Assembly (NCBI GenBank): GCA_036874045.1
Contig: JAZBRI010000011.1
Location: 9,229,501-9,293,500 of the forward strand
DNA length: 64,000 nt
Direction of reading: 5' to 3'
Source: Cymodocea nodosa
Lineage: Eukaryota; Streptophyta; Magnoliopsida; Alismatales; Cymodoceaceae
The notes beneath the pieces are model-generated. The model ran no database searches and was not told the DNA's origin. It saw only the letters and a program-made list of their open reading frames with translations. Both the position numbers and the translations under genes were made by a program. Below are positions 1-64,000 of this stretch, in pieces; position 1 is the stretch's first letter, and each line of letters opens with the position of its first letter.

Positions 1-2872
1 CTATATATTTCTAAAAGAAAAACAAACATGTCTAATCATTATTGCTTTAGATTTAAAAGAGGATCAAATTTCTAAATTAAAAGATGTAGTAAAAACTTAT
101 AAAGAAGCAATAAGATGAACTATGACTGATATGAAAGGGTTAAGTGCAATTATATGCTGTTACCACATATATTTAGAAGAGAATGTTAAACCTATTAGAA
201 TTCCTAAGAGGAGATTAAATCCAAACCTTAAAGAAATAGTTAGGAAGGAAATAGTGAAATGGTTAGATAATGATATAATTTATCTGATTTTTGATAGCTC
301 ATGGGTTAGTCCAATCCATGTAGTTCCCAAGAAATCAAGATTAACAGTTATTAGGAATGAAAGTCAGGACTTGATACCTACTAGAATTTAATCAGGTTGG
401 AGAGTGTGTATAGACTATAGAAAGCTGAATGCTATGACTAGGAAAGATCATTTTCCTTTACCTTTTATAGATCAAATGCTAGAGAAATTAGTAGGGAAAG
501 AATATTTTTGTTACCTAGACGGGTATTCAGGATATAACCAAGTGCTAGTAGCATTAGAGGATCAAGAGAAAACAATTTTCACATGTCCTAATGGAACTTA
601 TACTTTTAAGAGGATGTCATTCGGATTATGTAATGCATCAACTACCTTTCAAAGGTGTGTGCAGGGCATATTCACTAGAATGATTGAAGATTTTAAAAAA
701 ATATTTATGGATGATTTTACTGTATATGGAACTTCATATGAAGTGTGTTTAAACAATTTAGACCAAGTATTAAAACACTATGTGGAAAAAAACCTGGTTT
801 TAAATTAGGAAAAATGTCACTTCATGGTTAAACAAGGAATAGTCTTAGGACATGTTGTTTCAAAGAAAGGGCTGGAAGTAGATAAAGCTAAAATAGAAGT
901 AATTTCTAAGCTACTAGAATCTAAATCAGTAAAAGATATTAGATTATTTCTAGGACATGCTGGATTTTATAGAAGATTCATTAAAGATTTTAGCAAAATA
1001 GTTAGACCTTTAACTAATCTATTAAAAGATGTCCCATTTAACTTTGATAAAAATTGCAAAGAAGCATTTTTCAAGCTTAAAACTAGCTTAATTTTAACTC
1101 CTATAATACAAGCACTTGATTGGAGCCATCCATTTGAATTAATGTGCGATGCATCTGATTTTGCTGTAGGAGCAGTGTTGGGACAAAAGATAGAAAAATC
1201 CCCTAAAGTGATTCATTATGCAAGCAAAACTTTAAATGATGCTCAAGTTAATTATACAACTACTAAAAAAGAACTATTAGCTGTTGTGTTTGCCTTAGAG
1301 AAGTTTAGATCATATCTGATTGGAACTAAAGTGATAGTATACACGAATCATTCGGCTTTAAAACACCTAATAGCAAAGAAAGAGACTAAACCTAGATTGA
1401 TCCGATGGATACTATTATTGCAAGAATTTGATCTAGAAATTAAAGATAAAAAAGGTTGTGAGAATGTAGTAGCAGATCATTTATCAAGATTACAAATAGA
1501 AAAATCAAATATTGAAATTAAGGATAATTTTCTTGATGAACAATTAATGACCATAAACACAATGCCTTGGTATGCAGACATAGTTAATTACTTAATTACT
1601 GGTTTAACACCTAAAGATTGGAATAGACAGGATAAGAAATTGTTCTTTTCAAGAGTAAAATATTACTATTGGGAAGACCCATACTTATTTAAGAAATGTT
1701 TTGATCTGGTTTTAAGGAGGTGTGTTCTAGAAACTGAATATGAGAGCATATTGTCTTTCTGCCATGACCAAGCATGTGGAGGACATTTTGGTTCAGGAAA
1801 AACTATTGCTAAAATTCTACAATGTAGATTCTATTGGCTAACACTATTCAGAGATGCTCATAAATATTGCTTAAGTTGTTTAAGATGTCAACAAATAGGA
1901 AAGATATCAAAGAAGAATATGATGCCTTTGAATCTTATTGTTGAAGTGGAAATCTTTGATGTGTGGGGAATAAATTTTATGGGTTTATTTCCTATGTCTA
2001 ATCAATTTAATTATATATTGTGAGGGGTGGATTATGTATCTAAATGGATAGAAGCTATTCCTACAAAAACTAATGACAACAAAGTGGTAATACATTTTAT
2101 AAGAACTAATATAATTGCTAGATTTGGAATACCTAAAGCTATTATTAGTGATAGAGGAACTCATTTCTGTAATAGAAGTTTTGAAGCCTTAATGAAGAAA
2201 TATGGAGTAAACCACAAAATTGCAACATCATATCATCCGCAAACAAGTGAACAAGTAGAAAGTGCAAACAAACAAATTAAGTTAATCTTAGAAAAAGTAG
2301 TAAATCCTACTAGAACAGATTGGGCTAATAGATTAATAGATGCACTTTAGGCTTATAAAACTACTTATAAGACAAGCTTAGGTATGACACCTTTTAGACT
2401 AATATATGGAAAAAGTTACCATTTACTAGTTGAAATTGAACATACAGCTTATTGAGCATTAAAAACTTTGAACACCAATTTAAATCAAGCTGTTAAAAAA
2501 AGAAAAATGCAACTGATTAAATTAGAAGAATTTAGGAATGAAGCTTATTCGAAAATTGTAAATGAAAAAGAGAAAATGAAGTTTTGGCATGAGAAGAAAA
2601 TTATTCTAAAAACGTTTGAAATAGGACAAGAAGTATATCTTTATATTACTAAACTTTATAACCATCTAAGAAAATTGAGATCTAGATGGGTAGGACCTTA
2701 CATAATTCGAAATATTTATTCCTATGGAGCTATTGAAATTGAAAATCCTAAAAATCAAAATATATTTAAAGTAAATGGACAAAGACTTAGACCTATTCTG
2801 AAATTTCCAAAAAGTTCCTTTGGAATTATAGAAGAAGTAAAAGTAGAGGACTACTCGAGCTTTACTAAGTAA
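1..2872 (+). pseudogene. pol: pol of copy L: reverse transcriptase, RNase H, integrase (dead)
   Basis: One forward frame runs from the window edge to 2872. It encodes the Athila-type RT with a WRVCIDYRKLNA stretch near 400 and an intact FMDDF catalytic box at 704-718. RNase H follows ([17 protein letters not shown] near 1135). The integrase HHCC zinc region is near 1760-1905, its core contains ISDRGTH and SYHPQTS, and the tail ends GPYII...NGQRLRPIL. In a living element this polyprotein copies the RNA to DNA and inserts it in the nucleus. The frame is broken only by nonsense codons, no frameshift: TGA at 116, TAA at 389, TAG at 806, TGA at 2021, TAG at 2348 and TGA at 2453. By comparison with copy R four of these replace Trp and one replaces Gln. 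The protease lies beyond the left edge. Confidence 0.93.
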
Positions 2873-2920
2873 GAAATAGATATATGTTTGTTGTGTTTAA
2901 AAAAAAAAACTATTTTAAAT

Positions 2921-3220
2921 ATAATCACGGTTCAACCGAAAGAAATTATTGGTTTCACCGAAACATATATTAAAAGAAAAAATATTGTTACGGTCGCACT
3001 GAAAGGATCCATCGGTTTGATCGAAACTTGAAAATATAAAAATATATATTATATTAAGTAAAAATGTCGATTTTATCGAAGCATAGTATTGATTCAACTA
3101 GTAGGAAAAAAAAAAGGTATTTAATTTTGGTTCAATCGAGCAAATATAATGGTTTGATTGAAATTTTAAATTGTTGAAAAATTAAGAGTCGTTTAGACTA
3201 GAAATTCTTCAATCTTGACC
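2921..3220. repeat. Array of CGGTT...AACCGAAA short inverted repeats, pol-ORFx spacer of copy L
   Basis: Spacer after pol. Variants of CGGTTYRACCGAAA recur about every 35-50 bases (near 2928, 2950, 2991, 3017, 3070, 3128, 3152, 3222). Each unit is nearly self-complementary. The array is in the same place in copy M (39155-39480) and copy R (57230-57575), so it is an inherited part of the element. Its function is unknown; RNA hairpins or protein-binding sites are both possible. Confidence 0.7.
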
Positions 3221-3274
3221 GAATTAAAAATAATTATTATAAGTATTTTTATTAGTTATAACTTTACAAGAAGT

Positions 3275-3425
3275 CCATTAAGTTATGCTTAACTCAATGA
3301 ACTTACTCCATTGAGTCTTGGATAAGTTAACGAACTTACTCTGTTGAGTTAACTATAACTCAACGGAGTGTTGTAGTTAAGTCCATGGACTTAGTCTGTG
3401 GAGTTAACCGTAATTCCACGAAGAA
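3275..3425. repeat. TAACTCAACG...CGTTGAGTTA hairpin cluster, copy L upstream of ORFx
   Basis: Repeated arms of the type AACTCAACG and CGTTGAGTTA (with ACTCCACG variants) lie in opposite orientation and can pair over short loops. The cluster sits between the CGGTT array and the TATA box of ORFx. The same motif occurs in nearly every other spacer of this family, in its LTR, and in the leader of the non-coding element at 6790-14083. Confidence 0.7.
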
Positions 3426-3489
3426 GTAAGTGAGATAGCGAGAGTTTGCATGGGAAAATGACCCGATTACCCACCAAAAACATAGGGCT

Positions 3490-3499
3490 TATTTATACT
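3490..3499 (+). promoter_or_regulatory. Candidate TATA box of ORFx, copy L
   Basis: TATTTATACT lies in the conserved context GGGCTTATTTATACTAAA, roughly 100 bases before the ORFx start in the uninterrupted element. The context is preserved in copy M (39733-39741) and in copy R on the minus strand (56961-56970), while bases around it vary. This suggests ORFx had its own promoter. Seen: the conserved motif and position. Inferred: promoter activity. Confidence 0.5.
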
Positions 3500-3602
3500 A
3501 AAACTTAGGATTTGGGGACATTATCTGCAGAATCATTTAGAACTTAGAACAGTAGAAGGTAGAGTGATTCCATTTCGTTTTGTCACACCATGAAGACAAG
3601 AT

Positions 3603-5040
3603 TGTTAGGACCCTTGTATTTTGATAATGCAAAAACCTGTGTGAGGAAATAAATTGTATTTCACAAATTAGATAGTATAGCAAAAGAGTAGAAGGTAGAT
3701 AAGTTGATTCAGATAGTTTAGAATTTGCTGCAAGAGATAAAGAAGAAATCAAAAGGTTACCAAGCTTAACTATTCGAAAGAGATAAATTTTTGGTGAGTT
3801 ACCAGACTTAAGTATCCGATGAGTCAGCTTTAAGCACCAAAATCACCATCAGACGATTAGAAAATTAACTATCCAAAATTACAAGGCCTTTAGAGGGTTT
3901 AAAGATAGTTGGCTGAATGATCAGAGAGTTAAGGCACTAACTATTTGGAAGCTCAAGGAAAATCAAAAAGTTAGGAAGGCTAACTATCTAAAACTTAAGT
4001 CATTGAATTCCCCACGTGTAGAAATCTAGAACAGAAGCTTAAAAGGATTTTTCAAAGGGTTAGAAAGTTAACTATCTGAAAAACATGAGGTTTCGAAAGG
4101 TTACAAACTTAACTATTCGAAACTTAAGTCACTCTATTTTGCACGTGCAAAAATAAGAAGAAAGCAGTCAAAAGCTTAAAAGAGGATTCAGAAGGTTACT
4201 GTAGCTAACTATCCAAAAGTTGAAGAATTTCGGTAAGTTAATATCCATAACCATCTGAACTTAAGATTCTTCACGTGTGTAACTTAAAATCCCACGTGAC
4301 ACAAACAAAAGGACTTAAGTGGATTTTCGGTGCGTTACAGCTGTTCTTGAAAGAGTTCACAGCTAACCATCCGAAAATCAAAGGGAATTAGAAGGTTACA
4401 TATTGGATAGTATACAGAATAGTAACTTACTATTTTTGGGACTGAATACATAGCAAGTACAATAGAAAACATCCGTTAGAAGTAAATATGATCGTTATAC
4501 CTCTTGGTATAAATATGAGAAGTATAGGGAAGATTATGTGAATGATTATCATATACTGTGAACTACTCGCAAATTCTAGATATACTCTCAAGTTTGCAAA
4601 ATATAGGAATACTCTCAAAGTTCACTGCAGTACAAAAGCTGCCTACGCTCAAACTCTGCTTCAAAGTTTAAAGTGTTGGTTTGTGAGTTTCTACCTAAAA
4701 ACTCTCTGTTGGTTAAGAGCTTGTACATGAAAGCTTGAAGAAAGGTTAGTTGCTGAGCTTCAACCTAAAAGCTCAAGTGTTGGTTCTTGCTTCAACCTGA
4801 AAGCAAATGTTGTAAGTATTTACATACTTAGTAAAGCCCAAGTGAATCTTGGGGGTGGACTAGCTGAGTTGGTGAACCACCTAAAAATTGTCATGTGTTC
4901 CTTTTTATTTACTTTTTTGCATCCATTTAAATTAATTCAACTCATTAATAATTTGAATCAACCGATTAAGGAAAAAGGAAGTTAAAATTTACACACTCAC
5001 ACCATTCACCCCCCCTTTAGTGAGCCTATCGATCCTAACA
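3603..5040 (+). mobile_element. Solo LTR of copia family A, target duplication AAGAT
   Basis: The LTR begins TGTTAGGACC, ends CCTAACA, and is flanked by AAGAT at 3598-3602 and 5041-5045, so it is an intact solo LTR left by recombination between two LTRs. It belongs with the LTRs at 25711-27349 and 31725-33365: the same start (TTTTGATAATGCAAAAA), the same internal repeats pairing GAGAGTTA with AACTATCCGAA, CACGTG boxes (near 4013, 4143, 4273, 4294), a TATA box (TATAAATATG, 4508-4517) and the CACCCCCCC end typical of copia LTRs. The target is the ORFx start: the right-hand duplication supplies part of the ATG, so the ORF survives but its leader is separated by 1.4 kb. Confidence 0.93.
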
Positions 5041-5043
5041 AAG

Positions 5044-5571
5044 ATGACGCTAGAATTTTGGGAAGCAGTTGACACTACAAGATTTCTCAAAGAGTTAGAG
5101 GAATGACATATAAGACAAAAGATCAAGAACACGACGTGGGAGAAAGAACTAGAAAAGGTAGAATTTGATATTTTCTACTAGAGAAAAATTTTGGTAGATT
5201 TAGATATTAGAATACCTCAAATAGTAGAAATGAGAATTAAAGTAGCAACAAAAGTAGTTGTAAATAGAGAAAGAAAAATTAGAGCAAATAATGAGGTTGC
5301 CCTAGTGTTAATCCGACACAAGTCACAATTGTGGTTTGTAAGACATATTGTTGGACATGCCTGGTGGGAAATCTAGGAGCAACAAAGGAAAGCAGTGGAA
5401 GAACCTACAATAGAAATGCCAACTGCAGTAGCAGAACAAGCAGGACCTTTAGTTCCATTAATAGAACAATTACCACGAGTAACATTTGCTTAACCGAGAA
5501 CTGAAGAAGAAGACAAGGAGTTTGCTAGCTTAGTCAAAGCAGCAAAAGACCAAGGAGATAATGAAGAAATG
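5044..5571 (+). pseudogene. ORFx of copy L, N-terminal part
   Basis: The start ATG at 5044 is chosen because ATGAC(A/G)C followed by a GAxTTxTGG-like stretch is conserved at 39844 (copy M) and 56858 (copy R). The product begins MTLEFWEAVD and continues with a charged, probably helical segment (RIPQIVEMRIKVATKVVVNR) and an acidic Glu/Gln-rich stretch. In-frame stops include a TGA near 5104, TAG near 5178, TAG at 5374 and TAA near 5491, mostly at Gln or Trp codons. The frame is then cut at 5571 by a solo copia LTR and resumes at 14096. No enzymatic motif is visible here. The family identity comes from the C-terminal half. Confidence 0.7.
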
Positions 5572-6789
5572 TGTAGGATTGTTGTATCACAAAAGGAGGG
5601 GTGAATTTTGTCATTAGTAATTAAATTACCAGTAGATAAAACAAGAGCACAAAACACTTGTAAATAAAATTCTATTCTTTATAAACTTTAAAGATAGAAT
5701 TTACAATATCTTTTCAGCTCAATTCTCTTCTTGACGGTTTTGATACAGTAATGTTTGATATACAATTCAAATAGAAAAATAAAGTCCTTATTCAAAACTA
5801 ATTTCGAATTATATAAAACCTGATCTTTATACACACAGCTCCTTTCCTTCTTTTTGCTTAGCTTCTATATCTCTTCTTCTCCAATTGTCGAATTTCTAGA
5901 CTTCTTGCGTTTGCAGCTCTTTTTCTGAAATTGTTTGGAATTTCAAACTTCTTTTGATGTTGAAGAACTTTTCTGAATATGAATATTCAAACTTAACTTT
6001 TCAATTAGGGATCTAGATTGAATATTTAGACTTGGTTTTTGAGATTGGGATTCTTTTTGTAATGTAGCTTGTATTTGTAGTCGAACTCTGACTTCACGTT
6101 TAGCATGTTCATCCACTTAATCCACAATCCATAATCCACATACTAATTTTTTTCTTTAATCCAAATTACTATCTTTTGAATTTCCAGTTTCTCCACTATC
6201 ATTTTGAATTTCCATGATCTCCACTCATAGATTCACCGAAACTTTATCTTCTTGGAGATTTGTAGAATATCTTCTAAGTCTTCATTTTAGTCGAACACTT
6301 ATCCTTTAAGTCTTGTAAAAACTCGAACACTTATCTATAACTCTTCGAGTTTTTGCACCTACAAAACACGTGACTGAACATAGCAAACTTATCTGTTCGT
6401 TAGTCATTTTATAAAACTCGAACAGTAATCTATCCATGCGTATAAAAACTCAAACAATTATCTAACTCTTCGATTTTCATTACCAAACGCACATGGAAAA
6501 CACGTGACAACTTAAAACAAAAAAACACACATGTAGATAACTTAACTATATGAGTTTTTAACATAACTATTCGACAAAAATAAAACGTTAACTATCCAAA
6601 TGTTTAACTATCAAAAATCTAACTATTCGAAAACTTTAACTATCTGAAAACTTTAACTATCTGAAATAAAAATGAAACTTTCTGATAACCTGTTAACATT
6701 TAATTACGTGACAATTATACTTAGAGAATATTATTTAGACTTATTTAAAAACTTTAATAAAGCATATATCATCAAAACAAAATTCCTAA

Positions 6790-8927
6790 TGTAAAGTATC
6801 AATTTGTGCATTTTATATATGTTAATTCATGCATGTTAAGGATTATAAGTCATCATGATATATGCTCTTATAAAGGATTACATGAAAATCATATTTTTAG
6901 ACATATGCATGAATTAGGGATTAAATAGTTGATAATGTATAAATTTACCCTTTATCAATTAAACACCTAGTCAATAGCCCTTGTATTAGACATAATTCTT
7001 ATAATTCTTCAATGTATGACTTTATATACATTGTATGATTGCCAAATCACTTAAATATGATGTTAAACTAAAGAACATTAAGTAATTCATGTATGTACAT
7101 GTGAAAAAGTTGTAGACCAAAACCTTCCTAATTTGGCAACTTTCCATATATGGCAACTCATGCATGCATGTATACTATATTTGCATCATATGATTTATAT
7201 TCAATGTATATGTGCATCCAACTTGGTTTTGAGTTTTATAGGTCAATAAATCATGAAATCAAGGTGAATTAAAGAGGAAAAAACGTGGGCCATTGGATGC
7301 AACTTATTGGAGCCCAAGCAACAAAAGCCTAGAGTATTTAAAGTATTTGACCACTCAATTCTAGGCTATCTCCTCCTCTTCCACCACATTGCAGCCGGTG
7401 GTTCCAGCCATTCCAACATCTTCATCCGGAAAGTCCCATCTTTCCCTTGATCTTGAACAAGCTCCCTTCAAGAATGGTGAGCTTTGGCGTCTTCCACTCC
7501 TCCTAGAAGACACATTCTCTTCAATTCAGATGGCCATACGTTAGGATCTCCTTGGGCGTTCATCTTGGTGGATTGGGAGGCTCGTGTGACTAACTTGGAG
7601 TGGAGCAAAAGGTTAGGATCTTCAGGGTTGAGTCATCGGAAGCATCATTCTTAGATGTAGAAGCCAAAGTTGTGGGTCTTGGAGGCAAGATCTTGAGGAC
7701 GTACACCACTCTTCTTCAAGGCAACCTTAGAAGCTTCACTTGGAAGTGCTATAGGTGGTGACAACCCTGTAGAGCATCGATTTCAAGGACTTTGGAGAGT
7801 TATTGCTTGAAGAAACGTGGAGGATTAAAAGGTATGATGGAAAGGAGAGATCCTCATACTAGTTTTCATGTTTTACAATTTTATATGTATGAGTATAGTT
7901 TGAGTATGTGGAAGGACGAAATTCTATGCATAAATCTTTGTTTCAAATGTTCTATATTAAAGATCACATACTATTTTGATGTTAATTGATATTAGGATTG
8001 AGTTCATATTATATGTTTAGTGTGAATGAATGTGATGATGTGAATTGTGAAGGCAGTTTTCCGTTCTTAGATGGCCAGATTGTTAGTAGTTTTTATTCGA
8101 ATTATATCTACTTGTTCATCATCTATAAATTCCGTTTTTTTGTTTCCTTTTGTAAGTATAATGAATGTAGAATATGTTTACAAAGTTTTAGAATTTTTTA
8201 GAATGTTTTCCGAAGATCTTCGATTTTATTTTGTGAAGGTATCAGCGGTTTTGAGTCTTTGTCGAGTGCTAATTTTGAGCTCGACGCCTGTGCTGTGCTT
8301 GCATCGTGTATTTTGTGGAATTCAGTTCTGTAAATTTTCCTTGTTAGTGTAACGGATCTATTTCAAGGCGCGCTTATTTCGTAGCATTTCATGAAGATTT
8401 GACGAAGATATGATTTTTGCACCGAAGGTGCGTTTTTGGAAAGTTTCCATAACCGTCTGCGCCCCTTTCTTAAATAAGATATTGCCATCGTTTTAATTTG
8501 TGTTAATCCACGAAATCACTACCATTTGAAAGATATTCTGAGGATCTTTCCAACCGTTATTTATTCTGGATTTTTAAATGTTCAAGTTGGAAGTTATTGG
8601 AGTTAAAAGTCGAGCATAAATTCTATGATTTCCGGATTAATACTCATTGATTTCTTTAATATCTTATCATAACTAATTGGGTTTTGGAGTAATCTTATAA
8701 ATCTTAATTGTGTTACGAAATTTGTATATTAATATTAAGTAATTATGAATTAGTTTAATGTGAATATTTAATCAGATAATTATTTTAATAAAATTATTTA
8801 AGACAAACTCCTTGTGGATTCGACCCGTACTTGCACATGCTTATTACAATGGGCACCATGCGCTTGCGGTTATAAATGTAAAATTTACACTTTTGCCATT
8901 AATTTAACAACACATAAAAGCGTTACA
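6790..8927 (+). repeat. 5' LTR of the LARD-like element
   Basis: Begins TGTAAAG and ends GTTACA. It is nearly identical to 11950-14083. The 3' end has the CTCCTTGTGGATTCGACCC block followed by GCTTGCGGTTATAAATG, a pattern also present in diverged form at the end of the Athila-like LTR (about 23020-23080). Short ORFs inside it recur in the other LTR only because the sequence is duplicated. Confidence 0.93.
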
Positions 8928-8933
8928 AGTTTT

Positions 8934-8951
8934 TGGCACCGTTGCCGAAGA
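8934..8951 (+). other. Primer binding site, tRNA-Asp type
   Basis: TGGCACCGTTGCCGAAGA lies six bases after the 5' LTR end. It matches the complement of the 3' end of plant tRNA-Asp (TGGCGCCGTTGCCGGGG) except for three changes. This primer site is characteristic of Athila/Calypso elements and is the start point for minus-strand DNA synthesis. Confidence 0.88.
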
Positions 8952-11928
8952 GTTTTGGTGCTTTAAAATGATTTATTAGATGATTTGCAAGATTTAATAT
9001 CCTTTAAATTGTTTTTTTGTTTTCTTGTTGAGATTGTTATTTTTCTTTGTTTGTTTGCAAAGAAATGGATACATGGATTGACCGTTCTATGTATTCAATT
9101 CTTTGTTATCTGAATTGCTTGTTACATGTTTAATTCAAGTTTATGATTTGGTAACAAGTAGCTTAATGGAGTAATGATAATCTTTGTGTATAAATTATTA
9201 AGACAGAATATGTCTGCCTGGAAATTTAAATTTTTTGATGTGCACGAGATTAGAACTCATTTTTATGATATTTTTCCTGAAATACTTGGTTTCTGAGATT
9301 TTGTTTGAGTACTTATGCATAAAATTCTGAATTATATGTTAAAAGATAAAAATCTTAGAAGACAGGGATATTCTGTAGATTTCTGAACAGTTTTCTTCTG
9401 ATGATTTTTTGAAAAAAATCTATATATTTGAGTATTAAAAATTTAATTTAGTAATTTTTTTCAGAAACTAGAGGAAATTATCTTTCCAACAAATATTTAC
9501 ATGTATCATTTTGATTTATGTAAATTTCTATGTGATTTTTCTAAATTAAGGAGGTAAGTTGTTAATTTTGGGTTAAACAACTCATTGAGTTAGATAACTC
9601 AACGAGTTGTCACTATCTAGAACTCATTAACTTAACGAGTTGGTCCTTCATAGAACTCGTTTAGTTAGCTAACTCAACGAGTTACTCTATCTAATTTTTT
9701 GGTGTAGAACAGTTTTATCATGTACTCTTATATTTGAAACTGCAATTATATGTTTGAATAAAAATTATTTTTGAAAATTTTCTATGAAACGACAGTAGTT
9801 TATCTTTCAAACAATGTATTATATGTTATATTTGTATTTGTATACATTTCTGGAGAATTTTTCTAAAATGACATGTTCTGTAGATTACAAATTCTGAGTT
9901 ATCTTAGTTTCACATGATTTTGACAATACTTCAGTTTTGGCAATTTTTGTCTCTGATTTTTCTTAGAAACTAGAAGTAATTACCTTTTAGACGAATATTT
10001 ATTTGTGAATTTCTAAGTTGTATGAATTTATGTAGAAAATCTTGAAGTTATAGTAGCACAGTTTAATTTCTGAAATCTTGTGTGTGCTTGTTATATTTAA
10101 AACTTTGGATGAAGTTGATTTTTTGTTGATAAAATACATTGTGTTTTGATGCTGATCATAATGGCATGAATGTAGATCATGTGATTGAATGAGTTAAGGA
10201 AAATTAGGCCTTAAGTTGAATTAAAAATGATTACTTTCAATTCTTTTATTACAAATTGCTAGTATTACTAAAGACTTAAGTGCTTGAATTAATTATGTTT
10301 GCTCATTTAATCAATTTTGCATGTCATTATGGATAAAAAGTCATAGTAATAATAATAGTAATAAAATAAAAAATTATTATTATTATTAAAAAAAATAATT
10401 TAAAAAATAATTATTATAAAAAAAAATTTAATTTTGTTGTTTGTGTGCTTTATATATATTTTCTTTTCTGTTTTGATATGTTTATTAGTTTTGTAGTTGA
10501 GTCTTTTCTTCGTCAAGCAAGGTACGCACTCTTAATCCTATTACTATATGATGCATTTGAATGATACTTATATTAAGCATTATTTCTTTAGCATACTACT
10601 CAATCTTCATTGTATGTTTTAGGAATAATACAATATAAATTTACACATGTGCATATGGATTACATGCTAAGTATGGGGGTGTAATCTATCCTTGCTTGTC
10701 ATAGTTTGTTTCTTTTATTTTTGTCGTCTTCATGCTTTTTATCTTATTGCCTAAATACTTTCTTTTACATTGGGGACAATGCAAGATTTAGGTATGGGGG
10801 GGAGGCATTTGACGACAGTTTTTTTTCGATTTTGTGTTTTTTCTTGTTTATTTTGTTTTATAAATGCTCATAGGCCCTAATGGATAGAGTTGTTTTAGGT
10901 ATAATTGAGACCTAAAAGTGAATCCTTTAGGAAAGAAACCTTAAACCTTAAGGGGAGGAGAAGAATAAAATTCAAAACCATCCATATTTTTGAGTTTATA
11001 TATAGTATTGCAGTTACATGAGGCATTGACTAGGAAGGAGCCACTCCTCTTGAAGGGAAACTTAGGTAAAAACTTAGGAATATACCTTGGGGTTGTCCTA
11101 TGAGAAGGTTAGAATAAAAGGGCTAAGGTAAAATTGTCCATTCCTACACAATGATGTGGGAGGCACTCTTAAGGGTAGAGGGCTAGGGAGAGAGAAAAAA
11201 AAAAAAAAAAAAAAAAGAAAAAAGAAAAGAAAAAGTAGAAGAGAGATTGATTACTTGTTCTTACAAAAGCTACTGAGTAACCGGTCAACTTTCCCCTAAG
11301 TAAGGGATTGTGGTCGCATAAAAAGGTGCTGGAGTAGGAGGTAATAAAAAAGAAAAAAAAATGAAATAAAAAGAGAGTCAAAATAAAAGGATAATGGACT
11401 CAAGGATAGACCTTTGGGATTACCTAGGTAACTTGGAGGGAGTTGAGTAGGTTATTTCTAAGTCTTGGCCAATTTCACATACACCTATTTATATAGTACT
11501 TTACTTTCTTAGGATGGAAATTGAATGATTATTTGAATCCAATCTAGAAAGGTGAGAGGTGATTGAATAAACGTGAAGCTAATAGGTCAAGACTACTTAA
11601 GAGCAACTTTATCCATGTTTAGGAAACCAAGAGCATATTTTTGTTGTTTTCATCTTTTAATTGTGTTGTTTTATGTTATGTTTTGGATTTTGTGAGTATA
11701 TCCGCTGAAAACCCTCTGGAGACACAACTCCACCACTAGGGTGACCTAGGGGTTTAAAGGCTTGCTACACATGCTAAGTGTAGTCGTGATCCCTACGAAA
11801 GTGGCCTAGGTTAGTTTTATTTTTGTTATTTATTTCTTAGTTCGTTTGTTTTTGGTTTTTATTGAATGTGCTTTTATATGGGCTTTGTGTTATCATTGTT
11901 TAGTTTTAGTCCTTTGGTAAGGGACTAG
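8952..11928 (+). other. Internal non-coding region of the LARD-like element
   Basis: No reading frame resembles gag, protease, RT or integrase. Three things stand out. A leader cluster of AACTCAACGAGTT hairpins at 9575-9685 matches the hairpins of the autonomous family. A conserved block at 10764-10803 (CATTGGGGACAATGC, then TATGGGGGGG) is typical of the 3' noncoding part of Athila-like elements. A segment at about 11250-11345 (GAGTAACCGGTCAACTTTCC, then GGATTGTGGTC) has a diverged minus-strand counterpart at 52010-52110 within the copia B element. There is also an A-rich tract at 11189-11240. Otherwise the sequence is AT-rich with no recognisable gene. Confidence 0.75.
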
Positions 11929-11949
11929 CAAAGACTAGGTATGGGGGTG
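11929..11949 (+). other. Polypurine tract of the LARD-like element
   Basis: AGCAAAGACTAGGTATGGGGGTG ends directly at the 3' LTR start (11950). This is the expected primer for plus-strand DNA. The same GACTAG...TATGGGGG wording precedes the 3' LTR of copy L at 21330-21356. Confidence 0.75.
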
Positions 11950-14083
11950 TGTAAAGTATCAATTTGTGCATTTTATATATGTTAATTCATGCATGTTAAG
12001 GATTATAAGTCATCATTATATATGTTCTTATAAAGGATTACATGAAAATCATATTTTTAGACATATGCATGAATTAGGGATTAAATAGTTGATAATGTAC
12101 AAATTTATCCTTTATCAATTAAACACCTAGTCAATAGCCCTTGTATTAGACATAATTCTTATAATTCTTCAATGTATGACTTTATATACATTGTATGATT
12201 GCCAAATCACTTAAATATGATGTTAAACTAAAGAACTTTAAGTAATTCATATATGTACATGTGAAAAAGTTGTAGACCAAAACCTTCCTAATTTGGCAAC
12301 TTTCCATATATGGCAACTCATGCATGCATGTATACTATATTTGCATCATATGATTTATATTCAATGTATATGTGCATCCAACTTGGTTTTGAGTTTTATA
12401 GGTCAATAAATCATGAAATCAAGGTGGATTAAAGAGGAAAAAACGTGGGCCATTGGATGCAACTTATTGGAGCCCAAGCAACAAAAGCCTAGAGTATTTA
12501 AAGTGTTTGACCACTCAATTCTAGGCTATCTCCTCCTCTTCCAACACATTGCAGTTGGCGGTTCCAGTCATTCCAGCATCTTCATCCGGAAAGTCTCATC
12601 TTTCCCTTGATCTTGAACAAGCTCCCTTCAAGAATGGTGAGCTTTGGCGTCTTCCACTCCTCCTAGAAGACACATTCTCTTCAATTCAGACGGCCATACG
12701 TTAGGATCTCCTTGGGCGTTCATCTTGGTGGATTGGGAGGCTCGTGTGACTGATTTGGAGTGGAGCAAAAGGTTAGGATCTTCAGGGTTGAGTCATCGGA
12801 AGCATCATTCTTAGATGTGGAAGCCAAAGTTGTGGGTCTTGGAGGCAAGATCTTAAGGACGTGCACCACTCTTCTTCAAGGCAACCTTAGAAGCTTGGAC
12901 GTGCTACAGGTGGTGACAGCCCTGTGGAGCATCAATTTCAAGGACTTTGGGGAGTCATTTCTTGAAGAAACGTGGAGGATTAAAAGGTATGATGGAAAGG
13001 AGAGATCCTCATACTAGTTTTCATGTTTTACAATTTTATATGTATGAGTATAGTTTGAGTATGTGGAAGGACGAAATTCTATGCATAAATCTTTGTTTCA
13101 AATGTTCTATATTAAAGATCACATACTGTTTTGATGTTAATTGATATCAGGATTGAGTTCATATTATATGTTTAGTGTGAATGAATGTGATGATGTGAAT
13201 TGTGAAGGCAGTTTTCCGTTCTTAGATGGCCAGATTGTTAGTAGTTTTTCTTCGAATTATATCTACTTGTTCGTCATCTATAAATTCCGTTTTTTTGTTT
13301 CCTTTTGTAAGTATAATGAATGTAGAATATGTTTACAAAGTTTTAGAATATTTTAGAATGTTTTCCGAAGATTTTCAATTTTATTTTGTGAAGGTATTAG
13401 CGGTTTTGAATCTTTGTCGAGTGCTAATTTTGAGCTCGACGCCTATGCTGTGCTTGCATCTTGTATTTTGTGGAATTCAGTTCTATAAATTTTCCTTGTT
13501 AGTGTAACAGATCTACTTTCAAGGTGCGCTTATTTTGTAGCATTTCATGAAGATTTGACGAAGATATGAGTTTTGCACCTAAGGTGCGTTTTTAGAAAGT
13601 TTCCATAACCGTCTGCGCCCCTTTCTTAAATAAGATATTGCTAGCGTTTTAATTTGTGTTAATCCACGAAATCACTGCCATTTGAAAGATATTCCGAGGA
13701 TGTTTCCAACCATTATTTATTCTGGATTTTTAAACGTTCAAGTTGGAAGTTATTGGAGTTAAAAGTCGAGCATAAATTCTATGATTTCCGGATTAATACT
13801 CATTGATTTCTTTAATATCTTATCATAACTAATTGGGTTTTGGGGTAATCTTATAAATCTTAATTGTGTTACGAAATTTGTATATTAATATTAAGTAATT
13901 ATGAATTAGTTTAATGTGGATATTTAATCGAATAATTATTTTAATAAAATTATTTAAGACAAACTCCTTGTGGATTCGACCCATACTTGCACATGCTTAT
14001 TACAATGGGCACCGTGCGCTTGCAGTTATAAATGTAAAATTTGCACTTTTGTCATTAATTTAACAACACATAAAAGCGTTACA
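11950..14083 (+). repeat. 3' LTR of the LARD-like element
   Basis: Direct repeat of 6790-8927, ending GCGTTACA and followed by the CCTAA duplication. Sampled differences are single-base, for example near 12020, 12100, 12237 and 12251. A few small indels occur around 12890-12960. Confidence 0.93.
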
Positions 14084-14095
14084 CCTAACAAAATG

Positions 14096-15781
14096 GCTAT
14101 AGCCAAGGCACATATTCTGTATGATGCCATAAAGAAAAAGTAGGCTGAAGAAAAGTTGAAGGCCTAGTATAAAATTAAAGTAGAACAACATCAAGAAGCA
14201 GCTAGATCAATGGTTGCAAGAGAAACTAAAGTTGGTCCTTTAAGACTAGTAATTATAGAAATAGTAAAATAGGAAGAGCTAGTATATGTGGCTCGAGGGC
14301 TTGTAGAGCCCAGTTTTGTAGACTTAATCTCAGAGGAGGAAGAGGAAGAGGAAGATCAGGCACAATTATTGAGAAAAAGGAAAGGAAAAGAGATAATGCC
14401 TAAAGCTCAAGTAGAAATTAAACTTGAGCCTATAATATCAATAGGGCCTAAAGAGCCCATTTTTGTTAATCTACTATCCCAATCTGAGGAGGAGCAAGAG
14501 TAGTAGCAACAAGAGCAAAGAGGAAAAGGAAAACAAGCTGAAATTAGGCTGCAGCCTGTACAAATAAAAGAAACAGTTAGGGTAGAATATACTATTCCCA
14601 TGACTCCATCCCAATCTTCCACATAATCAGAAAGAACAGTGACATTGCAAATTGGTAGTCAAGAGGAAGAAGAAACAAAAGAAGCTAAACAAAAACATAT
14701 GGAACAAAAAAGAAATGACTTGATAGATTCTACTGAAGAGGGAGAGACTCTTTAGCAAATTTTTGAGAGAATACAAGAAAGAAGAGTGGAGAGTTCTGTC
14801 AGCTCTCCACCATAGACAGAAAGAGGAACAAAAGTGTAGGAATCTCCGGATCATTTCCAACGAACACAAGTTCAGCATTTTGAGGAAGGAATTCAAGAAC
14901 AAACCCCCCTAGAGCAACAAATCCAAATTCCTGATCCGTTTGAAGCTACTATTCTAAATGAAGTATATTTTTGGAGTTAGGAAGTATACAACAAATATCA
15001 AGAGATAAAGGGGTATGATATTATTTATAGTAGGCTAGTAAATTAGACTGGAATGAAGGAAATTAAAGAATTATTAGAATTCCAAGGCCTACTGAAATTT
15101 ATTTTTTAGCAGAAAGCGCATGTAGTATATGAAAATTTAGTACCCTGCTTTTGTGCAAACTTGAGAGAGAAAGAAGGAAGTTTAATTTCCAACGTGGAGC
15201 AAGTTGATGTACTGATAACACCAAAGCTTCTCCACAATATTTTTGGATTAAGGAATGAAGGAATAGAAATTCTAGAGAGCACAACTGTAGTCGAGTGGAC
15301 AGAATAGGAAATAAAAGATTGTTTAGCTATCAATTCTGGTGTGCCACTATTAAATAGATTGAAGTACTTAAATGGTAAAGCACAAATGGTAGCTAACATT
15401 TTAATTAAAAATGTCTACCAACGACAAGGCCACGACATTGAACTTAGTCAATTTGTCAAGTGGGTCACATATGTAATTATGAACAGAATTCAAGTTAATT
15501 GGTACAAAGTTTTTATCTCAAAAATGAGAGCATTAAAAAAGAAATTATATTATGGAGATTTGATTCCACTATTGATGGTGGATAGTATTGATTTTACGAA
15601 ATGAACATCTAAAAGGATAAGATCAAGAATCATTTCAGTGAAAGAATATAGAAATTATGCTATTGCTAAGATTGCTATACCTTCTGGAGGCATTACAGGA
15701 GTTGTTGAACATATAAATCAATTAGAACAACAATAATAAAAACTCTAGAAGGAAGTAGATGAACTTAGGAAGAAAGATTAA
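14096..15781 (+). pseudogene. ORFx of copy L, C-terminal part (putative plant transposon protein domain)
   Basis: Continues ORFx in one frame after the nested insertions, giving a protein of about 735 residues overall. A Glu-rich, low-complexity middle (VDLISEEEEEEEDQ, 14320-14370) is followed by a Gln-rich linker. The C-terminal globular part contains LLHNIFGLRNEGIEI, LNRLKYLNGKAQMV and VMNRIQVNWYKVFISKM-like sequence (about 15220-15560), the pattern of the 'putative plant transposon protein' family carried by Athila-type elements. No catalytic site is known for it. A short Gln/Leu helix precedes the stop at 15779. Many in-frame TAG codons stand where Gln is expected (for example near 14141, 14165, 14270). 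A clear homologue sits at 48037-50624 in a copia element. Confidence 0.72.
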
Positions 15782-16652
15782 AATGTATTGTTCATCTACT
15801 TGTATTGAAAATTTCTGATTGCTTATATTGTAAATGATATATATATATTAATGTTTGAACATCAATTTATTTCTGAAATTGTGTGATTGCAAATGAATGA
15901 TTTAATTGAGAACTGTATTGAACGAAAATATTATATATGTATCAGTTTAAAGCTTTGCAAGACTGTGTTAAAAGTTTTACAATTTTATTAATGACATGGT
16001 TAAATGCACGATGATTGGATAATGTCTAAATATATCTGCATACTAAAAAGTAAAATGTAAATTCTTCATAACAGGAAATGAACTGTAAGTTAAATATGCA
16101 TATAATGTTCAAATTTAAAAGACTTTAAATTAGAACACTGCATTAATGAAATGTATTTAACTTTATTTAAGTTGACAAAATGTAGAGAAAAAAAAAATAT
16201 AAAAGTTAATATGAGGAGTAAGTTTTAGAAAAATTTGCTAAGTGTTAACTCAATGAAGTTAGTCCGTTGAGTTAACCTTAACTCCACGAGGTTAATAATA
16301 AAATATAAGGTCACTCCGTTGAGTTATTTGTAACTCAACAAAGTTAGTCCGTGGAGTTAGCAAGTGGGCAATGAAGTTAGTCTATTGAGTTAGCTGTAAC
16401 TCAACGAGATTAGTTTGTTGAGTTAGAAACAGTAACCAAGGCTAGTTCGTTGAGTTACAGATAACTCAACGAGGTTAGTTTGTGAATTAAGCTGAATGGT
16501 TATTCTTTTAGCCACAAACGAAACTTCATGGGTTTAGTAGTTACTGAAATTTAAAAATTATAAGTGGAACACGTATCCATAAAAATAGGAACCATACTAC
16601 ACGTTACAAGACACGTTCTTACAACAAGATTCATTTACCTTATGGTCATGCA
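15782..16652. repeat. ORFx-gag spacer of copy L with dense CAACG hairpins
   Basis: The first part (15782-16240) is AT-rich with no visible gene. From 16247 to 16480, at least eight arms of the TAACTCAACG and CGTTGAGTTA type alternate in orientation (including ACTCCACG variants) and can form several short stem-loops. Part of this block is conserved in copy M at 40262-40350. From 16590 onward the sequence is well conserved with copy M up to the TATA box. Confidence 0.7.
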
Positions 16653-16662
16653 TTATAAATAT
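16653..16662 (+). promoter_or_regulatory. Candidate TATA box upstream of gag, copy L
   Basis: TTATAAATAT lies in the context GCATTATAAATATAGAACAG, about 180 bases before the gag ATG. Copy M has the same context at 40520-40529. An internal promoter for gag would make sense given that gag lies downstream of pol here. Promoter activity is inferred. Confidence 0.5.
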
Positions 16663-16839
16663 AGAACAGAATGCTATTTACGAGTTACCAGCACTTAAGG
16701 AAAGAAAAGAAAATTCGTTAGGGAACTAGAAGGAGAAGTAGCTGATTCGACTTCATCTGTCAACAACTATTTACTGAGAACAAAGCTTTAGATTGATATG
16801 TAATTAATCTTCTACTATTTTACTTTATGTTAAGAGTTT

Positions 16840-18243
16840 ATGAGCACATGGACTCATTCTCCTAGCACTAAACGATTAGTAAGAACACCTACACAGGATT
16901 ATTCAACACAGAAGTGTACTGAAATATTTTCTAAATTGGACTTTAACGAAATCCTTAGGGTTGTAGCTAACATTTCTTTAAAAGAGAACGAAGATATGGG
17001 TGCTCTAGTAGAAAAACCATTAGGGGAAATTCTGTGTCCTGAATTAGTTGATGAACCTTCATGTATTTGATTGCTAAACTTTGAGGGAGATAGGTTTGAA
17101 TTGAAATCTAATTATATTAGTCAATTGCCACATTTTCATGGATTAGAAAGAGAGGATGCCTATTATCTCCTTAAAGAATTTAATGAAGTTTGTCAAATGA
17201 TGAAAATGCCGAACATGAGTATTGATGCTATTAAACTTAGATATATCCCTTTTGCTTTAAAAGACACAGCTAAGAGATGGTTATATACTCTATCGCTTGA
17301 TTCAATTTTTGCATGGACTAAATTTTATTCTGTTTTTCTAGAAAAATATTATCCAACTCATCAAACAATTAAAAAGAAAAAGGAAATATTAATGTGTAGC
17401 CAAAAATAGGGAGAATCATTCTAGAAATATTTTGAAAAATTTAAAGATTTACTAACTCAATGTCCATATCATGCAATGTGTAAAGCACAATTAATAGGTA
17501 TAATTTATGAAGGCATAGATGTTTCAACGAAATCTTTATTAGAATCTATTTATCAAAATGGATTTTTAAAATTGTGTAGTAAAGAAGCATGGGCATACTT
17601 AAAAAACTTTGCAAAAAGAACTACTTAGTGGGAAAACTTGGCTGAAGCTATTACAGATAAAAGAATATTGTCAAGGGAAATGCATGAAATAGATTCAAGT
17701 TCTATGCTTGAAGTTAAATTAACTGAGTTAACAAAGAAAATTGAGGATTTATCATTAAATCAAAAGCTAGCAGAAAAGAATGCAAATATTAATGACTTAG
17801 ATATTATTTATGCTAGAAACCAGAAAGATAACTTTGGAAATTCTTATAATCCTAATTGGAGAAATCACCCGAACCTATCTTGGAGAAATAACAATTTCCA
17901 AGGAGGAGAAAATATAAATGACAAAAATATAAGTTATGAAGCATTAATTGAACAAGAATCTAGAATAGAGAAGTTAGAAAAGATAATTCAACAATTAAAC
18001 AATCGTGTAGACCATGTATTTGGAAATGCTACCATTCAGAATTAAAATATGAATAGAAATATACCCCCTAGACAGAAGGAATCAATAGAAGTTAGACCTA
18101 CTAGAAGATTATCAATACAAGCAATGCCTAACCTTGTCAATAGAACTGTTAATGAAATTGATACCTCCTATGGGAGGGAAGTTGAATGTAGTAGTATAAC
18201 TGAAGCAACTATGTATAATATAGTAAGTAGGAAAAATATATAA
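16840..18243 (+). pseudogene. gag: gag of copy L (capsid/nucleocapsid-like, downstream of pol)
   Basis: A single frame of about 467 codons. It starts MSTWTHSP at 16840 and ends with TAA at 18241. The capsid core reads ISQLPHFHGLEREDAYYLL, then AIKLRYIPFALKDTAKRWLY and a helix with FYSVFLEKYYPTHQT: the retrotransposon gag fold typical of Athila. Further on come FGNSYNPNWRNHPNLSWRNN (about 17834-17890), an Athila signature, and a coiled coil (ESRIEKLEKIIQQLNNRVD). Gag would form the virus-like particle in the cytoplasm. Stops at 17068 (TGA for Arg), 17407, about 17428, about 17626 and 18043 fall mostly at Gln codons. No frameshift is needed. The odd point is position: canonical elements have gag 5' of pol, here it lies 3' of pol and ORFx. 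Confidence 0.88.
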
Positions 18244-18251
18244 AAAAAAAT

Positions 18252-18395
18252 GTAAGTTTAATTATAGTTAGTAGTATCGTAGAGTTATTACTTAACTCAA
18301 CGAACTAAGTTCATTGAGTTATGACCTAACTCCACGAGGGTAGGTAAGTAGCTATGTTAATTTTATCTCTATTAAATTTTGTTTATGTTATATAG
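18252..18395 (+). other. Candidate intron between gag and F-box gene, copy L
   Basis: GTAAGT at 18252 is a consensus plant splice donor. TTTGTTTATGTTATATAG ending at 18395 is an acceptor-like site, 11 bases before the F-box ATG. The 144-base interval contains one TAACTCAACG hairpin (18290-18340). Copy M (42123-42265) and copy R (minus, 46121-45977) keep the same donor with near-identical length, and both have a better acceptor, ATACAG. Splicing is inferred. Confidence 0.5.
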
Positions 18396-18406
18396 AATCA
18401 CAATAG

Positions 18407-19547
18407 ATGGAATTGATGAAATTACCATTGGATGCACTCCGAGAAGTACTAAGTCACTTATTAGCTAAAGATCTATGCAGATTGTGTTGTGTGTCAAAGG
18501 AAATTAAAGAATGTGTAAAAGAAAAATATTTTCATGGATTACGAGTTGCAAAGATGACTAATATTAGAGATGGATTTTTATGGAAGTCATTTAATTGTAG
18601 TTCAATCAGCTATGAATATCTGAATATGAAAGAAACTATTGGAATTCCACCAAATACATTAGAAGTAATAGATCATATTATGGGAATAGATGAAGGATTG
18701 ATTGTTTATAGAACCAAACCAAGGTATGCAATTCTGTTACCCGATATTTTGATTAGAAATCCTATTACTAGAGAAGAATGGAATATAGGAAGGCCTAATA
18801 GATTTGAAGTACCAACTAAAAATTGTGGGTTACGTTAACATTTTCTAATAAAAATTTGACCATTCCTGAAAAATTGTATTACTAGAGACCAGTTGGAAAT
18901 TGGGATGATGATTTATGCTTAAGTGTGTATAATTTTCTAACTAGATCTTAGACTAAAAATACTATGATATATCTAGGACATAAAGCATTAATTAACAACA
19001 TACATGTCACACTTGATGGATATATATATATCTAATTACTGATATATTAGTTGCATTTAGATCTGATTTATACATAGTAAGCATAGATAGTTATAATGAT
19101 GACTTTATAGAAATATTGCCTGTACCTAGTAATATAACTGAACCACCATCTACAGAACATGATAAAATTCAATTAGGAGTATGGTATAATGAACATGATG
19201 ATCCTACTTTATGTTTGATAAGATGGTGGGATGAATTGATGAAATTTCAAATATGGATTATGAAAGACCTAAATGAATGGAAGTGGGAAGAGGAATATAT
19301 TGAAATATATGTAGAAATAGAAACAACTACATTATCTTGGAATAGAAAAGGATCCCTTTCTGCATTTCAATTTATTAATGGTAATATACTTATATTTAGT
19401 ATTGATAACATACTGCAAGTTTACAAGTTAGAAAAGAGAGCAAACTGCATTAAAACAGAATTAATAGTAAGAAGAATTATGCCTAAAAAGTTTGCTTAGA
19501 CTGACACATTTATTTCATTTGTCACTACTTTTCAATCATATTCTTAA
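18407..19547 (+). pseudogene. Retrotransposon-borne F-box protein gene, copy L
   Basis: Starts MELMKLPLDALREVLSHL, then KDLCRLCCVSKEIKECV: the N-terminal F-box (residues about 5-42), the Skp1-binding part of SCF ubiquitin ligases. The region after it resembles plant F-box-associated domains (GFLWKSF, then ILIRNPITREEWNIGRP, then LCLIRWWDELMKFQIWIMKD, then ILQVYKLEK). A one-base loss near 18833 shifts the frame, so the first part stops at 18838 and the rest reads in another frame from about 18840. A TAG at 19497 replaces a Trp retained in copy R, and the natural end is TAA at 19545. The full protein would be about 378 residues, usual for this class. It sits in the env-like position in all three copies. 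Its substrate cannot be read from the sequence. Confidence 0.82.
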
Positions 19548-21356
19548 ACTATGATTTTGTACTTTTAATGTTGTGTGTATTCTGTATTTATTTTTATAAA
19601 AAAAAAGAACAAAACAAACAAAATATCAATCCAATTTGTTGGTATCTATTCTGGGAAACCAATTGGCTTACTTGTGAGCCACCAAAGGCATATAAGCCTA
19701 GGTTCCACACAAGGCACTGATTTAACAATTTATGTTTTGTTGTTAAGTTGTTATTTTGTTATATATTATGCTTTTATGTGTGATTGAAAAGTTTTTCAAA
19801 ATCAAAAGTCAAATGATATTGAAGGAGATACAAAGAACAATGTATGTAATTGATTATTTATCTTGAATTTACTTTCAAACTCAGTTCATGGAGTTATTCA
19901 TTAACTCAATGAATTAAGTTTGTTGAGTTAGGTGCTAAGTCAACGAAACAATATTCATGCCTACTAATATTTTCTGTATTTACTGTAAAATCTTTTACAT
20001 TGAGAACAATGCAAAATGTAGGTATGGGAGGAGGTAATTAGATTAAATCCACGTAATCTTCTTAATTAGAGGAATTTGAATGGTGCTGCAAATTTCTACT
20101 GAAACTGAAATTTTTTTTATGAATTTGCTGTAACTAACTAGAATTTCCTATAACTATCTAATAATTGAAACTGTAAAAAAAAAAAACATTGTAACTGCTT
20201 GAATGTTATATTTAGAATCTTATACAAGATGCTACAAATTTTACTATTAATACAAATTTGGATATAGTATCTTATGTTTTTGCTGAATTTTACGAGTTTA
20301 ACAGTTTCATGATTTTAAAAAGAAATCAAAATGCTTAACTAAAATTTAGTAAATGATCTGAAATCCTGAAAGAATAGAAATGTTGATTTTTTGGATTAAA
20401 TGAGATGCATATGATCAAGGATACATTTAATTTGATTGATTAAACTTGTAGAATGATTTATGTGTAAATCTTATTAAACTATAGAAAAAGTATGAGCTTA
20501 TTGATATGGATTCATGTTTTCAGTAAATTATAGAAGCAGGATTATATGAGATTTGTGTTTTATTACATCTGTATTAATGAAATACGTATATATACTATGT
20601 TGAGAAAGAAAAAGAAAAGAAAAGAGAAAAACTTTGAGAGTTTATTGATTTGTTTGATAACGAGACTTTTGTACTTGAGTAGATAGGTATGTAAGGATTG
20701 TTGACCTGAAAAAAGACTTTTTAAATCTGGCAACCTAAGATTCTAATCAAATATGGGATTATTGACTGAAAGCTCGATACATGGGTACACTAGAAAACTC
20801 TTGTATAATTCAAGCTTTTCAAATTAACTTTTAAAGTACAAATATGTATATACTGTTTTGAAAAGATAAAAGTGTTTTGTGAAATATAGATATCTTTTGA
20901 ATCGAGTATATTTTCTATTATCTAAGATTATTGAAGTATGAATTTAGATTAGACTTTTGAAGTTGTTTATTTGAGATACAATTCATTATTCTTCTTGTTT
21001 TAATCATATTGAGTTGGATTGTGTTCTAATTCGTATGTACTTGAAATTTATTCTGGAAATCATATTGGAAAATTTAGGATAATAGATGTTGAAAAGAAAA
21101 ATGATAATATAATTACCACCTATGTGATTCTAATATATTTTGTATGTAATTTACATATGTTTAAATATATTTGCAGATTGAAGAGGAGAAAACAATGTTA
21201 AAATAGATTATTGAAAAATACAAAATATCTTTACATTAATCTAATCTATGTATTCTAAAGAAAAAATCAAGAATTAATTCTAGCACTTTAGAAAGTCCAA
21301 CTAGTTAGATCTTAGTAGTTTGCTAAGGGACTAGAAAAATTTAAGTATGGGGGAAG
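19548..21356 (+). other. 3' noncoding region and polypurine tract of copy L
   Basis: No gene is visible. It holds a TAACTCAACG hairpin at 19880-19945, a conserved block at 19985-20035 (TTTTACATTGAGAACAATGC, then TAGGTATGGGAGGAGG) typical of Athila-like elements, and a final purine tract TTTAAGTATGGGGGAAG ending at 21356. The last is the plus-strand primer at the LTR boundary. Segments such as GTAAGGATTGTTGACCTG near 20690 recur on the minus strand in copy R (about 43790-43880). A GAGAAAGAAAAAGAAAAG run lies near 20603. Confidence 0.75.
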
Positions 21357-23176
21357 TGTTTAGAATGAAAAAGTGTATAATATTAACGGTTAAATGATGG
21401 TTAATTGCATAATATTTAGCTTATCATATGAGAATTAAGACATTATGTTATAATTTCATTATTATATGCTTTAATGAAAGAATCTGCATAATTTCAGGAA
21501 ATTAGTGTTAATTAAGTACATTTCTGAACTATTGTGAATTACAAGCTTTTTAATTCCTAAGTCTCCGAATTTTCTGTTATTTCGAAGAGTTACATTTAAT
21601 GTACTAGATAGTTATGTTTTAAACGATAAAATAATATTTTATTATTTCTTAGAGGACACGTGTCACGTTCTAGAAACTTGACTTAAGTTATATTTCGGAA
21701 GGTTAGGTGCTAACTATCCAAAATACATATAAGTTTTAGATACTTATAGTTGTAACTATCCAAAACATTTGAACTCGTTATTTCTTTATTGCACATGTTT
21801 TATAGTTAAATCAACGAAGTAAGTCCGTTGAGTTACACTAACTCCACGAACCATTTATTTTCTAGCATGCTACTATAGCAATTGTAGAAACAAGAAATTC
21901 GAAGGAAAACAATGATTGCACGTATCATGTAAGAATTCACTCATGGAATGAAGAAGAAATCACCATCGTTGATATGAATGAAAGAAATCCAACTGATCAT
22001 TTAAGCAGAAGCAGTTACTACTAAAAGAAATATGAAAGAAGGGGAGAAACATGAAGAGGTGTGTGTGTAAAGGTGGATTACCACGCTAACTGCAGGAAGC
22101 ATTGGAAGTTCCCTAAAGCTTCACACGACCACCAAAATCACCAACCATTGGAGGTTTGTGAGGATACTTTTTGGATGTCGGGTCGATTTCGAGTCAAACA
22201 CGGTGACTGACAACCATTGTGAGGAGTGATCGCGTCGTAGGAAGGGAAGCCATTTTCACCAACCACCAACTCATATCTCAAGAGATCGTAAAGCTTCTAG
22301 CCTTGATTTCGTGTTGATGCTAGTATGCTGAAGAGGAGATCATCTTACAATTCTTGATTCGCGATTCTATAGGGAGAGGAGGCAAGATTGTAAGTGATTA
22401 AGTTTTCAGCAGTGTAATTATGTTACATGTAGTGACAGAAGTTTTTATTGTCGATAGAGATTTTTACATTTCACCTTTAGCTCATCTTTAGGAACATATC
22501 AAAACAAAAATACCAAAAACAACTAATTATCTGTGTTTACATTTAGTATTAAAGTGTTATATTATTTGCTTTGTATTGTGATTAATGTTATCATTGTCAA
22601 TATTATGAATGTTTTATGTTTATTTGATTCAGAAAATAGAAAATAGTTTTATTGTTTACTGAAATAGAATCGTTCTAGATACTTAAAGATTTTAATGGTT
22701 ACTGTTTGAAATATCTAAATATTAGTGTTGCTTAATGGCAAATCTAATATTAACTAACATTAAAGAGCTTAATTGATGTTATTTACATTCTATAGAACTA
22801 CCCAATGGTTGGTCGAATTTCTCTATAAATAATAGTATTTAACTAGAAAGTTAAGCTCGTGGAGTTTACTTAAGTCCACGAGGTTAGTCCATTGAGTTAA
22901 CCATAACTCCACGAACTAAGTCTATTGAGTTAATTGTAACTCAACGAAGTGCTTAACTGAACACAAATAAACTCCAATATAAAAATCAAAATAGTACACA
23001 ATTCTTACTTAATGTCTATGGGATCGACTTGTACTTACACACAAATACAATATACACTATGCACTTGTAGTTAAAATACAAATTGAACTTAATATCTAAT
23101 TTGTGTGAAAGGTTGTTTGTTTACTTCTAAAAGAATTTATTAATATAAGCATAAAAACAAATCAAATAACTTAACA
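21357..23176 (+). repeat. 3' LTR of the Athila-like element, copy L
   Basis: Begins TGTTTAGAATG right after the purine tract and ends ACTTAACA, about 1820 bases. Its 3' third matches the minus-strand LTR fragment at 62441-63000, including GGGATCGACTTGTACTTACA and TGCACTTGTAGTTAAAATAC. U3 carries an ABRE-like GACACGTGTCACG near 21656 and TAACTCAACG hairpins at 21805-21852 and 22850-22945. Its 5' part has a diverged counterpart at about 50650-51520 (minus) inside the copia B element. Confidence 0.82.
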
Positions 23177-23468
23177 ACCCCAAATAGGGACTCAAGGAAT
23201 AAACGTACCTTAGTTAAGGGAACCACTATAAATTGTCTATGTGCTTTTATCTCTGTTTCCTTTTTGCATTAACTAGATTTAAAAATGAGATCGAAAATTA
23301 GAAAATTTGCAATATACTTAATTCACTCCCCCTCTTAAGCATAAACCTTTCCTACAATCTAGTATTAGAGCTCTATTAGATCATTTTCTGCTAGGAAAGG
23401 TATTTTAAGATTTTTAAGTTTAAAATGGCTAATTTTGAAAGTAAAGGACACAATTTTCATAGGCCACC
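23177..23468 (+). mobile_element. Copia remnant: LTR 3' end, primer site and first codons of gag
   Basis: The CACTCCCCCTCTTAAGC stretch and the end CCTACA at 23356 look like a copia LTR terminus. It is followed by TAGTATTAGAGC (23360-23371), a two-base variant of the initiator tRNA-Met primer site. An ATG at 23425 opens MANFESKGHNFHRPP, the typical copia gag start. The remnant is cut at 23468 by the Tnt1-like element. No matching continuation is found beyond 36349, so the rest was lost. Confidence 0.65.
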
Positions 23469-23761
23469 TATTGAGCGAAGTCCATAGTAGAGAGGGAGGA
23501 GCTTGGACGCATGGAGGAGGAAGAAAGAAAAGGAGGCAAACAACACACGTAACAATAGGATTTATGTGGTTACCCAACTAGGTACGTCCATGGATGGAGG
23601 CTTGGCTGACTGGTTCACTTCTTGGTGATCGAAATTGGGGATACAAAAGTTGTTGTCACACACACACATTGGGAGCCTTCTTATAACTTGGGTGTCCCAT
23701 GTGGTCAAAAGACCAAAATACCCCTAATTACAATACAACTAATTCAAGACACATATTAACA
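23469..23761 (-). repeat. 3' LTR of the Tnt1-like element
   Basis: About 293 bases. On the minus strand it starts TGTTAATATGTGTC and ends CTTCGCTCAATA, the last bases altered from CAACA. It matches 36078-36349, sharing GGAGCTTGGAC, CCCAACTAGGTACGTCCATG and GGTCAAAAGACCAAAATACC. Confidence 0.88.
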
Positions 23762-23819
23762 ATCTCCACCTTGTCTTGAATTTACAAACTCCACCTAGAA
23801 CTAAAAAACACTCCATCAC

Positions 23820-25705
23820 AAAGACCTGAAGGGTCAACTATATGCATAAATGTTGAGTAGGTCCAAGCAATGCTTGAACTTACTCTCAAGAATGCCCTTT
23901 GTGAACATATCAGTTAGGTTGTCATGAGTGTTGATCTTCAATATCTTCACGTAGTCTTTAGTCCTAAGGAAGTGATAACGAATATCAATGTACTTTGTCC
24001 TATCATGAAACACATTGTCCTTCATCAAGCTGATGGTGTTGAGACTCACAAAATATTTCTGCCTTATCATATCACAAACCAAAGTCTCCAAGTAAACCCT
24101 TCAACCAAACACCTTCCTTTGTAGCTTCTGTCATTGCTATATACTCAACCTCTATGGTAAATAAAGAAATTGTAGGCTGTAGAGTATATTTCCAATTAAC
24201 AATGGAATTTGCCACTATAAAAACATATCCTATCAAAAACCTATGTTGATCAACATCACTTGCAAAATCTAAGTCTTAATATCCAGCCACATTACAGTTA
24301 TGCTTCACTCCATAAATCAATCCCACTCAAGCATGCCCTTCAAGTACCTAAAGATCCTCTTCACAACTTACTAATGACTCTTCCCTAGATTTGACATAAA
24401 CCTGCTTACAACATAAGAGGATAAGTAAGGTCTAGATGAGTGCATACTATGACATACATAAGACTACCAACTACCTGTGAATATGGAACTTTCTTCATGT
24501 ACTCTTGTTCTGACTGCATCTGATGTGCCATAGCAACTGATAATTATAGGTTCTTGTCATAAGACATCATAATGGCTTTACATGAAGTCATGCTAAACCT
24601 GTTCAAAATTTTCTAAACATAACTATGTTGATGGAGAAATAACCTACCAATGCTCCTGTCACGATGAATCTCCATCCCAAGGATTTTACTTGCTGGTCCT
24701 AAATCCTTCATTTCAAATTCAGACTTTAATGTATCTTTCAAAAATTGTATTTCATTGACATCTTTAGCTACAATTAAGATGTCATTCACATACAAGAACA
24801 GATAAACAAATCCACCATCTTTCAAATGCTTAATATAGACACATGAATCAAAGTTATTATGAACAAAACCAACATGAGTAATAAAAGAATCAAATCTTTT
24901 ATACCACTACTTGGGAGATCGTTTTAAGCCATACAAAGATTTTTGCAATTTGCAAACAAGGTTTGATCTACCCCTTTCTACAAAATCTGTTGGCTATTTC
25001 ATCTAAATTTCTTCTTCTAAATCACCATGTAAAAAAGTTGTTTTCACATGCAATTGCTTAAGTTCGAAGTCTTTTGTTGCAACAATCGCCAAAAGGACTC
25101 TTATGGAGGTGTGTCTTACCATTGGTGCAAAGACTTCATTAAAGTCCACACCCTCTTTCTGTGAAAAACATTTTGCTACCAATCTTACCTTGTATTAGAT
25201 TCCATGGTTGCCTTGTGTTCCTACTTTCTTCTTGAACACCCACTTGCAACCAATGACGTTCTTGTCCTTGAGATGTTTCACCAACTCCCAAGTCCTATTC
25301 TTATGCAAGGATTAAAGCTCTTCCAACATAGCTCCCATCTAATGCATAGCTTTTGATCCACTAACAGCAGCATCAAAATTAGGTGGATTAGCATCCTCCA
25401 CCTCATTAGCTATCTGCAAGGCAAATGCAACCATATTGTTGTAGTCATACCTTTGTGGAGACTAGACATCCGTCCTAGGGTGGTCCCTGGCAATACACCT
25501 TGGACGTGTGTCCTCCATAACCTACTCTCCTTGGTTGTCTTCCAAAATCAAATGTCGATATGCACTACCTGGAACAGACTAATCAGAAATCAAAGGCTAT
25601 GTCAAATCAAGCTCCACTTGCTCAAGAGTACTAGGTGGATCAAGAATTGTTGGCTTCTCTTTCACATGCATCAAAGAAGCCTCATCAAAGGTAACGTCCC
25701 TGCTA
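23820..25705 (-). pseudogene. pol: Reverse transcriptase and RNase H of the Tnt1-like element
   Basis: Minus-strand frames encode copia RT pieces in order: WELVKHLKDKNVIGCKWVFK near 25260, KQLHVKTTFLHGDLEEEI near 25060, LYGLKRSPK, then the catalytic box as YVND at 24781-24792 where YVDD is expected. RNase H ends with IDIRYHFLRTKDYVKILKI and LTDMFTKGILESKFKHCLDL (23834-24091). Frameshifts separate these pieces and many TAG codons interrupt them. The catalytic Asp-to-Asn change alone would disable polymerisation. The N-terminal side is cut at 25710 by the nested copia and continues at 33371. Confidence 0.88.
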
Positions 25706-25710
25706 TGAAT

Positions 25711-27349
25711 TTAAAGGACCTCTAGATTTTGATAATGCAAAAATCAATGTAAGGTTTTTGAATTGTATTTATCAAGTTTAGTTAGTACAGCAAAAAGATT
25801 AGAAGGTAGACAAATCAAAGTAGCAAATAGATTGCAGTAAATCTAAGAATGTGCTGCTACAGAAAATCGGACAGTTAAGAAATGATTGAATGATTGGAAA
25901 GTTAAGGAGTTAACTATCCGAAAGCTTAAAGGACTTTTCGGAGAGTTACAGGTATAACTATTCGAAAGTTAAGTCACAATTAATCACGTGCAGAAATACA
26001 AAACGGAAGCTTAAAGGACTTTTCGAAAAGTTAGATAACTATCCAAGTTTTCTTTTCGGAGAGTTAAGATAACTATTCGAGTTTTTCGGAGAGTTACAGG
26101 TATAACCTTCTGGAACTTAAGTCATCTTATTACGCACGTGCAGAATGGAGAAGCTGGTAGTCAAAAGCTTAAAAAGAAAAATCAGAGAGTTAGATAACTA
26201 TCCGAAATCTCGAAGAGAGTTTCGGTGAGTTACAGTTTAACTATCCGAAACTTAAGTCATTGAATTCCCCACCTGCAGAATTCTAGAGAGAAGCTCAAAT
26301 AAGTTTTCAGAGAGTTAGAAAGATAACTATCTGAAATCCTAAAGTGTTTCGGTGAGTTACAAGGATAACTATCTGAAACTTAAGTCATTGAATTTCCCAC
26401 GTGTAGAATTCCAAAGAGAACCTCAAATAAGTTTTCGGAGAGTTAGAAAGATAACTATCTAAAATCCTGAAGCGTTTTGGTGAGTTACAGGGATAACCAT
26501 CTAAAACTTAAGTCAGTCTTTTATACACGTGCTGAATTAAAGCAATCGGAAAGTAAACGGAGGGCTACTATAGCCAACTATCCAATAGTTAAATAATTGT
26601 TCGGTAAGTTACAATTACAAGTATCTGATTGAATGATAACTCGCAGTATATATTCTGGAATCCTACATGGCAGAAAGGTTTAAGTGATCTTTCGGTGAGT
26701 TACAGATATTCTTCGGAGAGTTACATAGCTAACTATCTGAAAGGTTAAGAAAATTGGAAGGACATCTTGAAATAACTTTTTGAACGGTAACTTACCGTAT
26801 TTGGGACTGAAGTCTAATCAAGTACAGTAGAAATACATCCGTTGGAAGAAAATATGATCGTTACACATGGTTGGTATTTATATAAGATACACACAACGGA
26901 TTTAGATAGCTTTTGCTCATACACATACTTACACCAAGCTCAACAGAAGAAAAGCTTTAGAGATCAAATCATCTTCAACGTTTACAAACTGAATTTCAGA
27001 AGCTCATCATGCATTCAACTCTGTTGCTCACAATCTAGTGTTTACTGAAGTACACGGATCAAAACTTCAGAGAAATGATTGATTGAAGCTTCGACAAGGA
27101 AGCTCAAGTGAATGGTTGGTTGGTTCTTGCTTAATCCTTAAAGCAAGTGATTGTAAGTTTGCAAGAGTTTAGTGAAGCACAAGTATCCCTTGGGGGTGGA
27201 CTAGCCGTTAGTGGTGAACCACCTAAAAATCTGTGTGTGAATTCTTATATTGTGTGCTTACTATCTTTTTACATTAAACTACTTCTAAAAGGTTAAGAAA
27301 TGAATTATTACCATTCACCCCCCCTCTGGTAAGCCTTAAGGTCCTAACA
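25711..27349 (+). repeat. 5' LTR of copia family A
   Basis: Ends GGTCCTAACA. The central part (about 25860-26770) is a run of imperfect units, each pairing CGGAGAGTTA with AACTATCCGAAA and followed by ACTTAAGTCA and a CACGTG box. The boxes are at 25985, 26135, 26398 and 26526, with a mutated one near 26271. The 3' end has CACCCCCCCTCTGG, common to many plant copia LTRs. Confidence 0.92.
26875..26885 (+). promoter_or_regulatory. TATA box in the 5' LTR of copia family A
   Basis: TATTTATATAA lies in GTTGGTATTTATATAAGATAC, downstream of the G-box repeats. The same position reads TATTTATACA in the 3' LTR (32891) and TATAAATATG in the solo LTR at 4508. It is the probable core promoter of the U3 region. 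Confidence 0.6.
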
Positions 27350-27351
27350 AT

Positions 27352-27363
27352 TGGTATCAGAAC
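27352..27363 (+). other. Primer binding site, initiator tRNA-Met type
   Basis: TGGTATCAGAAC begins two bases after the LTR end. It differs from the standard TGGTATCAGAGC by one base. This is the usual copia minus-strand primer site. Confidence 0.88.
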
Positions 27364-27401
27364 AAGGTTGATCTCGTTAATAGATTTAACCATCTGAGAT
27401 C

Positions 27402-28224
27402 ATGACTTTCCACACTGTAGAGGGTCAGAATATCCATCGACCTCCCCTCTTTGATTGTAGCAATTATAGCTACTGGAAAAATAGGATGGAGTGCTTTCTC
27501 AAAAGTATAGATGTGAAACTTTGGAGAATGGTTGTACATGGTATACCAACTCCAATCAGTCATGAAAGTGACTGGACTAAGGAGGATGAAAGAATCATCT
27601 AGATGGATGCTCGTGGGCTTAATTCCATTTACTATGCACTAACTGGTGAATAGTCTAATAAAATATCTGCTTGTAAATTCTCCCATGAAGCTTGGAAGAT
27701 TCTTCAAATTACATATGAAGGAACTAGCCAAGTTAAAGATACTAAAATCAGCATTTTGTTAAGAAAATATGAATTATCCAAAATGCTTGAAAAAGAAAGT
27801 ATCACTGAAATGTTTTCTAGATTCATAGAAATTGTGAATGAATTAAGAGGCCTTGGGAGGAGTTTTTCTAATCGTGAACAGGTATAAAAGATCCTAAGGA
27901 GCCTGATAGTTGAATGGAAGCAGAAGTCTACTTCCATACAGGATTCAAAGGATCTGAATAAATATTCAGTTAAAGATCTATTGGGAAACCTTCTAGCCCA
28001 TGAAGTCCAAATGAAGGAATGGAAAGCAGAGAAAAAGAAAGAACTAGCTTTTCCCTCAACAGAAGATCAACTAAGCTCGAATGAGGATGAAGTATTACTG
28101 TTGGCCAGGAACTTCAAAAGGATGATGAGACAAGGAAGCAAAGCCAACTTCTCAAAATCAAAAGTCCCTACATGCTACAAGTGCAAGAAACTAGGACACA
28201 TTCAACTTTACTGTCCTTTTCAAT
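27402..28224 (+). pseudogene. gag: gag of copia family A
   Basis: Begins MTFHTVEGQNIHRPPLFD at 27402, followed by YSYWKNRMECFLKSID, the standard copia gag start. It continues with the UBN2-type core (TYEGTSQVKDTKISILLRKY near 27707) and ends with a CCHC zinc knuckle (CYKCKKLGHIQLYC, about 28170-28211) that would bind the element RNA. Stops at about 27600, 27650 and 27885 are TAG or TAA where Gln is expected. The frame is kept throughout and runs on into protease. Confidence 0.88.
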
Positions 28225-29711
28225 AGGAGGAGGACAAACAGAAATGGAAAAGGAAGAATAAGAAGAAAATGGCCTTGAAAGCCACTTGGGATGACAACAG
28301 TTCATCCAACAGCTCATCAGACTCAGATGAGGAGGCATCTGCAAACATGTGCTTTGCTGCACAAGAGGATTGCATGGACAAGAAAGCTCAAACATCCAAG
28401 TGGGTCATTGACAATGGTTGCTCAAAGCATATGACAGGTAAGAAAAGACTTCTGGAATCTATTAAATCAATAAATTCAAGATCTGTTAAGTTTGGTAACA
28501 ATGAAAAATGTAGAATTACTGCCATAGGAAATGTTGCATCTGAAAATGGAAAAATAGAAAATGTCTTACATGTAAATGGTTTAAAACAGAATCTGCTAAG
28601 TGTAGGTCAATTATGTGACAAAGGTTACAATATACTTTTTACTGTAGAAAACTATTTTATATTGCAACAGGATACACATGAAATCAAATTTACTGGATAT
28701 AAAAATAATTCAATTTATACCTTGGAATTTCCATGTGATATTATATCTAGTGATGCATGTTTAGTTGCTTCTAATGAAGATGAATGGTTATGGCATAAGA
28801 GATTAAATCATGCAAACATGAGACTTATAAGAAAATTGACCAAACATGATCTTGTTAGAGGTGTGCCTAAGCTTAAATTCAAGAGAGATAAATTGTGTAG
28901 TGATTGTACAATTGGAAAACAAAAGAAATCAGCACACAAGAGTATTGAAGACATTGCCACACATCAACCATTTGATCTATTGCATATGGACCTATTTGGC
29001 CCTACACACATAGCCAGTTTAAGAGGAAGAAAATATACCTTAGTGGTAGTGGATGATTATACAAGATTCACTTGGGTTATTTTCTTAGCACACAAGAATG
29101 AAGCCTGTGATGAATTCAAACATCTCTATATTAGAATTCAAAATGAAAAAGAATCAACCGTGAAGAAGATCAGAAGTGATCATAGAGGTGAATTTGAAAA
29201 TTCAGAATTTGAAGAATTATGCAATTCTTTTGGCATACTGCATGAATTCTCATGTCCAAGAACTACTTAGAATGTAGTTGTAGAGAGGAAGAATAGATCA
29301 GTACAAGAAATGACAAGGACAATTCTTAATGCATCTGATCTACCAAAGTCTCTATGGGTTGAAGCTGTAAATACTGCATGTTATTCAATAAACAAAACTC
29401 ATCTTAGACCTATCCTACATAAGACACCTTTTGAATTATGGTATGATAAAATACCAAATGTTAGATATTTTAAGGTCTTCGGATCAAGATGTTTTGTATT
29501 TAATACAAAGGATCAAAAGGACAAATTTGATGCAAAATCTGATCCTACTCTACTTGTTGGATACTCTTCAAGAAGCAAAGCCTACAAGGTCTATTTTGAA
29601 CATGAAAGAAGAGTAGAAGAGTCAATAAATGTATTCTTTGATGAAGATATGATAGGAAAATTGAATAGGCTAAAAATAGACAATGAAAGTGAAAGTGAAC
29701 TAATAAATTAG
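28225..29711 (+). pseudogene. pol: Protease and integrase of copia family A
   Basis: Same frame as gag, interrupted by a TAG at 28225. The aspartic protease site reads WVIDNGCSKHMTG (about 28400), with Asn where Ser or Thr is normal. The integrase zinc region is WHKRLNHANMRLIRKL with CSDCTIGKQK (28790-28925). The core has MDLFGPTH, VVDDYTRFTW, KIRSDHRGEF and, after a TAG at 29268, VVERKN. The C-terminal part contains FGSRCFVFN and LVGYSSRSKAYKVYF. It would cleave the polyprotein and insert the DNA copy. The frame is lost near 29730-29745 before RT. Confidence 0.9.
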
Positions 29712-29849
29712 AAAATTCCTTAGAAAAAGGATAGTTCAACACTGCTACACCTACTAAGACAGAAAAAGCATGGAAGACAAAGTCTGAACATCCCATTGGA
29801 CAAATTATTGGGAATATAAATCAAGGTGTTCAAACAAGAAGCAAAATTC

Positions 29850-31416
29850 AAAATATTTGTAATTATTGTGCTTTTGTGTTTGAACTTGAACCTTCAATAG
29901 TTGAAGATGCCTGCAATGATGAATACTGGATCATGGCCATGCAAGAGGAACTAAATCAGTTCAAGAAAAATGAAGTCTAGAACTTGATTAAAAGGCCCAT
30001 TGAAAAATCAATTATTGGTACTAAATGGGTATTTAAGAACAAACTTGATAATAATGGTAGTATTATCAGAAATAAAGCTAAACTTGTTGCTTAGGGATAC
30101 AACCAATAGGAAGGAATTGACTATAAAGAAACTTTTGCACCTATTGCAAGACTTGAAGCAATTAGAATGTTACTTGCCTTTCCAAGCAGTATGGAAATCA
30201 AGCTTTATTAGATGGATGTTAAAAGTGCATTTCTTAATGGTATTTTGCCAGAATAAGTATATGTAGAACAGCCCCCAGGTTTTGAAGATGAAGAAAAACC
30301 AAACCATGTATACAAACTGAATAAAGCTCTCTATGGTTTGAAGCAAGCATCATGTGCATAGTATGATAAACTGAAGAGTTTCCTTCTTGAGAATCAGTTT
30401 AACATAGGAACTGCAGACAACACCTTATTCATCAAATCTGAAAGTTCTCATATGTTGATTATTCAAATCTACGTGTATGATATCATTTTTGGTGCCACAC
30501 ATGAGAAACTATGTCATGATTTTCAAATCTTAATGAAGAATGAATTTGAGATGAGTCTTATGGGAGAATTAAAATTCTTTCTAGAATTACAAATTCATCA
30601 ACTTCAACATGACATTTTCCTGAATCAAGAAAAATTTTGCAAAGAGATTCTCTTAAAATTTGGTATGGATAAATCCAAAGTAGCAAGTACTCCCGTGAAC
30701 TCAAATGAAAAACTTGATAAGGACATTTCTTCCAATAGATCAAAAGAAATACAGAGGCATGATTGGATCACTTCTGTATCTAATAGCCAATAAATCAGAT
30801 ATAATGTTTAGTGTTTGTGCTTGTGCAATATATCAAGCCTCTCCAAAACCATCACACTTAAAAAGTAGTTAAACGTATATTTAAATATCTTCAGGGTACC
30901 AAAGACTTTGGCTTATTTTATTCTTCATAGAATCAATTGATATTGGCAAGATATAGTGATGCAGATTATGCAGGATGCAAATCAGATTGAAAAAGTACTA
31001 GTGGGACATGTCAGTTGCTTGGTCATTCACTTGTTTCTTGGTTTAGCAGGAAACAAAACTCTATAGCTCTATCCACCACTGAAGCTGAATATATGGCAGT
31101 AAGCCTATGTTGTGCATAGATCTTATGGATGCAACAAACTCTGGCAGATTATAAGCTAAATTTTCAGAATACCATTATTTACTGTGATAGCAGCAATTTC
31201 ATTAATCTCTCCAAAAATACAGTTCTAAACTTTAGAGCAAAACATATCGAGATTAGGCACCACTTTTTAAGAGACCATATTGAAAAAGGTCATATTTCCT
31301 TAGAATATGTCTCTACTAAAGAACAACTTGCAGATATCTTCACCAAACTATTATCTGAAGTTGCATTTAATCATATTATACGAAATTTAGGGATTTGTTC
31401 TTTATATGATTTATAA
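29850..31416 (+). pseudogene. pol: Reverse transcriptase and RNase H of copia family A
   Basis: RT begins with IVEDACNDEYWIMAMQEEL (about 29900), then GTKWVFKNK, DYKETFAPIARLEAIRMLLA, MDVKSAFLNG and LYGLKQAS. The catalytic box is YVYD at 30470-30481, where YVDD is expected. RNase H follows with DADYAGCKSD, SWFSRKQNSIALSTTEAEYM and a conserved tail KHIEIRHHFLRDH...EQLADIFTK, ending at 31416. Numerous stops replace Gln, Trp or Arg codons (for example near 29979, 30093, 30108, 30253, 30358). The RNase H tail is nearly the same as the minus-strand fragment at 63656-64000. Confidence 0.9.
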
Positions 31417-31724
31417 TTTCATATCTCTACTCTACAAGCTCACAACTAGGAGCTGGTTCTACTAACATCTCTGTTTTACAGCAACTTAGACGTTTTGATA
31501 CTTAGCTATAATTGCTCCACCAACTCAATATTTGACTTCTCACTTCTTTTTAACAAATTGGCAAAAAAGGGGGAGAAATATCATATTTTGGTAAGCAAAG
31601 CTGCAGTAAAGTAGGGGGAGAAATATCTCTGTATTCCTTGTGTGTTTTTCTTGTATAGATATATAGGGAGAGAAATACATATAATACATTGTAAGGTTTT
31701 TGCCATTATCAAAAAGGGGGAGAT
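31417..31724 (+). other. 3' noncoding region and polypurine tract, copia family A
   Basis: No ORF. It contains repeated AGGGGGAGAAATAT purine runs (31568, 31613) and the tract AAAAAGGGGGAGAT at 31711-31724 that abuts the LTR. A T/C-rich stretch precedes them. This is the common layout of copia 3' ends. Confidence 0.85.
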
Positions 31725-33365
31725 TGAAAGGACCTCTAGATTTTGATAATGCAAAAATCAATGTAAGGTTTTTGAATTGTATTTATCAGGTTTAGTCAGT
31801 ATAGTAAAAAGATCAGAAGGTAGACAAATTGAAGTAGCAAATAGATTGTAGTAAATCTAAGAATGTGCTGCTATAGAAAATCGGACAGTTAAGAAAGGAT
31901 TGAATGATCGGAAAGTTAAGGAGTTAACTATCCGAAAGCTTAAAGGACTTTTCGGAGAGTTACAGGTATAACTATCCGAAAGTTAAGTCATTCAATTAAT
32001 CACGTGTAGAAATACAGAACGGAAGCTTAAAAGACTTTTCAGAAAGTTAGATAACTATCCGAGTTTTCTTTTTGGAGAGTTAAGATAACTATTCGAGCTT
32101 TTTAGAGAGTTACAAGTATAACCTTTTGGAACGTAAGTCATCTTATTACGCACGTGCAGAATGGAGAAGCCGATAGTCAAAAGTTTAAAAAGAAAAATCG
32201 GAGAGTTAGATAACTATCCAAAATCTCGAAGAGAGTTTCGGTGAGTTACAGTTTAACTATCCGAAACTTAAGTCACTGAATTCCCCATGTGCAGAATTCT
32301 AGAGAGAAGCTCAAATAAGTTTTCGGAGAGTTAGAAAGATAACTATCTGAAATCCTGTAGCGTTTCAGTGAGTTACAGGGATAACTATCTAAAACTTAAG
32401 TCATTGAATTTCCCACGTGTAGAATTCCAAAGAGAAGCTCAAATAAGTTTTCGGAGAGTTAGAAAGATAACTATCTGAAAACCTGAAGCGTTTCGGTGAG
32501 TTACAGGGATAACCATTCGAAACTTAAGTCAGTCTTTTATGCACGTGCTGAATTAAAGCAATCGGAAAGTAAACGGAGGGTTACTGTAGCCAACTATCCA
32601 ACAGTTAAATAATTGTTTGGTAAGTTACAATTACAAGTATCCAATTGAATGACAGCTTGCAGTATATATTCTGGAATCCTACATGATAGAAAGGTTTAAG
32701 TGATCTTTCGGTGAGTTATAGATATTCTTCGGAGAGTTACACAGCTAACTATCTAAAAGGTTAAGAAAATCAGAAGGACATCTTGAAATAACTTTCTGAA
32801 CGGTAACTTACCGTATTTGGGATTGAAGTCTAATCAAGTACAGTAGAAATACATTCGTTGGAAGAAAATATGATCGTTACACATGGTTGGTATTTATACA
32901 AAATACAGACAACGGATTTAGACAACTTTTGCTCGTACACATACTTACACCAAGCTCAACAGAAGAAAAGCTTTAAAGATCAAATCATCTTCAACGTTTA
33001 CAAACTAAATTTCAGAAGCTCATCACTCACTCAACTCTATTGCTCACAATCTAGTGTTTACTGAAGTACATAGATCAAAACTTCAAAGAAAGGATTGATT
33101 GAAGCTTCGACAAGGAAGCTCAAGTGAATGGTTGGTTGGTTCTTGCTTAAACCTTAAAGCAAGTGATTGTAAGTTTGCAAGAGTTTAGTGAAGCCCAAGT
33201 ATCCCATGGGGGTGGACTAGCCGTTAGTGGTGAACCACCTAAAAATCTTTGTGTGAATTCTTATATTATGTGCTTACTATCTCTTTACATTAATCTACTT
33301 CTAAAAGGTTAAGAAACGAATTATTACCATTCACCCCCCCTCTGGTAAGTCTTAAGGTCCTAACA
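31725..33365 (+). repeat. 3' LTR of copia family A
   Basis: Begins TGAAAGGACC and ends GGTCCTAACA, followed by TGAAT. It carries the same four CACGTG boxes and GAGAGTTA/AACTATCCGAA units as the 5' LTR. Confidence 0.93.
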
Positions 33366-33370
33366 TGAAT

Positions 33371-34760
33371 GACCTTCCTTATTTCTCTATCATAGATACT
33401 GTATCCCTTCACTCCCATACCATATCCCATAAAAATTCCTTGCTTGGCACATGGCTCCAATTTACCATGATTCACATGGTAATAAGCAGGACATCCAAAT
33501 ACTTTCAACTTGGAGTAATTTGCATCTTTATCCATCCACACCTCATAGGGAATTTTGTTGCCAATAGCACTAGATGGCGACCTATTCACCAAATAGGAGG
33601 TTGTGTTAACAACTTCAGCCCAAAAACATTTCTCTAGTCCAGCATGTGAGAGCATGCACCTTGCTCTCTCTAACAATGTCCTATTAAGACGTTTTGCAAC
33701 TCTATTTTGTTGTGGAGTTCCCCTGATAGTATAATGTCTGGTTATGCCTACATCTCTACAAAAAACATCAAATTCATTTGAGCTAAATTCTAATCCATTA
33801 TCTATTCTCAAGTACTTTACTTTTCTCCCTACTTGGTTTTTAACAATAGCCTTCCACTATTTGAAGTTCTTGAAGGCCTCACTTTTATGTTTCATAATGA
33901 AAACCCAAGTCATATGACTGAAATCATCAATTATGGAGAGAAAATACCTAGAACCTGCTAATGAAGGTTGTTGGGATGGACCCCAACAATCTACATGGAC
34001 GTAGTCCAACTTTCCCTTTGTGGTATGTTTTACTCTACCAAAAGAAGCATGTTTCTACTTCCCATAGATGCAATGTCAGCACAAATCAATATCAATAAAT
34101 ATGTGCCCATCTAACCTGCCAAGTGTGTTGAGCTTCTACATTCCCTTCTAGCCCAAATGACCCAACCTAGAGTGCCAAATAGCTGACAAGGACTATTGAT
34201 CACTCACTACTGCAATTGCTAATCCATTGACATGCTTGCCCTAAAGAATGTGCAAAGGTCCATCCTTAATTCCCTTCATCACAACTAGGGAACCCTTTAA
34301 GACGTGGAGTTTACCTTCTCCACCTAAATATCTAAAACCCTTCTGATCAAGGGCCATCAACGAGATAAGGCTCTTGCCCAACCTAGGCACATGCCAAAGA
34401 TCCTCCAAGACTTTGATCATCCCCTCATGCATCCTGAATCTGATAGATCAAACACCTATTTTGTCACAAACATCATTGTCTGCCAATGTGACCTGTCCAC
34501 CATCTACCTCTTCATATGTGTGGAAATACTCCTTGCTGGGAGTTGTGATGTAATACTCTAGAATCTAATATCCAACTCTAATCAAAGTAGGTACTTCAAC
34601 AAATAATAAGGGAAAAATCACAATCAAAACTTGAGTCTTCTTTTTTTGCAACAATTGCATTGCCCTTCGCTTTCAACTTTAGGCAGTTTACTTTCCAATG
34701 CCCCTTTTCCTTGCAATAATTGCAAGTGTCATTAATGTATCTTCCCTTGGATTTACTTCT
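33371..34760 (-). pseudogene. pol: Integrase, protease region and zinc knuckle of the Tnt1-like element
   Basis: From high to low coordinates: zinc knuckle CNYCKEKGHWKVNC (about 34690-34735); a protease region where the usual DSG triad is not visible (it reads ILEYYITTPSKEYF near 34540); DLWHVPRLGKSLISL (34370); the integrase zinc motif HSRLGHLG with CIYGK (about 34070-34170); YVHVDCWGPSQQ; then RIDNGLEF and PQQNRVAKRLNRTL (33811-33675). The residue exactly 35 positions after the catalytic Asp is Lys where the DDE Glu should be. At 33370 the frame runs into the nested LTR, so the last 25 codons of the apparent ORF are not integrase. Confidence 0.87.
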
Positions 34761-34787
34761 GCTCCTCTGCTTGTTGTCTTTTCTTGT

Positions 34788-35440
34788 CTAACATCCTCTA
34801 GACTCTAAATGATGCACTAACAAGCCTGATCCTCCTACATCATTGCTAGCATGAGTAGCCAAATGTCTCAATTCTCTAGAATGAAGGCTCGATCTCACCT
34901 CCTCCAAGGTGATTGTATCTTTGTCAAATACAAAGGATTGCATAAAATTCTTAAAAGAGAGAGGAAGAGATACCAACAAGATGAGAGTAGCATCCTCATC
35001 CTCCACAGTGACACTGATGTTCCTCAACTCCATGAGTATAGTGTTGAGTTGATCCATATGTTGCTTCAATGGTGTTCCCTCCTTCATTCTAAGAGAAAAC
35101 AACCTTTGCTTCAGCAACAATTTGTTTGTAAGGGACTTGGTCATATACAACATCTCCAATTTACTCTAAAGACCCTAAGTAGAATTTTCATCTACAACTT
35201 CAATAATCACCTCATCTGATAAACATAACAAAATAGTCGAGTGTGCCTTCTCCTCTTGCTGTTCAAACTCGGTAGACTTCTTATCTAAAGTTGACTCCAC
35301 ATTCAAGAGAGCCCAAATACCTTGCTGTTTCAAAAGTGCTTTCATCTTAATCTACCACAAACTGAAATTATTCTTGCCATTGAACTTCTCAACCTTCAAA
35401 GCTGATGTTACCATGATAGGAGAACAACACAAATAATAGC
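34788..35440 (-). pseudogene. gag: gag of the Tnt1-like element
   Basis: Starts near 35420 with MVTSALKVEKFNGKNNFSLW, then a stop, KALLKQQGIWALL, and the UBN2-type core MLYMTKSLTNKLLLKQRLFSLRMKEGTPLKQHMDQL...ILMELRN...LILLVSLPLSF (35159 downward). This is the standard Tnt1-like gag. Stops near 35350, 35175 and 35165 break it. It would bind RNA and form particles. Confidence 0.87.
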
Positions 35441-36063
35441 AAGCTAACAACCAAAATTCGGACAACAAACAAGCACCAATTTGCTGTCCCAAACTACACA
35501 TGAATCTTGCATTCAAGGTATCCCAAAGCAAGTGCAACAACTAATTTCAAAGATCACTTGGAAATCAAGGAACCAAAACAAACAATGGCCAAGAGCACAC
35601 GTGATGCCCCAAGAAACAAAAAGAATTCCCAAAGATCTAGCCATCCCTTGGTCTTTGATCAAATCGATAAATTCCACAAAAAAACCATAGCAACAAGTGC
35701 ATGAATGCAACTCTAAAAGTGATGATAGGAATCCTTACTATCCATGCCACCAAAGTGGGACGGCAAATGACTGGGCACATGCTAGAAAGAAGTAGGAACA
35801 CAGCTAGCGTCGGCAAGAATTGTGACGCTAACTAGGTGCGAGTAGGGGCATTGGCACAGGTGCTGATGCAGGCATAGTTGTGTGTGCAAGTGCAGGCATG
35901 GTTGTGAGCATAGGTGCAGGCATGGTTGCGAGGATAGGTACAGGTGTGGCCGCGGGTGCTAGTGCTGGTGTGGGTGACAGCTACGGCAGCTCCACCAATC
36001 TCCTTTCTCTAGATTTTCTTCTAGCAACAAAGAAACAAATCCACAGCCAACTTCTCAAGAACA
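35441..36063 (-). other. 5' leader of the Tnt1-like element with a GC-rich tandem repeat
   Basis: Lies between the primer site and gag. Most of it has no recognisable gene. At about 35820-35985 there is an unusual GC-rich stretch of imperfect units of about 24 bases with the shared words GTGCAGGCATGGTTG and GAGGATAGGT. It is the most GC-rich segment of the window. The plus-strand ORF over it (Gly/Ala/Met-rich) is best explained by the repeat, not by a gene. Confidence 0.6.
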
Positions 36064-36075
36064 GCTCTAATACCA
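36064..36075 (-). other. Primer binding site of the Tnt1-like element
   Basis: On the minus strand TGGTATTAGAGC, a one-base variant of the initiator tRNA-Met site, lies two bases after the LTR end at 36078. Confidence 0.85.
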
Positions 36076-36077
36076 CT

Positions 36078-36349
36078 TGTTGAGCGAAGTTCACAGCAGA
36101 GAGGGAGGAGCTTGGACATGTGGAGAATGGGGAAGAAAGAAAAGGAGGCAAACAACAAACGTAACAATAGGATTTACATGGTTCCCCAACTAGGTACGTC
36201 CATGAATGGAGGTTTGGCTGATTGGTTCACTTCTGGGTGATACAAAAGTTGTTGTTGTCACACATGCACATTGGGAGCCTTCTTATAACTTAGGCATCCC
36301 ATGTGGTCAAAAGACCAAAATACCCCTGATTACAATAAGAACTAATTAT
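36078..36349 (-). repeat. 5' LTR of the Tnt1-like element, outer end missing
   Basis: On the minus strand it ends CTTCGCTCAACA. It matches 23469-23761 up to AACTAATT and then diverges. The expected terminal bases (AATATGTGTCTTG on the minus strand) are absent, so a deletion or recombination removed the outer boundary and any target duplication. Confidence 0.85.
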
Positions 36350-36543
36350 TGTGTTGAAGGAGTAGCCCATTTTGATGTAGGAGAGTGGTCGAGCTATCAA
36401 CTGAAGGAATGGTATGTTCTATTGCAAGTGGAGACGAAACTGTAAGAGGTGGACTCTAATGCTTAGGTGGTTGAAAGGGTGTAGGAACCTCTACAAGATC
36501 TGTTAAAGACATTCTCTGAAAATCTTTCAATTGTAGAGATTTT
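36350..36543. other. Orphan segment between two copia LTRs, origin unknown
   Basis: About 194 bases that match nothing else I can recognise in the window. The plus strand can be read as a short protein fragment (VEGVAHFDVGEWSSYQLKEW, then stops, then DLLKTFSENLSIVEIF), but there is no start and no known motif. It may be a remnant of an ORFx-like sequence or of original host DNA. Confidence 0.3.
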
Positions 36544-37887
36544 TGTTAGGATTGATAGGCTCACCAGAGGAGGGGTGAATGGTAAAGGTGTGTAAGTTTT
36601 TAAATCTTTTAACTTTGAATCGATTGATTCAACAAAAGTGAGATGAGATGAATTAAAATGAAAGCAAAACTGTAAGAGGAAAATAACACACAGCAAATTT
36701 TTAGGTGGTTCACCAACTTGGCTAGTCCACCCCCAAGATACACTTGGGCTTCACTAAGTATTCAAATACTTACAACACTTGCTTTCAAGTTGAAGCAAGA
36801 ACCAACACTTAGAGCTTTCAGATATAAGCTCAATAACCAACCTTTCTTTATTGAGCTTTCAGGTTGAAGCTCTCAACCAACAATGAGTTTTCAGGTAGAA
36901 ACTCACGAACCAATAGCTTTGAGTCTTTCTATTAGAGTTTTGGCACACAGAGCTTTTTCTGTAGTGAAACTTTTGAGTATACTTGACTGTTTGCAAACTT
37001 GAGAATGTAACTGGAATTTATGTAGCTCACTGTATATTGTATGATCATTATCTCTATATGATCTTCTCTTAAACTTCTCATATTTATACCAAAAGGTATA
37101 ACGATCACATTTTTCTTTCAACGGATGTATTCTGCTGTACTTGCTAAATAATCAGACCTAAATATGGTAAGTTACCATTCTGTCTGATGTTCAGTAAGTA
37201 ACCTTCCGATTTCCTTTAACTTTCAGATGGTTATATGAATAACTCACCGAAGAGCGTCCATAACTTACCGATTCTTCACTTACATCCTGTTATCTATGTC
37301 ACATGAGGATTTTAAGTTGCTCATGTGAAAATGTCAAGTGATCAGAAACTTGTAGTTTTAACTCACTGAAAAACTCTTGACTTTTAGATAGTTAACTATA
37401 GTAACTCTCCGATTTCTTTTAAGCTTCTGACTACTATCTCTTTAATTCTGCACGTGCATAAAAGAATAACTTAATTTTCGGATAGTTAACTTTTTAACTC
37501 TCCGAAAACTCATTTGAGCTTCTGTTTGGATTTCTGCACGTGGGAAATTCAATGACTTAAGTTTCAGATAATTAAACTGTAACTCACCGAAACTCTTTTG
37601 AAATTTCGGATGGTTATCTAACTCTCCGATTTTTCCTTTTAAGTTTTTAACTGCCGTCTTCTCCATTCTGCACGTGCGTAATAGGATAACTTAAGTTCCA
37701 AAAAGTTATACCTATAACTCATCGAAAAAGATGGATAATTATCTTCCTAACTCTTCGAAAAATCCTTTAAACTTCTGTTCTGGAATCCTGCACGTGGTAA
37801 ATTGAATGACTTAAGTTTCGGATAGTTATACCTGTAACTTACCGAAAAAGTCGGATAGTTATCTTTCTAACTCTTCGAAAAGTCTTT
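36544..37887 (-). repeat. Truncated LTR of copia family A (minus strand)
   Basis: On the minus strand it ends CAATCCTAACA and shows the CACCCCTCCTCTGG terminus, a TATA box (about 37085-37095), GAGAGTTA/AACTATCCGAA units and CACGTG boxes near 37451, 37537, 37671 and 37791. The first 270 or so bases of the LTR are missing: it stops at 37887, where integrase sequence of copy M begins. No primer site follows it, so it is a solo LTR or an LTR remnant. Confidence 0.85.
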
Positions 37888-39105
37888 CAAGAGTAAAATA
37901 TTACTATTGGGAAGACCTATACTTATTTAAGAAATGTCCTGATCTAGTTTTAAGGAGGTGTGTTCCAGAAACTGAATATCAAAGCATATTTCTTTCTGCC
38001 ATGACCAAGCATGTAGAGGGCATTTTGGTTTAGGGAAAACTGCTGCTAAAATTCTACAATGTGGATTTTATTGGCCAACACTATTCAAAGATGCTCATAA
38101 ATATTGCTTAAGTTGTTTAAAATGTCAACAAATAGGAAGAATATCAAAGAGGAATATGCTACCTCTTAATCTTATTGTTGAGGTTGAAATCTTTGATGTG
38201 TGGGGAATAGATTTTATGGGTCCATTTCCTACGTCTAATTAATTTAATTATATATTGTTGGGGGTGGATTATGTATCTAAATGGATAGAAGCTATTCCTA
38301 CAAAAACTAAGGACAAGAAAGTGGTAATACATTTTATAAGAACCAATATAATTGCTAGATTTGGGATACCTAAAGCTATTATCAGTGATAGAAGAACTCA
38401 TTTATGTAATAGAAGTTTTGAGGCCTTCATGAAGAAATATGGAGTAAACCACAAAATTGCAACATCATATCATCCGCAAACAAGTGGACAAGTAGAAAGT
38501 GCAAACAAACAAATTAAGTTAATCTCAGAAAAAGTAGTAAATCCTACTAGAACAGATTGGGCTAATAGATTGATAGATGCACTTTGGGCTTATAGAACTG
38601 CTTATAAGACAAGCTTAGGTATGTCACATTTTAAGCTAATATATGGAAAAAGTTGTCATTTACCAGTTAAAATTGAACATAAAGCTTATTGGGCATTAAA
38701 AACTTTGAACACTAATTTAAATCAAGCTGCTGAAAATAGGAAAATACAATTGATTGAATTAAAAGAATTTAGGAATGAAGCTTATTCAAAAACTATAAAA
38801 GAAAAAGAGAAAATGAAGTTCTAGCATGATAGGAAAATTATTCCAAAAACCTTTGAAATAGGACAAGAAGTATATCTTTACATGACTAGACTCCATAACC
38901 ATCTAGGAAAATTAAGATCTAGATGAGAAGGACCTTACATAGTTTGAAATATTTATCCCTATGGAGTTATTGAAATTGAAAATCCTAAAAATTAGAATAT
39001 ATTTAAAGTAAATGGACAAAGACTTATGCCTATTTTGAAAATACCAAAAAGTTCCTTTGGAATTATAGAAGTAAAAGTAGAGGATTACTCGAGCTTCACT
39101 TAGTA
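37888..39105 (+). pseudogene. pol: Integrase part of pol, copy M
   Basis: Starts at [17 protein letters not shown] one-base loss near 37990, judged against copy L, shifts the frame. From 38255 the integrase core is open for 189 codons, with DYVSKWIEAIPTKTKD, ISDRRTHLCN (Gly of the usual DRG is Arg) and [18 protein letters not shown]. It ends at a TAG at 38822, replacing Trp. The tail (GPYIV, NGQRLMPILKIPKS) follows with further stops. There is no RT or RNase H. Confidence 0.88.
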
Positions 39106-39154
39106 AGAAATTTTCTAAGTATAAAAAAAAAAAGAAAACCTTATTTAAATATAA

Positions 39155-39480
39155 TCACGGTTAAACCGAAAGGAATTATCGGTTTTACCGAAACATATAT
39201 TTTTTTTTAAAAAAATTATTGTGGTTTAACAAATAGGATCCATTGGTTTGATCGAAACACAAAAATATAAAAAGATATTTATATTATATTTAGTTTAATG
39301 TCGGTGCTACCAAAGTATAGTATCGGTTCAACCGATAAAGAAAAAAAAGAAGACAAAAAAAATATATATGTAATTTAGGTTTAACCAAGGAATATAACAG
39401 TTTGACCGAAAAATTTTAAAGTATGGAAAAAGTAAGATCGGCTAGACCAGAAATTCTTCGGTCTTGACCGAAGTAAAAAT
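39155..39480. repeat. CGGTT...AACCGAAA array, copy M
   Basis: Equivalent to 2921-3220. Units of CGGTTNNACCGAAA type recur (for example near 39158, 39180, 39243, 39322, 39430) but several are eroded. Confidence 0.65.
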
Positions 39481-39527
39481 TATTATTATATGCATTTTTA
39501 TTAGATATAACTTTACGAGAAGTTTAT

Positions 39528-39741
39528 TGAGTTACACTTAACTCAACAAACTTACTCCATTGAGTCTAGGATAAGTTAACGAATTTACCCTGTTGAGTTA
39601 GAGTTTCTAACTCAATAGAGTATTGTAGTTAAGTCCACGGACTAAGTCCGTGGAGTTAACCATAATTCCACGGATGAGAGAGTGAGAGTTTTACATGGGA
39701 AGTGACCCGATTACCCGCCTAAACTTAGGGCTTATTTATAC
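39528..39741 (+). promoter_or_regulatory. CAACG hairpins and TATA box upstream of ORFx, copy M
   Basis: Hairpin arms of the ACTCAACA/TTGAGTT and CTCCACGG type lie at 39528-39672. They are followed by the conserved GGGCTTATTTATACTAAA with its TATA core at 39733-39741, about 100 bases before the ORFx ATG at 39844. Same arrangement as copy L 3275-3499. Confidence 0.5.
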
Positions 39742-39843
39742 TAAACTTAGGGTTAAAGGGCATTATCCATAGAATCATTTAGAACTTAGAACAGTAGAGA
39801 TTAGAGTGATTTTGTTCCATTGTGTAACTCCACGATGAGGAAG

Positions 39844-40260
39844 ATGACACCCGAGTTCTGGGAAAATGCAGTTGACAGATCAGAATTTCTTAAAGATTCA
39901 GAGGAATGGCACACAAGGCAGAAAATCAGTAATACGACGAGGGAAAAAGAGCTACAAAAGGTAGAATCTGACCTTTTTTACTAGAGAAAAGTGTTAGTAG
40001 ATTTGGGTATACAAATACCTTAGATAATGGAAACTAGAATCAAAGTTGCTATAGAAGTTGTTGTAAGCAGAGAGAGAAGAATCAGGCCAAATAACAAAGT
40101 TGCCCTAGAACTAATCCAACGTAAGTCTCGCCTCTAGTTCAAAAGACGCATAGGTAGACGGGCTCAATGGCCAATTTGGGAGCAACAAAGGAAAGAAAAT
40201 GAAGAAGAGACAACTGAAGAACAAGAGGAATCGACTGCTGAAAGACCTGTTCTATATTTA
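39844..40260 (+). pseudogene. ORFx N-terminal fragment, copy M
   Basis: MTPEFWENAVDRSEFLKDSE, then KVLVDLGIQIP and NNKVALELIQRKS, matching copy L 5044-5571 and copy R 56858. Stops near 39982, 40021 and 40135 are at Gln or Trp positions. It ends at 40260, where the sequence jumps to the spacer before gag, so about 600 residues are missing. Confidence 0.72.
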
Positions 40261-40705
40261 TCTATAACTCAACGAAGTTAGTCCGTGGAGTTAGCAACAG
40301 TAACCAAAGCTTGTCCATTGAGTTAATTGTAACTCAACGAGGTTAGTTCATGGATTAAGTTAAACAGTTATTCTTTTAGCCACGAACAAAACTTCGTAGA
40401 TCTAGTAGTTATTAAAATTTGAAATTAGAAGTGACACACGTACTCATAAAAATAGGAACCGCATTGCACGTTACAAGACACGTTCTTGCAACGAGATTCA
40501 TTTGGTTTATGGACGTGCATTATAAATATAGAACAGAATGTTATTTACGTGTTACCAGCACTTTTGAAAGAAAAGGAACTTCGTTGGGGAACTAGAAGGA
40601 GAAGCAACTGATTCAACTTCATCCGTCATCAACTATTTATTGAGTATAAAGCTTCAGACTGGTATGTAATTAATCTTCTGTTAGTTTACTTTATGTTAAG
40701 AGTTT
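40261..40705 (+). promoter_or_regulatory. Spacer upstream of gag with hairpins and TATA box, copy M
   Basis: Hairpin arms at 40262-40350 and the conserved GCATTATAAATATAGAACAG with its TATA core at 40520-40529 correspond to 16390-16662 in copy L. The remainder carries no gene. Confidence 0.5.
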
Positions 40706-42104
40706 ATGAGCACATGGATTCATTCTCCTAGCACTAAACGATTAGTAAGAACACCTACATAGGATTCTTCAACACAGAGACGTACTGAAGTATTTTCTGA
40801 ATTATACTTTAATGAAATCGTTAGGGGTGTAGCTAACCTTTCTTTAAAAGAGAACGAAGATATGGTTGCTCCAATGGAGAAACCATTAGGGGAAATTTTG
40901 TATCCTGAATTAGTTGATGAACCTTCATGTATTCAATTGCCAAACTTTGAGGGAGATAGGTTTGAACTGAAATCTAATTATATTAGTCAATTGCCACATT
41001 TTCATGGATTAGAAAGAGAGGATGCCTATTATTTCCTTAGAGAATTTAACGAAGTTTGCCAAATGATGAAAATGCCGAACATGAGTATTGATGCTATTAA
41101 ACTTAGATATATCCCTTTTGCTTTAAAAGACACAGATAAGAGATGGTTATATACTCTATCGCCTGACTCAATTTCTGCATAGACTGAATTTTGCTCTATT
41201 TTTTTGGAAAAATATTATCCAACACATCAAACGATTAAAAAGAAGAAATAAATATTAATGTGTAGCCAAAAACAGGGAGAATCATTTTGAAATATTTTAA
41301 AAGATTTAAAGATTTACTGACTCAATGTCCACATCATGCAATGAGTAAAGCACAATTAATAGGTATAATTTATGAAGATATAGATGTTTCAACGAAATCT
41401 TTATTAGAATCTACTTGTTAGAATGGATTTTTAAAAATGTGTAGTGAAGAAGCATGGGCATATTTAGAAAACTTTGCAAAAAGAACTGCATAGTGGGAAA
41501 ACTCAACTAAAGCTATTACAAATAAAAGAATATTGCCAAGGGGAATGCATGAAATAGATTCAAGTACTATGCTTGAAATTAAATTAACTGAATTAACAAA
41601 GAAAATAGAAGAGTTATCATTAAATCAAAAGATAGTAGAAAAGAATGCAAACGTTAATAATTTAGATATTATTTATGCTAGAAACTAGAAAGATAACTTT
41701 GGAAATTCTTATAACCCTAATTGGAGAAATCACCCGAATTTATCTTGGAGAAACAACAATTTTTAGGGAGGAGAAAATATAAATGACAAAAATATAAGTT
41801 ATGAAGCTTTAATTAAACAAGGATCTAGAATAGAGAAATTAGAAAAGATAATCCAACAATTAAACAATCGTCTGGATCTTGTATTTGGAAATGCTGCAAT
41901 TCAAAACAAAATATAAATAGAAATATACCCCCTAGATAGAAGGAATCAATGGAAGTTAGACCTACTAGAGAATTGTCAATGCAAGCAATACCTAATCCTA
42001 TCAACAGAATTGTTAGTGAAATTGATACCTCCTCTAGGAGGGTAGCTGAATGAAACAGTATAACTGAAGTAACTATGTATAATATAGTAAGCAGAAAAAC
42101 ATAA
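40706..42104 (+). pseudogene. gag: gag, copy M
   Basis: ATG at 40706 (MSTWIHSPSTKRLVRTPT). The open part 40862-41182 covers the capsid core with QLPHFHGLEREDAYYFL and RYIPFALKDTDKRWLYTLS. A TAG at 41180 replaces Trp, and later one-base losses near 41285 shift the frame. The C-terminal NPNWRNHPNLSWRNN signature (about 41720-41755) and coiled coil are still recognisable. The end coincides with copy L relative to the donor site that follows. Confidence 0.85.
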
Positions 42105-42276
42105 AAATATAAAGAAAAAAATGTAAGTTTAATTATAGTTAGTAATATCGTAGAGTTATTACTTAACTTAACAAACTTAGTCCGTTGAGTTATGACCTAA
42201 CTCCACGAGGATGTGAAGTAGCTATGTTAATTTTGTCTCTGTTAATTTTTGTTTATGTTATACAGAATCACAATAG

Positions 42277-43038
42277 ATGGAATTGATGAAATTACCACTA
42301 GATGCACTAAGGGAAGTAATGAGTAACTTGTCAACTAAAGATCTGTGCAGATTGTGTTGTGTATCAAAGGAAATCAAAGATTGTGTTAGAGAAAAATATT
42401 TTCATGGACTACAAGCTGCAAAAATGACTAAGATTAGAAATGGATTTTTATGGAAGTCATTTAATTATAGTTCAATCTACTATGAATATTTGAATATGGA
42501 AGAAACTACTGGAATTCCACCCAATACATTAAAAGGAATAGATCATATTATGGGGATGGATGAAGGATTAATTATATACAGAACCAAACTAAGGTATGCA
42601 ATTCTGTTACCCGACATTTTGATTAGAAATCCTATCACAAGAGAATAATGGAATATAGGAAGACCTAATAGATATGAAGTACCAACTGAAAATTGTGGGT
42701 TAGCTTTAATATTTTCTGATAAAAGTTCGGCCATTCTTGAAAAATTATATTATTGGAGACCAACTAGAAATTGGGATGAAGATTTATGCTTAAGTGTGTA
42801 TAATTTTCTGAATAGATCTTAGACTGAAAATACTATGATATATCTAGAACAGAAATCATTAATTAACAACATGCATGTCATACTTGATGGATATATATAT
42901 CTAGTCACAATATATCAGTTGCATTTAGATCTGATTTATACATAGTAAGCATAGACAGTTATGATGATTTTATAGAAATATTACCTATATCGAGTGATAT
43001 AGCTAAACCACCGATTTCAGAATATGATCAAATTCAAG
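42277..43038 (+). pseudogene. F-box protein gene, copy M (3' truncated)
   Basis: MELMKLPLDALREVMSNLSTKDLCRLCCVS forms the F-box. The F-box-associated region follows to about residue 250. A TAA at 42646 replaces a Glu codon seen in the other copies, a TAG near 42819 a Trp, and an indel near 42908 shifts the frame. The gene is cut at about 43038 inside the segment that reads EYDQIQ, where the inverted copy R begins. A candidate intron (42123-42265) with donor GTAAGT and acceptor ATACAG precedes the ATG. Confidence 0.82.
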
Positions 43039-44828
43039 TATAACTCATTGAGTTAACTAACCTAACAAGTAAAACGCTGTCTAGAGGCAGTTTTACACAT
43101 TACCTTTTATAACATAATGTTCAGTTAGTACACTTTACTAAAAAACAAGTTTCAAATGCTTCTTTCCAAAGACAACACACATGCTACGCTTAACATTATC
43201 TTGAGAACAATGTAAACTATTCTAACATTCTCTTCATATGAATCTAAAATAGTTTGTTTGTCTTTTTAAATTGTTTCATCAAGATCTTAAGAGGACTTAA
43301 ATTTAGATTAACCAAGATTTTTATTCTGAATTATATTAATCTATTTTGGACATTGTTAAACCTACCCCTACAAATATACTTCTCATATATATTCAATAAC
43401 ATACAAAATATACTTGTATAACAATAGATGTTAAGTATAACTATACTTTTAAATTTTCTTTTCAGAAACTTCCATTATCCTGAATTCATCAAAAATGATT
43501 TCCAAAATCAATTCCTACTATATATGAATCAAAATACAACTTTGAACTCAATATGATTAATTCAAGGAGAATAAAAGAATGTATCTCACATAAACATTTT
43601 CAAAAGTACTAATGTTGATTCAATAAATCAGTAGTCATATTGGTAGAAACTATATTTGATTCAAAGATATCTGTAATTAATGAAACAACTTTTTCTTTTC
43701 AAAACAGTAAATATTGATAATTTTCTTTAAAAGTTAGTTTGAAAAGCTTGAATCATATAAGAGCTTTCTAATGTACCCGTGTAATGAGCTTTCAGTCAAC
43801 AATCCCAGATCTAGTCAAGACCTTAGGTTGCTAGATTTAAAGAATCCTTTTTCAGGACAACAATCCTTACATACCTATCTGCTCAAGTACAAAAGGCTCA
43901 TGATCAAATTGATCAATAAACTCTCAAAGATTTTCACTTTGTAAGAACTTTTCATTTTAAGCACAGTATATATGTATTCCATTAATACATATGCAATAAA
44001 ACACAAATCTCATATAATTTACTGAGTTTTAGTTAAGCATTCTATTTTCTTTTTAAAATCATGAAACTATTAAACTCATAAAATTCAGTAAAAACATAAG
44101 ATACTATATCTAGATTTGTATGAATAGTAAAATTTTGTATCATCTTATATAAGATTCTAAATATAACATTCAAGCAGTTATAGTTCTTAAAGATTTTACA
44201 ATCTCAATTATCAAATAGTTATAGCAAATTCATAAAAAAAATTTCAATGTCCATAAAACTTTTGCAGTACCATTCTAATTCCTTTAATTAACAAAATTAC
44301 ATGGTTGTTACTTTAATTACCTTCCCCCATACCTACATTTTGCATTATACTCAATGTAAAAGATTTTATAGTAAATATAATAATTGTAGCAGGCAGGAAT
44401 ATTGTTTCGTTGACTTAGCACCTAACTCAACGAACTTAATTCGTTGAATTAATGAATAACTCCCCAAACTGAGTTTAAATGTGAATTCAGGATAAGTAAT
44501 CAATTACATAACTTGTTCTTTTGTATCTCCTTCAATATCTTTTGATTTTTGATTCTGAAAAACTTTTCATTCACACATAAAAGTAGAATATATAACAAAA
44601 CATAACTTGTTAAATCAGTGTCTTGTGTGGAACCCAGGATCCTATGCCTTTGGTGGCTCACAAGCAAGCCAATTGGTTTCCCAGAATAGATACCAACAAA
44701 CTGGATTGAAATTTTGTTTTTTTTTTTCTTATAAAATAAAACTAAAACTAAAAAAAAAATTCTTTTCTTTTTCTTTTTTTCTAAAAATAAATGCAAAATA
44801 CACAACATTAAAAATACAAAATCACAAT
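43039..44828 (-). other. 3' noncoding region of copy R
   Basis: No gene. On the minus strand it carries CAACG hairpins (44405-44465, 43029-43055) and the conserved block at 44322-44367 (TTTTACATTGAG, AATGCAAAATGTAGG, TATGGGGGAAGG). Several stretches align with copy L 19548-21300. A homopurine/T-rich patch lies at 44720-44790. I do not see a clear LTR start before the junction with copy M. Confidence 0.65.
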
Positions 44829-45965
44829 TTAAGAACATGATTGAAAAGTAGTAACAAATGGAATAAACGTGTTAGTCCATGCAAACTTTTTAGGTGTAAT
44901 TCTTCTTGCTATTAATTCTATTTTAATGCAGTCTGTTTTCCTTTTTAGCTTGTAAACTTGCAGTATGTTATCAATACTAAATATAAGTGTATTTCCATTA
45001 ATGAAATGAAATGCAGAAAGGGATCCTCATTTGTTCCAAAATAATATAGTTATTTCTATTTCTACATCTATTTCAATATATTCCTCTTCCCACTTCCATT
45101 CATTTAGGTCTTTTATAATCCATATTTGAAATTTCCTCAATTCATCCCACCATCTTATCAGACATAAAGTAGGATCATCATATTCATTATACCACATTCC
45201 TAATTGAATTTTATCATATTCTGAAGATGGTGGTTTAGCTATATCACTCGGAATAACTAATATTTCTATAAAATCATCATAACTATCTATGCTTACTATG
45301 TATAAATCAGATTTAAATGCAACTGATATATCTGTGACTAGATATATATATCTATCAAGTATGACATGTATGTTGTTAATTAATGCTCTCTGTCCTAGAT
45401 ATATCATAGTATTTTCAGTCCAAGATCTATCTAGAAAATCATACACACTTAAGCATAAATCTTCATCCCAATTTCTAGTTGGTCTCTAATAATTTAATTT
45501 TTTAGGAATGGTCAAATTTTTATTAGAAAATGTTAAAGCTGACCCACAATTTTCAGTTGGTACTTCAATTCTATTAGGCCTTCCTATATTCCATTCTTCT
45601 CTTGTGATAGAATTTCTAATCAAAATATTAGGTAACAAAATTGCATACCTTGGTTTGGTTTTGTAAATAATCAATCCTTCATCCATCCCCATAATATAAT
45701 CTACTCTTTCTAATGTATTGGGTGGAATTCCAACAGTTTCTTCCATATTCAAATATTCATAGCTGATTGAACTACGATTAAATGACTTCCATAAAAATTC
45801 ATCTCTAATCTTAGTCATTTTTGTAGCTTGTAGTCCATGAAAATATTTTTCTCTATCATAGTCTTTAATTTCCTTTAATACACAACACAATCTACACAGA
45901 TCTTTAGCTGACAGGTTACTCAGTACTTCCCTCAGTACATCTTGTGGTAATTTCATCAATTCCAT
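44829..45965 (-). pseudogene. F-box protein gene, copy R (most complete copy)
   Basis: Start at 45965 (MELMKLPQDVLREVL), chosen because all three copies begin there just after the acceptor-like ATACAG. Stop TAA at 44831-44829, giving 378 residues with no frameshift. The F-box is LSAKDLCRLCCVLKEIKDYD-like (residues about 5-42). The F-box-associated part includes LLPNILIRNSITREEWNIGR, LCLIRWWDELRKFQIWIIKD and ILQVYKL. Two in-frame stops remain: TAG at 45488-45486 (Trp) and TGA at 45029-45027. In plants such proteins recruit substrates to SCF ubiquitin ligases. The target is unknown. Candidate intron 46121-45977 precedes it. Confidence 0.85.
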
Positions 45966-46134
45966 TTGTTGTGATTCTGTATAACACAAACAAACATTTA
46001 ATAGAGACAAACTTAACATAGCTACTTACACACCCTCATGGAGTTAGGTCATAACTCAACAGACTAAGTTCGTTGAGTTTAGTAATAACTCTACAATATT
46101 ACTAACTATAATTAAACTTACATTTTTTTCTTTT

Positions 46135-46569
46135 TATATATTTTCTTTTTATATTTACTATATTATACATAGTTATTTTAGTTATACTTCTTCATTCAGC
46201 TTCCCTCTTATAGGAGGTATCAATTTCATTAATAGTTCTATTGACAGGGTTAGGTACTGCTTACATTGGTAATCCTATAGTAGGTCTAACTTCTATTGAT
46301 TCCTTCTATCTAGGGGGTATATTTCTATTCATATTTTGATTTTGAATGGCAACATTTCCAAATACAAGATCTAGATGATTGTTTAATTGTTGGATTATCT
46401 TTTCTAATTTCTCTATTCTAGATCCTTGTTCAATTAACGCTTCATAACTTATATTTTTGTCATTTATATTTTCTCCTCCTTGGAAATTGTTGTTTCTCCA
46501 AGATAGATTCGGGTGATTTCTTCAATTAGGGTTATAAGAATTTCCAAAGTTATCTTTCTGGTTTCTAGC
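46135..46569 (-). pseudogene. gag: gag C-terminal part, copy R
   Basis: On the minus strand it continues gag after the copia insertion with ARNQKDNFGNS-like sequence, NPNWRNHPNLSWRNN, and the coiled coil, to about 46135. It joins the N-terminal part at 55121 when the insertion and one ATAAA are removed. The GTAAGT donor follows at 46121. Confidence 0.82.
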
Positions 46570-46574
46570 ATAAA

Positions 46575-47765
46575 TGTAGGATCATCTATATCACAAGAGG
46601 GGGGTGAATTGTGTCTGTAGTAATTAAAATACTAGTGGATAAAACAAGAGCACAAAACACTCGTAAATGAAATTCTATTCTTTATGTAAAGACAGAATTT
46701 ACAATATCTTTCAACTCAATTCCCTTCTTGAAGGTTTTGATATAGTAATGTTCGATATACAATTCAAATAGAAAAATAAAGCTCTTATTCAAAACTAATT
46801 TTGAGTTGTATAAAACCTAATCTTTATGCACACAGCTTCTTTCCTTCTCTTTGCTCAGCTTCTATATCTTTTCTTCTCCAATTGTCGAATTTCCAAACTT
46901 CTTACATTTGTAGCTCCTTTTCTGAAATTGCTTGGAATTTCGAACTTCTTTTGATGTTGGAGAACTTTTCAGAATATGAATATTCAAACTTAACTTTTCA
47001 GTTAGGGATCCGGATTGAATATTTAGACTTGGTTTTTAAGATTGGGATCCTCTGTTGTAATGTAGCTCGTACTCTCTATTAGTAATCGAACTTTGTTATC
47101 TTTCACGTTCAGCATGTTCATCCATTTAATCCATAATCCACGTACTAATTTTTTTCATTAATCCAAATTACTATCTTTTTGAGTTTCCACTTTCTCCACT
47201 ATAATTTTGAATTTCCACGATCTCCACTCGCAGATTCATTGAAACTTTATCTTCCTGGAGTCTTATAAAATATCTTCTAAGTCTTTGATTTAGTCGAACA
47301 CTTATCCTTTAAGTCCTGTAAAACTCGAACACTTATCTATAACTCATCGAGTTTTTACACCTGCAAAACACATGACTAAACATAGCAAACTTATCTGTTC
47401 ATTAGTCATTTTATAAAACTCGAAGACTTATCTATCCATGCGTATAAAAACTTGAATAGTTATCTAATTATTTGATTTTCATTACCGAATGCACATGGAA
47501 AACACGTGACAACTTAAAACATTAAAAACACACGTGCAGATAACTTGACTATACGAGTTTTTAACATAAACTATTCGACAAAAATGAACTATTAAATATC
47601 CAAAAGTTTAACTATCGAAAATCTAACTCTTCAGAAATCTTTAACTTATCTGACATAAAAATGAAACTTTTCGATAATCTATTAACTATTATACTTAGAG
47701 AATATTATTTAGACTTATTTAAAAACTTTAATAAAGCATATATCATCAAAACAAAATTCCTAACA
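46575..47765 (-). repeat. 3' LTR of copia family B
   Basis: On the minus strand it starts TGTTAGGAATTTTG and ends GATGATCCTACA. It contains pairs of AACTCGAA and TTCGAGTT and CACGTG boxes near 47503 and 47531. It matches 5572-6789 in full. Confidence 0.9.
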
Positions 47766-47779
47766 ATCTCCCCCTTTTT
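47766..47779 (-). other. Polypurine tract of copia family B
   Basis: On the minus strand TAAAAAGGGGGAGAT abuts the LTR start. This is the standard copia/SIRE plus-strand primer. Confidence 0.85.
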
Positions 47780-48036
47780 AATGATGTCAAAACCTAATAA
47801 GTCAAATAATCTATCTCTTCTCCCCCTTTTTGGCATTATAAAAAAGTAAATAAAATGTAAGGAAGAAAAATATTCTATGTACATATTGTTAAAAAAGTTA
47901 TTTTTAGACATGCATAACTTTCATGGATTAAGCATAAGCTGTTTAAATATCAACTATAAAAAAAAATAATCACGTGAGCATTAAATGCAATAAACAGTTG
48001 ACATAATATTTTTGGTTACAAATTACAAGAAATAAA

Positions 48037-50624
48037 TCATGTAATACATAATTTGTATAACCACAAGCCTCTTTGTCTTCGAAAAATACTGATTAGAGTA
48101 TCTGAAATTTGCTTTGCAATTTCTGTACTTACTCTGTTTATCTGATTAATTACTGCTTGATCTAAATCATTTTGTGAAACTTGTGATGGTTGCTGTAAAA
48201 ATTCAAAATGGATGTCTGTATTTATACCTGTATTTGTATCTGTATGTATACCTATATTTATATCTGTATATTATTGTTGTTCTGAAAATTGTGTTGATTG
48301 TTGCTATTACTGTTGTGATTGTGTTTGCCAATCCTATTGTTGTTGTTGTTGAATTACAGGTGTATCTGCTTCTTGGTATTTTTGGAGTTCCTTTGTAGAG
48401 AAAGATCTTGACTTTAATCTTTTCTATGGCCAAGGTGTAATATATGTTTGACTTGCCACAAATCTCAAAATCGTATCACCATAAAATAATTTACTCTGCA
48501 AATGTAAGATATGAGAAACAAAAATATCATACCAGTTCACTTGTATATGGTTAATTAATGCATATGTAGCATAAAGACAACATCTGCCAACTTCTGCACC
48601 ATGACCAAACCTCTGAAACAATGAAGCATGCAGTATTTTTGCAATAAAACGTGCTTGGCCATTTAAATCATTTAGTAATCTCAATGGTTTGTTGCTAGTT
48701 AGATCTTTAGCTAAACTTTTAATGTCCCATCCCAATTGATAAACTTGTTTTCTTTCTGATAATTTAAGTCCTTCATTTTTCAGACCAAGTACTTGATAAA
48801 GTAAATCTGGAGTTAAATATATGTCATTGTCTTGTATATTGGAAACAGGAATACCTTCTTCCACTGTTAAGTTTGAGTAAAAACAACTGATAAGTTCTAG
48901 TATAACAAGATGGCCTAGCTGTTGTGGAAGTAGAGTTAACAAGCCTTGAAATTCAAACATTTCTCATATATGTGCCATCCCGTCAAACTTAACTAGTCTT
49001 GAATATAAAACTATAAAAGTTTTATATGTTTGAAATTTGTCATAACAGGAACTATTTCTGAACCATAATAATGTATTTTCGTTTAAACTCTGTTCAAGAT
49101 TAGGTATTTTCCTGTCATAATATTCTGATCTGGGACTGGTTTTAATATTATCACCAGTATCTATATTTTCAAAGCTTTTAGAACTGGTGGAATTTCTATC
49201 AAAGCTAGTATAAATGTCTGAAATATCTGTTATTATCGTATCAATAATCTGCTGAAATTCTTCTATTTGATCTTCTTGAGACATATTAGTAGCAACAGTC
49301 TCTGTATTAATCTGTCTATCAACAACATGTATATCTATGATTGATCTATACAACAATTGTCTCTATAGGAAAGAATGTTCTATAATAGATTCATTCTGTA
49401 TTTCTGAAATTTCTATACTTGAGACATTGGTAGTGTGATAGTCAATTTGTAACTATGTATGTTGTTGATTATATACATTTATCACCAAGTATATTATATA
49501 CTGTAACAAACATAACCATATGTATAAACTATAGTATAAGCAACTATACCAAAAATCAAAAGTTTCTATCCGAGATACAGTTAGAGGAAGAATATCTGTA
49601 CATTCCTCTTCAGATGAAATATGTTCAACATTCATAGACTCAATGTCTATATCATCAAAAATATCATCAAAATTGATATCATCTGTATATATATCATCAA
49701 AATTTCCTACATGTTCTCTTTCCGTAGGAAAAGAATGTGTGCCTACAGAATGATGTGAAAAACTATCCATTGTATTAAAAGATACATTATGCACTAATGT
49801 GACACAATACCTTAGAGTGTATGCGTGTAATCCAATATTTGTCACATCTGCTAGGATTCCTGACACAAACATCTATCCAGCTTCTGTAATGGAACATAGT
49901 TTTCCATTTTTCAATGATTCTTCTTTTTGCTGCAATATTCCTTGTACACCTGCAGTTAATCCAAAATATTCTATTGTCTTTTTCTTTTTCCAACTATATG
50001 TCTGCAGTGTTTCTGGTTGTTCAGGAGGTTCTAAAATTTTCTTAATTTTGCCTGTTAAAGGCACCATGATGCCTAGGTGATAATAATGGAATATAGAGTT
50101 TTAAGCTCTCAACCTCTACCATTTTTAGTTATAAACTTTTTGTCCTTCACTTCGAAAGCCTATTTTCCTAATGGCAGTTTTCTGTTCATTTATATACTGT
50201 TGAATGTCATCTAAAACAGTCGGGGGAAAATAATGTTGGGAATACAAGGATTCTAATTCCTTGTTTGCATTTTCTATCATTAGTCCCCATTTCTTTCCAT
50301 AGTAAGTGACAAACTGTATCGATTTCTCTGGTACATGTCCAGAACTTGTAACAACTGCAAGATTAGGTTGTAAAGTTCGTTTCCATAGTTGTAATGCGGA
50401 AAGTTCAATCTATTTTAGTCTAAACTGTGTTTCAGCATAATTGCGAATAACTTCTAATAGAAATTTTTCTCATCTTGAACAGCTTTTCTAATTTCATGTA
50501 GTACTTCATTTGTAAAAGTGTACCTTGAGTAGATGTCATTGATTTCACTTTGTATTTTCTGAAGTTCCAGGTCTCTTTTCTGCACTTTTGTCATTCTACC
50601 ATGTCCTCTTGCACATCCAGACAT
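48037..50624 (-). pseudogene. ORFx homologue inside copia family B (plant transposon protein-like)
   Basis: Start MSGCARGHGRMTKVQ at 50624. A frameshift near 50470, then one frame from about 50450 to the TGA at 48039-48037, about 860 residues in all. The globular part reads FEFQGLLTLLPQQLG, LLYQVLGLKNEGLKL, LNDLNGQARFIAKIL and INHIQVNWYDIFVSHI (48960-48500), clearly related to ORFx of copy L (15070-15570) in the same order. After a TAG at 48426-48424 the frame continues with a Gln-rich stretch and a TDTNTGINTDIH repeat, so the true C-terminus is near 48040. Further stops at 48963, 49362 and about 49875 are at Gln-like positions. It lies between gag and the 3' LTR, where SIRE-type elements carry env-like ORFs. 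Function unknown. Confidence 0.75.
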
Positions 50625-50639
50625 TGTCAATTAATCTTC

Positions 50640-51518
50640 ACTGTGCACTATAGAACTTAGTGGAAGTAAAGATTGTGAAGCTAGGGTTTTACCAAGGTAG
50701 AAACAAAAAAGGTTGTCAGTAAAACATTTATAACTCTTCGAGTTTATAAACGGATAAACGGATTCAATCATTGAAATCATAAATATAAGATCCGTTATTG
50801 ATAAATAACTCGAGTGCTTACAATAACTATACGAGTTTTACAACCAATAATAGCAGAATTCTTAGCGTAACTATTCGTGTAAAGAAAATAACTTCGGACT
50901 AAGTGAAAAGTGAGAAAACTCGAAGACTTATGATAACTATTCGAGTTTTGTGAGCAGTAAAGCACATAACTATACAACAAACGAGAATAGTTATTGTCAG
51001 AGATTAAGTCTTTCAGAAAAATATAAGAATATTAAGTTAACTGTTCGAGTTTCTCAAATGGATAGGTGTGAAAGTCAAAGAGTTAAACATAACTGTTCGA
51101 GTTTCAACTGAGACATAATAAAGCAATGAAATTCAACACGTGCATAATTCTAACTTAAGGTGTTCAGATATTTTCGGATACTTATAAACCTAACTATCTG
51201 ATGCTCAGATGTATTTTGGAGAGTTACCAGATAACTTACTAAACATTCACTTAAGATATGCATTTAGGCTTCAACACGTGTACTTCAGGAAATAATAAAA
51301 TATTCTATTGAACATTTAAAACATAACTGTCCGATATACATACAATATAGTCTTTCGAAATCACAAAAAATTTGGATACTTAAGAATTAAAAAAAAACTG
51401 TATTTCACTGACAGTTTAGAAATGTACTTAATTAATGTTAATTTCCTGAAATTATGCAGATTCTTTCATGAAAACATATAATAGTTTATAAGAGTTGAAT
51501 TATTATATGAGAAATTGC
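50640..51518 (-). repeat. Block resembling the Athila-like LTR, inside copia family B
   Basis: On the minus strand, ATGAAAGAATCTGCATAATT and the following GGAAATTA...TTAATTAAGTACATTTCT (51480-51415) match copy L LTR 21474-21525 closely. The next part shares ATAATATTTTATTATTTC-like sequence and a CACGTGT box (51280). It ends in a TATA-like GAGTTATAAATG (about 50725-50736) about 100 bases before the ORFx start. It could be an LTR-derived promoter for that ORF. Confidence 0.6.
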
Positions 51519-52583
51519 TCCCCCTACATAAATGTAGTCTAAAGAATCTATGGCATACTTAAACTAGGTTGCCAAGCCCTTAGTAGATTTGGCCTTAAAA
51601 GGTCAAATAGCTTACTTAAAAAGGATGCTAAGCCTTAAATAGATTTGAGTCTCTCTATTTTTTTTTTTTTTAAATATGAATTAAATACAGAAATCAGTAG
51701 TAGATTTAACAATTTAGACTTTTTGGCTTTTATCTTATTCAGTTTACAAAAGATAATTCATAGAGATGTACTTTCAGGAACTTTAAAAGAATTCAATAAT
51801 GAGTACACGAACTTAAGAAAATAAATAACGTATATTATGTGAAAAAAATAGATAACAACAAGGAAGAATAACAAAGACTATATACACAGATTATGGCAGG
51901 ATTGTTATAACACCTTGAAAAATAAATTAAGCTTGAGTACATTACCCCCCCCATTTTTTTTTGTTTATATTCATATATATATATATATATTATGTATTAC
52001 CTCCCACGATATCATCTTTTTACGTGATCACAATCCTTTGCTTAGAGGAAAGATAACCAGTTACTCAATGACAAGTGAGAACAGGTAAATTTTTTTTTTT
52101 TTTAATATAATCTAAATTACTTGCAAAATAAGTTTTCAGTCAGCACATCCCAAACTAGTTGGTTTAAGTGACTAGGGTTTAAGATCCCCCAACAGACTTA
52201 ATTACTCAAGTAATTGCTGACAAAAAAGAAAATAAAACAAAACAGTAAATTAAATTAGAAGCAACCGCAAGACTTAATTTTTCTAACAAAATGTTAATAA
52301 TTTTCCTTTAATAAAAAATACATACTTTCTATGTATTTTCCTATTAAAATCTCTATAATAGCATATACATAAGTAACAAAAATACAGTTGGCACTCACAT
52401 TGAATCAATTTAACTTTCCTTAAGTAATCTTTTATGAATTTTTCTTAAATAAATTGACTTCAATAAAACTCAGAATTTCATAAATTCTTAACAACCAAAA
52501 AACTGTAATTCGAAAATAGATATTTTGTTTTTTTTTTAATAATAAAGACATTAATTTCTAAAACTACATTTTTAATGAACCAG
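51519..52583 (-). other. Athila-like 3' noncoding block inside copia family B
   Basis: No gene. On the minus strand it has a purine tract TGTAGGGGGAG (about 51519-51530) at the edge of the LTR-like block, GAGTAACTGGTTATCTTTCC with GGATTGTGATCACG (52010-52065) resembling 11275-11320 of the LARD-like element, and several A/T homopolymers (51658, 52093, 52530). An AT dinucleotide run is at 51972-51990. Confidence 0.55.
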
Positions 52584-54089
52584 TCAAAAAGAGATTTTAT
52601 CTCTTGGAACCCATTCTAGAGTGGGTCCAAGAATTTTAGAGAGAGTCATATCAAAATTATCAATATTTTTAAACTTCAACTTATCCATTTTCTGATAATT
52701 ATTTTTGCGTTTCTTTCTCTTAGTATTATAATTATCAGAGCATTTATCTCTATGTAAACTAGAGTTAAAATTTTCATTTCTAACATTATTTGATTTCTGA
52801 TTCCAATATTTGATATTCCTTAAATATGAAGAAAATTGATCAAGAATATTAAAATTCTCAAATGACTTAGCTTGATTTTTCTGAAAATTTCTTTGGACAT
52901 TCTTACATCGTATGCTATCATTTACATGTTGCATTTTATCAATTTGCACATATTTATCTCCCTTTTTAATCACACATGGAATAGTTTTTCTTTTACTATT
53001 CTTAGTACTGGAAATAAAGACATTATTTTTAGCAGTACCATCATGGAATATATAATTTTCAAAAGATGCATCATGTAAACCAATACCATGTTTTTCTACA
53101 TTTGATATTTTATTACTAAGTTCATTTGTTATAGTTTGACTATTATTCCATTTACTTAATATAGCCTTTTGATCGCAGACCTTAATCTTTAACATATCAA
53201 TTTCTGAATTTAAATCAGTAATAGTTAGTTCCAGTTTTTCAATTTCACAGATCATTTTCTTCTTATCAGCAATTAAATTTTCACAATTAGCATGCAATTT
53301 TCTTTCTATAGTAGTAAACTTTAAAATTTCCTGTGCATGCCTTTGATTTTCTTCTTTAAATTTATTCAACGTAGAGTTTAGAAAATCAATCTTATTTTCA
53401 GATTCATCTAGCATTTTCCTAGTGTTCTTTCTTTCTTATATTTTCTGGTCAGTCTATTGTATTCAACAAGTAATCCATCAAAACTATCAAAGTTAGCATT
53501 TTGATCAGAGGATACCTCATTGGATTTTGCCATAAAGCATATGTTTGTCAAATTTTCTTCTGAATCTGATGTTGAATCCTTTGTTTCTTCACTTTGTGAA
53601 GCTGAAGAGTCATCCCATGTCACTTTAAGTGCTCTTCTCTTTCTGAATTTCTTACTCCTAAAATTCCTCCTCGAATTCTTCTTATCTTTGTTGAGAAGAC
53701 AATCAGTTTGAAAGTGACCTGATCTATTGCACTTGTAGCATATGCTTTTGTCTTTCGTGAATGACTTCTTCTCCATATCTCCAAATGTCTTTGCTGACCC
53801 GAAGTTCTAGGGTTTCTTCAACAGATTTCTAAATTTTCTAGTCAATAACAGTAAATCATCGTTAGAATCACTAGTGACTTCTGAGACTTTATCAGCCTCA
53901 AAAGCCAGATCTCATCTAGGGTTTTTCCCTTTTAGATCTAAATGTTGTACTTCATAGGATGTTAGATTTCCTATGAGATCATCGAGAGTATATGTATTTA
54001 AATCTTTGGACTCTTCAATAGATGTTGTCTTCTGAGCCTAAATTTTAGTTAAAAATCTAAGGATCTTTCTTACCAAGTCTTTTTCCTCA
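52584..54089 (-). pseudogene. gag: gag of copia family B
   Basis: Enters from the truncated side with SIEESKDLNTYTLDDLIGN and LTSYEVQHLDLKGKN (about 54030-53930). The zinc knuckle CYKCNRSGHFQTDC (53730-53685) follows, then a basic stretch and RALKVTWDDSSASQSEE. After a shift near 53405 a long coiled-coil region (residues 1-110 of the 52584-53414 frame) leads to KILGPTLEWVPRDK, the usual gag end before protease, and a stop. The N-terminal third, the primer site and the LTR 3' end are deleted. Pol does not follow. Confidence 0.85.
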
Positions 54090-55115
54090 ATATACAATTC
54101 AAATAGAAAAATAAAACTCTTATTCAAAACTAATTTCGAATTGTATAAAACCTGATCTTGATGCACACAGCTTCTTTCCTTCTCTTTGCTCAACTTCTAT
54201 ATCTCTTCTTCTCTAGTTGTCGAATTTCTAGACTTCTTACGTTTGCAGCTTCTTTTCTAAAATTGTTTGGAATTTCGAACTTCTTCTAATGTTGGAGAAC
54301 TTTTCAGAATATGAATATTCAAACTTAACTTTTCAGTTAGGGATCCGGATTGAATATTTAGACTTGGTTTTTGAGATTAGGATCCTCTATTGTAATGTAG
54401 CTCGTACTCTCTATTAGTAGTCGAACTTTGTTGCCTTTCACGTTCAGCATGTTCATCCACTTAATCCATAATCCACGTACTAATTTTTTTCATTAATCCA
54501 AATTACTATGTTTTTGAGTTTTCACTTTCTCCACTATAATTTTGAATTTCCACGATCTCCACTCGTAGATTCACCGAAACTTTATCTTCTTGGAGTCTTG
54601 TAGAATATCTTCTAAGTCTTTGATTTAGTCAAACACTTATCATTTAAGTCATGTAAAAACTCAAACACTTATCTGTAACTCTTCGAGTTTTTGCACCTGC
54701 AAAACATGTAACTAAACATAGCAAACTTATCTGTTCATTAGTCATTTTATAAAACTCGAAGACTTATCTATCCATGCATATAAAAACTAAAACAATTATC
54801 TAACTATTCAATTTTCATTATCGAACACACATGAAAAACACGTGACAACTTAAAACATTAAAAACACACGTGCAAATAACTTAACTATATGAGTTTTTAA
54901 CATAAACTATTCGACAAAAACGAAACGTTAACTATTCGAAAGTTTAACTATCGAAAATCTAACTCTTCAGAAATCTTTAACTTATCCGACATAAAAATGA
55001 AACTTTTCGATAATCTATTAACTATTATACTTAGAGAAATATACTTAGAGAATATTATTTAGACTTCTTTAAAAACTTTAATAAAGCATATATCATCAAA
55101 ACAAAATTCCTAACA
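54090..55115 (-). repeat. 5' LTR of copia family B, inner end deleted
   Basis: Starts on the minus strand TGTTAGGAATTTTG at 55115 and follows the 3' LTR until 54090, where about 165 bases that should end it are missing and gag sequence begins. Contains an ACTTAGAGAAATAT duplication near 55030 not seen in the other LTRs. Confidence 0.88.
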
Positions 55116-55120
55116 ATAAA

Positions 55121-55914
55121 TAATATCTAAATCATTAACATTGGCATTCTTTTCTACTAGCTTCTGATTTAATGATAACTCTTCTATTTTCTTTGTTAAT
55201 TCACTTAATTTAACTTCAAGCATAGTGCTTGAATCTATTTCATGCATTCCCCTTGGCAATATTTTTTTATCTGTAATAGCTTCAGCCGAGTTTTCCCACT
55301 ATGAAATTCTTTTTTCAAAGTTTTCTAAGTATGCCCATGCTTCTTCACTACACAGTTTTAAAAATCCATTCTGACAAATAGATTCTAATAAAGATTTCGT
55401 TGAAACATCTATGCCTTCATAAATTATACCTATTAATTGTGCTTTACTCATTGCATGATGTGGACATTGAGTTAGTAAATCTTTAAATCTTTCAAAATAT
55501 TTTCAAAATGATTCTCCCTATTTTTGGCTACACATTAATATTTCCTTTTTGTTTTTAATTGTTTGATGTGTCAGATAATATTTTTCTAGAAAAACAGAGC
55601 AAGATTCAGTCCATGTAGAAATTAAATCAGGTGACAGAGTATATAACCATCTCTTAGCTGTGTCTTTTAATGCAAAAGGGATATATGTAAGTTTAATAGC
55701 ATCTATATTCATGTTCGGCATTTTCATCATTTGACAAACTTCGTTAAATTCTCTAAGAAAATAATAGGCATCCTCTCTTTCTAATCCATGAAAGTGTGGT
55801 AATTGACTAATATAATTAGATTTCAATTCAAACCTATCTCCCTCAAAGTTTGGCAATCGAATACATGAAGGTTCATCAACTAATTTAGGATATAGAATTT
55901 CCCCTAATGGCTTA
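55121..55914 (-). pseudogene. gag: gag N-terminal part, copy R
   Basis: Begins at the junction with ORFx (KPLGEILYPKLVDEPSCI), then the capsid core QLPHFHGLEREDAYYFL and YIPFALKDTAKRWLYTLS to a TAG at 55520-55518 (Gln). After that it continues to the insertion point at 55120. The first 60 or so gag codons present in copies L and M are missing. Confidence 0.83.
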
Positions 55915-56858
55915 TCCTTAGAATCGAATAGCAGGTTTACAAAAATTGGCTCTATAGGCCCTACTGATATTTGCATCTCAGATTTAATCTCTTCTTGATG
56001 TTCAGGCACTATCTTTTTTCCTTTCCTTCTTCTAATTAATTGTGCCTGGTCTTCCTCTTCTTCTTCTAAGATTAAATCTACAAAAATAGGTTGTGTAGGC
56101 CTTTGAGCCACAAGTACTGGCTCTTCTTGTTTAACTTTTTTTATAATTATTGGTCTCGAATGACCAGCTTCAACTCCTCTTGTAGTAAGTATGGCAGTGG
56201 CTTCTTGATGCTATTCCACTTTAATTTTGTATTGAACCTTCAACTTTTCTACAGCCCTCTTTTTGCACCATGCATCAAACACCATATGTGCTATAGTTAC
56301 CGCCAACTCTTCTGGTTCTCCTTGGTCTTTTCCAACTTGAACTAGTTCTTGAAATTCTCTTAATTCTTCCTTAGTAGAAGGCCCCAAAATTGCTACTCTT
56401 TCTATTAGCCTTGGTAGTAGAACTGAAGGTCTAGGCTGCTGTTCCTTAGGGACAGGTCTTTTAGCAGTCGACTCCTCTTGCTCTTTAGTTGCTTGTTCTT
56501 CATTTCCTTTCCTTTGTTGCTCCTAGATTGCCCACTGAGCCCATCTACCTATGCATGTTTTGAACTAGAGTCAAGACTTACGTTGGATCAATTCTAGGGC
56601 AACTTCATTATTTGACCTAATTCGTCTTTCTCTATTTACGGCAACTTCTATTGCTACTCTGATTCTTGTTTTCATAATCTAAGGTATTTTTATGCCTAAA
56701 TCAACTAACACTTTTCTCTAGTAAAAAAGGTCAGATTCTACCTTTTGTAGTTCTTATTCCCTCATCATATTTTTGATCTTCTATATTATTTTCCATTCTT
56801 CTGAATCTTTAAGAAATTCTGACGTGTCAACTACGTCCTCCAAAAATTCTAGTGTCAT
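55915..56858 (-). pseudogene. ORFx N-terminal half, copy R, fused to gag
   Basis: ATG at 56858 opens MTLEFLEDVVDTSEFLKD. The frame continues through VNRERRIRSNNEVALELIQ, a Gln/Glu-rich stretch and PIFVDLILEEEEEDQAQLIR (56080-56030). At about 55914 it passes in frame into gag, producing a 197-codon hybrid ORF (56111-55518). Stops near 56715, 56570 and 56211 are at Gln or Trp codons. The C-terminal plant transposon protein domain and the gag promoter are deleted. Confidence 0.72.
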
Positions 56859-56960
56859 CTTTGTTATCGTGGAGTTACAAAACGGAACGGAATCACTCTG
56901 ATCTCTACTAGTCTAAGTTCTAAATGATTCCATGGATAATGCCCCTAAACCTTAAGTTTA

Positions 56961-56970
56961 GTATAAATAA
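56961..56970 (-). promoter_or_regulatory. Candidate TATA box of ORFx, copy R
   Basis: On the minus strand TTATTTATAC in GACTTATTTATACTAAACTT, about 100 bases before the ORFx ATG at 56858. It corresponds to the sites at 3490 and 39733. Confidence 0.5.
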
Positions 56971-57024
56971 GTCCTAAGTTTAGGCAGATAATCGGGTCAT
57001 TTTCCACGCAAACTCTCACTCTCT

Positions 57025-57185
57025 CACTTACCTCTTCGTGGAATTACAGTTAACTCCATGGACTATGTCTGTGGACTTAACTACAGTACTCCATTGAATT
57101 ATAGTTAACTCAATGGGGTAAAATTGTTACCTTATCCTAGACTCAACGGAGTAAGTTCGTTGAGTTAAGTGTAATTCAATAGAGT
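57025..57185. repeat. CAACG hairpin cluster, copy R upstream of ORFx
   Basis: Arms such as ACTCAACGGAGTAAGTTCG and TTGAGTTAAGTGTAA alternate in orientation and mirror 3275-3425 of copy L. Confidence 0.65.
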
Positions 57186-57229
57186 TTTCGTAAAGTTATA
57201 TCTAATAAAAATACTTTAATAATAATTTT

Positions 57230-57575
57230 TACTTCAGTCAATACCGAAGAATTTTCAGTCTAACCGACTCTTAATTTTTTCTAACATTTTAGAATATTTC
57301 TGTCAAACTATTATATTCCTTGGTTGCACTAGAATTAAATATTTTCTTTCCTTTTTTTTCTATCGGTTGAACTGATACTATGCTTCGGTAACACCGACAT
57401 TTTACTGAATATAATATATAGATTTTTTATGTTTTTGTGTTTCGGTTAGCGATGGATCCTGTCGGTTGAACCACAATGTTTTTTTTCTTTTTAAAATATG
57501 TTTCGGTAAAACCGATAACTCCTTACTTTTTTTCTTTTTTTTTCTATCGGTTGAACCGTGACTATGTTTAAATAA
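57230..57575. repeat. CGGTT...AACCGAAA array, copy R
   Basis: Units such as ATCGGTTGAACC and TTTCGGTAAAACCGATAAC recur between pol and the CAACG cluster, as in copies L and M. T-rich tracts lie between units. Confidence 0.65.
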
Positions 57576-57619
57576 GGTTTTTTTTTTCTTTTACAATTCA
57601 AACACTTACATAATTTTTT

Positions 57620-59209
57620 TACTAAGTAAAGCTCGAGTAGTCCTCTACTCTTACTTCTTCTATAATTCCAAAGGAACTTTTGGTATTTTTAAAATAGGTC
57701 TAAGTCTTTGTCCATTTACTTTAAATATATTCTGATTTTTAGTATTTTCAATTTCAATAACTCCATAGGGATAAATATTTTGAATTATGTAAGGTCCTAC
57801 CCATCTAGATTTTAATTTTCTTGGATGGTTATGAAGTTTAGTCATGTAAAGATATACTTCTTGTTCTATTTCAAAGCTTTTTGGAATAATTTTCTTGTCA
57901 TGCCAGAACTGCCCTTTCTCTTTTACTCTTACAATTTTCGAATAAGCTTCATTCCTAAATTCTTCCAATTCAATCAATTGCATTTTCCTATTTTTAGTAG
58001 CTTGATTTAAATTACTGTTCAGAATTTTTAATGCCCAATAAGCTTTATGTTCAATTACAACTAGTAAATGACAACTTTTTCCATATACTAACCTAAAAGG
58101 TGACATACCTAAGCTTGTCTTATAAGCAGTTCTATAAGCCCAAAGTGCATCTATCAATCTATTAGCCCAATCTATTCTAGTAGGATTCACTACTTTTTCT
58201 AAGATTAACTTAATTTGTTTGTTTGCACTCTGTACTTGTCCACTTGTTTGCGGATGATATGATGTTGCAATTTTATGATTTACTCTATATTTCTTCATTA
58301 AGGCTTTAAAACTATTATTACATAAATTAGTTCCTCTATCACTGATAATAACTTTAGGTATTCCAAATCTGTTAATTATATTAGTTCTTATAAAATGTAT
58401 TACCACTTTGTTGTCATTAGTTTTTGTAGATATAGTTTTTATCCATTTAGATACATAATCCACCCCCAACAGTATATAATGAAATTGATTAGACATAGGA
58501 AATGGACCCATAAAATCTATTCCCCACACATCAAAGATTTCAACCTCAACAATAGAATTAAGAGGCATCATATTCCTCTTTGATATTCTTCCTATTTGTT
58601 GACATCTTAAACAACCTAAGCAATATTTATGAGCATATTTGAATAGTGTTGGCCAATAAAAGCCACATTGTAGAATTTTGGTAGTAATTTTCCCTGAACC
58701 AAAATGCCCTCCACATACTTGGCCATGGCAGAAACACAATATGCTCTAATATTCAGTTTCTAGAACACACCTCCTTAAAACCAGATCAGGACATTTCTTA
58801 AATAAGTATCGGTCTTCCCAATAGTAATATTTTACTCTTGAAAAGAACAATTTCTTATCCTGTCTATTCCAATCCTTAGGTGTTAAACCAGTAACTAAGT
58901 AATTAACTATGTTTGCATACTAAGGTATTGTATTGATGGTCATTAATTGTTCATTAGGAAAATTATCCTTAATTTCAATATTTGATTTTTCTATTTATAA
59001 TCTTGATAAATGATCTGCTACTACATTCTCACAACCTTTTTTATCATTAATTTCTAGATCAAATTCTTGTAATAATAATATCCATCAGATCAATCTAGGT
59101 TTAGTCTCTTTCTTTGCTATTAGGTGTTTTAAAGCTAAATGATCCGTGTCTACTATCACTTTAGCTCCAATCAAATATGATCTAAACTTTTCTAAGGCAA
59201 ACACAACAG
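57620..59209 (-). pseudogene. pol: RNase H and integrase part of pol, copy R
   Basis: After a one-base loss near 59215 the frame shifts. RNase H continues with [10 protein letters not shown]-like and [11 protein letters not shown]-like sequence. From 58739 the integrase is open for 359 codons: [14 protein letters not shown] with [12 protein letters not shown] (zinc region), [64 protein letters not shown], and a tail [18 protein letters not shown] with NGQRLRPIL. This is the best preserved integrase in the window. It ends near 57620 with the same DYSSF stretch as copy L. Confidence 0.9.
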
Positions 59210-60478
59210 CTAACAGCTCTTTTCAGTAGCTGTATAATTAACTTGAGCATCATATAAGGTTTTGTTTGCATAATGAATCACTCTAGGAGATTTGTCTATC
59301 TTCTTTCCTAGCACTGCTCCTATAGTAAAATTAGATGCATCGCACATTAATTCAAATGGATGGCTCCAATCAAGTGCTTGTAATATAGGAGTTGAAATTA
59401 AGCTAGTTTTAAGCTTGAAAAATGCTTCTTTGCATTTTTTATCAAAGTTAAATGAGACATCTTTTAATAGATTAGTTAAAGGTCTAGCTATTTCGCTAAA
59501 ATCTTTAATAAATCTTCTATAAAATCCAACATGTCTTGGAAATGATCTAATATCTTTTACTGATTTAGATTCTGGTAGATTAGAAATTACTTCTATTTTA
59601 GCTTTATCTAGTTCCAACCCTTTCTTTAAAACAACATGTCCCAAGACTATTCCTTGTTTAACCATGAAGTGACATTTTTCCCAATTTAGAACTAAACTTT
59701 TTTCCACACAGTGTTTTAATATTTGGTCTAAATTGTTTAAACACACTTCATATGAAGTTCCATAAATAGTAAAATCATCCATAAATATTTCTAAAAAATC
59801 TTCTGTCATTCTAGTGAATATGCCCTGCATACACCTTTGAAAGGTGGCTGGTGCATTGCATAATCCGAATGACATTCTCTTAAAAGCATAAGTTCCATTA
59901 GGACAGGTGAAAGTCATTTTCTCTTGATCCTCTAATGCTACTAAAATTTGATTATAACCTGAATACCCGTCTAGGAAATAAAAATATTCTTGCCTTGCTA
60001 ATCTTTCCAGCATTTGATCTATAAAAGGTAAGGAAAAATGATCTTTCCTAATCACAGCGTTCAGCTTTCTATAGTCTATACACACTCTCCAGCCTGATTG
60101 AATTCTAGTAGGTATCAAGTCCTAACTTTCATTCCTAATAACTGTTAATCCTGATTTCTTGGGAACTACATGGATTGGACTAACCCATGAGCTATCAGAA
60201 ATCAGATAAATTATGTCATTATCTAACCATTTCACTATTTCCTTCCTAACTACTTCTTTATGGTTTGGATTTAATCTTCTCTCAAGAATTGTAACTAGTT
60301 TAGCATTCTCTTCTAAATATATGTGGTGACAACATAAAGTTGAACTTAACCCTTTTATATCAGTCATAGTCCATCCTATTGCTTCTTTATAAGTTTTTAC
60401 TACATCTTTTATTTTAGCAATTTGATCTTCTTTTAAACCTAAAGCAATAATGATTGGACATGTTCGTTTTTCTTCCAA
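59210..60478 (-). pseudogene. pol: Reverse transcriptase part of pol, copy R
   Basis: One frame with a single stop at 60121-60119 (TAG or TAA where Gln is expected). It contains YLISDSSWVSPIHVVPKKSG, WRVCIDYRKLNAVIRKDHF, LDGYSGYNQILVALEDQEK, GLCNAPATFQRCMQGIF and the intact catalytic FMDDF (59771-59785), then the start of RNase H ([18 protein letters not shown]). Copy L 1-1290 is the equivalent. Confidence 0.92.
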
Positions 60479-60583
60479 AAATATATAGGTTAATTCAGGA
60501 GGTAAAGGTTTTACTTCTAAATGTTGCCCATCAAAAGCTAGAGCTCCTAATTAAAAATCGTCATTTTCTAAATTAATTTCTTC

Positions 60584-61222
60584 TTAATCTCCTTCTAAAT
60601 TTATGCTTTCACTTTCTCCTAAATTTTCAAAATTTAGTTGCCTATTTAGTTCTTGAATCACATCATCTAGCATATCTCCTTCATCCTCTAAAAAGTCTAT
60701 AGTATGTAAGGACATTTCTAACTCCTCAAACTTTTCTGGTTTGAAAATATTTAATTGAGTATCCTCATTACCATATGCTAACTTCATTACTCCAGTTTTA
60801 CAATTTATAACAACCCTTGATGTTGCCAAGAATGGCCTTCCCAAGATTAAAGATGTATCACGATTTTTATGCTTAATTTGTTGGGAATCCAAAATTACAA
60901 TATCAATAGGATATATGAAGTTTTTGATTTTAATTAAGACATCCTCTATTTTTCCTCTAGCATATCTTATACTTCTATCAGCTAATTGAATAACAATCCT
61001 AATAGGAATTAAGCCTTCTAATCCTAAAGATGCAAATATATCACTCGGCATAACATTTATACCTGCACCTAGGTCTATTAAGGTTCTTTCTAGAATGGTA
61101 TTTCCTATGGTGCATGATATAACAGGGATTCTAGGATCAGATAACTTTTTAGGAATTTGTGGCAGAAATAGGGAACTACTTTGCTTAGCTAAAAAGACTT
61201 TCCCTAAAACTTTTCGCTTCAT
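60584..61222 (-). pseudogene. pol: Aspartic protease region of pol, copy R
   Basis: Contains LPQIPKKLSDPRIPVISCTI, the active-site stretch LIDLGAGINVMPSDIFASLG (DLGA in place of D[ST]G, as usual in Athila), IQLADRSIRYARG, and the flap-side motif SLILGRPFLATSRVVINC. The protease would release gag and pol products. It is open for 212 codons and in the same frame as RT, with stops between them near 60583 and 60553. Confidence 0.88.
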
Positions 61223-62149
61223 TTTCTTAATACACCAATCCTTAAGCTATTTAGCACAAGGTGACATTTTCTGTAATAAGTCTAACAAAGGAATGTTAAC
61301 TTGTACTTTTTCAAAAATTTCTCTAATTTTTTCTTATTTTTTAGGAAATGTTTGTTGTAATCTTTCAGGATAGAGTGCTAATGATTGTGATTTAAAAGAT
61401 TATTTTTCTTTCATTTGATTTGTTTGATCATTTTTAGTCTCATTTTTAGATTTAGATTTTTCTTCATTGATTTCTACATTTTCAGATATTACATTTTCAT
61501 TATCATTTTGATTTTTGTTCTTATCCACCTTCATATTACTTTCTTTTTCAATTCTTGGTGGTATATCAGTTCCAGATCTTAATGTAATACATACATCTTC
61601 CAAATTTTCGTTGCTTTCATGATGTTCTTGTATTTCATTTTCGTGATTATGATCTTCAACTGTTTTTAGTTTTAAATTGCATTCTTTAAATTCTATTGCA
61701 TTGGTATTTTCTTTTGTTTGTATGTCTTGCAAATCTGTAACATTAAAATTTTCATTTGCGTTGTCCTGTTGCATAACTTATAATTTCATTGTAAATTTGA
61801 CCAATGCTTTTAATTTTCTTTCTAGATCATCTAATCTCATTGCATTCAATTTTTGATCAATTTTCATTATGGTTTTTTTAGTTTCGTAAATGATATCAAT
61901 TTTAGGTTCTGAATATTCTTCCTTATAGTTTAATTGGTTGACTTCTTGTTGCTGCCACATGTATTATTCCAGTTTGTCCATGTTTTGCTCTAAGTTGCAC
62001 TCCAGTCTGTCATACCTATCCCAAACTTCCTTGTCTCTCAACATATTACACATTCTAAACTAACCATCAGTTGGGTAAACCATAGGATTCTCTTACTCAG
62101 CTCTATTATATTGAAGATAATTCATTTGTTGTTCATGTGATCTAACCAT
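61223..62149 (-). pseudogene. Start of the first ORF of copy R: gag-linker without capsid
   Basis: First ATG after the primer site is at 62149 (MVRSHEQQMNYLQYNRAE), in frame with protease and RT. It contains LDDLERKLKAL and VCITLRSGTDIPPRIEKES, the segment that in Athila-type elements lies between nucleocapsid and protease, then YPERLQQTFPKK. The capsid core (FHGLE...WLY) and the NWRNHPN signature are absent here and are found downstream of ORFx instead. Stops near 62093, 62063, 61968, 61777 and 61399 interrupt it. Confidence 0.7.
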
Positions 62150-62400
62150 CTACAACCGTCTCAGTTTCAAACAATTAGAGATGTTCGACCTTCCAATTTA
62201 TAGAATTAACATATGCTAACTACAGGTTTCAGAAATATTTGAGCATAAGCATATGCCATATTCTCAATTATAGAAGAGAACAAACAACACACCTCTTGCT
62301 TTTAAAACAAAACAGCACTCATAGTTGCTTAGCTTCTCAATTCCCCAACAACAGCACCAGAAAACTTGTATTGATTGCGAAAGGTTAGATCACACAACTG
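62150..62400 (-). other. Leader of copy R between primer site and first ORF
   Basis: About 250 bases with no gene and no clear secondary feature. The leader is too short to have held a gag capsid, supporting the view that capsid is not encoded 5' of pol in this copy. Confidence 0.6.
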
Positions 62401-62419
62401 GTCGCTGGCAACGGTGCCA
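62401..62419 (-). other. Primer binding site, tRNA-Asp type, copy R
   Basis: On the minus strand TGGCACCGTTGCCAGCGAC begins 21 bases after the LTR end at 62441. The first 14 bases are the same as in the LARD-like element (8934). It matches the complement of the tRNA-Asp 3' end with a few changes. Confidence 0.87.
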
Positions 62420-62440
62420 GAAATGCTTGTTCTTGGGTTT

Positions 62441-63000
62441 TGTTAACTTCTATTTTTAAACTTGTTTAATTTGTCTTTATGCTTATATAAATAATTACTT
62501 TTAGAAGTAAACTAACAACCTTTCACACAAATTAGATATTAATTCCAATTTGTATTTTAACTGCAAGTGCACAATGTATATTGTATTTGTGTGCAAGTAT
62601 AGGTCGATCCCATAGAAAATTGAGTAAGAATTGTTTACTATTCCATTTTTTTTATATTAGACTTAATGTGTTCAATAATCACTTTGTTGAGTTACAGTTA
62701 ACACAACGGACTAAGTTCGTAAAGTTATGGCTAACTCAACGGACTAACCTTGTGGACTTAAGTTAACTCCACAAGCTTATCTTTCTAGTTAAATATTGTT
62801 AATTACAAAGGAATTCGGCCAACCATTAGGCAGTTCTAGAGATTGTAAATAACATCAATTAAGCTCTTTAATGCTAGTTAAGATTAGATTTATCATTAAG
62901 CAACACTAACATTCAAATATTTCAAACAGTAACCATTAAAATCTTTAAGTATTTGGAACAAATCAATTTCAGTAAACTGTAAAACTATTTTCTATTTTCG
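62441..63000 (-). repeat. 5' LTR fragment of copy R
   Basis: The 3' 560 bases of the Athila-like LTR, ending GAAGTTAACA on the minus strand. It matches copy L 22620-23176, including the hairpins at 62685-62775 and TGCACTTGCAGTTAAAATAC. It stops abruptly at 63000 within TTTTCTATTTTC, where a copia LTR begins. Confidence 0.85.
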
Positions 63001-64000
63001 AAAAATCTCTTTAAGCTTCTATCTGAATTTCTGCACGTGGAAATTCAATGACTTAAGTTTTAGATAGTTAGCCTTCCTAACTTTCTGATTTTCCTTGAGC
63101 TTTCGGATAGTTAGCACCTTAACTCTCCAATCATTCAGCCAACTATCTTTAAAACCTTCTAAAATCTTTTTTATCATTTGCAGCAAACTCTGAGCTATCT
63201 GTATCATCTTCTGCTCTTTTGCTGAATTGTTATACCTGAGAAAATACAATTTGAAACCTCACATTGATTTTTGCATTATCAAAATCTTGAGGTCCTTTCA
63301 ATCTCCCCCTTTTCGATAATGGCAAAAACCTTACAATATATTACATGTATTTCTCTCCCTATATATCTATACAGATAATCGCAAAAAAAGAAAATAGGAT
63401 ACAAAGTTTGAAAATGACAAAACTCCCCCTATTTGTCTAAACTATCTAAAGTTACTCCCCCTAAGTTTACTACAGCCTGCCAAACGAATATAGATTTTCT
63501 CCCCTTTTTTTGCCATTTGTCAAAAGGAGTGAGAAGTAGGAAACTGAGCTAAGTTGGCTAAGTTGAATCTGAAAAAGTGGCTAAGTTGCTGCAAGACAGA
63601 GATGTTAGTAGCACAAGCTCCTAGTTGTGAGCATAGAGAGTAGAGAGATATGGAATTATAACTCATGCAAAGAACAAATCCCTAAGTTTCGTCTAATATG
63701 ATTAAATGCAGATTCAGATAAGGGTTTGTTGAAAATATCTGCTAATTGTTCTTTAGTAGAGACATATTCTAAAGAAATATGACCTTTTTCAACATGGTCT
63801 CTTAGAAAGTGGTGCCTAATCTCGATATGTTTTACTCTAGAGTATAAGACTGTATTTTTGAAGAGATTTATAGCACTACTACTGTCATAGTGAATGATTA
63901 TATTCTGAAATTTAAGTTTATAATCATCCAATGTTTGTTGCATCCATAGAATATGTGCACAACATAATCCTGCTGCCATGTATTCAGCTTTAGTTGTAGA
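63001..64000 (-). mobile_element. Copia family A element, 3' part, minus strand, runs off the window
   Basis: 63001-63300 is the first 300 bases of a family A LTR (TGAAAGGACCTCAAGATTTT on the minus strand), truncated at 63001. 63301-63313 is the purine tract, followed by AGGGGGAGT-rich 3' noncoding sequence and the RNase H tail. The rest of the element lies past 64000. Confidence 0.88.
63656..64000 (-). pseudogene. pol: RNase H tail of the terminal copia family A element
   Basis: Open to the window edge: LCCAHILWMQQTLDDYKL, IIHYDSSSAINLFKNTVLYS, KHIEIRHHFLRDHVEKGHIS and EQLADIFNKPLSESAFNHIR. It is nearly the same as 31080-31416. Asp in YDSSSAI and the C-terminal signature are kept. The upstream part lies outside, so coding status is unknown. 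Confidence 0.87.

Follow-up and report, generated by a model that had tools for sequence, protein, structure and literature searches.

An F-box gene beside gag in three copies of an Athila-like retrotransposon family from Cymodocea nodosa

Introduction

F-box proteins mark which proteins the cell destroys, via SCF ubiquitin ligases, and a plant gene of this kind lying inside a retrotransposon raises the question of whether it served the element or travelled with it as a passenger. Such a gene is present three times in a stretch of 64,000 nucleotides from Cymodocea nodosa (contig JAZBRI010000011.1, positions 9,229,501 to 9,293,500), referred to here as the window, in three element copies designated L, M and R. 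LTR retrotransposons are described as rarely fixing extra host-type domains (PMC9289625); the same source screened 121 angiosperm genomes, in which 15 extra domains of LTR retrotransposons passed its filter, and the term 'F-box' is absent from its main text. We describe the state of the F-box gene, the anatomy and lineage of the element around it and the selection acting on it, and weigh the explanations for its presence.

Results

The F-box gene and its state

The F-box gene occupies 44829..45965 on the minus strand in copy R, 18407..19547 on the plus strand in copy L and 42277..43040 on the plus strand in copy M, where homology ends near 43040; for all three copies the coordinates given in a sequence-only reading of the window proved exact. 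The F-box assignment made in that reading was borne out by profile search, as all copies exceed the PF00646 gathering score of 20.5 bits, with 29.0 bits in R (E 8.8e-7), 38.8 in L (7e-10) and 43.5 in M (2.4e-11). The accompanying claim of an F-box-associated part held in a weaker form: copy R matches NCBIfam TIGR01640 (F_box_assoc_1) colinearly, from model position 73 to 192–217 of 232, at 18.5–21.3 bits (E 1.4e-4 to 9.7e-4; 20.5 bits and 2.5e-4 for the gene as listed at 44829..45965), which is below the cut-off of 37.9. Two pieces of copy L and two of copy M gave no match to this model, and the rest of the F-box protein matched no Pfam family at E up to 10.

All three copies of the F-box element in the window are dead. 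The frame of copy R, which lacks introns, comprises 378 codons and a final stop with two premature stops and no frameshifts, just as had been read. Copy L leaves the frame after codon 143 and has further lesions, and copy M, of which the 5′ two thirds are present and the rest is cut off, has premature stops and a frame break; both are more damaged than R. Premature stops fall at five positions of the R frame. Three are seen in a single copy only, two of them at places missing from M; R and L have one position in common, L and M another. The two shared positions conflict, so that at least one arose twice or passed between templates. Since 52 of 119 singleton differences in the F-box (44%) are C-to-T or G-to-A, repeated hits are likely, and a broken mobile template is still compatible with the pattern; some mobile templates could already have been broken. 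Stop-creating differences from R to L number three where 8.0 are expected (P 0.034), and those between R and M two against 3.9, which is not significant. This R–L deficit, together with the presence of only two premature stops in the 378 codons of R, indicates that the frame was probably open in the active ancestor.

Anatomy of the element and order of its genes

Self-comparison and piecewise alignment show that L, M and R share one arrangement: integrase is followed by a noncoding gap, part of an open reading frame termed here ORF-X, gag, a spacer and the F-box. The F-box has homologous flanks in all three copies, as previously claimed, with identities of 89.6–92.3% in the C-terminal part of gag, 87.2–90.3% in the gag–F-box spacer and 88.4–91.0% in the F-box itself. 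In copy L gag ends 163 bp before the F-box, close to the 165 bases or so first noted (the gag frame is broken in M and R).

The 5′ end of the element is visible in R and the 3′ end in L, no copy being complete within the window. In copy R, on the minus strand, the 3′ part of the 5′ LTR (62424..62999), cut by a copia-type insertion, is followed by a primer binding site of tRNA-Asp type (62402..62419), with three mismatches in 18 and no equal in 100 shuffles, and then by a short ORF with an LRSG linker (61403..61774; ORF list, profile scan and tblastn) that lacks a gag core. There follow protease (60587..61222; PF13650 2.6e-4, below cut-off), reverse transcriptase with the start of RNase H (59213..60118; PF00078 1.7e-28) and integrase (57663..58739; PF00665 6.3e-13). 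In copy L, pol spans position 1 to about 2872 on the plus strand and includes reverse transcriptase, RNase H and the zinc part of integrase at 404..2020; tblastn places the integrases of L and M at 1751-2812 and 37988-39049.

The gene next to the F-box is a true gag. In copy L it lies directly 5′ of the F-box (16996..18243, plus strand; PF03732 7e-16 on 16996-17811). In copy R, on the minus strand, the core (55116..55916; PF03732 1.5e-16), in frame with the preceding tail of the extra ORF, is separated from the 3′ part (46198..46575) by a nested element at 46576-55115. The gag of copy M (40862..42046, plus strand, end approximate), located by tblastn, matches PF03732 in its first part at 4.2e-4, below cut-off. 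Across the window tblastn found gag in these three copies only, each time downstream of integrase, and none between the primer site and protease of copy R. Integrase and gag are about 1.7–1.8 kb apart in M and R and 14 kb apart in L, where the interval holds nested elements at 3600-5040, 5572-6789 and 6790-14083.

Beyond the F-box, copy L continues with a noncoding tail (19548..21344, plus strand) that is homologous to R 44826-43322 up to 21227, a polypurine tract recognizable by sequence (GTATGGGGGAAG, 21345..21356, plus strand) and the 3′ LTR (21357..23190, plus strand, end approximate), which starts with TG. Near the end of this LTR 541 bases (22632-23172) match R 62999-62459, 5′ of the primer site, with 86.8% identity. 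A sequence like GTATGGGGGAAG also stands immediately 5′ of the 3′ LTR of a nested LTR element. The tail of copy R (43322..44828, minus strand) reaches the junction with M; the two copies stand head to head, the junction falls between 43040 and 43322, and the F-box of M is cut there. Within the F-box tail there is a second sequence resembling a polypurine tract, GGTATGGGGGAAGG at R 44333-44320 (minus strand) and GGTATGGGAGGAGG at L 20021-20034, far from the LTR; a central tract or a fossil LTR edge are possible interpretations.

The first part of ORF-X lies at 56452..56856 (minus strand) in R, 5041-5404 in L and 39841-40250 in M, and is marked by third-position excess. No other piece diverges as much in the pairs that include L; its codons are nevertheless constrained about as much as those of gag (N/S 0.34–0.54 of the neutral expectation), so that ORF-X was probably an important gene of the element. 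The later part in copy L (14108..15737, plus strand) includes a Transposase_32-like domain at 15053-15604 (PF20167 1.6e-5, 25.3 bits against a cut-off of 45, with no PF03078 hit). Because a PF20167-like domain at its end recalls the 3′ extra ORF of sunflower Athila, the env-like place is, by this likeness, held by ORF-X, with gag and the F-box coming after it. The sequence-only reading had placed the F-box in the env-like position; the F-box does lie 3′ of pol, but an Athila-type extra ORF and gag sit between it and integrase, and the F-box has not simply taken the place of the env-like ORF, which persists in L ahead of gag and the F-box.

A leader block precedes gag in L (15741..16995, plus strand, with TATAAATA at 16654 and three palindromes) and in M (40251-40861); in R none was found, and in M the later part of ORF-X could not be located, which makes the three copies structurally different. 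An F-box common to all of them, inside an Athila-like family, implies that capture preceded amplification, in agreement with the earlier proposal. The motif TATAAATA occurs 18 times in the window on both strands. A reading of the sequence between integrase and gag as an LTR within a tandem array was rejected after the LTR proper was located at L 21357-23190 and R 62999-62424, and the interval consists instead of noncoding gap, ORF-X and leader. A duplication of the leader was likewise rejected, the pre-gag leader matching the 5′ leader of R no better than shuffled sequences (24 of 200 shuffles did equally well in M and 75 of 200 in L). The window gave no matches in Rfam or tRNA scans.

Two of the nested elements can be described further. 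That at 6790-14083, in the ORF-X region of L, has LTRs of about 2.1 kb that are 96.8% identical, a tRNA-Asp-type primer site at 8934, flanking CCTAA repeats that form a target-site duplication and an interior of about 3 kb with no listed ORF of at least 120 amino acids. That at 46576-55115, in the gag of R, contains a Transposase_32-like ORF (48424-48960, minus strand) 40% identical to ORF-X of L, which adjoins a zinc-knuckle sequence that appears copia-type.

A palindrome marking noncoding segments of the element

With up to four mismatches allowed, the window has 22 separate sites of a 29-nt palindrome, TAACTCMACGAANNWAGTYCRTKGAGTTA, spread from 3290 to 62732 (among them 16246, 18293, 19902, 22904, 39630, 42164, 44423, 46052, 57051 and 62732). 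All 22 lie in noncoding segments of the F-box element as bounded here and none elsewhere in the window: seven in the post-integrase gap, five in the leader, three in the gag–F-box spacer (18293..18321, plus strand, in copy L), two in the F-box tail and five in the LTR. At up to three mismatches there are 32 strand-wise matches, compared with none in 100 shuffles. Since the palindrome stands on both sides of the F-box in L and R, it places the gene inside the element independently of the alignments. RNA folding predicts hairpins with z below −3 for six of eight palindrome stretches folded. By eye, the post-integrase gap (39067-39838, 56857-57655) also has many short ATCGGTTCAACCGAT-like palindromes, a second motif family.

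Likeness to the Athila lineage

Pfam domains follow the order reverse transcriptase, RNase H, integrase in L (404-2020) and R (60118-57663). In the 102 residues between RNase H and the integrase zinc domain (frame 824-2020) Pfam gave no further hit at E up to 0.01, and hence no second RNase H. As absence of a second, archaeal-type RNase H sets Athila apart from Tat (PMC6317226), the single RNase H fits Athila. The tRNA-Asp primer site at 62419-62402 is a further Athila-type feature, copy R being the only one to show that end in the window. Among the best 120 reverse transcriptase relatives listed, which are 61–70% identical, the named ones come from several plant families, except for one labelled as a bacterial bin. 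The element departs from the order GAG-PROT-RT-RH-INT, by which Ty3/gypsy elements are classified (PMC6317226), in that all gag loci found are downstream of integrase.

Divergence and selection

Between R and L the F-box has diverged by 10.7%, compared with 15.8% in the tail, 19.4% in the post-integrase gap, 9.2% in integrase, 8.0% in reverse transcriptase and 7.6% in the first part of gag; indels per kb are, in the same order, 2.6, 17.5, 21.1, 0.8, 0.6 and 0. The F-box therefore lies below the two noncoding segments both in substitutions (p 1.5e-4 against the tail, 2.1e-7 against the gap) and in indels (p 1.8e-4 and 1.2e-4), and does not differ from integrase (p 0.27 and 0.37). It has evolved faster than reverse transcriptase in R–L (p 0.019), than integrase in L–M (p 0.018) and than the first part of gag in both R–L (p 0.026) and L–M (p 0.033). 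The indel tests for R–M and L–M were set aside because the truncation of M is scored as one indel of 370 bases in the F-box rows. The gag–F-box spacer (226–232 bases compared, mostly noncoding, the first part being gag frame in L) is about as diverged as the F-box, at 12.8, 10.3 and 9.7% in R–L, R–M and L–M against 10.7, 9.0 and 11.6%, though it has more indels per kb (8.8–12.9).

N/S ratios were scored against a neutral simulation with the noncoding substitution spectrum, since NG86 dN/dS and plain codon-position counts could not be trusted alone, wrong-frame controls being mostly below 1 (0.32 to 1.22). For the F-box this Ka/Ks comparison gave a divided answer: ratios are 0.61–0.68 of neutral in R–L (P 0.015–0.03) and 0.51–0.53 in L–M (P 0.003–0.004), and 1.03–1.05 in R–M (P 0.62–0.66). 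Integrase gives 0.68–0.70 in R–L, 0.66 in L–M and 0.96–1.03 in R–M, and gag 0.29–0.45 in its first part and 0.33–0.55 in its second. The noncoding controls stand at 1.13 in the tail and 0.71–0.84 in the post-integrase gap; as the latter is below 1, part of the F-box signal may be a bias of the method. The F-box shows weak purifying selection, about as strong as that on integrase, in two of the three pairs of copies; the remaining pair shows none, and the sign of constraint is modest overall. It seems to behave much like integrase, a gene the element surely used, although some of the deviation may be bias. The LTRs of the element nested in the gag of R are about 92% identical, which shows that the copies are old, and much of the F-box divergence is thus post-insertion decay that would dilute any signal.

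Possible expression

In each copy an intron-like stretch of 143–145 bases with consensus-like ends precedes the F-box ATG (L 18252..18395, plus strand; M 42123-42265; R 46121-45977). The donor-like GTAAGTTTA is common to all three, and the acceptor-like sequence, TTATACAG in R and M and a weaker TTATATAG (with TAG) in L, is the sole site in each spacer to pass our heuristic, 11 bases 5′ of the ATG in all three copies. GTAAGTTTA occurs four times in the window, three of them at the F-box spacers, and TTATA[CT]AG five times, again with three at the spacers; further donor-like sites are present in the spacers of L and R. Because the acceptor heuristic has a background of 2.4–3.0 sites per kb, the intron-like stretch is suggestive only. 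In the active element the F-box protein would probably have been translated from an RNA that was spliced or had an internal start. In barley Bagy2, a 3′ ORF has been reported to be spliced (PMC7264820).

Searches for the donor gene

In the protein database, 938 and 3285 candidates that shared words with the query included no donor of the F-box at E up to 10, although plants are represented there, as a search with the reverse transcriptase returned plant proteins. A sequence comparison of the F-box with PDB gave nothing, and of 79, 6 and 38 pattern matches in contigs of viruses and prokaryotes none could be confirmed.

Discussion

The F-box domain, its place inside the element and its presence in three copies are observed; what the gene did is a matter of interpretation. 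The explanation we favour, to which we give slightly better than even odds, is that an Athila-like element captured an F-box gene which once served it as an SCF adaptor. This Ty3/gypsy element would have acquired, ahead of its amplification, a plant gene combining an F-box with an F-box-associated part, and retained it next to gag as one of its own genes. Its order, as assembled from the three copies, is 5′ LTR, primer site, short ORF, PR-RT-RH-INT, Athila-type extra ORF, gag, F-box, noncoding tail, polypurine tract and 3′ LTR. In the active element the F-box would most likely have bound the host SKP1-cullin core, and the C-terminal part would have held one protein that was then ubiquitinated and destroyed, presumably to the benefit of the element; the F-box protein itself would probably have come from the spliced or internally started RNA. 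The gene may have been retained as a working gene for part of the history of the family. If so, retrotransposons, like some plant viruses, can exploit host ubiquitin ligases, and the target of the protein would point to a host restraint on transposons.

The strongest competitor, which we regard as possible but doubtful, is that one active element transduced a host F-box gene, which then multiplied along with the element but was never of use to it, the good state of the frame reflecting a recent intact start. Captured host genes are common in plant LTR retrotransposons, many in rice being pseudogenes (PMC3726574), and the F-box of a flax copia element has been interpreted as a case of transduplication (PMC5142383). 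The absence of constraint in R–M, the two shared stop positions and a spacer as well conserved as the F-box all suit a passenger. They have to be set against an F-box better kept than the tail and the post-integrase gap of the same copies in substitutions and indels alike, against the reduced N/S of L–M and R–L (0.51–0.68 of neutral, P 0.003–0.03) and against its survival in three structurally different copies.

We think it rather unlikely that the half carrying gag and the F-box is a non-autonomous element in its own right (LTR-leader-gag-F-box-LTR), which lay in tandem downstream of an element with pol, and that the two were later copied as a unit or segmentally duplicated. This arrangement would account for the odd gene order, pol before gag becoming an accident of neighbours, and in L and M the extra ORF and gag are indeed separated by a leader-like block that has a TATA-like box. 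Beyond short palindromes, however, the junction in L has no match to the family LTR, and the likeness of the junction to the R leader does not rise above the shuffles (24 of 200 in M, 75 of 200 in L). The halves are moreover complementary rather than duplicated in the window, with one gag per unit and none near the R primer site, and all three units have the same order.

An extended form of the favoured explanation goes further: a rearranged lineage, with PR-RT-RH-INT, the extra ORF, a separately expressed 3′ module of gag and F-box and palindrome-marked gaps, would use its own SCF adaptor, under selection, against a restraining host protein. Taken in its entirety we judge this unlikely.

The order of gag after pol departs from the GAG-PROT-RT-RH-INT used for Ty3/gypsy classification. 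In a large survey, candidates whose domains came in an unexpected order were all discarded as likely wrong predictions (PMC6317226), so that elements with gag after pol could have been overlooked.

Improbable, in our view, is the more specific idea that the F-box protein was a silencing suppressor acting on ARGONAUTE in the manner of polerovirus P0. Plant RNA and DNA viruses use the F-box proteins P0 and Clink (PMC3588083), and weaker silencing would profit an element. The element protein nevertheless has a long F-box-associated-like part, where P0 is described as without typical C-terminal repeats (PMC3588083), and in one polerovirus the SKP1 contact of P0 is reported not to be directly required for suppression (PMC6593998). 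Finally, a host F-box gene lying beside unrelated retroelement pieces by chance, conceivable in a region dense with nested elements, is refuted for this window: all three copies, one of them inverted, have the same gag-side junction, L and R have a common tail, and the palindromes of the element stand on both sides.

Comparison with known systems

The host proteins most similar in kind are the plant F-box/FBA proteins (PF00646 with TIGR01640), which share an N-terminal F-box followed by an F-box-associated-like part and with which the intronless frame of R can be compared; the present gene differs in being retrotransposon-borne, and the searches made found no host relative. Polerovirus P0 and nanovirus Clink (PMC3588083, PMC6593998) are likewise F-box proteins of replicating genetic parasites of plants, although they belong to viruses and not to a retrotransposon, and the comparison is one of kind, not of sequence.

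Among retrotransposons, the element resembles the Athila lineage in its RT-RH-INT order without a second RNase H, in a 3′ extra ORF of copy L whose PF20167-like domain, below cut-off, recalls sunflower Athila 14 (PMC11728184), and in a tRNA-Asp primer site that follows the LTR by a few bases, an arrangement known from Diaspora and Calypso (PMC1142308); it differs in having gag after pol and the extra ORF, and then an F-box gene. Among the literature matches listed, with few subscription journals covered, we saw no element with gag after pol and no gypsy family with a fixed F-box; a query for elements with pol ahead of gag led to one unrelated paper, and passages of PMC6035169 and PMC3852528 describe nothing closer than the flax and Thlaspi cases considered below.

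Ty3/gypsy elements of Phalaenopsis with an AlkB m6A demethylase ORF (PMC9289625) are alike in that a host-type domain has been fixed as an extra ORF in a large gypsy lineage, interpreted in that case as a counter to host control; theirs is a 2-ODD protein with in vitro activity, and ours an F-box in an element with gag downstream of pol. Bs1 and other LTR retrotransposons with captured genes (PMC13317346, PMC3726574) also have a host gene inside or beside the element, and Thlaspi arvense has an F-box-family 'LTR-gene' (PMC8764390). Compared with these, the present family has a whole F-box frame at a constant position in its three diverged copies. The closest likeness in content is a Ty1-copia element of flax whose LTRs enclose an F-box protein (PMC5142383), a plant LTR retrotransposon with a captured F-box gene, so that such capture is not new in itself. 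That case is one copia element, treated in a few sentences, whereas the F-box gene described here lies beside gag in three diverged copies of a Ty3/gypsy family and bears some mark of constraint.
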